Virus record (IMG/VR): IMGVR_UViG_3300044966_000228
Location: 1 to 44,089 of that record
Length of the DNA stretch: 44,089 nucleotides
From: a virus
Reading direction: 5' to 3' (one strand)
Shown: piece by piece, positions 1 to 44,089 of the stretch
How the letters are laid out: each line of letters opens with the position of its first letter
How positions within the stretch are numbered: the stretch's first letter is position 1
The notes under the pieces: generated by a model
Databases searched by the model: none
What the model was told of the DNA's origin: nothing
The model's input: only the letters and a program-made list of their open reading frames with translations
Program-made: the position numbers and the translations under genes

Positions 1-32
1 TTGCTTTCGTAATATCCCTTATATAATATGAA

Positions 33-40
33 TATTTATA
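33..40 (-). promoter_or_regulatory. T4-type late promoter directed off the left edge
   Basis: The minus strand reads TATAAATA, the full T4 late-promoter consensus recognised by gp55-class sigma factors. It lies just beyond the terminator-like hairpin at 63-82. It is followed about 14 nt later by AAGGGA, a possible ribosome-binding site, near the window edge. Inference: it starts transcription of a minus-strand gene whose start codon lies left of position 1. The short AT-rich motif could occur by chance, but the order terminator, promoter, ribosome-binding site is coherent. Confidence 0.5.
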
Positions 41-62
41 AAAAATTAATTCTCATATTAAA

Positions 63-82
63 AGATGAACTAACGTTCATCT
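63..82 (-). terminator. Rho-independent-type terminator hairpin
   Basis: AGATGAAC and GTTCATCT form a perfect 8-bp stem around a 4-nt loop. On the minus strand the stem is followed directly by TTTTAATA, so it has the form of an intrinsic terminator for leftward transcripts. The stem is AU-rich and therefore modest in strength. It would end the leftward transcript that starts at the late promoter at 621-628. Confidence 0.5.
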
Positions 83-130
83 GTATTTTCGCTATCGCTC
101 AATACTTTTATCTAAAGAAACTTAAGAAAG

Positions 131-165
131 AAAAAAATTAAATTATATATGAAATAATATAATTT
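131..165 (-). terminator. AU-only hairpin followed by T-run (possible alternative 3' end)
   Basis: Positions 140-148 (AAATTATAT) and 157-165 (ATATAATTT) form a 9-bp A/T-only stem with an 8-nt loop. On the minus strand it is followed by two As and a run of seven Ts (131-137). It has terminator shape but no GC pairs, so it may be weak or simply reflect AT-rich sequence. If functional, it would place the end of the leftward transcript about 65 nt before the hairpin at 63-82. Confidence 0.3.
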
Positions 166-381
166 ATATTTTAATTATGAAAGATAATAGATATCACTTT
201 TGAAGTCAGATGCACCCTAATAAACTTGGATGCATGATTTCACCCCATCGCCATGGAATCGCAGTAAGATTTTACGTGACTGTAAACTCTCGTATTGGCT
301 ACCTCCGGACCACTACTTACAGGTATTTTTAAGATATAACTTTCAGGTGCTATGTATATCATTACGAAATTGTTACTATTA

Positions 382-486
382 CTAGTATTCTACAGATTTA
401 AGGCCTATGTATTCTTTTTCAAATACAGCTAGTCCACCATTCCGATTAAACAAAGCATTGACGTCAATGGACGTTGCTTTTGGCAT
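382..486 (-). CDS. Possible 34-aa mini-ORF inside the structured region (weak)
   Basis: An ATG-initiated reading frame of 34 codons (begins MPKATSIDVN, ends GLKSVEY) lies inside the candidate RNA. GAGAGG directly abuts the ATG with no spacer, so it is a poor ribosome-binding site. The first twelve codons coincide with the strong hairpin at 452-480, and the hairpin at 486-501 overlaps the start codon. A TAA lies in frame ten codons upstream, so the frame cannot extend far. I recognise no family. It may be a leader peptide or gene remnant, but chance is more likely. Confidence 0.12.
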   Translation of the reverse strand: MPKATSIDVNALFNRNGGLAVFEKEYIGLKSVEY

Positions 487-620
487 CCTCTCGCGTGAGG
501 GTAGTGTTTAAAAGCCGTTGCACAATCAACGATTTGAGCAGCGGTTCTCGTTTCCAGAACTTGTCTCAGCAGTATTACAAACCGGCCTGCCAACCTTATG
601 TTAGTGTATTTGTTGCTTGA

Positions 621-628
621 TATTTATA
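621..628 (-). promoter_or_regulatory. T4-type late promoter upstream of the candidate ncRNA
   Basis: The minus strand reads TATAAATA, an exact late-promoter consensus, 30 nt beyond the stop codon of the RNase H gene. No protein-coding start lies at the 19-23 nt distance seen for the other late promoters here. The transcript would begin near 615 and run into the hairpin-rich region. This is the main reason to read 60-615 as a leftward RNA. Confidence 0.5.
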
Positions 629-658
629 AATGTATATTTGCAAGAAGAGCAAAAATGG

Positions 659-1075
659 CTACTTACGAGCAGCAGCTTCGGCTAAGTCGTTAGCGCGTTC
701 GTTACCTGGAATTCCAACATGTGCTTTAACCCATTCCCATTGAATGTTATGAGTAAGTGCAACGTTTTCTAATTGTAACCACAAATCACGATTTAAGTAA
801 TCTGTACGTCCTTTCTTTTTCCAATTAGGTAACCATTGAGTAAAGCCGTCTATAAGATATCTTGAATCAGAATAAATTTTAACATTACATGGTCTTTTTA
901 AACGCGACAGTGCTTCAATAGCAGCTTGCATTTCCATGCGATTGTTAGTAGTTTGTGTATCTGTTCCAGAAAATTCTTTTATAACGCCTTTGTATTGCAT
1001 AGTAGCTCCCCATCCGCCTTTACCTGGATTAGGAACACATGCACCGTCTGTGTATATTATTACGAGTTCGTCCAT
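659..1075 (-). CDS. rnhA: Ribonuclease HI
   Basis: The enzyme cleaves the RNA strand of RNA-DNA hybrids; in a phage its likely job is removal of Okazaki primers and other hybrids during replication. The 138-aa protein covers a complete bacterial-type RNase HI fold. The four metal-binding carboxylates are in place: D10 (YTDGACVPNPGKGGWG), E48 (NNRMEMQAA), D70 (YSDSRYLIDG) and D130 (GNERANDLA). The active-site histidine is H119 (WVKAHVG). The basic segment WLPNWKKKGRTDYLNRDLW matches the substrate-binding handle. T4 uses an unrelated RNase H (a FEN-type nuclease), so this cellular-type enzyme is a lineage difference. It is the last protein gene of the leftward cluster and has its own TTGACT-17-TATAAT promoter, with a possible late promoter at 1119-1125. 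Confidence 0.95.
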   Translation of the reverse strand: MDELVIIYTDGACVPNPGKGGWGATMQYKGVIKEFSGTDTQTTNNRMEMQAAIEALSRLKRPCNVKIYSDSRYLIDGFTQWLPNWKKKGRTDYLNRDLWLQLENVALTHNIQWEWVKAHVGIPGNERANDLAEAAARK

Positions 1076-1118
1076 AGTGTTTTGTGTTAGATTTTAGTGT
1101 GTTTAGTTGTTAAACAAA

Positions 1119-1125
1119 TATTTAT
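1119..1125 (-). promoter_or_regulatory. Possible late promoter for the RNase H gene
   Basis: The minus strand reads GATAAATA. It lies 43 nt upstream of the RNase H ATG, about twice the distance seen for the other late promoters in this window, so it is a weaker candidate. Confidence 0.3.
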
Positions 1126-1155
1126 CTGAACACTTTTTACTTCTTCTTGAAAACG

Positions 1156-1184
1156 ATTATACAGTAATAGTGGAAGGAAGTCAA
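1156..1184 (-). promoter_or_regulatory. Sigma-70-type promoter for the RNase H gene
   Basis: On the minus strand, TTGACT (1184-1179) and TATAAT (1161-1156) are separated by exactly 17 nt, which is near-perfect for a host housekeeping sigma factor. It sits immediately downstream of the PD-(D/E)XK nuclease stop codon and reads into the RNase H gene with a leader of about 75 nt. Both hexamers and the spacing are the same as in the gp55 promoter at 6745-6773. Confidence 0.75.
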
Positions 1185-1188
1185 CTAA

Positions 1189-1710
1189 TCATTTAGCCAA
1201 ACACAACGTTTTAACAACTTCGTGATTTGCATTCCAAAAAGAATCGTAATCAGTAAATACCCATTTACCGTTCTTTTTAGAGTAATAGTCTACACTTTTT
1301 TGTAGTTTGAATTTTTTGATATGCTTATGTTCAAACGCAATATAGGAGCCTTTGCGATTAAACTTCATCATGATAATATTAAAGTCATCTGTATCAGCAA
1401 CTTCTAAAGTTTGCTCAATCCAAGTATCTAAAATCTTAATTTCACCTGCAGTAAACAATTGATGAAATGGAAAATCAGCATACGATTTACATTCAGCATT
1501 AAAGTGTTTCCAATTTAATGGCGGTACAATATCACCTTTCATAGAACGAATTTGTCCTTCGTGTAAGAAGTCTTTGCGCACTGCATTCTTACCTCCAATG
1601 TATGCACCACTTCCCGGAACACGAATGAAAGATGCACTATACAGTGAGCTTAAATGTTTTGATACCGTGTTTTCCCAACTGTTTCCTTTTGTTTTGCTTT
1701 TACTTGGCAT
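1189..1710 (-). CDS. PD-(D/E)XK nuclease, Holliday-junction-resolvase-like
   Basis: A 173-aa protein with the active-site pattern of PD-(D/E)XK nucleases. E13 lies in the first helix (GNSWENTVSKHL), followed by a glycine-rich RVPGSGAYIGGKN strand, D60 in a GDI motif, and E73-x-K75 in an AECKSY strand. This arrangement (Glu, then GD, then ExK) is typical of archaeal Hjc-type and phage junction resolvases. The likely role is cleavage of branched DNA during recombination or before packaging, the job gp49 does in T4 with a different fold. The start is supported by AGAGGA a few bases upstream. The gene follows the histone-like gene by 15 bp, so they are probably co-transcribed. Specificity for Holliday junctions is inferred; a restriction-like or general nuclease role is possible. 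Confidence 0.6.
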   Translation of the reverse strand: MPSKSKTKGNSWENTVSKHLSSLYSASFIRVPGSGAYIGGKNAVRKDFLHEGQIRSMKGDIVPPLNWKHFNAECKSYADFPFHQLFTAGEIKILDTWIEQTLEVADTDDFNIIMMKFNRKGSYIAFEHKHIKKFKLQKSVDYYSKKNGKWVFTDYDSFWNANHEVVKTLCLAK

Positions 1711-1725
1711 AAAGTCCTCTTTACT

Positions 1726-2025
1726 TTAATTATCCTGATCTTTGTTAGCATCTAACGCCTTTTGATTACGTTCTGCTATCATAGCAATTGCACGTCTGCT
1801 AGGTTGTTTAGGGGAAAAATTTGCATATCTCCAATCCTGAACAACAATGCGTTGCTGATCACAGAGTTGTCTTAGTTTAAGACTAACTCGTTTAAGTTCT
1901 TGCAAACATTTACGTACTTGCGTGCCACTGGCTTCGGATTGCTTTGTAACCCAACGTTGGTTTGCGCGAAAGTATTCGTCAAATGCTTTCATTATTTCTT
2001 CGTGTAATTCTTCATTTGGTGACAT
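1726..2025 (-). CDS. Small basic protein, histone H1-like (Hc1-type) candidate
   Basis: A 99-aa protein predicted to be largely alpha-helical. Residues around 5-60 read as two amphipathic helices. The segment SGTQVRKCLQELKRVSLKLRQ resembles the helix-forming core of bacterial Hc1/histone-H1-like proteins and of similar small proteins in T4-like marine phages. The tail from about residue 70 (SPKQPSRRAIAMIAERNQ) is basic. Inference: a DNA-binding or nucleoid-type protein. A late promoter at 2045-2051 lies 19 nt upstream of the ATG, so production late in infection is likely. It probably shares a transcript with the nuclease gene downstream. The family call rests on general similarity only. Confidence 0.45.
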   Translation of the reverse strand: MSPNEELHEEIMKAFDEYFRANQRWVTKQSEASGTQVRKCLQELKRVSLKLRQLCDQQRIVVQDWRYANFSPKQPSRRAIAMIAERNQKALDANKDQDN

Positions 2026-2044
2026 AACTATTCCATATAATAAC

Positions 2045-2051
2045 TATTTAT
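2045..2051 (-). promoter_or_regulatory. Late promoter for the histone-like gene
   Basis: The minus strand reads AATAAATA; the core ATAAATA ends 19 nt before the ATG at 2025. This spacing matches the plus-strand late promoters of the tail operon (19-22 nt). Confidence 0.5.
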
Positions 2052-2062
2052 TAGTCGTGAGA

Positions 2063-2088
2063 ATGCCACTCTAAAAATAAAGTGGCAT
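2063..2088. terminator. Hairpin downstream of gp46
   Basis: ATGCCACT (2063-2070) and AGTGGCAT (2081-2088) form a perfect 8-bp stem with a 10-nt loop, starting on the plus strand 30 bp left of the gp46 stop-proximal region. No clear T-run follows on the minus strand, so it may be a weak terminator or an mRNA 3'-end stabiliser. It separates the gp47-gp46 unit from the late promoter of the next gene. Confidence 0.4.
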
Positions 2089-2092
2089 ACAT

Positions 2093-3859
2093 TTATCGTA
2101 TTTCTAAATCTGTATCGTACGACGTAAAACCATTCTCTTTTACAACTCTAAGTACATTGTTAACACGACCAATTAGTTCTTCTTTATGACTAATTAAGAA
2201 CACGTTTTTATGACGTTCTCTTGCCATACCTTTTAGTACAGTTAACGCACTTTCAATACCATTAGCATCTAAACCGTTGTCAATAAGTTCGTCTACAAAT
2301 AACAAGTTAATACCTTGATATAAACTTTCCCACACATCACGGAATGCCCAAGACATACCTAAAATAAGTCTATTACGTTCTCCACGGGATAAATTATCAA
2401 AATCCAAATCCTGTCCAAGTTGTGTAATTTCAACACTTAAATCGTTTTGGAATACAACATTATGCGGTAATCCCATCTTATCTAAATAGTAAGTTAAACG
2501 GTTGTTTAAGTACGCTAAGTTTTGATCTATAATCTTTTTACGGATAAAACTGTCTTTGTTTGTTAATAGTTTAAGCAAAAACTCTTGATGATCTTTAAGT
2601 GTATTTGCTTTATTGATAATATCCCAACTAATATCTTGTAGTGCAGCATTGCGCATTTCGTCAATCTGTTCTTGATACGGATCAGTATCTACTGCTTTAA
2701 TTTCTAACTGTTGTTCTAATGATCTAAAGTTAGTTTGATGTTTTAACGCATCTTCTAGTGTTTCATAATATGTATTTGGGCGTGTATTAATTACTGTAAA
2801 CTTGCTAAGTTCTTCACAGATTTTAGTGTGATCTGTTAGTACTTTATCATAATATTTCTGTGCTTCAAGCAAGTGTTGTGTAGCAGTTTCTAATAATTCT
2901 TCGTGTTTATGATCATGTAATTCTTGGTCACAAGCATGACATTTCTTGTTATCTAATGAATCAATTTCTTTAACATACTTGTCTCTTGTTTTAAGAGCTT
3001 GTGATGATGCAGACTCTAAAGTTGCTTTTTCTTTGTTAAGACTTGCCATTGTTGCACGTTGTTCTAAGTACTCTTTTAACAATGCATGATTGGCAATTTC
3101 AGCTTCAATATCTACACCTTCCATCTCTACAATAGCACGAGCAAGTTTTTCTAAGTCAGTTTCTTGTTGATTATACCATGCTTTTTGTCTTAAAAGTAAT
3201 GTATCGATGCTCTGTTGAATCTTCTCATTTGACTTTTTAGCAGCTTCAATATTAGCAGTTTCTTGATAAATCGTATCTTTGGTTTGCCTAACTTGCTCTT
3301 TAAGTGCTTCGGCTTTTTCACTGAGTAATGTAATACCTAGCAATTGTTCGATGATCTCTCGTTGATCATTTGCTCTCATTGATAAGAACGGTTCTGTATA
3401 AGTGTTTAATGCAACAATATGTTTGAACATATCATGACTCATACCAAACAAATGATGTAAGTCTTTCTGTGTTTCACGCATATCGCCTTGTGCATCGTCT
3501 GCTAAAACTTGTGATTCTTCATTAACAAAAAACTTAAGAACAGTTGGTTTACGACCACGTTCGATGCGATATGTGTTACCATCCTTTTCAAAAGATAGTG
3601 TAACTAACATGTTCTTATTATTAATTTTGTTGATTAAATTGTCTTTTTTAATGTTAGTAAGAGCAGTACCGTAAAGCGCATAACTCAATGCGTTTACGAT
3701 AGTAGTTTTGCCTGTACCGTTTCTAGATCCTGCATCATCACCGCCTTGATCTAAGTTTTCTCCTAGTACAAGTGTTAGGTTTTCTTTCTCAAAGTCTACA
3801 GCTTGTGTAGAATTGCCAACGCTCATAAAATTCTTTACAGTTAATTGTTGTATCTTCAT
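2093..3859 (-). CDS. 46: Recombination endonuclease subunit gp46 (Rad50/SbcC-like ATPase)
   Basis: The ATPase half of the gp46/gp47 complex, which resects DNA ends for recombination-dependent replication and host DNA degradation. Visible motifs in the 588-aa protein: Walker A GSRNGTGKTT around residues 44-53; a long coiled-coil middle interrupted by a zinc hook with CHAC near residue 305; the ABC signature LSRGERNR near 490; and Walker B LLFVDELIDNGLD near 520. The length is close to T4 gp46 (560 aa). The ATG overlaps the stop of gp47 by the ATGA arrangement, indicating translational coupling and 1:1 production of the two subunits. A conserved histidine-containing segment near the C-terminus (VFLISHKEEL) fits the ABC H-loop. 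Confidence 0.96.
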   Translation of the reverse strand: MKIQQLTVKNFMSVGNSTQAVDFEKENLTLVLGENLDQGGDDAGSRNGTGKTTIVNALSYALYGTALTNIKKDNLINKINNKNMLVTLSFEKDGNTYRIERGRKPTVLKFFVNEESQVLADDAQGDMRETQKDLHHLFGMSHDMFKHIVALNTYTEPFLSMRANDQREIIEQLLGITLLSEKAEALKEQVRQTKDTIYQETANIEAAKKSNEKIQQSIDTLLLRQKAWYNQQETDLEKLARAIVEMEGVDIEAEIANHALLKEYLEQRATMASLNKEKATLESASSQALKTRDKYVKEIDSLDNKKCHACDQELHDHKHEELLETATQHLLEAQKYYDKVLTDHTKICEELSKFTVINTRPNTYYETLEDALKHQTNFRSLEQQLEIKAVDTDPYQEQIDEMRNAALQDISWDIINKANTLKDHQEFLLKLLTNKDSFIRKKIIDQNLAYLNNRLTYYLDKMGLPHNVVFQNDLSVEITQLGQDLDFDNLSRGERNRLILGMSWAFRDVWESLYQGINLLFVDELIDNGLDANGIESALTVLKGMARERHKNVFLISHKEELIGRVNNVLRVVKENGFTSYDTDLEIR

Positions 3860-4869
3860 AAGTTGCTATAGATTGATAATAATGTGTTTTTGTTATATGT
3901 TTCTGAGTCAATGTTTACAATTTGAGTAGCTACAATTTCGTCTATACTTTCAAATGCTTCAATGTCTACATTGCTTGTTACGTCTATCGATTTGCGTTCT
4001 TCAATTACTTTAAGTTCTCTTAATTTGTAATCTCCAATAAACTTTTCTTTAATAAAGCTAGCTTCTTCAAAGCTAATATCAATATCTAATGCTACTCTTA
4101 AGTGTTGATTTGGTTTAAGAATCTTATCAGCATCGTCTAAAAGTTGACTTAATTTAACAGTTCTAAATGTAGGTTGATTGGGCCATGTAAAGAATTCTGG
4201 TTGTCCGCCCCACTCTAATGTCATCATACCTCTTGCATCATCCCATGCATCTGCATAGTTATGAGGGAATGCATTACCAATGTAATGCATGTTTTCACGT
4301 TGCTGTCTTTTGTGAAAATGCCCACTAAAACCAAGTTCATAACTGCTAAACGAGTCTAAACTAATCTCACCGTGATCAGGCATTTGTACCATTGCGTTCA
4401 TAAAAAAATGAGGTAATTCAAAGTGTCCAAAGATATATTTCGCACCTTTCTTACCAATTTCTTTCCATTCATCATGTACTAACCAAGGGCATAATGTAAC
4501 ATTTCCAATGGTAGTTGGATGATGAACTACTGTAATTCCAGGGATATATTTGCCAAATTCAACGCTGTGTATGTCACGTTTATCTTTGTAATATAGGTCG
4601 TGATTACCTGGAAAAAAGTAAAATTCATCAAACGCTTGGCCTAATTTCTCTAATGCTCTTAGACTGTAATCCATTGTTGTAATGTTTAAACTGTTGCGAT
4701 TGTGATGCCAATCGCCCATAAAAATTCCAGTATCGCAGTTGTTTTCTTTTGCAGTTTGAATAAACCAATCTACAAATTCTTCACAATCTTGATTATGAAT
4801 TGACGAATTGCTTTTAAGTCCTAAATGCAGATCTGTAAATACTGCTACTTTTTTAAATAAATTATCCAT
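3856..4869 (-). CDS. 47: Recombination endonuclease subunit gp47 (Mre11/SbcD-like nuclease)
   Basis: The nuclease half of the gp46/gp47 end-processing complex. All metallophosphoesterase motifs are present in the 337-aa protein: D13 and H15 (FTDLHLG), D53 and H55 (GDWHHNRN), N89-H90-D91 (PGNHD), H149 (FGHFELPHF), and H184/H186 (SGHFHKRQ). The length matches T4 gp47 (339 aa). The ATG overlaps the end of the upstream GIY-YIG gene, and GGGAAAC just ahead can serve as ribosome-binding site. Because that GIY-YIG gene has its own late promoter, gp47-gp46 can probably be transcribed both from the early gp55 promoter and from the late one. Confidence 0.96.
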   Translation of the reverse strand: MDNLFKKVAVFTDLHLGLKSNSSIHNQDCEEFVDWFIQTAKENNCDTGIFMGDWHHNRNSLNITTMDYSLRALEKLGQAFDEFYFFPGNHDLYYKDKRDIHSVEFGKYIPGITVVHHPTTIGNVTLCPWLVHDEWKEIGKKGAKYIFGHFELPHFFMNAMVQMPDHGEISLDSFSSYELGFSGHFHKRQQRENMHYIGNAFPHNYADAWDDARGMMTLEWGGQPEFFTWPNQPTFRTVKLSQLLDDADKILKPNQHLRVALDIDISFEEASFIKEKFIGDYKLRELKVIEERKSIDVTSNVDIEAFESIDEIVATQIVNIDSETYNKNTLLSIYSNL

Positions 4870-5626
4870 GTGTTTCCCATGCTTTAAACCCGTTGTAAAA
4901 TAAACCTTGATTTGTTTTTTCTATAATTGTATTAGCCCATTGGCCGGTAATTCGGTGAAATTCACTTTTACTATTAAAGTATAATGTCTCGCCATTACTC
5001 GTTTCTACTCTTAATTTTTTTGAAACTTTTTCTGCACCTATAAGTCCGTTAATTTTATTTTGTGCTTTCATTATATCTGCATTATTTTGTTGCCATTCTT
5101 TTATACTAATTGATTTAGATTTCTTACTATCGGGATTATGATTATAGTATTCTTTAAGTGTTTTGGATTTTTTTTCATAAATCTCTTTAGTGTGTAAGTG
5201 TTGAGTGAGAAGTTTCCTGTCAGCTTCAGAGGTATTAGACCATTTAACAGATTGATTATACTTGCTAAAATGAGAACCTAATGCAACTTTAATTTTTTTT
5301 ATATCATCGTCGGATAATGCTAATAAATTATGTTTTCCTAACCCATCTCCGCCGGGAGTTGAATTAAGACCATTAACGTATGAATTATATTTTTTAATAT
5401 AATTAATTTCAGCTAATGCAAGGTCTCCTAATGATTTTATATTATCTTCTAGTACTTCGATTGTGCAGTTATTAATACCGTATTCCTTCATTGCTTTATG
5501 TAATGGAGTTTTGCAACGAGTATTTGCTTCGTTGCAATGCTCTTTCCATCTAGATAATTTATATGAAGGTTTTGAATCAAATCCAATATAAATTTGAGTG
5601 TTAACTGTGATTTTATATATAAACAT
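4862..5626 (-). CDS. Free-standing GIY-YIG homing endonuclease
   Basis: A 254-aa protein starting MFIYKITVNTQIYIGFDS: the GIY-YIG strands are seen as IYK and YIG. They are followed by the RWKEH segment and by NSTPGGDGLG near residue 90, as in phage seg-type homing endonucleases. The middle is basic and probably a linker. The C-terminal 50 residues (SNGETLYFNSKSEFHRITG and the following GLFYNGFKAW) look like a NUMOD-type DNA-binding repeat. A longer reading with a TTG start four codons upstream exists, but TTGGAG is then better read as the ribosome-binding site for the ATG at 5626. The gene is wedged between the 85-aa gene and gp47, overlapping gp47 by 8 bp. It is not inside an intron: both neighbours have intact ends. 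An exact late promoter lies 23 nt upstream. It is visibly richer in A+T runs than its neighbours, consistent with later insertion. Confidence 0.85.
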   Translation of the reverse strand: MFIYKITVNTQIYIGFDSKPSYKLSRWKEHCNEANTRCKTPLHKAMKEYGINNCTIEVLEDNIKSLGDLALAEINYIKKYNSYVNGLNSTPGGDGLGKHNLLALSDDDIKKIKVALGSHFSKYNQSVKWSNTSEADRKLLTQHLHTKEIYEKKSKTLKEYYNHNPDSKKSKSISIKEWQQNNADIMKAQNKINGLIGAEKVSKKLRVETSNGETLYFNSKSEFHRITGQWANTIIEKTNQGLFYNGFKAWETHG

Positions 5627-5649
5627 ATTTAACTCCAAGTGTATGTTGT

Positions 5650-5657
5650 TATTTATA
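5650..5657 (-). promoter_or_regulatory. Late promoter for the GIY-YIG gene
   Basis: The minus strand reads TATAAATA, an exact consensus, ending 23 nt before the ATG at 5626. T4 seg genes are likewise often controlled by late promoters. It would also feed gp47 and gp46. Confidence 0.6.
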
Positions 5658-5673
5658 CATTTTGGATTGAACT

Positions 5674-5931
5674 TTATTCATTATTTCCTGTTGAGTCGTG
5701 TTTTAATAAAAACCAAACTAAATCTTTGTTTGTGTTAAATGTAACTGATCCGCCATAGTTACTGTCAAAATCTACTTTGCATTTATAAGTTTCTTCAAAC
5801 AGTTTTTCAATAAAACTAGCGTTGGCATCTAGGTTGTCTTCTTTAAGAATTCTATAAGCATCGTCAAGTGCAGGATGTGCTATATCCAGTGTATTATTCG
5901 TATTCGTCTGATCTTCGCAATGCGTTTTCAT
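5674..5931 (-). CDS. Unknown 85-aa protein between gp55 and the GIY-YIG gene
   Basis: I do not recognise a family. The protein is acidic, with a predicted helix around residues 20-50 (HPALDDAYRILKEDN, then FIEKLFEETY). A short strand region follows (CKVDFDSNYGGSVTFNTNKD) and then WFLLKHDS. There is no signal peptide or membrane segment. Its first 38 bp overlap the 3' end of gp55 in another frame, so it is translationally coupled. The ATG has GAGGA close upstream with short spacing. Its place behind the late sigma factor suggests the same early transcript. In other T4-like phages small genes near gp55 and gp47 are common, but I cannot match this one. Confidence 0.6.
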   Translation of the reverse strand: MKTHCEDQTNTNNTLDIAHPALDDAYRILKEDNLDANASFIEKLFEETYKCKVDFDSNYGGSVTFNTNKDLVWFLLKHDSTGNNE

Positions 5932-6718
5932 ATTCCTCGGATCCTGTTCTGGTATAAGATGGATTCATTCCGTTCATTTCTAGAATGTCATCTCTAATGT
6001 TTTGATTTCGTTTTTCTATGTTAATTACTCTAACAAAACTGTTAGTAACTGCTGCTGTAAAATAAGCAAACGGGTTATCTGATTTAGATTCGTCAAATTG
6101 TAATCCAATCTGTGTTAATTGTAATATTGCTTGTCCACGCATTTCATCGTTGTATGTATAACCTCTAACATTACCTCTAGTAGCATAACGTTCACATAAT
6201 TTAATCATCATGCGAGCTAACGTATCGGTAATTTGTCCTGCATTTTTATCAAAATGCCCGTCTTCCAAATTGCCTTTCCAATGGCTTCTACCAACACATA
6301 CTAATTCGTTGTCTATAAATTTCCAGTGTTGAAACGGCGGAAAGTTAACTTTTTCTCTTTTGTCTGCTTCTGTTTTTGGATTTTTCTTTCTTGTTGCGTT
6401 TAGTGGAATGTGATCATACGACATAATTCTAAATACTAAACCTTCTTTTGGAATAGTTTTGTAGTTAACTTCGCATTCTGCTTGTTTAATTTTTTCGCCT
6501 TCACTCTTTCTAGTTAAATACGCTAAGTCCCCTATACGCTTTGCTTGATTCCGTTTTGCAGTAGCGATAGTGCGGATGTTTATTTTATCGAGGCTAGGTA
6601 AAATAATGTCGTATTGATGATATGACGGGTTTGTAAAAACACAGTAAGAACTTTTTGATCTATGTATTTCTAACAGCATATCTTTATTGTTTAAGTAATT
6701 TACTTTTGGTGTAAGCAT
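5894..6718 (-). CDS. 55: Late-transcription sigma factor gp55
   Basis: gp55 redirects host RNA polymerase to T4-type late promoters (TATAAATA), acting with gp33 and the gp45 clamp. The diagnostic block is residues about 165-255. It includes GQITDTLARMMIKLCERYA, then NVRGYTYNDEMRGQAILQLT, and DNPFAYFTAAVTNSFVRVIN followed by KRNQNIRDDILEMNG. This is the sigma region 2-like part of gp55. At 274 aa it is about 90 residues longer than T4 gp55 (185 aa); the extra N-terminal part (including about residues 20-110) is basic and of unknown role. The ATG has GGAG 10 nt upstream. A strong host-type promoter (6745-6773) drives it, and matching late promoters occur through the window. Confidence 0.92.
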   Translation of the reverse strand: MLTPKVNYLNNKDMLLEIHRSKSSYCVFTNPSYHQYDIILPSLDKINIRTIATAKRNQAKRIGDLAYLTRKSEGEKIKQAECEVNYKTIPKEGLVFRIMSYDHIPLNATRKKNPKTEADKREKVNFPPFQHWKFIDNELVCVGRSHWKGNLEDGHFDKNAGQITDTLARMMIKLCERYATRGNVRGYTYNDEMRGQAILQLTQIGLQFDESKSDNPFAYFTAAVTNSFVRVINIEKRNQNIRDDILEMNGMNPSYTRTGSEEYENALRRSDEYE

Positions 6719-6744
6719 TTTTGTGTATCTCCATTTACATGTAT

Positions 6745-6773
6745 ATTATAAACTCTGCAGTTAATAAAGTCAA
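6745..6773 (-). promoter_or_regulatory. Sigma-70-type promoter for gp55
   Basis: On the minus strand TTGACT (6773-6768) and TATAAT (6750-6745) are separated by 17 nt. Transcription should start near 6738, giving a leader of about 20 nt before the gp55 ATG at 6718. The -35 box shares two base pairs (6772-6773) with the AT-rich late element of the divergent tail operon. Confidence 0.8.
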
Positions 6774-6780
6774 ATAAATA
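6774..6780 (+). promoter_or_regulatory. Late promoter for the tail/baseplate operon
   Basis: Plus-strand AAATAAATA; the core ATAAATA ends 22 nt before the ATG at 6803. An AGGAG ribosome-binding site follows. It abuts the -35 element of the divergent gp55 promoter. Confidence 0.6.
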
Positions 6781-6802
6781 ATACAATAAAAGGAGTATTT
6801 AT

Positions 6803-7705
6803 ATGGGATTAGCAAGTATAGGCGCAGCAGTAACTGCAGGTATTGGGACAGCTGGGAACGCATTAGATTACATAAGTGGTCGCCGGGCGCTTACATTACC
6901 TAGAGCAGGTGAATTAATTGGTGATGTATTAAGTGAAGTAGCAATGGTTGAAGATGCATTTATTGATGATTGGCGAGTTCGATTATCTTTACCAACATGG
7001 CCAAGTTTTAGAGGTAGTCCGGTATTACAACCGTTAGCAGATGCAGGCGGTTTAATATTTCCTTATACACCGTCTATTAGTATAAGTTCATCAGCAAACT
7101 ATCAAAAAATGAATCCAATTCATTCAAACTTTGCATTTCAAACATTTCAACACAGTGAACCGGGTGAAATTACAATAAATGCTCCGATGAATGTTGAAGA
7201 TCAAGAACAAGGTTTATATTGGATTGCGGCACTACATTATTGTCGATCTGTAACAAAAATGTTTTCAGGATATGATCCTAAAGCAGGAAATCCACCACCA
7301 ATTGTTATGTTAAATGGGTACGGAAGTTATGTGTTTAACAATGTACCAGTAGTAGTTAAATCGTTTAGTACACAATTAACTGCAGAATGTGATTACATAC
7401 CCGTTAATACTAACACAAGTTTAGCCGGCGTAGTTGGATCAATTGCAAGTGGTGTAGGTTCGATTGCAAGTGCATTTGGTGCAAGCGGAGTATCTGATAT
7501 TGCGGATGAAGTAGAAAAAGTAGCCACATTAGCAAATGCAGTCGGTGCAGGAATATCAGTTGACGGCGGAATTGCATATGTTCCAACAAAAAGTTCGTTT
7601 ACGATTACTGTATGTCCAGCATATAGTAGAACAAGTGCGCGTAAATTTAGTTTAGATAATTTTGTAGCAGGCGCATATCTCAACAATTATTTTGGATATG
7701 TATAA
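6803..7705 (+). CDS. Tail-tube-associated baseplate protein (gp48/gp54-like)
   Basis: A 300-aa protein heading the tail operon. After a small-residue-rich N-terminus it has a beta-rich core. This includes WRVRLSLPTWPSF, GGLIFPYTPSISIS, NFAFQTFQHSEPGEITIN, DQEQGLYWIAALHYCRSVTKMF and PPPIVMLNGYGSYVFNNVPV. Such a core is typical of the tube-fold proteins that cap the baseplate and initiate the tail tube (T4 gp48 and gp54; 364 and 320 aa). A Gly/Ser/Ala-rich stretch near residues 210-255 breaks the core and may be a loop or a membrane-active segment. The gene is followed by gp53 with a TAATG overlap, which supports a baseplate role. Whether it equals gp48 or gp54 cannot be decided by eye. Confidence 0.6.
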   Translation: MGLASIGAAVTAGIGTAGNALDYISGRRALTLPRAGELIGDVLSEVAMVEDAFIDDWRVRLSLPTWPSFRGSPVLQPLADAGGLIFPYTPSISISSSANYQKMNPIHSNFAFQTFQHSEPGEITINAPMNVEDQEQGLYWIAALHYCRSVTKMFSGYDPKAGNPPPIVMLNGYGSYVFNNVPVVVKSFSTQLTAECDYIPVNTNTSLAGVVGSIASGVGSIASAFGASGVSDIADEVEKVATLANAVGAGISVDGGIAYVPTKSSFTITVCPAYSRTSARKFSLDNFVAGAYLNNYFGYV

Positions 7706-8007
7706 TGGCAGCAAAATATAGTAATGTAAGTCCGTGGTATAATACACCGATTACGCAAGATTACTTAGATATTATGCGTATTAGGCAAGTTTCGTCAGAA
7801 AAGGCAGATTACTTGTATACAATTGAAGCTCAGTATAAGCATCGTCCTGATTTATTAGCATACGATTTATACGGTAATCCGGGATTATGGTGGGTGTTTA
7901 CCCAACGAAATTTAAACGTAATTCAAGATCCAATTTTTGACTTTGTTCCAGGAACACAAATATACATACCTCAGTATAGTAAATTAAAAATTCACTTAGG
8001 AATATAA
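7705..8007 (+). CDS. 53: Baseplate wedge protein gp53
   Basis: A 100-aa protein matching the gp53 core that joins wedges to the central hub. Recognisable segments are DYLDIMRIRQVSSEKADYLY, YKHRPDLLAYDLYGNPGLWW and VFTQRNLNVIQDPIFDF. The end, PGTQIYIPQYSKLK, has the form of a LysM-like module, as found in gp53 homologues. T4 gp53 is 196 aa; the short form is common in marine T4-like phages. The ATG overlaps the previous stop as TAATG, and the next gene starts 1 nt after its stop, so translation is coupled along the operon. Confidence 0.85.
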   Translation: MAAKYSNVSPWYNTPITQDYLDIMRIRQVSSEKADYLYTIEAQYKHRPDLLAYDLYGNPGLWWVFTQRNLNVIQDPIFDFVPGTQIYIPQYSKLKIHLGI

Positions 8008-8008
8008 T

Positions 8009-10198
8009 ATGTCATTTTTAGATTCAGCAACAACATTTATTCAAGATACTTCAAAAGTTATTGCAACTTCAATCTCAGAAATTGCCGCGGATGTTGGGTT
8101 AGATTTTACTACAATCCCGGAAATAAAATTACCAGTACCAAACGTTCTCCATGATTATGCAACCTACGATTATATTTTAACCATTAGTGTACTACATGAT
8201 GAAGATATTAAAGATCCGGATAACTCATATTTTAAAAATAAAACATTACAACCGGGCGCACGATATGGCAAACCGGCACAAATTATTTGTAAATCAGCAA
8301 ATGCAGATCCGTCAAATCGGGTAAAACTTGATGATTACGGAAAGTGGGACTTCTTTATCAATAATTTAAAAGTTGAAGGCAACGTTGGGTTTATGGAAGG
8401 TAATAATACAACATCGACTAATCTGTCATTTGATATTTACGAACCGTATAGTATGGGATTATTTACAATGTCATGCCAACAAGCTGCATGGGAAGCAGAA
8501 CACAGAAACTGGAACGAAGCACCGTTTTTATTAACTATTGAATTTAGAGGAAATACTGAATCAGGATCAATGGTGCCGATTACTTCTACTACTAGATACA
8601 TCCCATTTAAGTTTCAAAACATTAGTATGACAGTTAATACAACTGGTGCAAATTATACTGTAGCTGCATACGTTTGGAATGATATTGGGTTATCTGATAA
8701 ACATGCAAAATTAAAAACTGACGTGGCAGTAAAGGGATCAACTGTTCAGGAAATTTTACAAACTGGTGAAAAAAGTTTACAAGCAATTTGGAATAGACGA
8801 TTACGCCAGTTTAAAGAAGATAAAATTTTAGAAGTTCCTGATGAGATATTAATTATATTTCCTCAAGAAATTGCATCTGATAAAGGCAGCGAGGGTGATT
8901 CTAGTTCCGGTGCAACAGTAGGAAGTGATTCTAGTAGTACGTTGTATGATAAGTTAGGTGTAAAGAAGAGTACAGTAAACGAAACCCATGTTCAAGAACC
9001 TGAAAAATGCAATATTATTGGTAAAGCATCGTTAGGGTTTGGCAAAGACAAAACAGCAGACCCGCCGTATGGTAACGAAAGTAATATGTATAATACTGAA
9101 AACAAGTGTTTTACTAGAGCTAACAATACACCAAATCCAACAGATTGTGAGTTTAAATTTAGACAAGATACTGATATTCCAAATGCTATTAATCAAGTAA
9201 TTTTGCAAAGTGATTTTCCGACAGAGTCTCTTAAACCTGAAGGTACATCACCGTCTGGATATAAAAAATGGTGGAGAATTGATATACAAGTGTATAACAT
9301 TTCAACTGAAGCAAACTATCCTACAACTGGTACTAAACCTAAAGTTATTGTGTATCGAGTAATTCCGTACAATGCACATGCTAGTTCCGGTATAGTAGCA
9401 CCTGGCGACAAACCACCAGGTTACGATTTAATGATGTCTAAGATTGTAAAAGAATACAATTACATTTATACTGGTAAAAACGTTGATGTAATCAATTTTG
9501 AAATTAAACTTGAAAGCACATTTAGTGCATTAATGGCTGCTGACTATTCAAAAAATTCAAAAGATATAACAACTGCAGCAAAGCAAGGTGCTACTAAAAA
9601 AGATGAAGATGTTAATACAGTTGCAATAGTAGGCAAGCCTCCTGAAAAAGGAACAAATCCAATGTCGCTAAGTTATGTTGCAACTTTTATGAGTTCTGAC
9701 TTTAAAGGCGGCGGAGGAACAGAAACTGCAGGTACACGAGCTGGCAGATTGTTCCATGATGCAATAACAAAAGGCGGAGAAATGATTGAGTTAAATCTAA
9801 AAATTGTCGGTGATCCTATGTTTTTACACCATAGCGGATTTGGTAATTACACCGCAAAACCAACTCAATATCCAAATTTACACACTGACGGTACTATTAA
9901 TTACCAAGCAGGTGAAGTTAATATTGTAGTTAATTTTAGAGTTCCGCTTGATATTCAACAAGAAACAGGTCTTTATAAATTTGACGGTATTGTTTCAACT
10001 TCTCCGTTGTTACAGTTTAGTGGAATATATACAGTTCGACAAGTAGTTAGTACGTTTAATAATGGCGTATTTGAACAAGAATTAATCGGTGGCCGCGCAA
10101 ATAATCAAGAATCAGCAGCAACCGGGTCTGACCAAAAATCGTTTAGTATTTCGGATATGACAAAGAACGGTATTAAAGCAATAACTGGAGCGTTTTAA
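8009..10198 (+). CDS. Probable baseplate hub/structural protein
   Basis: A 729-aa protein placed between gp53 and the gp5-like spike, where a hub component (the job of T4 gp27) is expected. Residues 1-40 are helical and polar. Residues about 40-280 form a beta-rich block (VLHDYATYDYILTISVLHDE, WDFFINNLKVEGNVGFMEG, NLSFDIYEPYSMGLFTMSC). A Ser/Gly-rich linker (about 290-310) follows, then an insert with several cysteines (KCNIIGKA, NKCFTRANN, CEFKFRQDT). The C-terminal block has VVNFRVPLDIQQETG, LYKFDGIVSTSPLLQFSGIY and VRQVVSTFNNGVFEQELIG, the kind of beta sheet seen in tail hub and tube-like folds. It is much larger than T4 gp27 (391 aa). The hub assignment rests on gene order and general fold impression. 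Confidence 0.5.
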   Translation: MSFLDSATTFIQDTSKVIATSISEIAADVGLDFTTIPEIKLPVPNVLHDYATYDYILTISVLHDEDIKDPDNSYFKNKTLQPGARYGKPAQIICKSANADPSNRVKLDDYGKWDFFINNLKVEGNVGFMEGNNTTSTNLSFDIYEPYSMGLFTMSCQQAAWEAEHRNWNEAPFLLTIEFRGNTESGSMVPITSTTRYIPFKFQNISMTVNTTGANYTVAAYVWNDIGLSDKHAKLKTDVAVKGSTVQEILQTGEKSLQAIWNRRLRQFKEDKILEVPDEILIIFPQEIASDKGSEGDSSSGATVGSDSSSTLYDKLGVKKSTVNETHVQEPEKCNIIGKASLGFGKDKTADPPYGNESNMYNTENKCFTRANNTPNPTDCEFKFRQDTDIPNAINQVILQSDFPTESLKPEGTSPSGYKKWWRIDIQVYNISTEANYPTTGTKPKVIVYRVIPYNAHASSGIVAPGDKPPGYDLMMSKIVKEYNYIYTGKNVDVINFEIKLESTFSALMAADYSKNSKDITTAAKQGATKKDEDVNTVAIVGKPPEKGTNPMSLSYVATFMSSDFKGGGGTETAGTRAGRLFHDAITKGGEMIELNLKIVGDPMFLHHSGFGNYTAKPTQYPNLHTDGTINYQAGEVNIVVNFRVPLDIQQETGLYKFDGIVSTSPLLQFSGIYTVRQVVSTFNNGVFEQELIGGRANNQESAATGSDQKSFSISDMTKNGIKAITGAF

Positions 10199-11736
10199 TG
10201 GGTGAAAACAAAAGTGCAACAAATGTAGACACTTCGAGTAAGTCACAACCGTCTCAGTCATCTGGTCCGTTTTTAGCAACTGTGATCGGGCATCAAGATG
10301 CTACTTATATGGGCGGGCTACAAGTTCGAATACTAAGAACAGCTGGCGGTGATACATCAGAAGGCGAAGTTCAAACAGTAAAATATATGTCACCGTTTTT
10401 AGGAATAACATCTGCAGAATATGTAGCTAGTTCGGACAAGTTTAACGATACTCAAAAAAGTTACGGTATGTGGATGGTTCCGCCAGATCCAGGTTCTACT
10501 GTTGTAGTTATTTTTATTAATGGTGATGTAAAAGAAGGATATTGGATCGGTTGTGTGCATCAAGATAGACATATGAATTTTATGGTCCCTGGTATGGCCG
10601 GAACGTCTTATGCATTAGATGAAGATAAATTTCTTACAGGTAAAGATGGTAAAAAACTATCCAAAACACGATTGCCAGTTGCTGAATACAATAAAAAAAG
10701 TACTAGTTCAACTGGTGATACTACAAAGAATAAAAAACCTACACACCCGTTTGCTAAAATTTTAATTAATAGTGGATTAAACATGGATGATATTCGTGGC
10801 ACTACTACAAGTAGCGCCCGACGAGAAACTCCGAGTGCAGTGTTTGGAATATCAACACCTGGTCCGTTAGACAAGAGTAGCGGTGCAAAACAAGGCACTA
10901 TTGGTAAAAAAGAACATCAAGTTAAAAACGCATATGTGAGTAGATTAGGTGGATCAACGTTTGTAATGGATGACGGAGATGACAAGTTTGTTAGAGAGAA
11001 GTCTGCTGCAACTGCTCCGCCAACTTACATATCGGTTGAACAAGGTAAAACTGCAAAGGATCATAGTATACCTCATAATGAATTAGTTCGTATTAGGACT
11101 CGTTCTGGACATCAAATCTTATTACATAACAGTGAAAATTTAATCTACATATCACACGGAAGTGGTAACTCGTGGATTGAGATGACTGCTAACGGTAAGA
11201 TTGATGTGTATGCTAAAGATAGCATTAGTTTTCATACTGAAACTGATTTTAACTTTCATGCTGACCGAGATATTAACTTTCAAGCAAACCGCAATATTAA
11301 TTTTAAAGCATTAAAAGAGATACAGCTTGAAGCTGGTACAAATTTTTCAATTAAAGCAACTAGTAATGGAAACCTTACATTTGGCGGTAAATTAGATATA
11401 CCAGCGGCTGGAGGAACTAATATTGATGGCGGACAAATCCATTTAAATTCGGGTAAAGCAGTTGCTGCAAAAGCAATGAAATCTCACACCTTGCCAACAA
11501 ATGAAGTAGGTAAAACTATAACTTCGATAATGCGTCGAGTACCAACTTTTGAACCGTATCCTCAACATGAAAATTTAGATCCTCTAAAGGTTAATTCAAG
11601 TGTTACTAATCGAGATATTGACGGTCGTACTGAAGGAGTTAGCTCGTCATTAAAGAATCCGATAGATGCATGGAAAAAATATACAACAGACACTGATACA
11701 TTTGAGAAAATTAAAGCACCGGAGAAAAAACAATAA
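10198..11736 (+). CDS. 5: Baseplate hub spike protein, gp5-like without lysozyme domain
   Basis: A 512-aa membrane-puncturing spike. Residues about 20-125 form the OB-fold of gp5/VgrG (FLATVIGHQDATYMGGLQVR, then MWMVPPDPGSTVVVIFINGD and GYWIGCVHQDRHM). The region 125-290 is a linker (Lys/Thr/Ser-rich, then GGSTFVMDDGDD). From about 290 the OB-to-helix junction (VRIRTRSGHQILLHNSEN) leads into a beta-helix with the eight-residue periodicity of gp5 C-termini (FHTETDFNFHADRDINFQAN and on through INFKALKEIQLEAGTNFSIK). T4 gp5 carries a lysozyme domain between these two parts; none is visible here. TAATG overlaps occur at both ends. A tip protein of the PAAR class, if needed, must be encoded elsewhere. 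Confidence 0.85.
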   Translation: MGENKSATNVDTSSKSQPSQSSGPFLATVIGHQDATYMGGLQVRILRTAGGDTSEGEVQTVKYMSPFLGITSAEYVASSDKFNDTQKSYGMWMVPPDPGSTVVVIFINGDVKEGYWIGCVHQDRHMNFMVPGMAGTSYALDEDKFLTGKDGKKLSKTRLPVAEYNKKSTSSTGDTTKNKKPTHPFAKILINSGLNMDDIRGTTTSSARRETPSAVFGISTPGPLDKSSGAKQGTIGKKEHQVKNAYVSRLGGSTFVMDDGDDKFVREKSAATAPPTYISVEQGKTAKDHSIPHNELVRIRTRSGHQILLHNSENLIYISHGSGNSWIEMTANGKIDVYAKDSISFHTETDFNFHADRDINFQANRNINFKALKEIQLEAGTNFSIKATSNGNLTFGGKLDIPAAGGTNIDGGQIHLNSGKAVAAKAMKSHTLPTNEVGKTITSIMRRVPTFEPYPQHENLDPLKVNSSVTNRDIDGRTEGVSSSLKNPIDAWKKYTTDTDTFEKIKAPEKKQ

Positions 11737-12170
11737 TGAGCGCAAAATTATATCAACGGGTTAGCCTACCTAGTAGTAAAACAACAAAAGAACTTATATT
11801 GCCTAAGACATATGCTGGATTTAGTACAGTAAGTACTGCAGCTAATCACTTTAGCTTATATGATTACGAGTTAATTAAGCAAGACATTATGAATCATTTT
11901 CATATTAGATTAGGCGAACGGTTAATGCAACCAAATTTTGGAACAATTATATGGGATATATTATTTGAACCAATGACAGAGCAAGTAAAAAGTATTATTA
12001 AAGAAGATGTTACTCGAATTGTTAACTATGATCCTAGAGTTACAGTGCAGAACACAAAAATTACTGCATATGAGAGTGGAATCAACATAGAGTTTAAGTT
12101 AAAATACACCCCGTATAACATTACTGAAGAGATAAAATTGAAATTTGATCAAGCTAATGGTTTAGGATAA
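11736..12170 (+). CDS. 25: Baseplate wedge protein gp25
   Basis: A 144-aa protein of the gp25/lysozyme-like wedge family, which nucleates the sheath on the baseplate and is shared with type VI secretion (TssE). The core is YELIKQDIMNHFHIRLGERL, then MQPNFGTIIWDILFEPMTEQ and KEDVTRIVNYDPRVTVQNTK. The family EPR motif is seen as EPM here. Length is close to T4 gp25 (132 aa). Despite the old family name it is not an active lysozyme. It is coupled to the spike gene by a TAATG overlap and ends before the late promoter of gp6. Confidence 0.93.
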   Translation: MSAKLYQRVSLPSSKTTKELILPKTYAGFSTVSTAANHFSLYDYELIKQDIMNHFHIRLGERLMQPNFGTIIWDILFEPMTEQVKSIIKEDVTRIVNYDPRVTVQNTKITAYESGINIEFKLKYTPYNITEEIKLKFDQANGLG

Positions 12171-12192
12171 ACTATACAGATAATTTTAATCA

Positions 12193-12199
12193 ATAAATA
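12193..12199 (+). promoter_or_regulatory. Late promoter for gp6
   Basis: Plus-strand CAATAAATACC; the core ATAAATA ends 19 nt before the gp6 ATG. It lies in one of the few intergenic gaps of the operon (48 bp), which supports a real internal promoter. Confidence 0.6.
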
Positions 12200-12218
12200 C
12201 CATTATTAGGACAACATC

Positions 12219-15200
12219 ATGAGTGCAACCGACAGACAAAATAGATTATTAGTAGCCGAAGATTGGAAAAAGATATACCAATCTTTTAAAAGTGCAGATT
12301 TTCAAAGTTATGATTTTGAAAATTTACGGCGTACAATGGTTGACTATATTAGACAAAATTACCCAGAAGATTTTAATGATTATATCGAAAGTTCGGAGTA
12401 TCTAGCTTTAATTGATGTAATTGCATTTTTAGGTCAAAGTATAGCGTTTCGTGTAGATTTAAATGCTAGAGAAAATTTTTTAGAATTAGCAGAAAGACGA
12501 GAAAGTGTTTTAAGACTAGCTAAGTTAGTAAGCTATAATGCCAAACGATCAATTGCTGCTAAGGGATTATTAAAAGTTACAGCTATACAAACTACTGAAG
12601 ATGTGTACGATAGCAACAGTAGAAATTTGTCAGGGCAAAATATTACGTGGAATGATCCGTCTAATGTTAATTGGTATGATCAATTTATTAAAGTAGCAAA
12701 CGCAGCTATGCCGTTATCTCAACAGTTTGGTAACCCAGCTAACAGTGGAGTTATCTATGGCATACCGACTAATCAGTATATGTTACAAAGTACAAATACT
12801 GATGTTCCAATTTACACATTTTCTAAAATGATCGCTGGTCGGATGATGAGTTTTGAAGTTACTAGCACAACATTTGCTGGTCAAAATTACATATATGAAG
12901 AATCGCCAAAACTTGGAAGAAAATTATCTTGGGTGTATAGAAATGATAGTCATGGTTACGGTAGTCCCGGAACTGGATTCTTTTTAAATTTTGTTCAAGG
13001 ATCGTTAGGGTCTGCGCAGTTTATTATTAATCAACCTAGAAAAAACGAAGTTGTTGATGTTGATTCAACCGGTATTAACAATACAGATGTATGGTTGTAT
13101 CGATTAGATAAAGACGGTAAGGAATCAGAAGAATGGGTGCAAGTTCCTAGTGTTGAAGGCAACAATATTATTTACAATAGCATTAATAAGAATATTAAAA
13201 ACATTTTCAGTGTTCTTACTCGAACAAACGATGCAATCAGTTTATCATTTAGTGACGGCACATTTGGTAAATTACCGTATGGCACCTTTAATACATATCA
13301 CCGTATGAGTAACGGATTGTCGTACACAATTAATACTAAAGATATTCGTAATATTACAATCTTAGTACCGTACCTTTCTCACGTAGGGCAACCGCAGTCA
13401 TTAAGTTTGACATTAAGTCTTGCAACATCAGTGTCTAACGCAGAATCTACAGAGACTAATAGCAGTATCAAAACTAACGCTCCGGCAACATATTATACAC
13501 AAAACAGAATGATTACTGGTGAAGATTATAACATTTGTCCATTGAGCGTGAGCCAGCAAGTATTAAAAGTTAAAGCAATTAATCGTACATCAAGCGGTAT
13601 TAGTAGATATTTTGATTTAGTTGATCCAACTGGAAAATATAGTTCAACTAACCTATTTGCAGATGATGGCGTGATATACAAAGAAGAATACGAATCATAT
13701 GTTAAATTTTCGTATAGTAGTAAAACTGATATTGAAGGCATTATTTATAATACGCTTGATCGTATATTAAAATCTGCAGATTTACGAAACTTTTACTATC
13801 AACAGTATCCAAGTTTTGCAGTGTTAGGAAGCACATTAAATGTATCATGGCATAGAACTACACCAGATGTAGTATCGTCAACTGGTTATTTTTATGCTAC
13901 AGCAACTGGCGATCCACAAGGAGTAGGCATATCAGCACCAATTGCATCAGCTGAATTAGGGTATGTTAAATTAGGGTCATTAATTAAATTTATAAGTCCA
14001 GAAGGCAAATATTTTGATACTAGAAATCAAAATAAATTAGTTGATTTACCTACTAGTACAACCGTTGAGATGATTTTAGGTGCATCGACATATATATGGG
14101 CATCAGTTACTTCAATAGTAGGTGACGGAACTACTGAAATTGATGGGATTGGACCAATTACGTTAAATGTGGATATTGATACAGGTGCGATTGTTACTCA
14201 AATTATACCTAAGTTTCGAATAACGTTAGATCTTAGTGTAGTTACTACAATGATTGATTTAATATCTGAAAATAAAATGTTTGGGTTACGATATAATATT
14301 TCAACACAAACTTGGCAAATTGTATATGAATCGGATTTAAATTTAACAGATTTGTTTAGTTTATTTAATCAAGGCGATATTACTAATAGTCAAATTGATG
14401 CTAGTTGGATGTTATTGTTTACTACTAATAATGAATTTTATACAATTACTAGTCGTAATCTACGATATATCTTTGAAAGTGATAGTCAACTTAGATTTTA
14501 TTTTGATAAGAACGAACAGGTATATACTAGTAAATCAAGTAATTTAATTAGAGATAAAATTAATATCTTAAGTATTAATACTCGACCAGGTAGTACTGCT
14601 GCATATACTACTGATTTTAAATGGGATGTTGTATCGGAATTTATTGGATTAGATGGGTACGTTGATAATAAAAAAATTGTAGTGTCGTTTGCAGATGTTG
14701 ATGATAACGGATCAGTCGATAATCCGGATTTATTTTCAAATATTATTGACAGTGATTCTTTATATGTGTTTCAAGAAAAATATGCAATTTCTACAGGACA
14801 GGATGATTATAGATATGTTAATAACATGAATGATAGTAAAGTTAACATTGTAGCTGATGAAACTATATATTCCGGCGTTGCTGGACAGTATTATTATTTT
14901 CCAACAACAAACGTAGTTAAGTTAGCAGAACCGTCTGGAATGTTACAGCCAACATTAGATTATAAGGCATATGAAGGTCGAGCAAATTTAAAGTTCCAAT
15001 ATGTTCATAATGCTAATTATGATTCTAGAATTGATCCAGGTCTTAGCAACATTATTGATGTGTTTATTTTAACTAAAGGATATGATACTGCATTTAGAAA
15101 ATGGGTATCTGGTGCAATTAGTATTAAACCGTTACCGCCTAGTTCAACAGAATTATATAATACAGTTGCATCGTCGTTAAACTTAATTAAATCAATTTCA

Positions 15201-15665
15201 GATGAGGTAATCTACCATCCGGTGATGTATAAAATATTATTTGGTGCGTCAGCAGCCTTGGAACTACAAGCAACATTTAAGATTACAAAAACACCTGGAT
15301 TAGTAGTATCTGATAACGATGTTAAATCTCGCGTTATTACTGCAATTAATAGTTTCTTTAATTTAGATAACTGGGATTTTGGTGATACATTCTTCTTTAC
15401 AGAATTAGTAACATATGTAATGAATGAGTTAACTCCGGATATTTCAAATTTTGTAATAGTTCCTCGTAAACAAGGGTTAAATTTTGGAAGTTTATACGAA
15501 ATTAAATCTTTAAGTAACGAAATATTAATAAATGGAGCAACGGTTGATGATATTGAAGTTATTTCTGGTATCACTGCAAGTAATATTAAAACATCAAATT
15601 CTGCATCAATTGATTCATTAACAAATCAACAGAATATATCTAGCTCATCATATGGGAGTATTTAA
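12219..15665 (+). CDS. 6: Baseplate wedge protein gp6
   Basis: gp6 forms the wedge ring that holds the contractile baseplate together. The 1,148-aa protein has the characteristic N-terminus (VAEDWKKIYQSFKSADFQSY, then TMVDYIRQNYPEDFNDYIES and FLGQSIAFRVDLNARENFLE followed by RRESVLRLAKLVSYNAKRS) at residues 10-115. The C-terminal gp6/BaseplateJ-like part lies around residues 970-1120 (SDEVIYHPVMYKILFGASAA to FGDTFFFTELVTYVMNELTP). It is nearly twice as long as T4 gp6 (660 aa); the extra material is a beta-rich middle, roughly residues 560-950. The stop overlaps the start of the giant wedge gene as TAATG, so the two are translated in a coupled fashion. Confidence 0.92.
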   Translation: MSATDRQNRLLVAEDWKKIYQSFKSADFQSYDFENLRRTMVDYIRQNYPEDFNDYIESSEYLALIDVIAFLGQSIAFRVDLNARENFLELAERRESVLRLAKLVSYNAKRSIAAKGLLKVTAIQTTEDVYDSNSRNLSGQNITWNDPSNVNWYDQFIKVANAAMPLSQQFGNPANSGVIYGIPTNQYMLQSTNTDVPIYTFSKMIAGRMMSFEVTSTTFAGQNYIYEESPKLGRKLSWVYRNDSHGYGSPGTGFFLNFVQGSLGSAQFIINQPRKNEVVDVDSTGINNTDVWLYRLDKDGKESEEWVQVPSVEGNNIIYNSINKNIKNIFSVLTRTNDAISLSFSDGTFGKLPYGTFNTYHRMSNGLSYTINTKDIRNITILVPYLSHVGQPQSLSLTLSLATSVSNAESTETNSSIKTNAPATYYTQNRMITGEDYNICPLSVSQQVLKVKAINRTSSGISRYFDLVDPTGKYSSTNLFADDGVIYKEEYESYVKFSYSSKTDIEGIIYNTLDRILKSADLRNFYYQQYPSFAVLGSTLNVSWHRTTPDVVSSTGYFYATATGDPQGVGISAPIASAELGYVKLGSLIKFISPEGKYFDTRNQNKLVDLPTSTTVEMILGASTYIWASVTSIVGDGTTEIDGIGPITLNVDIDTGAIVTQIIPKFRITLDLSVVTTMIDLISENKMFGLRYNISTQTWQIVYESDLNLTDLFSLFNQGDITNSQIDASWMLLFTTNNEFYTITSRNLRYIFESDSQLRFYFDKNEQVYTSKSSNLIRDKINILSINTRPGSTAAYTTDFKWDVVSEFIGLDGYVDNKKIVVSFADVDDNGSVDNPDLFSNIIDSDSLYVFQEKYAISTGQDDYRYVNNMNDSKVNIVADETIYSGVAGQYYYFPTTNVVKLAEPSGMLQPTLDYKAYEGRANLKFQYVHNANYDSRIDPGLSNIIDVFILTKGYDTAFRKWVSGAISIKPLPPSSTELYNTVASSLNLIKSISDEVIYHPVMYKILFGASAALELQATFKITKTPGLVVSDNDVKSRVITAINSFFNLDNWDFGDTFFFTELVTYVMNELTPDISNFVIVPRKQGLNFGSLYEIKSLSNEILINGATVDDIEVISGITASNIKTSNSASIDSLTNQQNISSSSYGSI

Positions 15666-18600
15666 TGGCTAACAATGAAATATACATACCTAGAGATGCA
15701 TCTCTAGATACTAGCGACAGCAATAACACTGCAAACTTTTTACCTAATTTTTATAGAACTGATGCTAATAAAAAGTTTTTGCATGCAACTATAAATCAAT
15801 TAACTCAACCTGGTACTGTAAAGAAAGTTAATGGATTTATTGGTAGGTTATCTGCAAAGGCAACTACATCTGATGATATTTTTATTGATGCGCCATCGTC
15901 TGATAGGCAGAATTACCAGTTAGAGCCGGGTATCGTTATTAATGATGATATGAACAACACTGTGTTTTTAAAAGATTATTTAGATTACGTTAATCAATTA
16001 AAAACCTTAGGTGCAAATATAACAGATCATTCAAGATTAAATGCACAAGAAATGTATAGTTGGAATCCTCATATTAATTGGGATAAATTTGTAAATTTTC
16101 AAGACTATTTTTGGATGCCACATGGCCCGGCTACTATTAATATTAGAAATTCGATCTTACCTGTTGAAAGTACATATTCTGTTATTACTGATATAACCGG
16201 ACCAGATACTGCATTTATACTAACGCCAGACGGACTAACTCGAAATCCGACAATTACTTTATACAGAGGATATACATATCAATTTGATGTTAATACACCT
16301 AATGATGTTTTTAGTATTAAAACTACTAGAAGTATCGGTAAATCAAATCGATATACTGTAGTAGAAAATAACGCAATTACTTCTGGTACTATTACATTTA
16401 CGGTTCCTTTTAATTCACCTGACATTTTGTATTATGTAAGTGAGTCTAATATTAATGCCGGCGGTGTAATTAAACTATTAGACATTAGTGAGCATACTCA
16501 AATTAATGTTGAAGATGAAATTATTGGTAAAAAAACGTACACATTACCTACTGGACTAGAATTAAGTAATGGCATGTGCGTAACATTTAGCGGAGAAGTT
16601 ACACCTTTAAAATATTCTACTGGAAAATTTCACGTAGCAGGTGTAGGTACTGCAATACAATTAATTCCAGATGCTGATTTGGAAATTATTTCAACATATA
16701 CTACCTCGACATCAATATTATTTGACACTACTAATTTTGATGTAACACCGTTTGGTAATGCAAATTCGTATGCTGCTAATATTGATTATATTGTAATTAG
16801 TCAAGGTAGTGTTGATCGAAATCAATGGAGTCGATATAATAAATGGGTTCATAAATCTGTTATTGAATCGAGTGCAAAATTTAACAATATAAACGCAGAG
16901 TATAATCAGTCGCTGCGTGCAGTTAGACCAATTATTGAGTTTGATGATAATTTAAAATTATTTAATTTTGGAACACAGTCAGCAGGTAATGTTGACTTAA
17001 TTGATAATTTTACAACTGATGTTTTCTCAGTAATTGAGGGATCGTTAGGATATACAATCGACGGGGTAGCAGTTACTTCGGGCCAACGTATTATTTTTAC
17101 AGCCGATCCTGATCCACTAGTAACAAACAACATTTATCGAGTAGAATTTATAGATGTAAAACATACAACGGATTCTTTTGGCAGATCAACAAGCAAGCAA
17201 ATTCGTTTAATTTTAGAGTTAAAACCTAACATTAATGACGTGGTTTTGATAAAATCTGGTATTAATTTACAAGGGCATATGGTTTGGTATAACGGCATTA
17301 CTTGGTTAGCTGCACAACATAAAACATCAGTAAATCAACCACCATTGTTTGACGTAGTTGATGATAATGGGATTTCGTTTGGTGATACTACTGAATACAG
17401 TGGATCTACATTTAACGGAACCTCAATATTTTCATATAAAATAAATTCACTAGGGACATTAGATCCGTATTTAGGGTTTGGATTAACGCATAAAAATATC
17501 AATAACATTGGGGATATTGTTTTTAATTTTACATTAATAACTGATTCATTTAGATATGATGCAAATGCATCAACAACTAAAAAAATTGATACTGGATTTT
17601 TAGTAGTTAATACTGCTATTCCAACATATGTTAATGGATGGACTACTTGTAAAAATAAAAATACTCAACCGGCAATACGAATATATAAAAATTCAAATAA
17701 AACAAATAATTTTGATATTGATATATTTGATAACTTGCCTGCATTAACTGATATTGAAGTTCGCATATATTTAAATGGTGTGCGAGTTTCTAAGATTAAC
17801 GATTCTAAAACTAAAATTTGGGATATTGTATCAACTGCAGTTACTGTAACTAATCAAACTGCGCTGTTACCATATCATCAAATTGTATTTACTACTCCAA
17901 TTAAATTAACCGATGTAGTTACTATTAACGTGTTTTCATCAATACCAATTAATGAAAATGGGTATTATGAAATTCCTGTAAATTTACAACATAATCCATT
18001 AAATGGCGTGTTAACTGAATTTACATTAGGTGAAGTAATTGATCATGTTGACAGCATTGTTGATAACATATATTTAGGACAGCACAATATTCAATTTGAC
18101 GGTGTATTTCCCGGAATTAGCAATTTACGAGATTTAGGAAACGTGTCGGCATATGGCACAAAATTTGTTCAACATAGTGGTCCGTTAAGTTTATCAATGT
18201 ATCATATTGCATCTGATAATAACGTTATTCGTGCAATTGATAACTCAAGAGATGATTATAGCAGATTTAAACGTACATTTTTAACAGTTGCATCTACGTT
18301 AGGCGTTACAACAGAAACAAAAGAACATGTAGATCTAATTTTAAATGCAATGAATGCAAATACGCCAGTAACATCATCGTATTATTTTAGTGATATGATA
18401 CCATACGGTGCAAATACTAAAACTGAGTTTATAATACGTGATTCGGAAGTTCGCATTTTTTCTCTAGCAACGGTTTTTACATTAGATAGTTTATCAACAG
18501 CTGCAGTGTTATTGTACCTAAATGGTAACCAGTTATTACACGGCATTGATTACCGGTTTAATATTCAAGGATTTGTAGAATTAATGCCAACTGTAGTGTT

Positions 18601-21600
18601 GCAGTATGATGACGAATTATTAATTTATGAATATAGTAATACTGATGGTTGTTTAATACCTGAAACACCAACAAAGTTAGGTATTTGGCCAAAATACACT
18701 CCAAAAATATTTAAAGATACGTCATTAGTAACACCTAGATGGATGATACAAGGCCACGATGGCAGTTTAACGCTAATATATGGCAGCTATGATGATGTTA
18801 CTCATCAATTGGTATTAGATTATCGAGATGAGTTAATTCTTGAATTAGAAAAACGAATTTATAATAATATTAAAGTACAGTATGACCCAACTATTTTTGA
18901 TATATGTGATACTATTCCGGGGTATGATCGCACAACACCGTATTCGTTACAGGAGTTTAATCAAGTATTACTGCCTAGTTATTATCATTGGGCAGTTAAT
19001 GTAAAGCAAGATTTTTCAACAATGTTAACTCAAAACAGATACAACACATTTGTGTATAACTATAGCAATCATTACACGTCAAACAATCAAAAGTCGCCCG
19101 GATATTGGAGAGGTATATATCGATGGATGTACGATACAGATCGCCCGCATATTTGTCCATGGGAAATGTTAGGGTTTAGCGAAGAACCTATATGGTGGGT
19201 TGAGGTATATGGTCCTGCTCCGTATACTAGTGACAATATAGTAATGTGGACTGATTTAAGCAACGGCTGTATTAAGGCGCCAAATACACCGATTAAAATT
19301 GTATCTAAATTTGTTAGACCTACGTTATTAAATAATTTACCAGTTAACGAAAATGGTGAATTAATTAGTCCTCAAGAAAGTGGAATAGTTAACGGAATAA
19401 TAACAGAACCAATGCAAGGTGATTTTGTGTTCGGTGATGTTTCACCAGTTGAAGCAGCATGGAGACGTAGTTCGTATTATCCATTTAGTGTATTAAAGGC
19501 TGCGGTATTATTAACACCGGCTAAAACAATTGGTGTATTATTGGATAGATCTAGAATTTCAAGAAATTTAAATAATCAGTTAGTATATACAGATACAAAT
19601 GTACGTATTAATTTATCAGATATTAAAATACCAAGTATATACCTAAGTACATCTCGTATACAAACAGCCGGAATTATAAATTACTTAATAAACAATATTG
19701 ATTCTACTACAATTACGTCGTATAATCAATACAAATCTGAGTTAACGTCAATAACTGCACAGTTGTGTTACCGAGTTAGTGGGTTTACGAGTAAAGAAAA
19801 ATTTAAATTAATGTTAGAATCAAAAACTCCATTAAGCTCAGGAAGCATTTTTATTCCGCAAGAAGACTACACGGTAGTTTTAAATACTTCTTCACCTGTA
19901 AATGTAGTTGTATATAGCGGCGTAATTATTACAAAAATTGAAGGCGGCTATGAAATTAAAGGGTATAGTACTTCTCAACCATACTTTAAATATTATAAAA
20001 GTAGTGTAAGCGGATCATATATAACTATTGGCGGAGTATCTGCAGCATATGCAATATGGGCACCTAATCAGTATTATGTAAAAGATAGATATGTAAAGTT
20101 TGGTAACAGATATTTTAATACAAATGTTTCTCATACTTCTAGTGAATTCTTTGAATCTAGCTATTTTACAGCATTAGTAGAATTACCAATTTCGGGCGGC
20201 GAACGAATTGAATTTAAACAACAGTGGGACACTGAAGCACAAACTGTACTGTATGGGACTAAATTTTCGTCAATACAGGGAGTAGTAGATTTTTTATTAG
20301 GATACGGTAAATGGTTGGCTGATCAAGGATTTATTTTTGATGAATACAATACTACATTGGGTGCAGTATCAAATTGGGAAACTAGTGCTAAAGAGTTTGT
20401 ATTTTGGACAGTGTCAAATTGGGGAGTTAATCAGCAAGTTTGGGAAGAATGGATACCAAATGTTACTGTTCATTACAACGATATAGTTCGATATAATGGT
20501 GATTATTATAAAGCATTAACTACTATGAACGATCCGGTGTTTAATAATCAAAAATATGCAGTATTAAGTGGACTTAATTATGAAGGTAATTCGGTATTAA
20601 CATTAAGTCCTGCTGCAACTACTTTATTATTTAAAACAACGTTAAGTGTAGTTGATGATATTCAAAATCCTAAGTATGTATACGAAATGTTTGATGTTAA
20701 CGGTAATCCGATTCCACTGTCGTTCATAAACGCATTTAGAACAGACAATGTTGTAAGTTACAAATCTAATACAGAATCATACATTTATTGTGCAAGTTTT
20801 CATCTAGTACAGCGCGAGCACGTAATAGTAATTAACAACACTACTATGTTTAATGACACTATTTTTAACCCTGAAAGTGGGTATAAACAAGATAAAATTA
20901 AAGTATCTGGATATGTAAGTACCGATTGGAATGGTTCAGTAAATGTACCGGGATTTGTTGTAGATCGTGCAGAAATTGCACGTTGGGTACCATGGACTGA
21001 TTATGCGTTTGGTGATGTTGTTAAACATCGAACATTTTTTTATAGCGCAACTTCTTATATTCCTGGAACTGAGCTATTTAATGACTCAGATTGGAGTAAG
21101 TTAGCTCAACCATTAACTGCAAAGTTATTACCAAATTGGAATTACAAAGCAACTCAGTTTACGGATTTTTATAGTTTAGACAGTGATAACTTTGATATTA
21201 CACAGCAGCGTATGGCTCAGCATCTTATTGGATACCAAAAGCGTCAATATTTAGAAAATATAATTCAAGATGATGTAAGCGAGTTTAAATTCTATCAAGG
21301 TATGATAGTTGAAAAAGGTACACAAAATGTTCTTAATAAATTGTTTGATGTATTAAGTGCAGATGATAGAGAAAGTTTAACATTTTACGAAGAATGGGCA
21401 ATTCGATCAGGGTCGTACGGCGCATGTGAATCATTTAATACTATTGAGTTTATACTAAACGAATCGTCGTTTAAAGCTAATCCGCAAGGTTTTGAATTAG
21501 TATATGTTGATCCGTTAATTAACGATCAGGTTATTCGATTATTGCCATCTGATATCTATTCAAAACCAATTGGGTATTCACCGTCAATTTGGAAAGAAGA

Positions 21601-24600
21601 TGCGTATAAATCACAAATTTTAAGACCTTGCGGTCATGTTAGATCAAGTGAAGTATCGTTAACTGTTAAATCTCTTAGTGAGTTGGTAACGTTAACTAAC
21701 ATTCAGTTATCAATTGGAAATTATATATGGTGTACATTTGAGGGATCAAGTTGGAATGTGTATACGATCATACCGACATCAGTTAGACTTAAAAGTTTAT
21801 TTCTTGATTCAGCTAACGATCTTGTTATTTTTACAACAACTGAAGCACACGGGTTAACTAATGGAATGTATATTCAATTAATTGATACAAATGAGATTCC
21901 GCATATTACTGAAGATTACAATAACGTATTTTTTAAAGTTAATTTAACTGCAGCTGACGGTAGTGACTATATTGACACTGAATTTAGCATTACATTACCT
22001 AGTGCGCATTCGTTACCGGATGCTGCAGTTGCAAAGATTAACATTAATACTTTTGAATCTCGACGATATGCAACGGTAGATAGTGACAATATACCAGCTG
22101 ATCCAACCGCAGGTGACTTAATATGGACCGACCATTACGTTGACACTGATAATAAATGGACAACTTGGCAATATCAAACATCAAAATGGGAAGTATTGCA
22201 TACAGTTAATCCTAAACCGGACATAACAAAAATTAAACAGGCGTTTTTGTATAATAAAATTAACAATCAGTTAATTACATATTTAGATATAGTAGATTCA
22301 AATAATGGTAAAAACCCAAATATTGCTGATCAAGAAGTTAAATTTAAATCTTTTTATGATCCTGCAATATATAGTGTAAAAACTTCATCAACTGTTGTTA
22401 GCGGAGTTAATGTTGATGATAGTATTGCATGGACAACTGATCAAATTGGTACCTTATGGTGGGATTTAACAACTGCTAAGTTTATTAACAGCTATACTGA
22501 AGATGTAGTATATCGAAACACAACCTGGAGCACTCTTGCATACGGTGCATCAATTGATGTGTATGAATGGGTAGAATCAACAGTGTTGCCATCTGTGTGG
22601 GACGAAGAAGCAGATACCGAAGCAGGATTAGCAGACGGAATCAGCGGAAAATCACTTTACAGTGATTTATTTTATAGTCAAACACGGACGTATGATACTG
22701 TAAGCCAACGATATTCGTATACATATTATTTTTGGGTTAAGAATAAAATAACAATTCCTAGTATTGTTGGAAGAAAGATGTCATCGTTTGATGTTGCAAA
22801 TTTAATTGCAAATCCAAGAGGTGAAGGTTATGAATTTTTAGCATTAACAGGGTTAGATTCGTTTAGCTTAGTAAACATTAAACCATATTTACAACATGAT
22901 GATGTTGTGTTATCAATTGAATATTGGATTAATGATAAAATTGATCAAAATATGCATACTCAGTGGAAAATTATTAGTACAAACGAAAATACTATATTAC
23001 CAGCAGCAATTGAACAAAAATGGTTTGATAGTTTATGCGGACGTGATTTACAAAATCGAGAAGTTCCTGATCCGTTATTACCAGTTAAACTTAAATATGG
23101 TATTCAAAATCGACCACGACAAAGCATGTTTGTTAATCGATGCGAAACAGTAAAACAGTTTATTGAACAATTAAATTTAATATTAAAAAAACATTTAATA
23201 GTAGATACCCGAAATATATCTAACTTATTTTTGTATGATCCAATTCCAAATATTAATAGAGGATTATACGACGCTGTTATTGATACTGATTTAGAATTAA
23301 GATTGACGGTTGCAAAGTCATATATTAAACCATTAATTACGCCTCTTATTGTTAATGGACGAGTGGTAGGAATTAATATAATTAATGCAGGTCGAGGATA
23401 TTTAATACCCCCGTATGCTACAGTAGTTGGTAGCGGTGTTGGTGCAATGTTAAAACTAACAATAGATACTATTGGGCAAATTATTGGATGTACAGTTGTG
23501 CATTCAGGAGAAGGGTATACTTCTGAGTCGTCTATTGAAGTTAGAAACTATTCAGTATTGATTAAAAGCGACTTAACTTCAAATGATAGTTGGAGTATTT
23601 ATGAGTACAATCGAACTACAGAAACGTGGAATAAGACGTTAATGCAATCATATAATACTCGAAAATATTGGGAATATTTAGATTGGTACGACGAAGGATA
23701 CAATCAATTTACTGCTATTAATTATTCAATTAGTACATATTCTGATTTGTCTACATTAACTAACGTAAAAATTGATGATGTTGTTACTATTCGAACTACT
23801 ACATCGAATCGATGGGTATTATTGAAAAAGTATGACACTAGTTCGTCAGCTGATTGGACACAATCATATAAAATTATCGGTAGCCAGAACGGTACTATTC
23901 AGTTTAGTTCATTGTTGTATGATTTTATAGATACATCAGTTGGATACGAAGGAATGTTTTATGATCAAGGAGTATACGACAACAGTGCAGTAACCGAATT
24001 GCGTATAATTTTAGAATTAGTAAAAAATAACCTGTTAATTAACGATTTAAAATCAGAATATTTGCAATTATTTTTCACATGTGTGCGTAGTGCGTTGAGC
24101 GAACAAACGTATATTGATTGGATCTTTAAAACTAGTTTTGTAAATGTAATGCATAATGTTGGACCATTACACCAATCAGTTACATATCAAAATGATAATT
24201 TAACTAATTTTGAGGAATATGTAAGTGAAGTTAAACCATACAGGACTCAAGTTAGAGAATATGTTAGTTTATATGACACAATTGAGACAACTCAATTAAT
24301 GACTTCTGATTTTGATGTACCTGCAGAGAACAGATCAATGTATTCACTAGTAGATGGTAACGTAATTGCAGCTGATAATGCAACCTATCCAACAAAGAGC
24401 TGGTACGATAATGCAGGGTTTTCTGTAACTGAAATACGGATAATTAACGGCGGAGCCGGGTACACTACTCCGCCAACTGTAACAATTGTTAGTACTTCAG
24501 GAAAAGATGCAACTGCAAAGGCGTATGTTGCAAATGGTAAGGTATCTCGTATTACTGTAGTAACTGCAGGATCGCATTATGTTTCAGTACCGGAGATTAA

Positions 24601-27319
24601 AATTGAATATGGGTTACCGCACGATGGAATACCGGCAGTTGCAGTTGCTATATTAGGAAACGGCGTTGCTCGATCAAGTCTAATTAACTTAAAATTTGAT
24701 CGAATTTATAATTCATATGCTGTCTCAACATTAAACTGTGTTGATAAATTTTCTAGTACAGGTGCAGTGCAATATAAATTAACATGGGCACCTGATATTC
24801 GTATTGGAAATTCATCAATAACTGTTAATGGAGTATTGCAACTTCGTGATACGTACAAACTTAAAATTATTTCAGTAACTACAGCGTCTGGGTATAAATC
24901 ATATGCAGGTGCAGTTACATTTGAAGTTGCACCGGTTGGTGATATTGTAGTAACTTACATAAAAGATGTAACATTGTTAACTGCAGTTGACAGAATTCAG
25001 TATTACTATAAACCGGAATTGGGTGATTTAGGTAAAGATCTAGCACAATTAATGACCGGAATTGAATATGCCGGAGTAACTGTTAGTGGTTTAAACACTA
25101 ATAATTCAACCGGATGGGGAAGTACTCCGTATTATACCGATTCGTGGGACAGTTTCAAACCGTTAACTGATGATTACCGTGTTTCAGTCGCTAGTAATAC
25201 ATATTCAATTAAATTACCATATGTGCCTGAGTTAGGTTCAATATTAAACGTATATTATTCGTATACTAATATAGTATCATTTAATACTGATGGCAGAACA
25301 CTTTCGTATTATTATGAAAAATATGAAAATATACCGGAGGTGTCGTTACATAAAATTGTTGCAGCAGCTGCAATTGGGGTAAAGGATAGTAACATTATAC
25401 AAGTTGAATCAATCGATCAAATTAAAATTGGAGATATTGTTTCAAATAGTAGTCATGCAGTAGTAACTACTAAATTAAAGTTGTTATCAACAGTATCAGC
25501 TGGATATTATCTAACAGTTAAAGATACATCAATATTGTATGAAAACATGCCATTGTATTTTATAGGTACTGCAGTAGTACTTGGTACTAATATATCAGTT
25601 GGCGGGTTGTTAACTGATCATACATATTATGTTCATAGTATTGATGCTAATTCTAGTACACGATTTACAGTAAAAGCACAGATCAACGATGCAGCAGCAG
25701 TTCAGGTTACTACTGCAACTGGAAATATGACAATAGTTGCAGGTGAATTTAAGTTTAACACAACAGTTACAGGAATTAATGCAGATACAAATACTATTAC
25801 ATTATCTGATACTTTAAGCACGGTATTAGTAAATCAAACACTGATAAAATTCAGTCGTACGCTAATTAAATACCAAGATTTTTCAAATATTAGCAGAACA
25901 AAAATTGTATTAAAAAAACGAATTGTTTCTGGAATGAAATTAGAATTGAGTGGTAAACTTGCAGTAATTCGATTAGATGATGACCAGTACGGAAGTAGTT
26001 CTGTAAAAAATGATAACGCAATAATGTTACCATTTGTTGCAGACGGAGTATTAGATACAGTGACAATACCATCTTCGTATATTGATAAAACTGGAACAAC
26101 TAATACATTTACTGTTAACGCCGGTGACATTTTTATTATTCGTAATTCACAAAGTTCTGGTGAAGAAACTGAATATGATATTGATACTGCTATCAGTGGC
26201 GGTAATTTTGCACTTAGTTCAGCAGCAGGAATTGCGTCGGCTGAAATTGTTATTGACGGGTCTGAGCTAATTAATCAAGATACAGACGCCGGACCTGAAG
26301 AAGTAGTACCTGGTAATTTAGTTGATGCAGTTGCAATTAAGATTTTTGACATAAATGACTCGGGATCCTATATGCAATTTAAAGATATGCTAAATCGTAC
26401 TCATATTAAACGATTAAATGCTAATAAGCAAACTAGGTTAGCAGTTGAATTACTACAAGCTGATACTACGATAACAGTAGTTAATGCAAGCGCATTTGAA
26501 GCACCATCTCCGGAATACAATAAACCAGGTGTAATTGATATACACGGTGAGCGCATTGAATTTTTTACTATTAACGATAATGTATTAGGGCATGTATTAG
26601 GGCAACTTCGTCGTGGTACATTAGGAACTGGAGTTGCAACAGTACATGAAGTGGATTCAATAGTACAAGAAATTGGTGCAAGTGAATCTATTCCAATTCA
26701 AGATAAAATAATTGTTAATCAGTATGAATCTAATGGATCTCAGTTTGTTGATATTTCAGTGTTACCAATAAAGTCTAATAACTGGAATATGAAAACTACA
26801 TTCTTAGCAGTTGAGTTATTAGATACTGATGATACTATAACTGTTACTGATGCAAGTATATTTGAAGATATGCCCGGTACTGTTACTATACAAGGCGAGA
26901 CTATTAAATTTGATGCAATTAATGGAAATGTATTAAGTGGATTACGCAGGGGCGCATCAAGTACAATAATTCCGCTAGTACATAAGGTGCATGCAATTGT
27001 TCAAAACATTACATTAGCATCGTACGGACAATGCGATAATATTGAAGTTCTTATTAACGGAGTAATATTGAAAAAAATGCCTTATCAAATACATAATATC
27101 AATATTAATGCAGTAAGTCCACTTGGTGATGTACAGTATGATGCAGAATTTTCAGTAGATGGCAAAGCCAAGCAAATTCGATTAAGAGATGCAGTACCTG
27201 CAGGCACGTTAATAACGGTTATTAAACGTATAGGATTTAGTTGGACTAATGCAGTTACAGCAGAGACTATTACTAGATTTTTAAACGGCGCACCTGGAAG
27301 TCAGTACCCTGACAATTAA
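15665..27319 (+). CDS. Giant baseplate wedge/structural protein (position of gp7), 3,884 aa
   Basis: An uninterrupted 3,884-residue protein follows gp6 where T4 has gp7 (1,032 aa) and gp8. The N-terminus (NNEIYIPRDASLDTSDSNNT, then FLPNFYRTDANKKFLHATIN) and the aromatic-rich block around residues 1070-1290 (YYHWAVNVKQDFSTMLTQNR, RGIYRWMYDTDRPHICPWEM, EEPIWWVEVYGPAPYTSDN) look like large wedge proteins of marine T4-like phages. Three W-aromatic modules near 1465, 1595 and 1773 resemble CBM5/12 sugar-binding motifs (for example WIPNVTVHYNDIVRYNGDYY). Two GxGY repeats occur near 2575 and 2925. VSEVKPYRTQVREYVSLYD occurs near 2855. A pair of beta modules near 3588 and 3711 ends the protein (LAVELLQADTTITVVNAS and LAVELLDTDDTITVTDAS). 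No protease or lysin motif is seen. The likely role is a peripheral wedge scaffold with fibre-docking or surface-binding modules. The wedge role is inferred from gene order. Confidence 0.75.
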   Translation: MANNEIYIPRDASLDTSDSNNTANFLPNFYRTDANKKFLHATINQLTQPGTVKKVNGFIGRLSAKATTSDDIFIDAPSSDRQNYQLEPGIVINDDMNNTVFLKDYLDYVNQLKTLGANITDHSRLNAQEMYSWNPHINWDKFVNFQDYFWMPHGPATINIRNSILPVESTYSVITDITGPDTAFILTPDGLTRNPTITLYRGYTYQFDVNTPNDVFSIKTTRSIGKSNRYTVVENNAITSGTITFTVPFNSPDILYYVSESNINAGGVIKLLDISEHTQINVEDEIIGKKTYTLPTGLELSNGMCVTFSGEVTPLKYSTGKFHVAGVGTAIQLIPDADLEIISTYTTSTSILFDTTNFDVTPFGNANSYAANIDYIVISQGSVDRNQWSRYNKWVHKSVIESSAKFNNINAEYNQSLRAVRPIIEFDDNLKLFNFGTQSAGNVDLIDNFTTDVFSVIEGSLGYTIDGVAVTSGQRIIFTADPDPLVTNNIYRVEFIDVKHTTDSFGRSTSKQIRLILELKPNINDVVLIKSGINLQGHMVWYNGITWLAAQHKTSVNQPPLFDVVDDNGISFGDTTEYSGSTFNGTSIFSYKINSLGTLDPYLGFGLTHKNINNIGDIVFNFTLITDSFRYDANASTTKKIDTGFLVVNTAIPTYVNGWTTCKNKNTQPAIRIYKNSNKTNNFDIDIFDNLPALTDIEVRIYLNGVRVSKINDSKTKIWDIVSTAVTVTNQTALLPYHQIVFTTPIKLTDVVTINVFSSIPINENGYYEIPVNLQHNPLNGVLTEFTLGEVIDHVDSIVDNIYLGQHNIQFDGVFPGISNLRDLGNVSAYGTKFVQHSGPLSLSMYHIASDNNVIRAIDNSRDDYSRFKRTFLTVASTLGVTTETKEHVDLILNAMNANTPVTSSYYFSDMIPYGANTKTEFIIRDSEVRIFSLATVFTLDSLSTAAVLLYLNGNQLLHGIDYRFNIQGFVELMPTVVLQYDDELLIYEYSNTDGCLIPETPTKLGIWPKYTPKIFKDTSLVTPRWMIQGHDGSLTLIYGSYDDVTHQLVLDYRDELILELEKRIYNNIKVQYDPTIFDICDTIPGYDRTTPYSLQEFNQVLLPSYYHWAVNVKQDFSTMLTQNRYNTFVYNYSNHYTSNNQKSPGYWRGIYRWMYDTDRPHICPWEMLGFSEEPIWWVEVYGPAPYTSDNIVMWTDLSNGCIKAPNTPIKIVSKFVRPTLLNNLPVNENGELISPQESGIVNGIITEPMQGDFVFGDVSPVEAAWRRSSYYPFSVLKAAVLLTPAKTIGVLLDRSRISRNLNNQLVYTDTNVRINLSDIKIPSIYLSTSRIQTAGIINYLINNIDSTTITSYNQYKSELTSITAQLCYRVSGFTSKEKFKLMLESKTPLSSGSIFIPQEDYTVVLNTSSPVNVVVYSGVIITKIEGGYEIKGYSTSQPYFKYYKSSVSGSYITIGGVSAAYAIWAPNQYYVKDRYVKFGNRYFNTNVSHTSSEFFESSYFTALVELPISGGERIEFKQQWDTEAQTVLYGTKFSSIQGVVDFLLGYGKWLADQGFIFDEYNTTLGAVSNWETSAKEFVFWTVSNWGVNQQVWEEWIPNVTVHYNDIVRYNGDYYKALTTMNDPVFNNQKYAVLSGLNYEGNSVLTLSPAATTLLFKTTLSVVDDIQNPKYVYEMFDVNGNPIPLSFINAFRTDNVVSYKSNTESYIYCASFHLVQREHVIVINNTTMFNDTIFNPESGYKQDKIKVSGYVSTDWNGSVNVPGFVVDRAEIARWVPWTDYAFGDVVKHRTFFYSATSYIPGTELFNDSDWSKLAQPLTAKLLPNWNYKATQFTDFYSLDSDNFDITQQRMAQHLIGYQKRQYLENIIQDDVSEFKFYQGMIVEKGTQNVLNKLFDVLSADDRESLTFYEEWAIRSGSYGACESFNTIEFILNESSFKANPQGFELVYVDPLINDQVIRLLPSDIYSKPIGYSPSIWKEDAYKSQILRPCGHVRSSEVSLTVKSLSELVTLTNIQLSIGNYIWCTFEGSSWNVYTIIPTSVRLKSLFLDSANDLVIFTTTEAHGLTNGMYIQLIDTNEIPHITEDYNNVFFKVNLTAADGSDYIDTEFSITLPSAHSLPDAAVAKININTFESRRYATVDSDNIPADPTAGDLIWTDHYVDTDNKWTTWQYQTSKWEVLHTVNPKPDITKIKQAFLYNKINNQLITYLDIVDSNNGKNPNIADQEVKFKSFYDPAIYSVKTSSTVVSGVNVDDSIAWTTDQIGTLWWDLTTAKFINSYTEDVVYRNTTWSTLAYGASIDVYEWVESTVLPSVWDEEADTEAGLADGISGKSLYSDLFYSQTRTYDTVSQRYSYTYYFWVKNKITIPSIVGRKMSSFDVANLIANPRGEGYEFLALTGLDSFSLVNIKPYLQHDDVVLSIEYWINDKIDQNMHTQWKIISTNENTILPAAIEQKWFDSLCGRDLQNREVPDPLLPVKLKYGIQNRPRQSMFVNRCETVKQFIEQLNLILKKHLIVDTRNISNLFLYDPIPNINRGLYDAVIDTDLELRLTVAKSYIKPLITPLIVNGRVVGINIINAGRGYLIPPYATVVGSGVGAMLKLTIDTIGQIIGCTVVHSGEGYTSESSIEVRNYSVLIKSDLTSNDSWSIYEYNRTTETWNKTLMQSYNTRKYWEYLDWYDEGYNQFTAINYSISTYSDLSTLTNVKIDDVVTIRTTTSNRWVLLKKYDTSSSADWTQSYKIIGSQNGTIQFSSLLYDFIDTSVGYEGMFYDQGVYDNSAVTELRIILELVKNNLLINDLKSEYLQLFFTCVRSALSEQTYIDWIFKTSFVNVMHNVGPLHQSVTYQNDNLTNFEEYVSEVKPYRTQVREYVSLYDTIETTQLMTSDFDVPAENRSMYSLVDGNVIAADNATYPTKSWYDNAGFSVTEIRIINGGAGYTTPPTVTIVSTSGKDATAKAYVANGKVSRITVVTAGSHYVSVPEIKIEYGLPHDGIPAVAVAILGNGVARSSLINLKFDRIYNSYAVSTLNCVDKFSSTGAVQYKLTWAPDIRIGNSSITVNGVLQLRDTYKLKIISVTTASGYKSYAGAVTFEVAPVGDIVVTYIKDVTLLTAVDRIQYYYKPELGDLGKDLAQLMTGIEYAGVTVSGLNTNNSTGWGSTPYYTDSWDSFKPLTDDYRVSVASNTYSIKLPYVPELGSILNVYYSYTNIVSFNTDGRTLSYYYEKYENIPEVSLHKIVAAAAIGVKDSNIIQVESIDQIKIGDIVSNSSHAVVTTKLKLLSTVSAGYYLTVKDTSILYENMPLYFIGTAVVLGTNISVGGLLTDHTYYVHSIDANSSTRFTVKAQINDAAAVQVTTATGNMTIVAGEFKFNTTVTGINADTNTITLSDTLSTVLVNQTLIKFSRTLIKYQDFSNISRTKIVLKKRIVSGMKLELSGKLAVIRLDDDQYGSSSVKNDNAIMLPFVADGVLDTVTIPSSYIDKTGTTNTFTVNAGDIFIIRNSQSSGEETEYDIDTAISGGNFALSSAAGIASAEIVIDGSELINQDTDAGPEEVVPGNLVDAVAIKIFDINDSGSYMQFKDMLNRTHIKRLNANKQTRLAVELLQADTTITVVNASAFEAPSPEYNKPGVIDIHGERIEFFTINDNVLGHVLGQLRRGTLGTGVATVHEVDSIVQEIGASESIPIQDKIIVNQYESNGSQFVDISVLPIKSNNWNMKTTFLAVELLDTDDTITVTDASIFEDMPGTVTIQGETIKFDAINGNVLSGLRRGASSTIIPLVHKVHAIVQNITLASYGQCDNIEVLINGVILKKMPYQIHNININAVSPLGDVQYDAEFSVDGKAKQIRLRDAVPAGTLITVIKRIGFSWTNAVTAETITRFLNGAPGSQYPDN

Positions 27320-27341
27320 AAGTAACACTTAATATTACTTG

Positions 27342-27348
27342 ATAAATA
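27342..27348 (+). promoter_or_regulatory. Late promoter for the fibre operon
   Basis: Plus-strand GATAAATATAAG in the 49-bp gap after the giant gene; the core ATAAATA ends 20 nt before the ATG at 27369, with GAGAG as ribosome-binding site. Confidence 0.6.
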
Positions 27349-27368
27349 TAAGATGAAGAGAGAATACT

Positions 27369-27974
27369 ATGCAGAATAAAGATATTACAGGCCTACATAT
27401 AGAAGGGCATATTAAAATATTTGACCCAGTTAGTAACGAGGTATATGTAAATAAAAGAAATGCAATACATTATGAAAATATAAGTATTGCGTTGGCACAG
27501 AGTATTGCAAATAGCAAAAACGGGTTTATATATCAAATGGCGTTTGGCAACGGCGGAACTGCAGTTGATCCAACTGGAATTATTACATATTTAACTCCAA
27601 ATAGTTCAGGATCAAATGCAAGTTTATACAATCAAACTTTTATAAAAGTTGTTAACGATCAATCGAGCAATAATATTGATCCAACCCGAAATTATATACA
27701 AACAAGACACGTAACTGGTGTGAATTATACTGATGTATTTGTATCGTGTTTGTTAGATTATACTGAACCATCCGGACAAAGTGCATTTGACACGTCAACT
27801 AATAGTGATGGTAACTTTGTATTTGATGAATTAGGTTTAAAGTCATATAATGAAGATGGCGATAGTATGTTGTTAACTCATGTAATTTTTCATCCAGTGC
27901 AAAAATCGTTAAATCGATTAATCCAAATTGAATATACTGTTCGTATACAAAGTTTAACAAGTATTGGAGTATAA
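27369..27974 (+). CDS. Virion structural protein, 201 aa, unknown role
   Basis: The protein reads as a compact beta-rich structural subunit: GHIKIFDPVSNEVYVNKRNA, HYENISIALAQSIANSKNGF, YQMAFGNGGTAVDPTGII, NATVFVSC-like strands ending FVFDELGLKSYNEDGD, and LTHVIFHPVQKSLNRLIQIE. I have the impression of similar proteins next to fibre genes in other large T4-like aquatic phages, but cannot name a T4 counterpart. Its location between the giant wedge protein and the fibres suggests a connector between baseplate and fibres. It has its own late promoter, and the next gene's ATG directly follows its stop. Confidence 0.6.
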   Translation: MQNKDITGLHIEGHIKIFDPVSNEVYVNKRNAIHYENISIALAQSIANSKNGFIYQMAFGNGGTAVDPTGIITYLTPNSSGSNASLYNQTFIKVVNDQSSNNIDPTRNYIQTRHVTGVNYTDVFVSCLLDYTEPSGQSAFDTSTNSDGNFVFDELGLKSYNEDGDSMLLTHVIFHPVQKSLNRLIQIEYTVRIQSLTSIGV

Positions 27975-27975
27975 A

Positions 27976-30042
27976 ATGACATATCAAGTTAAATTTACTG
28001 AAAGTACTAACTCCGCAAAGCCGGCGTTAATTGTTGAAGATAAAGCAGTTAATGATCAAACCTCATTAGTGTTTGTTGGTCAAAATTCGTCAGGGTATGC
28101 ACCAATTTTTGCAGAAAATTTCCTACATTTGTTAGAAAATTTTGCCAAAAATATTCCACCATCTAATCCAGTTGAAGGCCAATTATGGTATGATAACACT
28201 ACTTCTGAGTCATTACTTAAAGTATTTGATGGCTCAAATTGGTTACCTACTGGATCAGTTACTAGAAATAGCGTTGCTCCTAGTAGTGTAAGCAGTATTA
28301 ATGGTGATCTTTGGGTTAACACTAATACACAACAGTTATACATCTTTTCCGGAACGTCTTGGTCGCTAATTGGGCCACAATTTAGTACTGGGTTAAAAAC
28401 AGGAACAACAGTTGACACAGTAAGTGACACATTAGCAGATGTTAACAACACTGCAGATCATAATATAATTTCATTGTATGCAAATAATGAAAGAATTGCA
28501 ATTCTTAGTGCAGAAACATTTACTCCAAAGGCATATATTACTGGATTTCCAAAGGTTAACCGAGGAATTACGTTAACAACTGAACAGGAGTCTTTAGTTA
28601 GTGCGAAACTAGTAGGTACTGCAACTGCAGCTGATAGTTTAAATGTTAATTCAGTAGCAGTTGCTGCTTCAAATTTTTTAAGATCTGATGTAGTGTCAAC
28701 AACCGTTAATGAGTTTCAAATTAAATCAGTTAGTGGTTTAACAATTGGAGGAGATTTAAGTTTTAATATTGGGCAACCTGTTGTAAATGCTGATGCAACT
28801 GGGTTAATTGCATTAACATCAACTAATAAGAATGTGCAATTTCGAGTAAAAGATACGTTAAATGCATTGTCGACTGTAATGCATATTGATACTCGATTGC
28901 GTGTAGGGATTAAGAATATTAATCCACAATCGGATTTAGATGTAACAGGAACTGTTGCAGTTAGCAGTAATGTAGTAGTAGGTAGCGCAACTGCGTTGTC
29001 GACGGTAGCAACTGGCGGAATTACATCTTATGGTAACTTATCTGTGTATCGAGTTGCAACATTTAATGGTGAAGTAAAAACTACTAGTAAGTTAATAGTG
29101 TCGTCTCCAATAGGCATAAATGCAAATTTACCAAATCCGGCAATTGTGCCAACAATTTCTGAAACTTTTGACATTGGTTCTGAAAGTTTAAAATTTAGAA
29201 CAATATATGCTACTAATATTACTGCAAGTAATTTTACCGGCGGATTAACTGGTGATGTTACTGGAAATGTATCTGGCTCTGCAATGACATTAAAGGCAGC
29301 GGCATCAATTGAACTAATTGGTGACATGACAAGTGCTGCAGTATCTTATAATGGCAAAGACAACATTCAAATTAATACAACAGTTAGTTCTGGATTTATA
29401 ACAAACAAACCAGAAGTAACTGAGTCATTTGATAATGATACATTATTAATATTTCGAAATGCAGCATCGTCTGCATCGGCTGAAGTAAAGAGAATTAGTA
29501 AAACTAATTTTTTAGAAACTGTACCATCTGTACCAGTTGGTGCAATTTTTCCGTATGCAGGAAAAGTAGATGCATTACATCCGGCACCTAAAGGGTATCT
29601 ATTATGTGACGGATCAGAGTTATTAATAGCAACGTATCGAGCATTACATGAAGTTATTGGCACTACATACCGATCTAATTTAGTAGGTAATGGAACATTT
29701 GCATTACCTGATTTAAGAGGTAGATTTCCGTTAGGTGCTGACAATATGGACAACCCATCGTTAGCTAACGTGCCTGATATAATAAGCGGTGATTTAATTG
29801 ATGCACGTGGCAACAGAAATGGAACCGTCGGCGGTGTAGCAATAAATCCGTTACAGCGAGCTAACCGAATACAAAATGAACAAGGTCGAACACTTGGCGG
29901 TTCTTCAGGTGCTGAAACGTTTGGGTCAGCAGTTGCAGAAACTGGTACTAACAAATTTGAAACATCGCCTTTAGGTACGCTGTATTCAGATATGAATCCA
30001 TACTTAACTATCAATTATATAATATTTACAGGTGTGCTATAA
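27976..30042 (+). CDS. Tail fibre protein with C-terminal tail-collar domain
   Basis: A 688-aa fibre. The start is taken at the ATG at 27976 rather than a TTG four codons upstream, because TTGGAG then forms the ribosome-binding site. Residues 1-130 are the fibre N-terminal module shared with the next two genes (FVGQNSSGYAPIFAENFLHL, EGQLWYD, GDLWVNTNTQQLYIFSG). The shaft has short fibre repeats (FTGGLTGDVTGNVSGSAMTL and AATAADSLNVNSVAV-like segments). Residues about 515-600 form a phage tail-collar domain (VPVGAIFPYAGK, PKGYLLCDGSELLIATYRAL, FALPDLRGRFPLGADNM), as in T4 gp12 and many fibre tips. The collar domain is usually the receptor-facing end. The stop overlaps the next start as TAATG. 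Confidence 0.88.
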   Translation: MTYQVKFTESTNSAKPALIVEDKAVNDQTSLVFVGQNSSGYAPIFAENFLHLLENFAKNIPPSNPVEGQLWYDNTTSESLLKVFDGSNWLPTGSVTRNSVAPSSVSSINGDLWVNTNTQQLYIFSGTSWSLIGPQFSTGLKTGTTVDTVSDTLADVNNTADHNIISLYANNERIAILSAETFTPKAYITGFPKVNRGITLTTEQESLVSAKLVGTATAADSLNVNSVAVAASNFLRSDVVSTTVNEFQIKSVSGLTIGGDLSFNIGQPVVNADATGLIALTSTNKNVQFRVKDTLNALSTVMHIDTRLRVGIKNINPQSDLDVTGTVAVSSNVVVGSATALSTVATGGITSYGNLSVYRVATFNGEVKTTSKLIVSSPIGINANLPNPAIVPTISETFDIGSESLKFRTIYATNITASNFTGGLTGDVTGNVSGSAMTLKAAASIELIGDMTSAAVSYNGKDNIQINTTVSSGFITNKPEVTESFDNDTLLIFRNAASSASAEVKRISKTNFLETVPSVPVGAIFPYAGKVDALHPAPKGYLLCDGSELLIATYRALHEVIGTTYRSNLVGNGTFALPDLRGRFPLGADNMDNPSLANVPDIISGDLIDARGNRNGTVGGVAINPLQRANRIQNEQGRTLGGSSGAETFGSAVAETGTNKFETSPLGTLYSDMNPYLTINYIIFTGVL

Positions 30043-30959
30043 TGAGCTATTTAATAAACAAAACAGATGGATCTCTATTAACAGAGATTGTTGACGGAAC
30101 TGTAGATCAATTATCTACTAATTTAACATTAATTGGTAAAAACGCAAACTCGTACGGCGAGAGTTTAAACGAAAATTTTGTTCGATTATTAGAAAATTTT
30201 GCATCTGATATTAGACCTACTAATCCAATTCGAGGTCAAATTTGGTTTGATATTACCGAAAGTCGATTAAAGGTGTATGACGGAACTGCATTTAGATTAA
30301 GTGGCGGTACCGTTGTTGCTAGTTCGATGCCAAGTTCAATGTCAATTGGCGATTTGTGGATTGACAGCAGAAACAAACAGCTATACTTCAATGATGGAAT
30401 TTCAAATGTATTAGCAGGGCCAATCGATTCACCAAGTAACGGGATTGCAGTAGTAGCAGTAACGGATGATATTGGCGGGTCACATAACATTATCACAATC
30501 ACAATTTCACCAATATCAAACAATGCAGTAGATCCAATCTTACTTGCAATTTTTAGTGTAGATGAATTTACATTAAACGACTCTATAGTAGGGTACGATG
30601 GCTTGGATATTAAGAGAGGGTTTAATTTTCAGGCGTTACAGGATGTAAACACAAGCATTACAAATATTAGTGATCCGATTAACGATTTAGATGTAGTAAA
30701 TTTGCAAACACTTAACAATGCAGTGAAGCAAACACCTCTAGCAATTTCTTTAAACACTACTAATATACCGGGAGACAATGATGATAAAAATGATGCAATT
30801 GCTAATAATTTTTTAGCTAAAATTTTCCCATCAGATGAACATAGTGTTGACGGAGTTGAAGGACCAATATGCAGAGTTGTGGTTACTAACCAATCTACAG
30901 TATCAATTAAAGAGTTTAAGTTAATAAATTCCAATTGGACGTATCAAACAACGTTATAA
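30042..30959 (+). CDS. Tail fibre-like protein, short paralogue
   Basis: A 305-aa protein whose first 130 residues repeat the fibre N-terminal module (LTLIGKNANSYGESLNENFV, RGQIWFDITESRLKVYDG, GDLWIDSRNKQLYFNDG). The remainder is a short beta-rich part without a collar or other recognisable tip domain (ITNISDPINDLDVVNLQTLN, DNDDKNDAIANNFLAKIFPS, EFKLINSNWTYQTTL). It may be an adaptor or a fibre section that pairs with the longer paralogues. It is translationally coupled to the preceding fibre gene and followed by a late promoter. Confidence 0.75.
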   Translation: MSYLINKTDGSLLTEIVDGTVDQLSTNLTLIGKNANSYGESLNENFVRLLENFASDIRPTNPIRGQIWFDITESRLKVYDGTAFRLSGGTVVASSMPSSMSIGDLWIDSRNKQLYFNDGISNVLAGPIDSPSNGIAVVAVTDDIGGSHNIITITISPISNNAVDPILLAIFSVDEFTLNDSIVGYDGLDIKRGFNFQALQDVNTSITNISDPINDLDVVNLQTLNNAVKQTPLAISLNTTNIPGDNDDKNDAIANNFLAKIFPSDEHSVDGVEGPICRVVVTNQSTVSIKEFKLINSNWTYQTTL

Positions 30960-30960
30960 A

Positions 30961-30967
30961 ATAAATA
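30961..30967 (+). promoter_or_regulatory. Late promoter for the third fibre gene
   Basis: Plus-strand ATAAATACAG immediately after the stop of the preceding fibre gene, ending 22 nt before the ATG at 30990. The start has AAGGAA as ribosome-binding site. Confidence 0.6.
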
Positions 30968-30989
30968 CAGTAATACAAGGAATATACAA

Positions 30990-32741
30990 ATGGCATATGA
31001 GATTAAAAAATCTAATGGTGATACAGCAGCAATTGTCCTGGATGGTACAACAGTTAATACAAAATTTGATATTACATTAATTGGTAAAAATTATGCCGGT
31101 TATGGAGTACCACAAAATGAAAATTTTCTACATTTATTAGAGAATTTTTGTAAAGGAACACATCCAGATTATGCAACTACTGGTCAGTTATGGTACGATA
31201 GTAGCACTACTCGGTTAAAACTTAATACTGGTAGTTCTGCATTACCGAACTGGCATACAATTAGTCTTATCGAATCGACTAATACAGAACCAACTAACTT
31301 AACAGTTGGAAATTTTTGGTGGAATACAACATACGGGCATCTATATTGTAAAACTGCAACAGGTAAAGAATTTATAGGCGGATCGTCAACTGGTCGTCCT
31401 ACTCAAATGAAAACACGTACAGTTACTGATAATGCGGACGGTACTCATGATATTATTGAGGCAGTAGTTGGTAATCAAACCGTATTTACTATTTACAATG
31501 GCACATCTCCGTTTACATTAAAAGGTAATGCCGACAATACAATTACAGGATTTACTTCAATTAACCCTGGGTTCACTTCAAAAGATCTTTCAGGTACATA
31601 TAGATCAAGTGTATATAAATTTTGGGGTACCGCAACCGATTCTGATAAATTAGCAGGTAATGATGCGTCTACATATATTAGCACATCAAGTCCATTTTTT
31701 GCAGATATTGGTCTTACTATTGGTAATACAACTGCTAATAAAAAATTATACATTTATAATTATATAGCAGGAAGTGTAGTCACTCCAATTATTGAAAACA
31801 AGATAGATAACAAAATTGTTTTTAAGACAACAGTATCTAGTGTATCTAAAACTGCATTAGAAATTAATGGTGCAGATCTTTTACCAGGATCTACTGGTGT
31901 TTCTAATATTGGTGCAGATGGTGTTGGATTTAACAATGTATATGCAGCTGCGTTTAAAGGTAATGCAGATAGTGCAACTCAACTTAAAGTTAATACTGTT
32001 GCTAGAAGTGCTGATGAATCAGCAACGTCAGGCACTATTGTAGCAAGAACTTCAACTACTGGAACATTTTTAAAAATAGGATTAGTTGCTACTGAAAATA
32101 CCACTACCTTTACTGTTAGTAATTCACATGTAGTTGGTGGTGCAGTTACATTTACTGTAACTAGTAAAGCAGGAGTGGTACTTGGCACATATAATGGCTT
32201 GTTATCTGGTACTGATACTGTTACATTAACTAGTGGAGCAACTACTGGGTTTGTAACGGGTTGTGAAGTAAAGCAAACAAGTATAGCCGGCGGTGCAACT
32301 CCTGGTCAATTTGGATCATTAGCAATACCGGTCGGATCAATTCGTGCAGCTTATTTTGTAGGAATAGCAACGACTGCTGGCGGCGACGTAGCTGAAAAAT
32401 ACGTAGCTGATGCAACATATGAAGTGGGTTCTGTATTAATGATTGGCGGAGAAAAAGAAGTAACTGCTGCAAAATACGGAAAGCGTGCAATTGGTGCAAT
32501 ATCAGTAAACCCGTCAGTTATAATGAATCATGAATTACAGAACGGAACATTAGTTGGAATAAAAGGTCGCGTTCCGGTAAACGTAGTTGGACCAGTAACA
32601 AAGGGAGATCAGTTAATTGCAACCGATACCGGAGCAGCAATTGCACTTAGTAACCCATTAGATGCATGGTTAGTATTTGCAATTGCACTTGAAGATAATA
32701 GCATTGCAACTATTAAAATTGTTGAAGCAGTAATTTTATAA
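30990..32741 (+). CDS. Tail fibre-like protein with Peptidase_G2-like C-terminus
   Basis: A 583-aa protein. Residues 1-130 are the third copy of the shared fibre N-terminal module (ITLIGKNYAGYGVPQNENFL, TGQLWYDSSTTRLKLNTG, GNFWWNTTYGHLYCKT). The middle has fibre-type repeats (SNIGADGVGFNNVYAAAFKG then NADSATQLKVNT). The last 120 residues (GDVAEKYVADATYEVGSVLM, KYGKRAIGAISVNPSVIMNH, KGRVPVNVVGPVTKGDQLIA) resemble the Peptidase_G2/intramolecular-chaperone ends of phage fibres, which help trimerisation and may cleave themselves off. Whether the catalytic residues are present cannot be judged by eye. It is followed by the adhesin gene after 10 bp, so the two should share a transcript. Confidence 0.78.
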   Translation: MAYEIKKSNGDTAAIVLDGTTVNTKFDITLIGKNYAGYGVPQNENFLHLLENFCKGTHPDYATTGQLWYDSSTTRLKLNTGSSALPNWHTISLIESTNTEPTNLTVGNFWWNTTYGHLYCKTATGKEFIGGSSTGRPTQMKTRTVTDNADGTHDIIEAVVGNQTVFTIYNGTSPFTLKGNADNTITGFTSINPGFTSKDLSGTYRSSVYKFWGTATDSDKLAGNDASTYISTSSPFFADIGLTIGNTTANKKLYIYNYIAGSVVTPIIENKIDNKIVFKTTVSSVSKTALEINGADLLPGSTGVSNIGADGVGFNNVYAAAFKGNADSATQLKVNTVARSADESATSGTIVARTSTTGTFLKIGLVATENTTTFTVSNSHVVGGAVTFTVTSKAGVVLGTYNGLLSGTDTVTLTSGATTGFVTGCEVKQTSIAGGATPGQFGSLAIPVGSIRAAYFVGIATTAGGDVAEKYVADATYEVGSVLMIGGEKEVTAAKYGKRAIGAISVNPSVIMNHELQNGTLVGIKGRVPVNVVGPVTKGDQLIATDTGAAIALSNPLDAWLVFAIALEDNSIATIKIVEAVIL

Positions 32742-32751
32742 AGGAATATAA

Positions 32752-35700
32752 ATGGCATTAAGAACTATAACAGTGGCATCTAGCGCAACTGCATTATCCG
32801 CAGCGCAATTTGACCAGATTCAAAATAATTTAAATGAGGTATTAGGAGAAGGCAGTGGATCGTACGGATATGGCCAAGATGTAATGAGCCAGCCGTTAAT
32901 TACATCAGCTGATCCTAATCCAGTATTCTCAAATGAACATTTAAATTTGTTAGCAGCTGAAATAACAAAAGTAAGACTTCACCAATCCGGTAAACTAAAA
33001 GCTACTGAAGTAATTCCGGAATTAGCGTCCGGTGCTTCATTATCGACCAAATATATTAATCTATTAGTAGGCGGGATGTTAACTGCTCAATCGGATACGT
33101 ATCGATTGGCTACACCGCCAGCTGGTGTAAACTCTACTATTGAAGTACTTGATACTCCAAATAGTGGGTCAACACCTTGGAATAATACGTCTACACACAC
33201 TATGACAGTAGAGTTTGATACGGCAGATAACATGCGGTATTATTTCAACACTGGTGGTCAAATTCAATTTTTAGCAGATTTTACAAAACTTGGTACAACT
33301 ACTAAAAATACATCATGGACTACATTGTTAAAATCAATTGGTATTGTTAGCTTTGGAAGATCAAAAACTGTTAGCTCAAAAACCGGAGTTTCTGGCACAT
33401 TAGTAGGTTATGCAAGTTTATTTACTGTTGATACTGATGGTCTTATAGTGTTAGTTGACGGCGGCAAACCAATTTTTAGTAAGAAAGCTCCTGCTCCATT
33501 TGCTGCAAATGAATATCGTATTACTGCTGAAATGAATACTGAATCAAGCATTATATTTACAGTTGAATTTATTGACGGGACTGTATCTACTGCTAAGTTA
33601 CCGGATATTGATGTTACTGGTACGTTGACTAGTACAATACAATCACGTCGTGCAACTGGTGTTAACGTTGAAGTACCATTGCCAACTGTTACGTCTAACA
33701 CATTGGTGCTTGGTGCCCAAGCACCGTCGTATACGATTACACGTAGTGCAACGTACTTAACTGAAAATGAATATGATCCAGGCGTGATATTTTCAATTGA
33801 CACCGTAGGTGTTCCTGATGATACTGCTGTTTATTGGTCAATTGTAGGTAAAAACATAACCGATAACGATTTTAATTTAGATGCAATGGAACAATCTTCA
33901 GTATCAAATATTCCTGCAATTATCATGTCCGGAACTACTGACGGAATTCCGATAGTTGCTGCAACTGATGGATTAAAAGAAGGATTAGAAAAGTTTGATT
34001 TTATAGTTAGAGACGGCGAAGATCCAGCAACGTCTGTTATACTAACACAACTTAAATCAACTGCATTTGAACAAATAAAAGATACCTCAGCTAAACCAAC
34101 TCTGGCATTTGTATTACCAACATTTGATTTTTCAGCACAAACTGTTACTGCATTTGCAGAAGGTAAGATGGCAACGTTTGTAGTAACACAATCAAACATG
34201 TTAGTTTCTACAAAAATGCATTGGGAAATACAATTTGGAGATGGCGACAATAATGCTGCTGATTTTGGAGCAGTAAGTGGCGACTTTTTATTCCCCAAAG
34301 GAAAAGCTACATATACTCTTAGCATTAAACTAACTGGAAAAGATGGCGAAGATCCAGGAGAAACATTCTCAATTAAATTGTATTCATTTGATGATGCTGG
34401 AAATTCAGTATTCCAATCAACTAGTTCAGTAGTTGCAATAACTGATGATTTTGTTGCACCACCGACTATACCAAAACCGTCTTTAGTAATTACTGGAAAT
34501 ACAGCAGTTATTGATGAAGGTAGTCAAGCAGGTGTTCAATTTGTATTAACTGCACCAGAATACGCTACTAACACAAAAATTTATTGGAGAGCAATTGCAG
34601 CTAACGGTATAACTGATTTAACTGATTCTGACTTTAGTAGAAAATATGTGTTAGGTGGCGTTGGCGCAGGCGGTACAGCATCTAGCTATATAACTATTCA
34701 ATCTAATAAAACTGCAACTCTTAATCGATATGCAGAAAAGGATACTGCAACTGAAGGACTTGAATCATTTATTGTAGAGTTTTATTTAGATCCAGAATAT
34801 CAAACTTTTATAATCGGAAGTAATCCAGTAGGTATTCGTGAAACAGTCGGGTGGTCAATTGCGAGAACACCGTCGTCTGCAAATGAAGGTGATGGTAATA
34901 AAGTAACATTTAATGTCGCATCACCTTATAATCCAAATGGAAAATTGTATTGGACTATACCGCAAGTTGGCACAATTGGTCCTGACGACTTTAATGCATT
35001 AAGCGGCGAGTTCTTTTTAGATGATGCTAGCAACGGGTCATTTGATGTATATCCAGCAAGAGATATTGCTATTGAAGGTCCTCAAGAGTTCCAAGTACAA
35101 GTAAGAGCTGATTCATTAGCAGGTGACATTAAGATTTCAAGTACTGGTACAATTACAGAACCTGATATTTATATAATTGATGCTATATCAACAGTTGCAG
35201 AAGGCGGAGTAATTAATTATAGTATTACAACACCATACACGCCGTCTGGTAAATTATATTGGACTACATTGTCAACGGCTGCTGGAAAAGTAACTACATC
35301 TGATTTTACTGAAACTCCAGGTGAAATTACAATTACTGATAGTCACGGATCACTTGCTTTACATCCAACAGCTGATAATTCAACAGAAGGTACTGAATCA
35401 TTTAAATTAGTATTGCATTCAGGTAGTATAGGTGGAAAAGTAGTATATACTCAACCAGAACCTATATACATTACTGAAGTAGTTGGATACACAATTGCGT
35501 TATCAAATGGTGTTACGTCATTAGCCGAAGGTGGCAATGTTGATGTAGTTATTACTACTCCATATACTGAAGCAAGCACTCCACTATGGTGGTCGATAAA
35601 AGGTAATCTTACAACTGCAGATTATGAAGTAGTTGACGCCGATACTACATCTGGTGTTAGAGCTCGTAAAGATAATGGTAGAGTGCTTACATCGTTATCT

Positions 35701-38700
35701 ACCGTTAACGGTATAACAGTTTCAAGAGCTAGTTTTAAAATATATGCATCAAATGACATATATACCGAAGGTGCAGAAACGTTTAAAGTTTACTTACATG
35801 TGTCATCTGATCTTACATCATCAATAAAAGAAACTGCAGAATTATCGTTAACTGAATTAGTTCCGTGGTCAATGTTATCATATAATCCTGATTCTAATGC
35901 AGCAATGACTACGGTTAATGAAGGCGATGCAATAAAATTTGTAGTAAAAACTCCATTTAAACCTGATCGCACTGCGTTGTATTGGAGAGCAGTATCAGGC
36001 GGTTCGGGTACATGGACATCTTCTCAATTAGATAATATGGCAGGGGTAATATATACTTCAAAAAATAGTACTGATGTAAGTGCTTCTGTAACAGTATCTC
36101 CAAAAAATGATAAATTGTTAGAAGGTCAAATGACATTTGTTGTTCGTATATACGAGTTACCGTCAACTATGTCAGTTGCTGATATTAATGCGTTATCGTA
36201 TTCATCAGTAATAGATGAAACTAGATTTAGAATTGAAAGTTATCCAATTATAATTTACGATACGTCTCAACCGGACGAAGTTCCAGATCCAGCACCGATG
36301 GTAATTGTATCAGTTGTTCCAACAAAGAATGGTGATGAAGTTAAATCAGTTAATGAAGGCGATGAATTTCAATATCTAGTAACAACTACTGGTGTTCCTG
36401 TTGATCATGATTTATATTGGTCGTTAGTTACATCTAATGTACAAACTGGCGAAATTTTACCAAGTACAACTGGTGCATCATTTAGAGTAGATGCAGAAGG
36501 GTTGGCATTAATTACACTTAATTCAGTAGCAAGTGCTAATTTAGGTCATAAAACTATTTTAATGAGAGTTAGATTAACCCAGTTTGCAACAAAAGCAAAA
36601 AACGGTAATCTACTAACTATTTTAAAAGAACAAGAATATGGGATTAGGGTCACTCCAACAGTAGTGCGAGAAGGTAACACTTTTGTAGTATCAGTAACTA
36701 CACCGGTGCATATAAATAATCCTGCTGCGGGTTCAAATTTAACATGGACTATTATTCCGTATGCATCAACTAATATAACTGCAGCTGATTTTATAGATCC
36801 ATCTACAGGTAATCCGTTAATATCATTATCCGGAACTGTATCTATTGGCAACGATGGTACTGGCAGTTTTAGTTTAACAGCAGTTGGTACTGATGCAACT
36901 GAAGGTTCTGAACAGTTTACTATAACATTAGCAAAAAATGGTATTGCAATACCAAATGTACCATGTCCAGTTGTAACAATTACTGAAGATATTGGATATT
37001 CAATTACAAGTAGTAGAAGTTATATGATAGAAGCAGGCACTGCAGGAACTAACCAAGTAGTGTTTACAGTAAGAACTCCAAAACTATCAGCGGCAACTAC
37101 GTTAACTTATAAAGTTGAGCAAGTATTCGGTACAATTCGATATACTGATTTTGAAGAGTTTAGTACGCTTAATTCAGATGGACCGTTAACAGGTACTGTT
37201 GATATTGCTAGTCAAGACGGCGGCACATGGTGGGGTGGAACAATCACATTAACTGCTAGAGCAGACGGTTTGGCTGAAGGTAGTGATGTTGACCAATTTA
37301 AACTTAGTTTGTGGAAAGTTGTAAACTCAGTAGTAACACCAATTGATGCATCGTGCAGCACTGTATCAATTCGGGAATCGTCAGTATATTCTATATCAAT
37401 CACACCTCCAGGTCAAGTAACACCAAATCCTACAACAGTTGTGACTGGTACTCTAATACGCTTTTATGTTAATACTCCACAAAAAGATCCCGGTGCACCG
37501 TTGTATTATCGAATAACAGGTGCAAACTCTTCGTCAGTTACTCCTAATGATTTTGTAGAAACAAAAAGTAGAACTCCGCAGTCATTAGATTGGACAGCAT
37601 ATGTATGGGATAATGCTACATATTTTGATGTAACACCATTAACTGGTAACAAAGCATTTACAATTGAACTTCTTACTGCATTATCTGGCGGTTCGACAAT
37701 ATCTGCAGGGACAATACCGGTAATAACAGTAACACAACCGCAAGTATTTAGAGTAGAAGGTTCTCCAGTAGATACTGTTTATGATGGACAAACTGCAACA
37801 TTTGTAATTACACATCCTACAGTAACTAGCAATACGATGTACTGGAAACTTACTGGAACTTCAGGTACTATAATTTTACCAGATGATTTTACACTTGGCG
37901 GTACTGCGTTAACTTCGTTAACTGGTTCTAAAACAAATATGACAGCACTTGGCGGCCAGTCTACATTAGTATTTGGAATTAACTCAAATAGATCAGTTAA
38001 AACGCAAAAGAAATTTACATTAGGTGTAAGTTTATTAGATGCTACTCCATTTGTACCGGTAACTAACGGTACTTCAAACGAAATGACACTGTCATCACTT
38101 GGTGCATTTGGACTTAGAAGTACTGCGACTGCAGTGCGTGCTGGAGAAACAATATATTTCTTTATTAAATTAACTGGAAACACAACTGTTAAAAAGATAG
38201 CATGGGCATTAAGTAGTGCATCTGCATATTTTACATCTGCATCTCAAAGTGGTATAGTAGACGTTCCTAGTAACGGTAACGAAGTTGCAATTAAATTAGT
38301 TGCAAATACTACCTTTACTTCGGCTATCACAACTGACGTATCGTTTACACTTTCGTTAAAAGAAGAAACAGCATCGGGCACTATAATCACACCGTCGCCA
38401 ACTGCATCAGTAGTTGTAACTGGCGATTATTCTATATCACCAAATGTTCCAACAACTATTCCAATGACTGGTGTACAAGTAACATTTACTGCACCATCAA
38501 GTGATAGTTCAGTTAGCTGGTCACTTGTTAGCGGTGATGTTGCTAATCCAGTTAGTGCAACATGGTTTACTAATGATACTGCAATTTCAGGTACATTAAC
38601 CAGAGTTACTGGATTACTTCCTGCATTGAATTTTACCCCGCATGCAACTAACGGTAAAAATGGAAAAAAATTCACTGTAAAATTAGTAGGTAGTAAACAG

Positions 38701-41700
38701 ACATTAATTAGCCAGGTGTTTACTATGCCAGCAGCAGCTAATGTTCCTGCTACTGATGCAACCATTGTTACCGTAGAAGAAGGCGACGGCACTACATTAA
38801 CAGAAGGAGGAACTGCAGATATAGTAATATCAATGCCATCAACTAAAGCTGCAGAACCGGTAAAATTTGCATTAAAAGGTGACCCTGCGGTAATTGCGGT
38901 TGTACAGTATTCAGAAACATCTAATGCAATTGCGTTAGAGGCGACTAAACCATCTGGTACTGTAGTAAAAATGACCGGTGTGTTGTATTATACGTTAAGT
39001 TTTAGATTAACTAAAATGGTTCCTGGATCGTTTTATGTAGAGTTTACACCACCAAGTGGAATTACTACAGAATCGGATAAAATTTGGGTAACTGCACCAC
39101 CTGTAGATTATATATTTTATAAAGATGGATCAATGTCAATACCAGCTGGTACTAGATCAGTTTCTGTAATAATGTCAGGCGGCGGCGGCCAAGGTGGCGG
39201 CATGTCAGTTGCATTTGGAGGGAAAGGTGGAGACGGTGATAAAATTGCCGGCGTTCTTCCAATTCCTGAAGGTACAACATCGTTGTCGTTTAAGTTCATT
39301 CCAGGTGGTGATAGATTTGCTAATAAAATTAGTGCAACTATGGGAATTGGCGGAAAAGGCGGAACTGCTGTTGAGTTATATAGAGATGGTGTACATATTG
39401 CAACTGCCGCCGGTGGTGGCGGTGGCGGTGGAGGAGCAGTGCTACCGTACCCAATAATGTATCCGTATACTGAAAACCCAACAGTAGAAACAGTACTTAA
39501 TGGTACTACTACTTCTAAGTCAACTACTAGAGTTACAACAGCTGCTGCTAAAGCAGCAGCCGATGGTGCAGGTGCAGGTGGTGCACCAGGCGGAGTCTCT
39601 GGTATAGGAACTAGGTCAGTTCAACAAGTTGTATATTATAATAATGATACTGCTCATAGAAATGATACTAACGCAAAATGTGCAACTGGCGGTAGTGGCG
39701 GGATATCATCTATAAATACTACAATTGCTGCAGATTTAAAGTTAGTTGGCGATGGTATTACTTCATCAACTAGCCGTACAGTAGTATATACTCCGGTTCT
39801 GGCAAAAACCTGGGCCCATGCATGGATGAATCAATATGCAATTTGGAACGGCAGTACTAATTCGTCAGTAACTGGTGTTTGGGACCTAGTTGCAATAACA
39901 CCACCCGGTACTACAACTTATCAATTAACTGCCGGCTGCGATGACTACGGTTTTATTACAATTAATAATAAGACGATTGTTATTAGTGGGCAACGCGGTA
40001 CTAAAAAGTATGACGTTGTATTAGATGCTAGCTGGAATCGAAAGATTACAGTATATGCACAAAATAAAAATGTAACTACCACTAAAAATCCATACGGAGT
40101 AGGTGCTACGTTAGCACTTAAATCTGCTCCAACTATTATATTATGGTCAACGCGATCTACTGCAACGGTTAACACTGCTGATGATAAATTAGGTGGTGGC
40201 GGTATTGGCGGCCGAGGGGTTGCATCAACTAGTATACCGCCTAAAACAGAATTTAACGAAGGAGCAGTAGCTGCAAATTATACGTTACTTACTCCATATA
40301 CTGGTGGCATATCAGGAACACCGTTATCAAATAGTGGTGAAATGGGCGAACCTGCGTATATTCAAATATCGTTACCGCCCGTAACTGATGCAAACGTAGT
40401 ACCAGCCGGACATTCGTTCTTTATATCTGGAGGGACAAACACATTTGTAGTACCAGCTGGTATTAGTAAAGTGTCTATTATTGCAGTCGGTGGTGGCGGT
40501 GGTGGTGGATCAGGGTATGACTCCCCAACTGCGCCAAAAGTGTATCTAGGTGCATCAGGCGGCGGTGGCGGCGCAGGCGGCATTATAGAGTGCGACTTAA
40601 CTGTAACAAGTGGTGAAACGTTATTTATTAATGTTGGAAAAGGTGGCGCAGGCGGCACTACCGGAACAGGTATAGTACGTAAAGGCACTGACGGTACTAC
40701 AACTAGGGTTACGAGAGGGTCAAATGAAATTACTGCAACTGGCGGACAAGGTGGTCGTGGATTTGATCAAGAAAGTACGTCAGATCCTGCAACTGCAAAT
40801 AACACATTAGGTGGAGAATCAGGAATTGGGTCAATAGTTGGTCCAACTACTGGATACGATGTTAATAGTGTTGTTGCACCGCATATTAACCCAGGAGAAC
40901 GTGGACTTGCTGATGTATTAACTATTGATTTAGCTGCACCTAAAAAAGCTAAAACTGAAAGCCAATACTATCGCGGAGGCAACGGTGCAAATAATGGATC
41001 AAAATACGGAACTGGCGGTATTGGTGGTGCAACTAGAGAAAACAAAGTTGTAGAACCAGGAAGTGCTGGAGTTGATGGTGTTGTGTTAATTTATTGGGGT
41101 GCAGGAATTTCTAATTTTATTGCGCCTGCATTACCTGCAATAGTAGCAGCAAAGGCAGTAGTACCAGCAGCACGTCCAGCTGTTGTAGCACCACCACTAC
41201 CTGCTATTGATACTGTAACATATCATGCAAATCCTACTACTACTACTGGACTTGGTAAGTATTGGGCATATACTGATCCAGTTAATGGCGTATATGATAC
41301 TCGAATGTATTGGGAAAATTTAGCTATACCAGTAGTATCAGGAATGACGATAACATCGCTAGGCTACGATCAAACTGGCACGTTTACGCTATATAATTCA
41401 ACAGGATCAACTTTTCAAGTACCAGGGCAAGTGGCTAGGTCTACATGGCCAATACCGCCGGAGTTTGGAACAATTGTTAAGATTGTAATATATCGAGCAA
41501 ATTGGGCATATGTAACTGCTTATATTTCAAACCAAGCAGGATCAGTGTTGTGGTCTACAATTGACAAAGCAGATCATTTTAGAACACCTACTCCAATAGT
41601 AGCAGTGCAACCTATTAATTATGTACAGTATGTGCAGCATACTCCAACTGGTTCCGGTATTAATCAGTATTGGGTATACCCAAAAATTCCATGGAATGCA

Positions 41701-41988
41701 GAACCATTTGGTAGTTCGTATTGGGAGAATTTAGATATAACAATAACAACAGGAATGGTAATGAAAGGAGTAGGAGTAAGCAATACATTAACGTCGTTTG
41801 TGTTAACTAATTCGATAGGTAACACTGTTTCAATAACTGCAAATAACACTGATCAACCACTAGATGTAAATTTTGGAACAATTGTTAGAATTCAAGTTAT
41901 TCAAAAATGGGGGTTTGTAGCCGGAACTATTACAGCGGGAGGAGTACTTCACTGGTCTACACTTGACATAGCACAGCACAACGGTTAA
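32752..41988 (+). CDS. Giant adhesin/long tail fibre with Calx-beta-like repeats and Gly-rich tip, 3,078 aa
   Basis: Probably a host-contact fibre. The N-terminus (residues 1-325: SAAQFDQIQNNLNEVLGEGS, EHLNLLAAEITKVRLHQSGK, RYYFNTGGQIQFLADFTK) is likely the attachment part. Residues about 326-2115 hold roughly 15 repeats of 100-130 aa. Each has the pattern EG...F.V.TP....LYW....T..DF....G.......D...EG.E.F.V.L, which resembles Calx-beta domains of bacterial adhesins. Examples are VAEGGVINYSITTPYTPSGK and VNEGDAIKFVVKTPFKPDR. Residues about 2120-2785 are glycine-rich (GGGGQGGG, GGGGGGGGAV, GGGGGGGSG), as in polyglycine tips of phage S16 gp38-type adhesins. An Ala/Pro/Val linker (about 2785-2825) leads to two C-terminal repeats of about 120 aa sharing YWENL, FGTIV and LWST/HWST motifs. 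AAGGAA precedes the ATG. A GC-rich terminator follows. Confidence 0.82.
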   Translation: MALRTITVASSATALSAAQFDQIQNNLNEVLGEGSGSYGYGQDVMSQPLITSADPNPVFSNEHLNLLAAEITKVRLHQSGKLKATEVIPELASGASLSTKYINLLVGGMLTAQSDTYRLATPPAGVNSTIEVLDTPNSGSTPWNNTSTHTMTVEFDTADNMRYYFNTGGQIQFLADFTKLGTTTKNTSWTTLLKSIGIVSFGRSKTVSSKTGVSGTLVGYASLFTVDTDGLIVLVDGGKPIFSKKAPAPFAANEYRITAEMNTESSIIFTVEFIDGTVSTAKLPDIDVTGTLTSTIQSRRATGVNVEVPLPTVTSNTLVLGAQAPSYTITRSATYLTENEYDPGVIFSIDTVGVPDDTAVYWSIVGKNITDNDFNLDAMEQSSVSNIPAIIMSGTTDGIPIVAATDGLKEGLEKFDFIVRDGEDPATSVILTQLKSTAFEQIKDTSAKPTLAFVLPTFDFSAQTVTAFAEGKMATFVVTQSNMLVSTKMHWEIQFGDGDNNAADFGAVSGDFLFPKGKATYTLSIKLTGKDGEDPGETFSIKLYSFDDAGNSVFQSTSSVVAITDDFVAPPTIPKPSLVITGNTAVIDEGSQAGVQFVLTAPEYATNTKIYWRAIAANGITDLTDSDFSRKYVLGGVGAGGTASSYITIQSNKTATLNRYAEKDTATEGLESFIVEFYLDPEYQTFIIGSNPVGIRETVGWSIARTPSSANEGDGNKVTFNVASPYNPNGKLYWTIPQVGTIGPDDFNALSGEFFLDDASNGSFDVYPARDIAIEGPQEFQVQVRADSLAGDIKISSTGTITEPDIYIIDAISTVAEGGVINYSITTPYTPSGKLYWTTLSTAAGKVTTSDFTETPGEITITDSHGSLALHPTADNSTEGTESFKLVLHSGSIGGKVVYTQPEPIYITEVVGYTIALSNGVTSLAEGGNVDVVITTPYTEASTPLWWSIKGNLTTADYEVVDADTTSGVRARKDNGRVLTSLSTVNGITVSRASFKIYASNDIYTEGAETFKVYLHVSSDLTSSIKETAELSLTELVPWSMLSYNPDSNAAMTTVNEGDAIKFVVKTPFKPDRTALYWRAVSGGSGTWTSSQLDNMAGVIYTSKNSTDVSASVTVSPKNDKLLEGQMTFVVRIYELPSTMSVADINALSYSSVIDETRFRIESYPIIIYDTSQPDEVPDPAPMVIVSVVPTKNGDEVKSVNEGDEFQYLVTTTGVPVDHDLYWSLVTSNVQTGEILPSTTGASFRVDAEGLALITLNSVASANLGHKTILMRVRLTQFATKAKNGNLLTILKEQEYGIRVTPTVVREGNTFVVSVTTPVHINNPAAGSNLTWTIIPYASTNITAADFIDPSTGNPLISLSGTVSIGNDGTGSFSLTAVGTDATEGSEQFTITLAKNGIAIPNVPCPVVTITEDIGYSITSSRSYMIEAGTAGTNQVVFTVRTPKLSAATTLTYKVEQVFGTIRYTDFEEFSTLNSDGPLTGTVDIASQDGGTWWGGTITLTARADGLAEGSDVDQFKLSLWKVVNSVVTPIDASCSTVSIRESSVYSISITPPGQVTPNPTTVVTGTLIRFYVNTPQKDPGAPLYYRITGANSSSVTPNDFVETKSRTPQSLDWTAYVWDNATYFDVTPLTGNKAFTIELLTALSGGSTISAGTIPVITVTQPQVFRVEGSPVDTVYDGQTATFVITHPTVTSNTMYWKLTGTSGTIILPDDFTLGGTALTSLTGSKTNMTALGGQSTLVFGINSNRSVKTQKKFTLGVSLLDATPFVPVTNGTSNEMTLSSLGAFGLRSTATAVRAGETIYFFIKLTGNTTVKKIAWALSSASAYFTSASQSGIVDVPSNGNEVAIKLVANTTFTSAITTDVSFTLSLKEETASGTIITPSPTASVVVTGDYSISPNVPTTIPMTGVQVTFTAPSSDSSVSWSLVSGDVANPVSATWFTNDTAISGTLTRVTGLLPALNFTPHATNGKNGKKFTVKLVGSKQTLISQVFTMPAAANVPATDATIVTVEEGDGTTLTEGGTADIVISMPSTKAAEPVKFALKGDPAVIAVVQYSETSNAIALEATKPSGTVVKMTGVLYYTLSFRLTKMVPGSFYVEFTPPSGITTESDKIWVTAPPVDYIFYKDGSMSIPAGTRSVSVIMSGGGGQGGGMSVAFGGKGGDGDKIAGVLPIPEGTTSLSFKFIPGGDRFANKISATMGIGGKGGTAVELYRDGVHIATAAGGGGGGGGAVLPYPIMYPYTENPTVETVLNGTTTSKSTTRVTTAAAKAAADGAGAGGAPGGVSGIGTRSVQQVVYYNNDTAHRNDTNAKCATGGSGGISSINTTIAADLKLVGDGITSSTSRTVVYTPVLAKTWAHAWMNQYAIWNGSTNSSVTGVWDLVAITPPGTTTYQLTAGCDDYGFITINNKTIVISGQRGTKKYDVVLDASWNRKITVYAQNKNVTTTKNPYGVGATLALKSAPTIILWSTRSTATVNTADDKLGGGGIGGRGVASTSIPPKTEFNEGAVAANYTLLTPYTGGISGTPLSNSGEMGEPAYIQISLPPVTDANVVPAGHSFFISGGTNTFVVPAGISKVSIIAVGGGGGGGSGYDSPTAPKVYLGASGGGGGAGGIIECDLTVTSGETLFINVGKGGAGGTTGTGIVRKGTDGTTTRVTRGSNEITATGGQGGRGFDQESTSDPATANNTLGGESGIGSIVGPTTGYDVNSVVAPHINPGERGLADVLTIDLAAPKKAKTESQYYRGGNGANNGSKYGTGGIGGATRENKVVEPGSAGVDGVVLIYWGAGISNFIAPALPAIVAAKAVVPAARPAVVAPPLPAIDTVTYHANPTTTTGLGKYWAYTDPVNGVYDTRMYWENLAIPVVSGMTITSLGYDQTGTFTLYNSTGSTFQVPGQVARSTWPIPPEFGTIVKIVIYRANWAYVTAYISNQAGSVLWSTIDKADHFRTPTPIVAVQPINYVQYVQHTPTGSGINQYWVYPKIPWNAEPFGSSYWENLDITITTGMVMKGVGVSNTLTSFVLTNSIGNTVSITANNTDQPLDVNFGTIVRIQVIQKWGFVAGTITAGGVLHWSTLDIAQHNG

Positions 41989-42018
41989 CGTATATAGTAG
42001 TAAAGTAGTACAAATGAT

Positions 42019-42040
42019 AAAGCCGGCATATGCCGGCTTT
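42019..42040. terminator. Bidirectional intrinsic terminator
   Basis: A perfect palindrome with an 11-bp arm (AAAGCCGGCAT and its complement), flanked by T-runs in both directions. It lies in the 59-bp gap between the convergent adhesin and thyX genes, so it would stop both transcripts. It is the strongest GC-rich hairpin in the window. Confidence 0.85.
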
Positions 42041-42047
42041 GTTGTGA

Positions 42048-42827
42048 TTAGTGTTTGTAAAAATTAAAAAAGTGTTGATGCCATTTAAGCTTCTTAGGTT
42101 CAACGATTTCTTCTTTAATAGGTTCTGGAATTGGTTCTACAACAGGTTCTTCCTTGTAAACAAAGCCATTTACCATTGGAAATACTGCGCTAATTGCGTT
42201 TGCACATGCTAGTGCAACTTGTTTGTGTTCAAGCTGTGTATCCACGTTACTGCGCACTTGTATGTAGTGAATCCATGAGCGCAACGTCCCGTTAACATAC
42301 ACACGACTCTTAGTATTGCCTTCTGGAAGTACAACACGAGCTTGCTCTTTAGCAATGCCTTTGCTAATTGCCCATTCGTATTGTGCTTTTGCTTCTTCAA
42401 TAAGACTTTGCTGTCTAAGTTTCCATTCATTATTAATTGCTTCTTCTTTAGCAGTATTAACTGTGATAGAATTTTGACGATTTTTAGGATCTTGGAAACG
42501 TGCTTCACGTATTTCAAAAGACAAGTCATTAGTTGGATCTGCATAACGTTGACTAAATTCTTGGAATCTAAATGAAGCGTGACGTAATAATTGGCGTGCA
42601 ATGTCGCGGGTAGTATTTACTTCTAAACACACATTGACCATTTCAAGTGGACTCCAATGCGCATGCTTAATTAAATAGTTGATTAGTTTTTCTGAAGTTT
42701 CTGTATTAAATTGATTTGACGGATTACTTACTCTAGCGCAAAATGCTATAAGTTCTTGTGCATCAGTAATACCTAATTCAGCAAATTCTTCAGTTGGTTG
42801 AGAATATGATACTAATTTAATGTTCAT
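42048..42827 (-). CDS. thyX: Flavin-dependent thymidylate synthase ThyX
   Basis: ThyX makes dTMP from dUMP using methylenetetrahydrofolate, NADPH and FAD, feeding phage DNA synthesis. The 259-aa protein shows the ThyX signature as RHASFRFQEFSQRYAD at residues 82-97. The usual RHR-x7-S appears as RHA-x7-S, with S92 in place. Supporting segments are KHAHWSPLEMVNVCLEVNTT (about 54-73) and NGTLRSWIHYIQVRS near 180, which contains the second substrate-binding region. The last 40 residues are unusual: a Pro/Glu-rich linker (EEPVVEPIPEPIKEEIVEPK) and a short aromatic/basic tail (HQHFFNFYKH) not needed for catalysis in known ThyX. The start overlaps the preceding stop as ATGA. It is the last gene of the leftward four-gene cluster. 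Confidence 0.92.
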   Translation of the reverse strand: MNIKLVSYSQPTEEFAELGITDAQELIAFCARVSNPSNQFNTETSEKLINYLIKHAHWSPLEMVNVCLEVNTTRDIARQLLRHASFRFQEFSQRYADPTNDLSFEIREARFQDPKNRQNSITVNTAKEEAINNEWKLRQQSLIEEAKAQYEWAISKGIAKEQARVVLPEGNTKSRVYVNGTLRSWIHYIQVRSNVDTQLEHKQVALACANAISAVFPMVNGFVYKEEPVVEPIPEPIKEEIVEPKKLKWHQHFFNFYKH

Positions 42828-43144
42828 AATTTTTGTTTCTTTAAAAATTTATTAGTTAGTTTTTCTACATCTTTTTTTACTTTTACTGCATCGAGTTTAA
42901 AGTCTACGTCATCAATTTGTTCTTCGTATGAAGTTAATAATTCTGATAAACTTTGTTGAAAGCTAGACCATCCATCTTTTTTTATTTTCGTTGTTAATTT
43001 TATTTCCCAAGACTTATTATCTTTAAAATTAATAACTACTGAATGCAAATAAAGAAGAGGTAACGATTGTAACGTTACCTCTTCAAATACTTCAGGCCAA
43101 ACTTCTATTACGTCTTTAGGAAGTGGCTTCGTCTGTTTTAACAA
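42824..43144 (-). CDS. Conserved cyanophage-type protein of unknown function, 106 aa
   Basis: The protein begins with LPKDVIEVWPEVFEEVTLQS, followed by PLLYLHSVVINFKDNKSWEI. A lysine-rich helical end follows (YEEQIDDVDFKLDAVKVKKD to FLKKQKL). I have the impression that similar small proteins with this DVI-WPE-FE opening are common in T4-like cyanophages. No function is known to me. It overlaps the upstream 220-aa gene by 29 bp in another frame and thyX by ATGA, so all are translated from one message. Confidence 0.65.
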   Translation of the reverse strand: MLKQTKPLPKDVIEVWPEVFEEVTLQSLPLLYLHSVVINFKDNKSWEIKLTTKIKKDGWSSFQQSLSELLTSYEEQIDDVDFKLDAVKVKKDVEKLTNKFLKKQKL

Positions 43145-43778
43145 CTTTTGCCTTTTTAGCTGTAGTTACGACTTCTTCTGCTACAGTTTCAGTTTTAGCT
43201 TTTTTAGCAGTCGGAACTAAGTCTTCAGCTTGTCTACGTAGTGCAGCTGCTTCTTTTGAAAGACGATCTGCTTCTGAACGATAGTGTTTAGCTTGTTGCT
43301 CGGGAGTTAAAAGTTCTACAAGTGCTGCTTTCGATTCAGCAGTTTCTTCTTTTACTGATTTCTTATTTTGAAATGGTTCTTCCTTAATTGCAGATTTTAA
43401 AGAAAGCTCATCAATTGTAGTGCCTCTTTGTTCTGCGATAATTTGATTCAATTCAGATAATCTAACCGATTGTAAAGACGAAGGTATCATTTCAATTTGA
43501 TCAGTTGAAATCTTAACTAATCTATTTTGAGTATGTAATGCAGGAAGCATTACGCTACCGTCTGGAAAATTTGCACGAGCCATAGCTTCTGCAAATTCGT
43601 ATGCAGATTGACCTGCATTGCTTTCAACTAAATTAATAAGTGCATCGTGATAACTATCTGGTAAGTTTTCAGTAGGCACAATTAAACAGTTGTAAGCATC
43701 ACCTGGCAATGTACGGTATGCTACGATACATTTTTTGCCAGATGCAATAACTCTGCCAACATGTTTAAGGTCAGCCAT
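43116..43778 (-). CDS. Conserved cyanophage-type protein with low-complexity Lys/Ala tail, 220 aa
   Basis: The first 130 residues are a folded part: MADLKHVGRVIASGKKCIVA, YRTLPGDAYNCLIVPTENLP, QSAYEFAEAMARANFPDGSV, RLSELNQIIAEQRGTTIDEL. This resembles a conserved protein of T4-like cyanophage genomes, function unknown. From about residue 145 the sequence becomes helical and charged (LLTPEQQAKHYRSEADRLSK, EAAALRRQAEDL), probably coiled coil. It ends with a duplicated TAKKAK motif (PTAKKAKTETVAEEVVTTAK, KAKVVKTDEATS). The ATG overlaps the preceding stop as TAATG. Confidence 0.65.
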   Translation of the reverse strand: MADLKHVGRVIASGKKCIVAYRTLPGDAYNCLIVPTENLPDSYHDALINLVESNAGQSAYEFAEAMARANFPDGSVMLPALHTQNRLVKISTDQIEMIPSSLQSVRLSELNQIIAEQRGTTIDELSLKSAIKEEPFQNKKSVKEETAESKAALVELLTPEQQAKHYRSEADRLSKEAAALRRQAEDLVPTAKKAKTETVAEEVVTTAKKAKVVKTDEATS

Positions 43779-44032
43779 TATTGCGCACCTGGTTGAGTAG
43801 CTTGTTGTGCTTCAGCTTGCTTTGATACAAGTGTTAAAAAGTTTTCTAATTTAGTATATGTTTGACCAACTGCTACCATTTCAGTAGGTTTAAATGCACC
43901 TCTTGAACTAGCAATGTCAATGATAGTTTTTAATGCATTTAAATCATTAATAGTAAGATCGTTTGCTGATTCTTGTGCAGCTGCGTCTTGTGTTGGTTCT
44001 TGTACTGCGTCTTGTGTAGTTTCTTCTGTCAT
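43778..44032 (-). CDS. Small conserved cyanophage-type protein, 84 aa
   Basis: The first 25 residues are low-complexity, acidic and rich in Gln/Thr/Ala (ETTQDAVQEPTQDAAAQESA). The folded part is DLTINDLNALKTIIDIASSR followed by GAFKPTEMVAVGQTYTKLEN. This is a helical block that I recognise as similar to a small protein widespread in T4-like cyanophages (NDL...IIDI.S.RGAF pattern). Function is unknown. The start has AGAGGA upstream. It is the first gene of the leftward cluster in this window; I see no convincing promoter in the remaining 57 bases, so the operon may begin outside. Confidence 0.65.
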   Translation of the reverse strand: MTEETTQDAVQEPTQDAAAQESANDLTINDLNALKTIIDIASSRGAFKPTEMVAVGQTYTKLENFLTLVSKQAEAQQATQPGAQ

Positions 44033-44089
44033 GTTTTTTCCTCTGTAAGTGTAATATAATTAATTATCTTGAATGTAAATATGGGCATG

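Follow-up and report, generated by a model that had tools for sequence, protein, structure and literature searches.

Gene content of the locus

The window, that is, the whole 44,089-nt stretch of viral DNA analyzed, contains an open reading frame that starts with ATG, is free of internal stops and encodes a protein of 3,884 amino acids (hereafter the giant). The first-pass annotation had described a single frame of about 11.6 kb, filling more than a quarter of the window and encoding a protein nearly four times the size of T4 gp7; this was borne out, the gene spanning 11,655 nt (26.4% of the window) and the product being 3.76 times as long as the 1,032 residues of gp7. At ca. 32% G+C, the arithmetic probability of a stop-free run of 3,884 codons arising by chance is about 1e-134. 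The start of the gene overlaps the stop of gp6 by 1 base, and the order of genes is gp53, a 729-aa protein, gp5, gp25, gp6, the giant, a 201-aa protein, a gp12-like collar protein, two fibre-like proteins and a 3,078-aa fibre. The main features are:

7705–8007, + strand: gp53-like wedge subunit (phrog_7145, phrog_232; T4 gp53 profile match)
10198–11736, + strand: gp5-like hub protein (phrog_13211, phrog_430; T4 gp5 profile match)
11736–12170, + strand: gp25-like baseplate wedge subunit (phrog_43, phrog_261)
12219–15665, + strand: gp6, wedge protein of the baseplate with 1,148 aa, adjoining the giant on its 5' side (phrog_10646, 4e-299; phrog_219, 3e-17)
15665–27319, + strand: the giant, proposed gp7-slot baseplate protein, phrog_10938 (open reading frame, profile match, homologues)
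27369–27974, + strand: 201-aa protein 3' of the giant (phrog_11259, 2.7e-68)
27964–30042, + strand: gp12-like short tail fibre with Collar domain (PF07484, 2.8e-17; T4 gp12 profile match, probability 94%)

Profile comparison of the neighbouring open reading frames with T4 families gave no match to gp8, gp9, gp10 or gp11 in the window, in agreement with the earlier observation that no separate gp8, gp10 or gp11 follows the giant. Since the window is a 44-kb fragment, absence of gp8 and gp10 was also checked in four complete relatives (see below). A protein of equal size to the 201-aa product also lies downstream of the giant in PA5oct, Atu_ph07 and SCTP-2. The 729-aa virion protein encoded at 8009–10198, with gp53 on one side and gp5 on the other, is kept in PA5oct and RaK2 and is perhaps a hub protein. 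Three consecutive proteins (27964–30042, 30042–30959 and 30990–32741) share a module some 70 residues long at the N-terminus (phrog_15511, phrog_14394), perhaps a baseplate docking domain, and the 3,078-aa fibre-like protein (32752–41988) contains Calx-beta and glycine-rich domains. A GIY-YIG-type homing endonuclease gene (4862–5638) is found between an SbcD-like gene and a late sigma factor.

The giant belongs to a family of virion proteins coupled to gp6

The giant matched phrog_10938, a 3,324-position profile annotated as 'virion structural protein', with E = 0 and 1065 bits in five stretches covering most of its length. Members of this family come from RaK2-like, PA5oct-like, Atu_ph07-like and SCTP-2 phages, and at least 581 IMG/VR stretches encode relatives of the giant. 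With tblastn, 70 phage records contained homologues at a cut-off of E ≤ 1e-3 and 278 at E ≤ 1, the additional records sharing only a domain at residues ~180–273, mostly with cyanophage tail proteins. In the comparison with PA5oct, 83% of the first 2,200 residues were covered. Single-query searches of viral contigs with the RaK2 and SCTP-2 giants returned RaK2 itself at most. Full-length homologues lie directly 3' of gp6 in PA5oct (3,857 aa), RaK2 (3,326 aa) and Atu_ph07 (4,449 aa). The cultured members (PA5oct gp355, RaK2 ORF070, Atu_ph07 gp180, SCTP-2 gene 140 and CBB_236) are homologous to the window protein along most of its length at 25–30% identity, and share with it, for the most part, the position directly after gp6; they occur in virions, and sizes in the family range from 3,326 to 5,460 aa. 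Among the 96 complete homologues (of 164 collected), length reaches 5,460 aa, with a median of 4,715 aa, which makes the window protein one of the shorter members; it is without the long residue-2170 insert. The giant is not unique but one more representative of a known family. In one homologue (L026) the gene is split by a frame change (18000–18060) inside the insert at the residue-2170 site, probably an assembly indel.

The first-pass annotation had placed the giant in the position of gp7, and this was supported by its neighbourhood: a gene of gp6 size overlapped it or ended within 77 nt upstream at each of the 149 loci where the upstream gene is complete, as gp6 and gp7 adjoin in T4, by overlap or close spacing. 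At 14 other loci there was no room upstream, or the gene there was truncated or displaced. The exception was SCTP-2, whose homologue (gene 140, 3,807 aa) lies ca. 90 kb from its gp6. The gene directly 5' of the SCTP-2 giant (L005, 8621–17911) encodes 3,096 aa.

Members of the family have been detected in virions. The record of PA5oct gp355 carries an ESI-MS/MS note identifying it as a virion protein. Two further proteins, taken as homologues of the giant by size and position, have been reported in virions and adjoin genes annotated as 'baseplate wedge': phAPEC6 gp245, of 381.9 kDa, next to gp244 (PMC7247149), and CBB_236, next to CBB_237 (PMC5259590). These reports bear on whether the frame could encode a precursor that is cut into several mature wedge proteins. 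The size of the giant would suit such a precursor, but no cleavage site or protease evidence was found, and a single full-length gene product is reported for phAPEC6 and CBB, with a mass-spectrometric coverage of only 7–8% (PMC7247149, PMC5259590). We regard processing as very improbable.

A conserved scaffold broken by variable sites

Conservation was computed across 134 sequences. A conserved scaffold (residues ~36–2050, 2150–3200 and 3500–3700) was found to be broken by variable sites. The best conserved stretch was 1841–1920, whose two 40-residue blocks are 74% and 64% identical to the window protein, followed by 1161–1200 and then by 1001–1040. AlphaFold2 models covered residues 600–1765 (pLDDT 87, pTM 0.83) and 1740–2905 (pLDDT 84, pTM 0.61). 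Features within the giant are given below; hhalign probabilities are from pairwise runs, are not calibrated as in a database search, and were assessed by comparison with reversed and unrelated controls.

16226–16483, + strand: residues 188–273, domain common to cyanophage gp9 and tail-fibre proteins (tblastn with P-SSM2, 42% identity, E 7e-9; alignment)
17732–17944, + strand: gp10-like beta module 1, residues ~690–760 (hhalign score 38 against T4 gp10 353–387, probability 44%)
18467–18664, + strand: gp10-like beta module 2, residues ~935–1000 (hhalign score 42 against T4 gp10 353–394, probability 63%; Foldseek)
18662–19564, + strand: family-defining conserved block, residues 1000–1300, with GHDGS, LELEKRIYNN and PWEMLGF (conservation; within AlphaFold2 model 600–1765)
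20051–20194, + strand: CBM5/12-like (chitin-binding-fold) module 1, residues 1463–1510 (internal repeat)
20432–20569, + strand: CBM5/12-like module 2, residues 1590–1635 (PF02839, E 1e-4, below cut-off; Foldseek 2rts, probability 1.00)
20972–21106, + strand: CBM5/12-like module 3, residues 1770–1814 (internal repeat)
21137–21457, + strand: candidate gp7 core, residues 1825–1931, helices, KGT motif, helix and long beta hairpin (gp7-core profile, HMMER ranking, AlphaFold2, invariant FY.G.I..KG)
22157–22204, + strand: insertion site 1, residues 2165–2180 (alignment with relatives)
23360–23542, + strand: GGxGY beta repeat 1, residues 2566–2626 (self-comparison)
23990–24283, + strand: conserved helix pair and strand-helix-strand, residues 2776–2873 (AlphaFold2 and conservation; no profile support)
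24425–24589, + strand: GGxGY beta repeat 2, residues 2921–2975 (phrog_460, 3.8e-13; self-comparison)
26327–26389, + strand: insertion site 2, residues 3555–3575 (alignment with relatives)
26432–26674, + strand: C-terminal RRG repeat copy 1, residues 3590–3670 (self-comparison)
26786–26971, + strand: C-terminal RRG repeat copy 2, residues 3708–3769 (self-comparison, E 2.7e-11)

Alignment placed the domain at residues 188–273 in the window protein and not in the giants of RaK2, PA5oct and SCTP-2. Insertion site 1 has a median length of 624 aa in the relatives, compared to 16 aa in the window protein and in L048. In two relatives (L124 and L018) FG-GAP propeller repeats were recognised within this insert, with PF14312 exceeding the Pfam cut-off (1e-14 and 4e-8); the Atu_ph07 insert is of a different kind, and the window giant has no propeller. 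At insertion site 2 the median in relatives is 431 aa. The CBM5/12 label is to be read as 'works-like' only, because PF02839 scored 22.6 bits on the giant, below its cut-off of 26.2, while the fold matched 2rts with a probability of 1.00. Profile comparison with solved structures yielded nothing beyond chitin-binding domains, none better than E 0.04, and chance hits to unrelated proteins. The inserts of FG-GAP or other type at fixed sites, together with the gp10-like and chitin-binding-fold modules, constitute a modular expansion.

A candidate gp7 core

The phrog_964 (gp7) profile did not match the giant, direct hhalign of the whole giant with T4 gp6–gp12 gave nothing significant for gp7 or gp8, and gp7 slices derived from T4 only found no unique match. 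A unique best place was obtained only with a broader gp7-core profile that included X1, phiM7 and cyanophage sequences and was slid along the giant in slices. Slice 1801–1980 scored best, with 26.3 compared to 17.4 for the next one, and slices 1801–1861 scored 25–26. Controls gave 15.5 (reversed giant), 16.6 (window gp6) and at most 17.2 (other T4 proteins), and true distant gp7 pairs scored 49–92. The segments aligned at the KGT motif, GMIVEKGTQNVLNKLFDVLSADD and DFYLSRGTEASFRFLFRMLFNAD, matched without gaps. When core slices were used in HMMER, X1 gp7, several T4-type gp7 proteins and two cyanophage gp7-slot proteins came near the top of 843 open reading frames, at the KGT motif, with E-values of 0.37 or worse, below significance. 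In the AlphaFold2 model of residues 1740–2905, two helices flank KGT and are followed by long strands, the order expected of gp7. Foldseek with this model, which includes an 850-residue insertion, gave no PDB match at E ≤ 0.001 and no gp7 among the best 50 listed, the leading viral matches being mostly proteins of Atu_ph07 and uncultured phages. The C-terminal half of the gp7 core (HPxGF) was not found in the giant by sequence; residues 2776–2873 are a possible counterpart.

The first-pass annotation had named independent gp7 and gp8 genes elsewhere as the finding that would speak against it; none were found in the four complete relatives (PA5oct, RaK2, Atu_ph07 and SCTP-2). All four contain gp6, none a T4-type gp7 by search with phrog_964. 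The gp7-core motif was not found elsewhere in these genomes either, although controls T4 and X1 matched at 1e-32; this search misses the giants too, so another equally diverged core in the relatives could escape it. Homology of the giant to gp7 appears likely, on the basis of its position and a weak motif.

Alternatively, the giant could be an added peripheral baseplate or fibre-network protein placed after gp6, with the gp7 core missing or too diverged. The failure of gp7 profiles to match it significantly, its chitin-binding-fold, FG-GAP and GGxGY content, typical of peripheral proteins, and the broken synteny in SCTP-2 are consistent with this. However, the coupling to gp6 is near-universal, it is the helical KGT region and not the binding modules that is most conserved, and no other candidate for gp7 was found. 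An added peripheral protein appears improbable, and a diverged gp7 in the slot after gp6 is preferred.

Probable expansion of a gp7-slot protein rather than fusion with gp8

The giant had also been proposed to fill the place of gp8. This was not supported: gp8 profiles phrog_977 and phrog_438 did not match the window protein, and hhalign scores did not exceed those of reversed controls. Among the four complete relatives gp8 was found in none, a single 28-residue match in Atu_ph07 at E 0.008 being discounted. Matches of phrog_438 inside the Atu_ph07 giant all fell on one short stretch of the profile (185–280) and were read as the GGxGY repeat.

Similarity to gp10 was local. Two sites of the giant matched T4 gp10 353–394 with hhalign scores of 38–42, compared to 27 for the reversed control, and probabilities of 44–63% compared to at most 4.6%. 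The first Foldseek match of residues 600–1765 was gp10 of a variant of the T4-type Klebsiella phage KP1 (9f4b chain FA), with E 2.5e-3 and a low TM-score, indicating agreement of local domains only. The gp10 C-terminal domain was found in only one of the four complete relatives, PA5oct, as a separate protein. Since gp10-like beta domains also occur in tail-fibre proteins (PMC10253068), these matches support expansion by modules and not descent from gp10.

A more far-reaching reading is that in this phage group a single polypeptide of 3,300 to more than 5,400 residues builds the entire wedge arm in place of gp7, gp8 and part of gp10/gp11, propellers and glycan-binding modules being exchanged at hot-swap sites. 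Such a true wedge-arm fusion would account for the failure to detect gp8 in the four complete relatives and gp8–gp11 in the window, and for the two gp10-like modules. It is countered by the gp8 scores at control level, by the separate gp10 domain protein of PA5oct, and by the 201-aa downstream protein, which could do the work of gp8. Moreover, great size by itself is no proof of fusion, given that cyanophage ACG-2014f encodes gp8 separately from its giant gp7-slot protein. We consider a fusion of this kind unlikely, if somewhat less so than an added peripheral protein. Of the earlier proposal of a fusion or expansion with surface-binding modules, the expansion stands, with carbohydrate-binding-fold and gp10-like beta modules, and a literal gp7–gp8 fusion is unsupported in the absence of gp8 similarity above background. 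A gp7-slot protein enlarged by plug-in domains is the better description.

Comparison with gp7 and gp7-slot proteins

T4 gp7 (phrog_964, PDB 5IV5) resembles the giant in its gene place after gp6 and, tentatively, in a weak KGT helix motif and the helix-beta pattern, but has no significant overall similarity, and the chitin-binding-fold, GGxGY and RRG modules were not seen in its 1,032 residues. Xanthomonas phage X1 gp7 (498 aa) and Sinorhizobium phage phiM7 gp92 (1,006 aa) carry the gp7 core motif and represent the small gp7 of T4-type phages; they are a quarter or less of the length of the window giant, and each is followed by another annotated wedge protein (in X1 gp8-like, phrog_438). X1 gp7 (L117, 11737–13233) links T4 gp7 to the cyanophage giants found after gp6 (L200, L202–L205).

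Kyanoviridae gp7-slot proteins reach 4,225 aa in ACG-2014f ('baseplate wedge initiator'), 6,273 aa in S-CAM22 and 7,022 aa in ACG-2014c. As such proteins are already annotated in cyanophages, giant size in this slot is not new. Like the window giant, they come immediately after gp25 and gp6. However, they have a clear gp7 core near the N-terminus (residues ~200–700), whereas the candidate core of the window giant begins at residue 1825; the ACG-2014f giant is followed by a separate gp8, whereas the window giant has no recognisable one; and only short domains are common to the two groups. Cyano- and pelagimyophages have been reported to lack gp7 and to have VrlC instead (PMC7029224). The clear gp7 core in the giant gene after gp6 of the cyanophages examined is in tension with this. 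TssG and P2 gpI are adaptors of the conserved wedge triangle that join two TssF/gp6 subunits (PMC6300606); these are small proteins, and the function proposed for the giant is the same.

Proposed role in the baseplate

On balance, the giant probably occupies the gp7 slot in the baseplate wedge of a T4-type contractile tail; the phage would be a large one with affinities to the RaK2, PA5oct and Atu_ph07 groups. The core of the giant (residues ~1825–1931, perhaps also 2776–2873) would join two gp6 copies, as gp7 or TssG do in (gp6)2–gp7. The N-terminal half, with the gp10-like beta modules, and the C-terminal half would form the outer arm of the wedge, a place of attachment for fibres and further proteins. 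Chitin-binding-fold and other modules, placed at fixed positions, may bind glycans or contact partner proteins. Elsewhere in the family the residue-2170 site is occupied by an FG-GAP propeller or another long insert, and the window phage does without one.

No paper assigning a gp7-slot function to the phrog_10938 family was found in the literature searched, and what is new here is this proposed assignment for the RaK2/PA5oct/Atu_ph07 family together with the module map. Although the giant ranks with the largest proteins of these jumbo phages and has been detected in virions repeatedly, records list it as 'structural' or 'hypothetical' and nothing more. Placement in the gp7 slot would give it a testable job and would tie the baseplates of RaK2-, PA5oct- and Atu_ph07-type phages to the T4 plan, and the module map marks fixed positions where surface-type domains swap. 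The gp7 core of the cyanophage giants, in turn, bears on the view that gp7 is absent from cyano- and pelagimyophages and VrlC used in its stead (PMC7029224).

Follow-up and report, generated by a model that had tools for sequence, protein, structure and literature searches.

The calcium ligands of NCX1 CBD1 are E385, D421, D446, D447, E451, E454, and D498-D500 (PMC3386913), and in NCX1 the calcium ligands are located in the AB, CD, and EF loops (PMC9820601). Within CBD12, D499 and D500 serve both calcium coordination and the interface to the next domain. Calcium is described as restricting and stiffening the CBD12 linker, and in the E454K variant salt bridges stand in for the calcium ion (PMC3386913). 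Calcium also stiffens the Ig-like extender of the bacterial adhesin MpAFP, whose RII region measures ~190 Å per four Ig-like repeats (PMC4083281). The glycine-rich domain of Pam3 gp24 is reported as a receptor-binding lattice that has a GGGGxGG motif and resembles S16 gp38 and ALK (PMC9608196).

Here, we describe a giant gene, from a large uncultured bacterial virus, whose product joins components of these kinds. We consider it about 70% probable that the gene encodes a long tail fibre, probably receptor-binding, in which a glycine-rich tip sits on a calcium-stiffened, hinged stalk of Calx-beta type. The kinds of component are known; judged by sequence searches, their combination is one that was not found in the named phages covered. 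Literature searches on Calx-beta and phages among open-licence papers returned none that, going by title and the opening of the abstract, concerns a phage fibre, and the terms Ig-like, immunoglobulin, and calcium do not occur in the main text of a jumbo-phage review (PMC13282480). As a model of how very long phage fibres are built, the fibre is concrete and testable: its stalk would depend on calcium, as in giant bacterial adhesins.

Genomic setting and N-terminal module

The window, that is, the whole stretch of DNA analysed, is a complete IMG/VR record of 44,089 bases. PHROGs searches place genes for RNase H, an SbcC-like exonuclease subunit, and a late sigma factor on its minus strand, followed by genes for baseplate wedge subunits, a hub lysozyme, and a gp6-like wedge protein of 1,148 aa. 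Next in the operon are a 3,884-aa virion protein, a 201-aa protein, and three fibre-like genes, and the giant fibre gene comes last (Table 1). An earlier, sequence-only reading of this DNA had called an open reading frame of 3,078 residues here; it is real and open throughout, with 3,078 codons and no stop. The convergent thyX gene is separated from it by a terminator-like hairpin.

The gp6-like protein shares 35 to 37% identity with its counterparts in Sinorhizobium phage Phosso, Agrobacterium phage Atu_ph07, and PA5oct-type Pseudomonas phages. The gene order of the operon is the same in PA5oct, many of whose products are flagged ESI-MS/MS in the record. Thus, judged by gp6-like similarity and gene order, the source is a fragment of a T4-like jumbo phage of the PA5oct side, and the fibre gene ends a T4/PA5oct-type baseplate operon. 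The fibre itself found no match in megablast and tblastn searches of 50,697 phages, in a sequence search of the PDB with the whole protein, or in a scan of viral sequences with the fibre protein alone.

The sequence-only reading recognized the stalk and the tip in its domain list and missed a conserved N-terminal module (N-module). This module aligns over aa 1-327 with nine relatives at 30 to 43% identity, and the 10 sequences have 28 invariant columns, a GYGQ core among them. No PHROG matched it, nor did its profile match any PDB sequence; tblastn with the module, including a stand-alone N-module protein, found nothing among the 50,697 named phages, and a scan of genome contigs gave 17 candidates, of which 0 were confirmed. 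The N-module profile does match PA5oct gp360 (YP_010678854.1; E = 5.6e-33), in syntenic position, and this was the only match among named records, with 0 of 5 others matching in the same profile search. PA5oct gp360 is annotated as hypothetical, yet it is flagged ESI-MS/MS in its record, and its relatives in Pseudomonas jumbo phages are 98.5 to 99.8% identical. It now gains a likely role as a fibre or fibre base.

A profile scan found at least 480 relatives of the N-module in viral contigs; the module represents a family, without a PHROG match, that is widespread in environmental phages. We surveyed architectures in the best 79 loci of these relatives, where 99 ORFs carried the module and 76 remained after 8 truncated and 15 duplicate ORFs had been set aside. 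Among the 76, 51 were at most 350 aa long and repeat-free, and another 3 were longer and repeat-free; 13 had 1 to 5 repeats, 2 had 6 to 10, and 7 had at least 11. Because most N-module ORFs in this survey are short and repeat-free, the stalk has probably been added onto a base protein that itself is more common.

Table 1. Positions of the fibre gene, its domains, and flanking features in the window.
Feature	Position	Strand	Basis
gp6-like baseplate wedge, same operon; marker for finding relatives	12219..15665	+	
Ribosome-binding-like AAAGGA, six bases 5' of the fibre ATG	32740..32745	+	sequence reading
Giant fibre gene, 3,078 aa	32752..41988	+	ORF call, translation
N-terminal module, aa 1-325, probable virion anchor	32752..33726	+	alignment, profile search
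Repeat 1, acidic site positions 6/6	33727..34092	+	family and window-free profiles
Repeat 2, acids 5/6; the repeat passing Pfam Calx-beta	34120..34455	+	profile, Pfam
Repeat 3, acids 6/6	34480..34851	+	profile
Repeat 4, acids 5/6; first half of AlphaFold2 model	34849..35169	+	profile, model
Repeat 5, acids 6/6; second half of AlphaFold2 model	35164..35487	+	profile, model
Repeat 6, acids 6/6	35485..35862	+	profile
Repeat 7, acids 4/6; last strand extends to ~36258	35881..36225	+	profile
Conserved Pro/Glu-rich linker 7-8, aa 1170-1183, predicted hinge	36259..36300	+	junction comparison
Repeat 8, acids 2/6	36322..36633	+	profile
Repeat 9, acids 5/6	36634..36993	+	profile
Repeat 10, acids 6/6	36994..37386	+	profile
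Repeat 11, acids 1/6	37411..37746	+	profile
Repeat 12, acids 2/6	37744..38103	+	profile
Repeat 13, acids 0/6	38104..38424	+	profile
Repeat 14, acids 0/6	38425..38766	+	profile
Possible degenerate repeat 15, 4.4-5.9 bits, within shuffle noise	38767..39105	+	profile
Glycine-rich zone 1, aa 2119-2545, contains insert	39106..40386	+	sequence, tip alignment
PA14-like insert, aa ~2351-2476, weak evidence	39802..40179	+	alignment, model and Foldseek
Glycine-rich zone 2, aa 2546-2784	40387..41103	+	Pfam Gly_rich_2
C-terminal domain copy 1, aa 2821-2942	41212..41577	+	tip alignment
C-terminal domain copy 2, aa 2956-3078	41617..41985	+	tip alignment
Terminator-like hairpin between fibre gene and thyX	42014..42045	.	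sites called on both strands

Repeat array and fold

A self-profile of the window protein detected 12 strong and 3 weak repeats. With a family profile built from 124 repeats of the window and its relatives, 14 window repeats scored above 26 bits and a 15th scored 4.4. The family profile draws in part on the window's own repeats; a profile lacking any window repeat serves as the independent test, and it recovered 14 window domains at 21 to 80 bits. For comparison, the best of 200 shuffles of the fibre protein reached 9.4 bits with this profile, and the best stretch in the other window proteins tested reached 5.2 bits. The 15th domain (aa 2005-2118) scored 5.9 bits, within noise. The original estimate of about 15 repeats was thus a fair one, 14 being sure and 1 marginal.

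Relatives were found with gp6 at 80 loci, and 44 records among these were searched with the repeat profile, which matched at least 12 of them; the 44- and 49-record sets were both drawn from the 80 gp6 loci, for the most part on the length of the contig, and tallies are lower bounds. Fibre lengths are 2,611 aa in L122, 2,821 in L123, 2,730 in L124, and 2,975 in L125, the last in a contig of 372 kb; the others are 2,618 (L126), 2,280 (L128), 1,816 (L129), and 972 aa (L130) long. Fourteen repeats score above 15 bits in each of the window fibre, L122 to L126, and L128, as against 9 in L129 and 2 in L130, and the L143 and L155 fibres also have 14 each. In L124, the 14th repeat lies 292 residues past the 13th. 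Searches for further tips brought no new lineages except L218, which matches like the L126 group.

Mean pairwise identity among the window repeats is 21%. The same-numbered repeat is the best match of a window repeat for 14 of 14 in L123, 12 of 14 in L122, and 11 of 14 in L124, and this agreement drops in distant fibres (5/14 in L126, 3/14 in L125, and 1/14 each in L128, L129, and L130). From these alignments, the array is old and collinear among the closer relatives, and comparison by position fails for distant fibres. Since the repeats are diverged and align position by position with closer relatives, they do not represent a recent expansion, in agreement with the sequence-only reading.

Junctions between repeats are mostly abutting. 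Extra residues occur in all six fibres compared (window and L122 to L126) at junction 1-2 (9 to 10 residues) and junction 2-3 (5 to 8), and at junction 7-8 the same six collinear fibres carry a Pro/Glu-rich stretch of ~10 to 14 residues, which in the window (aa 1170-1183) reads DTSQPDEVPDPAPM. L143 has a 10-residue gap at junction 7-8, and the long gap is missing in L128 (0 residues), L129 (2), and L155 (4). Higher counts of 25 to 34 residues for a hinge (32 in the window, 34 in L122, and 25 in L123) were rejected, since they took in the final strand of repeat 7.

Pfam Calx-beta (PF03160) matched the whole protein at 28.6 bits, against a cut-off of 27, and this score came from one repeat. When repeats were scanned singly, the family was listed for 1 of 15 window repeats; at E 0.01 it matched 4 of 107 family repeats, and 0 of the 44 relatives' records passed the cut-off. 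PDB searches with repeat profiles gave best E values of 0.06 and 0.044, which were rejected as matches. AlphaFold2 modelled repeats 4 and 5 with high confidence from 94 tandem pairs (mean pLDDT 95.3; pTM 0.80). In a Foldseek search of the PDB with this model, NCX1 or CALX took ranks 1 to 7, 9, and 13 (best E 6.8e-9). TM-scores were low (0.33 to 0.38 by query length), perhaps an effect of comparing two domains that are set at different angles.

VIA-align returned Z scores of 9.6 to 10.6 for invasin (best, 10.6), FdeC, TEP1r, and intimin, and of 8.6 to 9.5 for NCX1/CALX (9.5 for NCX1). Generic Ig-like stalks are thus level with NCX1, and fold alone cannot separate Calx-beta from them. No phage fibres were among the 50 VIA-align matches listed, an absence to which no weight is given. 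Similar folds among viral models belong largely to proteins of uncultured phages and cyanophages, and this phage is therefore not alone in having repeats of this type; a long repeat array was found by tblastn in none of the named phages. Taking alignments and model together, the repeats are best called Calx-beta type, with an Ig-like sandwich. The Calx-beta label proposed at the outset therefore stands as far as Foldseek, the acidic positions, and the Pfam match go, and falls short in that Pfam covers 1 of 15 window repeats. The repeats are not ordinary Ig-like domains devoid of Calx-beta similarity, given that NCX1 and CALX lead the Foldseek list.

Acidic positions along the stalk

We find six strongly acidic columns among 109 family repeats, counted after L127 and L131, near-duplicates of L126 and L130, had been dropped. 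Asp or Glu occupies these columns in 65 to 82% of repeats, against a background of 9.9%: E13 in 83/108, D47 in 84/109, D74 in 70/105, E78 in 75/106, E81 in 70/108, and D/E109 in 69/84, the last strand being aligned with some uncertainty and only 84 of 109 repeats having a letter at this column. According to the DSSP strands of the AlphaFold2 model, the six positions lie in the AB, CD, and EF loops and after strand G. The +4, +3 spacing of D74, E78, and E81 equals that of D447, E451, and E454 in NCX1 (PMC3386913), and column 81 corresponds, by spacing, to E454. The motif D...E..E.F occurs 4 times in the fibre protein, compared with a mean of 0.01 in 300 shuffles. On our reading, the six acids would be equivalent to the NCX1 ligands, by loop and spacing rather than by superposition. 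A putative calcium site, which the sequence-only reading had suggested looking for, is thus visible as six conserved D/E columns with NCX1-like loops and spacing.

Five or six of the acids are present in 8 of the 14 window repeats and in 69 of the 109 family repeats; all six are found in 48 of the 109, and three or fewer in 37 (Table 2). As read from the alignment, the site is intact throughout some fibres, and in the window lineage it has been lost in repeat 8 and again from repeat 11 onwards. L128 has 14 repeats, yet five or more acids are present in 1 of them, so that the site is nearly gone. The relatives thus form a natural series of predicted calcium-type repeats, from 14 of 14 with five or six acids in each of L143 and L155, through 8 of 14 in the window, to 1 of 14 in L128. 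An array almost without acids, as in L128, suggests that some fibres of this kind can do without calcium. Shared ancestry accounts for much of the likeness in pattern between the window, L122, and L123. At column 81, Lys or Arg is found in 15 of 37 acid-poor repeats (three acids or fewer) and in 4 of 69 acid-rich repeats, against a background of 5%.

Table 2. Acids present, of the six site positions, in successive repeats from repeat 1.
Fibre	Acids per repeat
Window	6,5,6,5,6,6,4,2,5,6,1,2,0,0
L122	6,5,6,5,6,6,3,2,5,6,1,5,0,1
L123	6,5,5,6,6,6,3,2,5,6,1,2,0,0
L124	6,6,6,6,6,6,6,6,5,6,1,5,0,0
L125	6,6,6,6,6,5,4,3,2,3,2,5,2,6
L126	6,6,6,6,6,6,6,2,6,6,6,6,5,5
L128	1,0,2,0,0,2,0,1,1,0,5,1,4,3
L129 (9 repeats)	6,5,6,5,5,6,6,6,5
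L130 (2 repeats)	6,6

Tip, mechanism, and known counterparts

Past the stalk, the two glycine-rich zones carry five GGGGxGG motifs, and Pfam Gly_rich_2 matches the window fibre at 50.9 bits (cut-off 24.3). Gly_rich_2 is above its cut-off in 5 of 9 fibres (window, L122, L123, L125, and L130), below it in L129, and without a match in L124, L126, and L128. Over 704 aligned positions, the window and L123 tips are 42% identical. The PA14-like insert is common to the window, L123, L126, and L143 and absent in L122, and the C-terminal domain is present in two copies in the window and in one in L126 and L143. These uneven distributions indicate that, at the level of sequence, the tip is a mosaic on a conserved stalk.

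The model of the tip, built from five sequences, is weak (mean pLDDT 44.7), and its fold matches are therefore tentative. Foldseek with this low-confidence model listed the Bxb1 tail tip at E 1.1e-6, the Pam3 fibre at 1.5e-5, glycine-rich domains of LTK/ALK from 2.4e-3 upwards, and the PA14 domain of MpAFP, which binds sugar (E 0.15 to 0.2; prob 0.97 to 0.98). T4-type gp38 is a small separate tip protein on gp37. The sequence-only reading had likened the glycine-rich zone to gp38-type tips; Gly_rich_2 and the Bxb1 and Pam3 matches agree with a phage-tip kind, and gp38 itself was not in the Foldseek list. We rejected the gp38 family label, the tip being part of one 3,078-aa chain. The two C-terminal repeats also noticed then are real and related (36% identity to each other), and the sugar-binding description given to them was dropped, there being no Pfam match and no usable model. 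Pfam PA14 found no match in the window fibre at E 0.01; on the model, the PA14-like insert would be a better candidate for sugar binding than the C-terminal domains.

Sequence or model shows the domains and their fold, the acidic positions, the gene order, the conservation of array and linker, and the mosaic tip; a virion location, calcium binding, stiffness, a hinge, and receptor binding are what we infer. The N-terminal module would dock the fibre on the baseplate, and 14 to 15 Ig-like domains of Calx-beta type would carry the tip outwards. Calcium at the end of each basal domain may lock it to its neighbour, so that the base (repeats 1 to 6) would form a rod, with the Pro/Glu-rich linker after repeat 7 as a predicted hinge and repeats 9 and 10 as a shorter calcium-type segment past it. 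The outer arm (repeats 11 to 14 or 15) would be calcium-free, Lys or Arg often replacing one ligand. The head, comprising two polyglycine-type domains, the PA14-like domain, and unique C-terminal domains, would bind the host surface. At the ~190 Å per four repeats of MpAFP, 14 to 15 repeats would come to ~66 to 71 nm, and the extended stalk may thus measure roughly 65 to 70 nm, a figure borrowed from another family. The very long flexible fibre imagined in the sequence-only reading probably does not describe the basal half, predicted to be calcium-stiffened with a defined hinge.

More tentatively, the number of domains (~14) might be held constant and stiffness tuned by keeping or deleting calcium sites at set positions, giving the basal rod, the hinge, and a calcium-free outer arm in which Lys or Arg replaces calcium; the odds are somewhat against this. 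If true, calcium would serve as an environmental switch controlling the fibre's approach to its host.

Generic Ig-like folds that match NCX1 in VIA-align scores, repeats that mostly lie below Pfam Calx-beta, and the persistence of the L128 array almost without acids would all suit a virion fibre with an ordinary phage Ig-like stalk, in which the acids are vestigial or form a structural network, without any mechanical role for calcium. This is unlikely, however, in view of the 48 of 109 repeats with all six acids, the complete 5-6/6 series of L143 and L155, the exact NCX1 ligand spacing, and the top Foldseek ranking of NCX1/CALX. A calcium-stiffened fibre that triggers infection also has to be weighed against a surface decoration or an adhesin for mucus, polysaccharide, or particles in the environment. 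Phage Ig-like domains are thought to bind host surfaces weakly (PMC8877628), PA14-like and glycine-rich modules would suit glycans, and three other fibre-like genes precede the fibre gene. We nevertheless regard such a decoration as improbable: the gene is the last of a baseplate/fibre operon, its N-module is common with PA5oct gp360 at the same locus, and it varies most in its tip, as receptor-binding proteins do.

The likeness to bacterial adhesins extends to layout, since an Ig-like extender with PA14-like and end domains resembles the MpAFP type. A bacterial RTX-type adhesin gene, whether the host's or acquired, in a mis-binned contig is nevertheless very improbable and was rejected at this locus: the gene is embedded in a baseplate operon and recurs at that position in further viral contigs, including one of 372 kb, and the RTX nonapeptide GGxGxDxU has 0 matches in the fibre protein. 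The comparison with RTX adhesins suggested in the sequence-only reading does not hold for the nonapeptide.

The hinged, calcium-stiffened tail fibre that we favour thus resembles several known systems in part. It has its N-module and operon place in common with PA5oct gp360, a protein of only ~406 aa, in whose translation the Calx-beta array and glycine-rich tip are not seen. The cyanophage P-SSM2 protein Q58ME0 has a similar fold (rmsd 1.6 over 112 columns; 30% identity), but the cyanophage proteins with similar domains, among them P-SSM2 Q58ME0 and the S-CAM3 gp5-like protein, are other virion proteins, e.g., the hub. CBD1 and CBD2 of NCX1/CALX display the Ig-like sandwich, the ligand loops, and the D-x3-E-x2-E spacing of the fibre repeats; there they are two regulatory domains in an exchanger, whereas the fibre has 14 to 15 in an array, mostly under the Pfam cut-off. 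Calcium-binding Ig-like arrays also carry the binding end outwards in the MpAFP RII extender and SiiE (PMC4083281, PMC5466336), which are bacterial and secreted, with ~120 and 53 repeats that are identical or many more than the fibre's. Finally, Pam3 gp24, S16 gp38, and ALK/LTK have the glycine-rich lattice type and GGGGxGG motifs seen in the window tip, which, unlike Pam3 gp24, gp38, and ALK, sets two tandem zones, one of them with an insert, on a long stalk.

Genes upstream of the giant fibre

Three successive fibre-like genes share one N-terminal domain (phrog_15511/14394), distinct from the N-module, the probable virion anchor of the giant fibre; a Collar domain closes the product of the first gene. 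Residues 1595-1620 of the 3,884-aa virion protein match CBM_5_12 below threshold (22.6 bits; cut-off 26.2). We take the 258-aa ORF, judged by eye from its motif, to resemble a GIY-YIG homing endonuclease.

Features in the window and in related loci
Feature	Position	Strand	Remark
258-aa ORF	window 4862-5638	-	between gp47-like and late-sigma-factor genes
3,884-aa virion protein	window 15665-27319	+	
Three successive fibre-like genes	window 27964-32741	+	PHROG matches phrog_15511/14394
Terminator-like hairpin	window 42014-42045	both (called)	between giant fibre and convergent thyX
N-module of L128 fibre, with insert	L128 10888-12591	-	insert lectin-like by eye
Stalked fibre and adjoining N-module genes	L129 4179-10572; L152 6689-15408		
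gp360	NC_071039.1 (PA5oct) 44462-45682; L215 39485-40705		giant-fibre N-module present

N-modules in relatives

The N-module of one relative's fibre (locus L128) contains an insert of ~215 residues, which looks lectin-like by eye. In two further loci (L129 and L152), the stalked, repeat-bearing fibre adjoins more N-module genes, stand-alone or stalked, which suggests that several N-modules share one base.

N-modules in Pseudomonas phages

The giant-fibre N-module is found in 11 Pseudomonas phage records, including Paride. In the jumbo phage PA5oct, the N-module protein gp360 is annotated as hypothetical, and its record carries an ESI-MS/MS flag.
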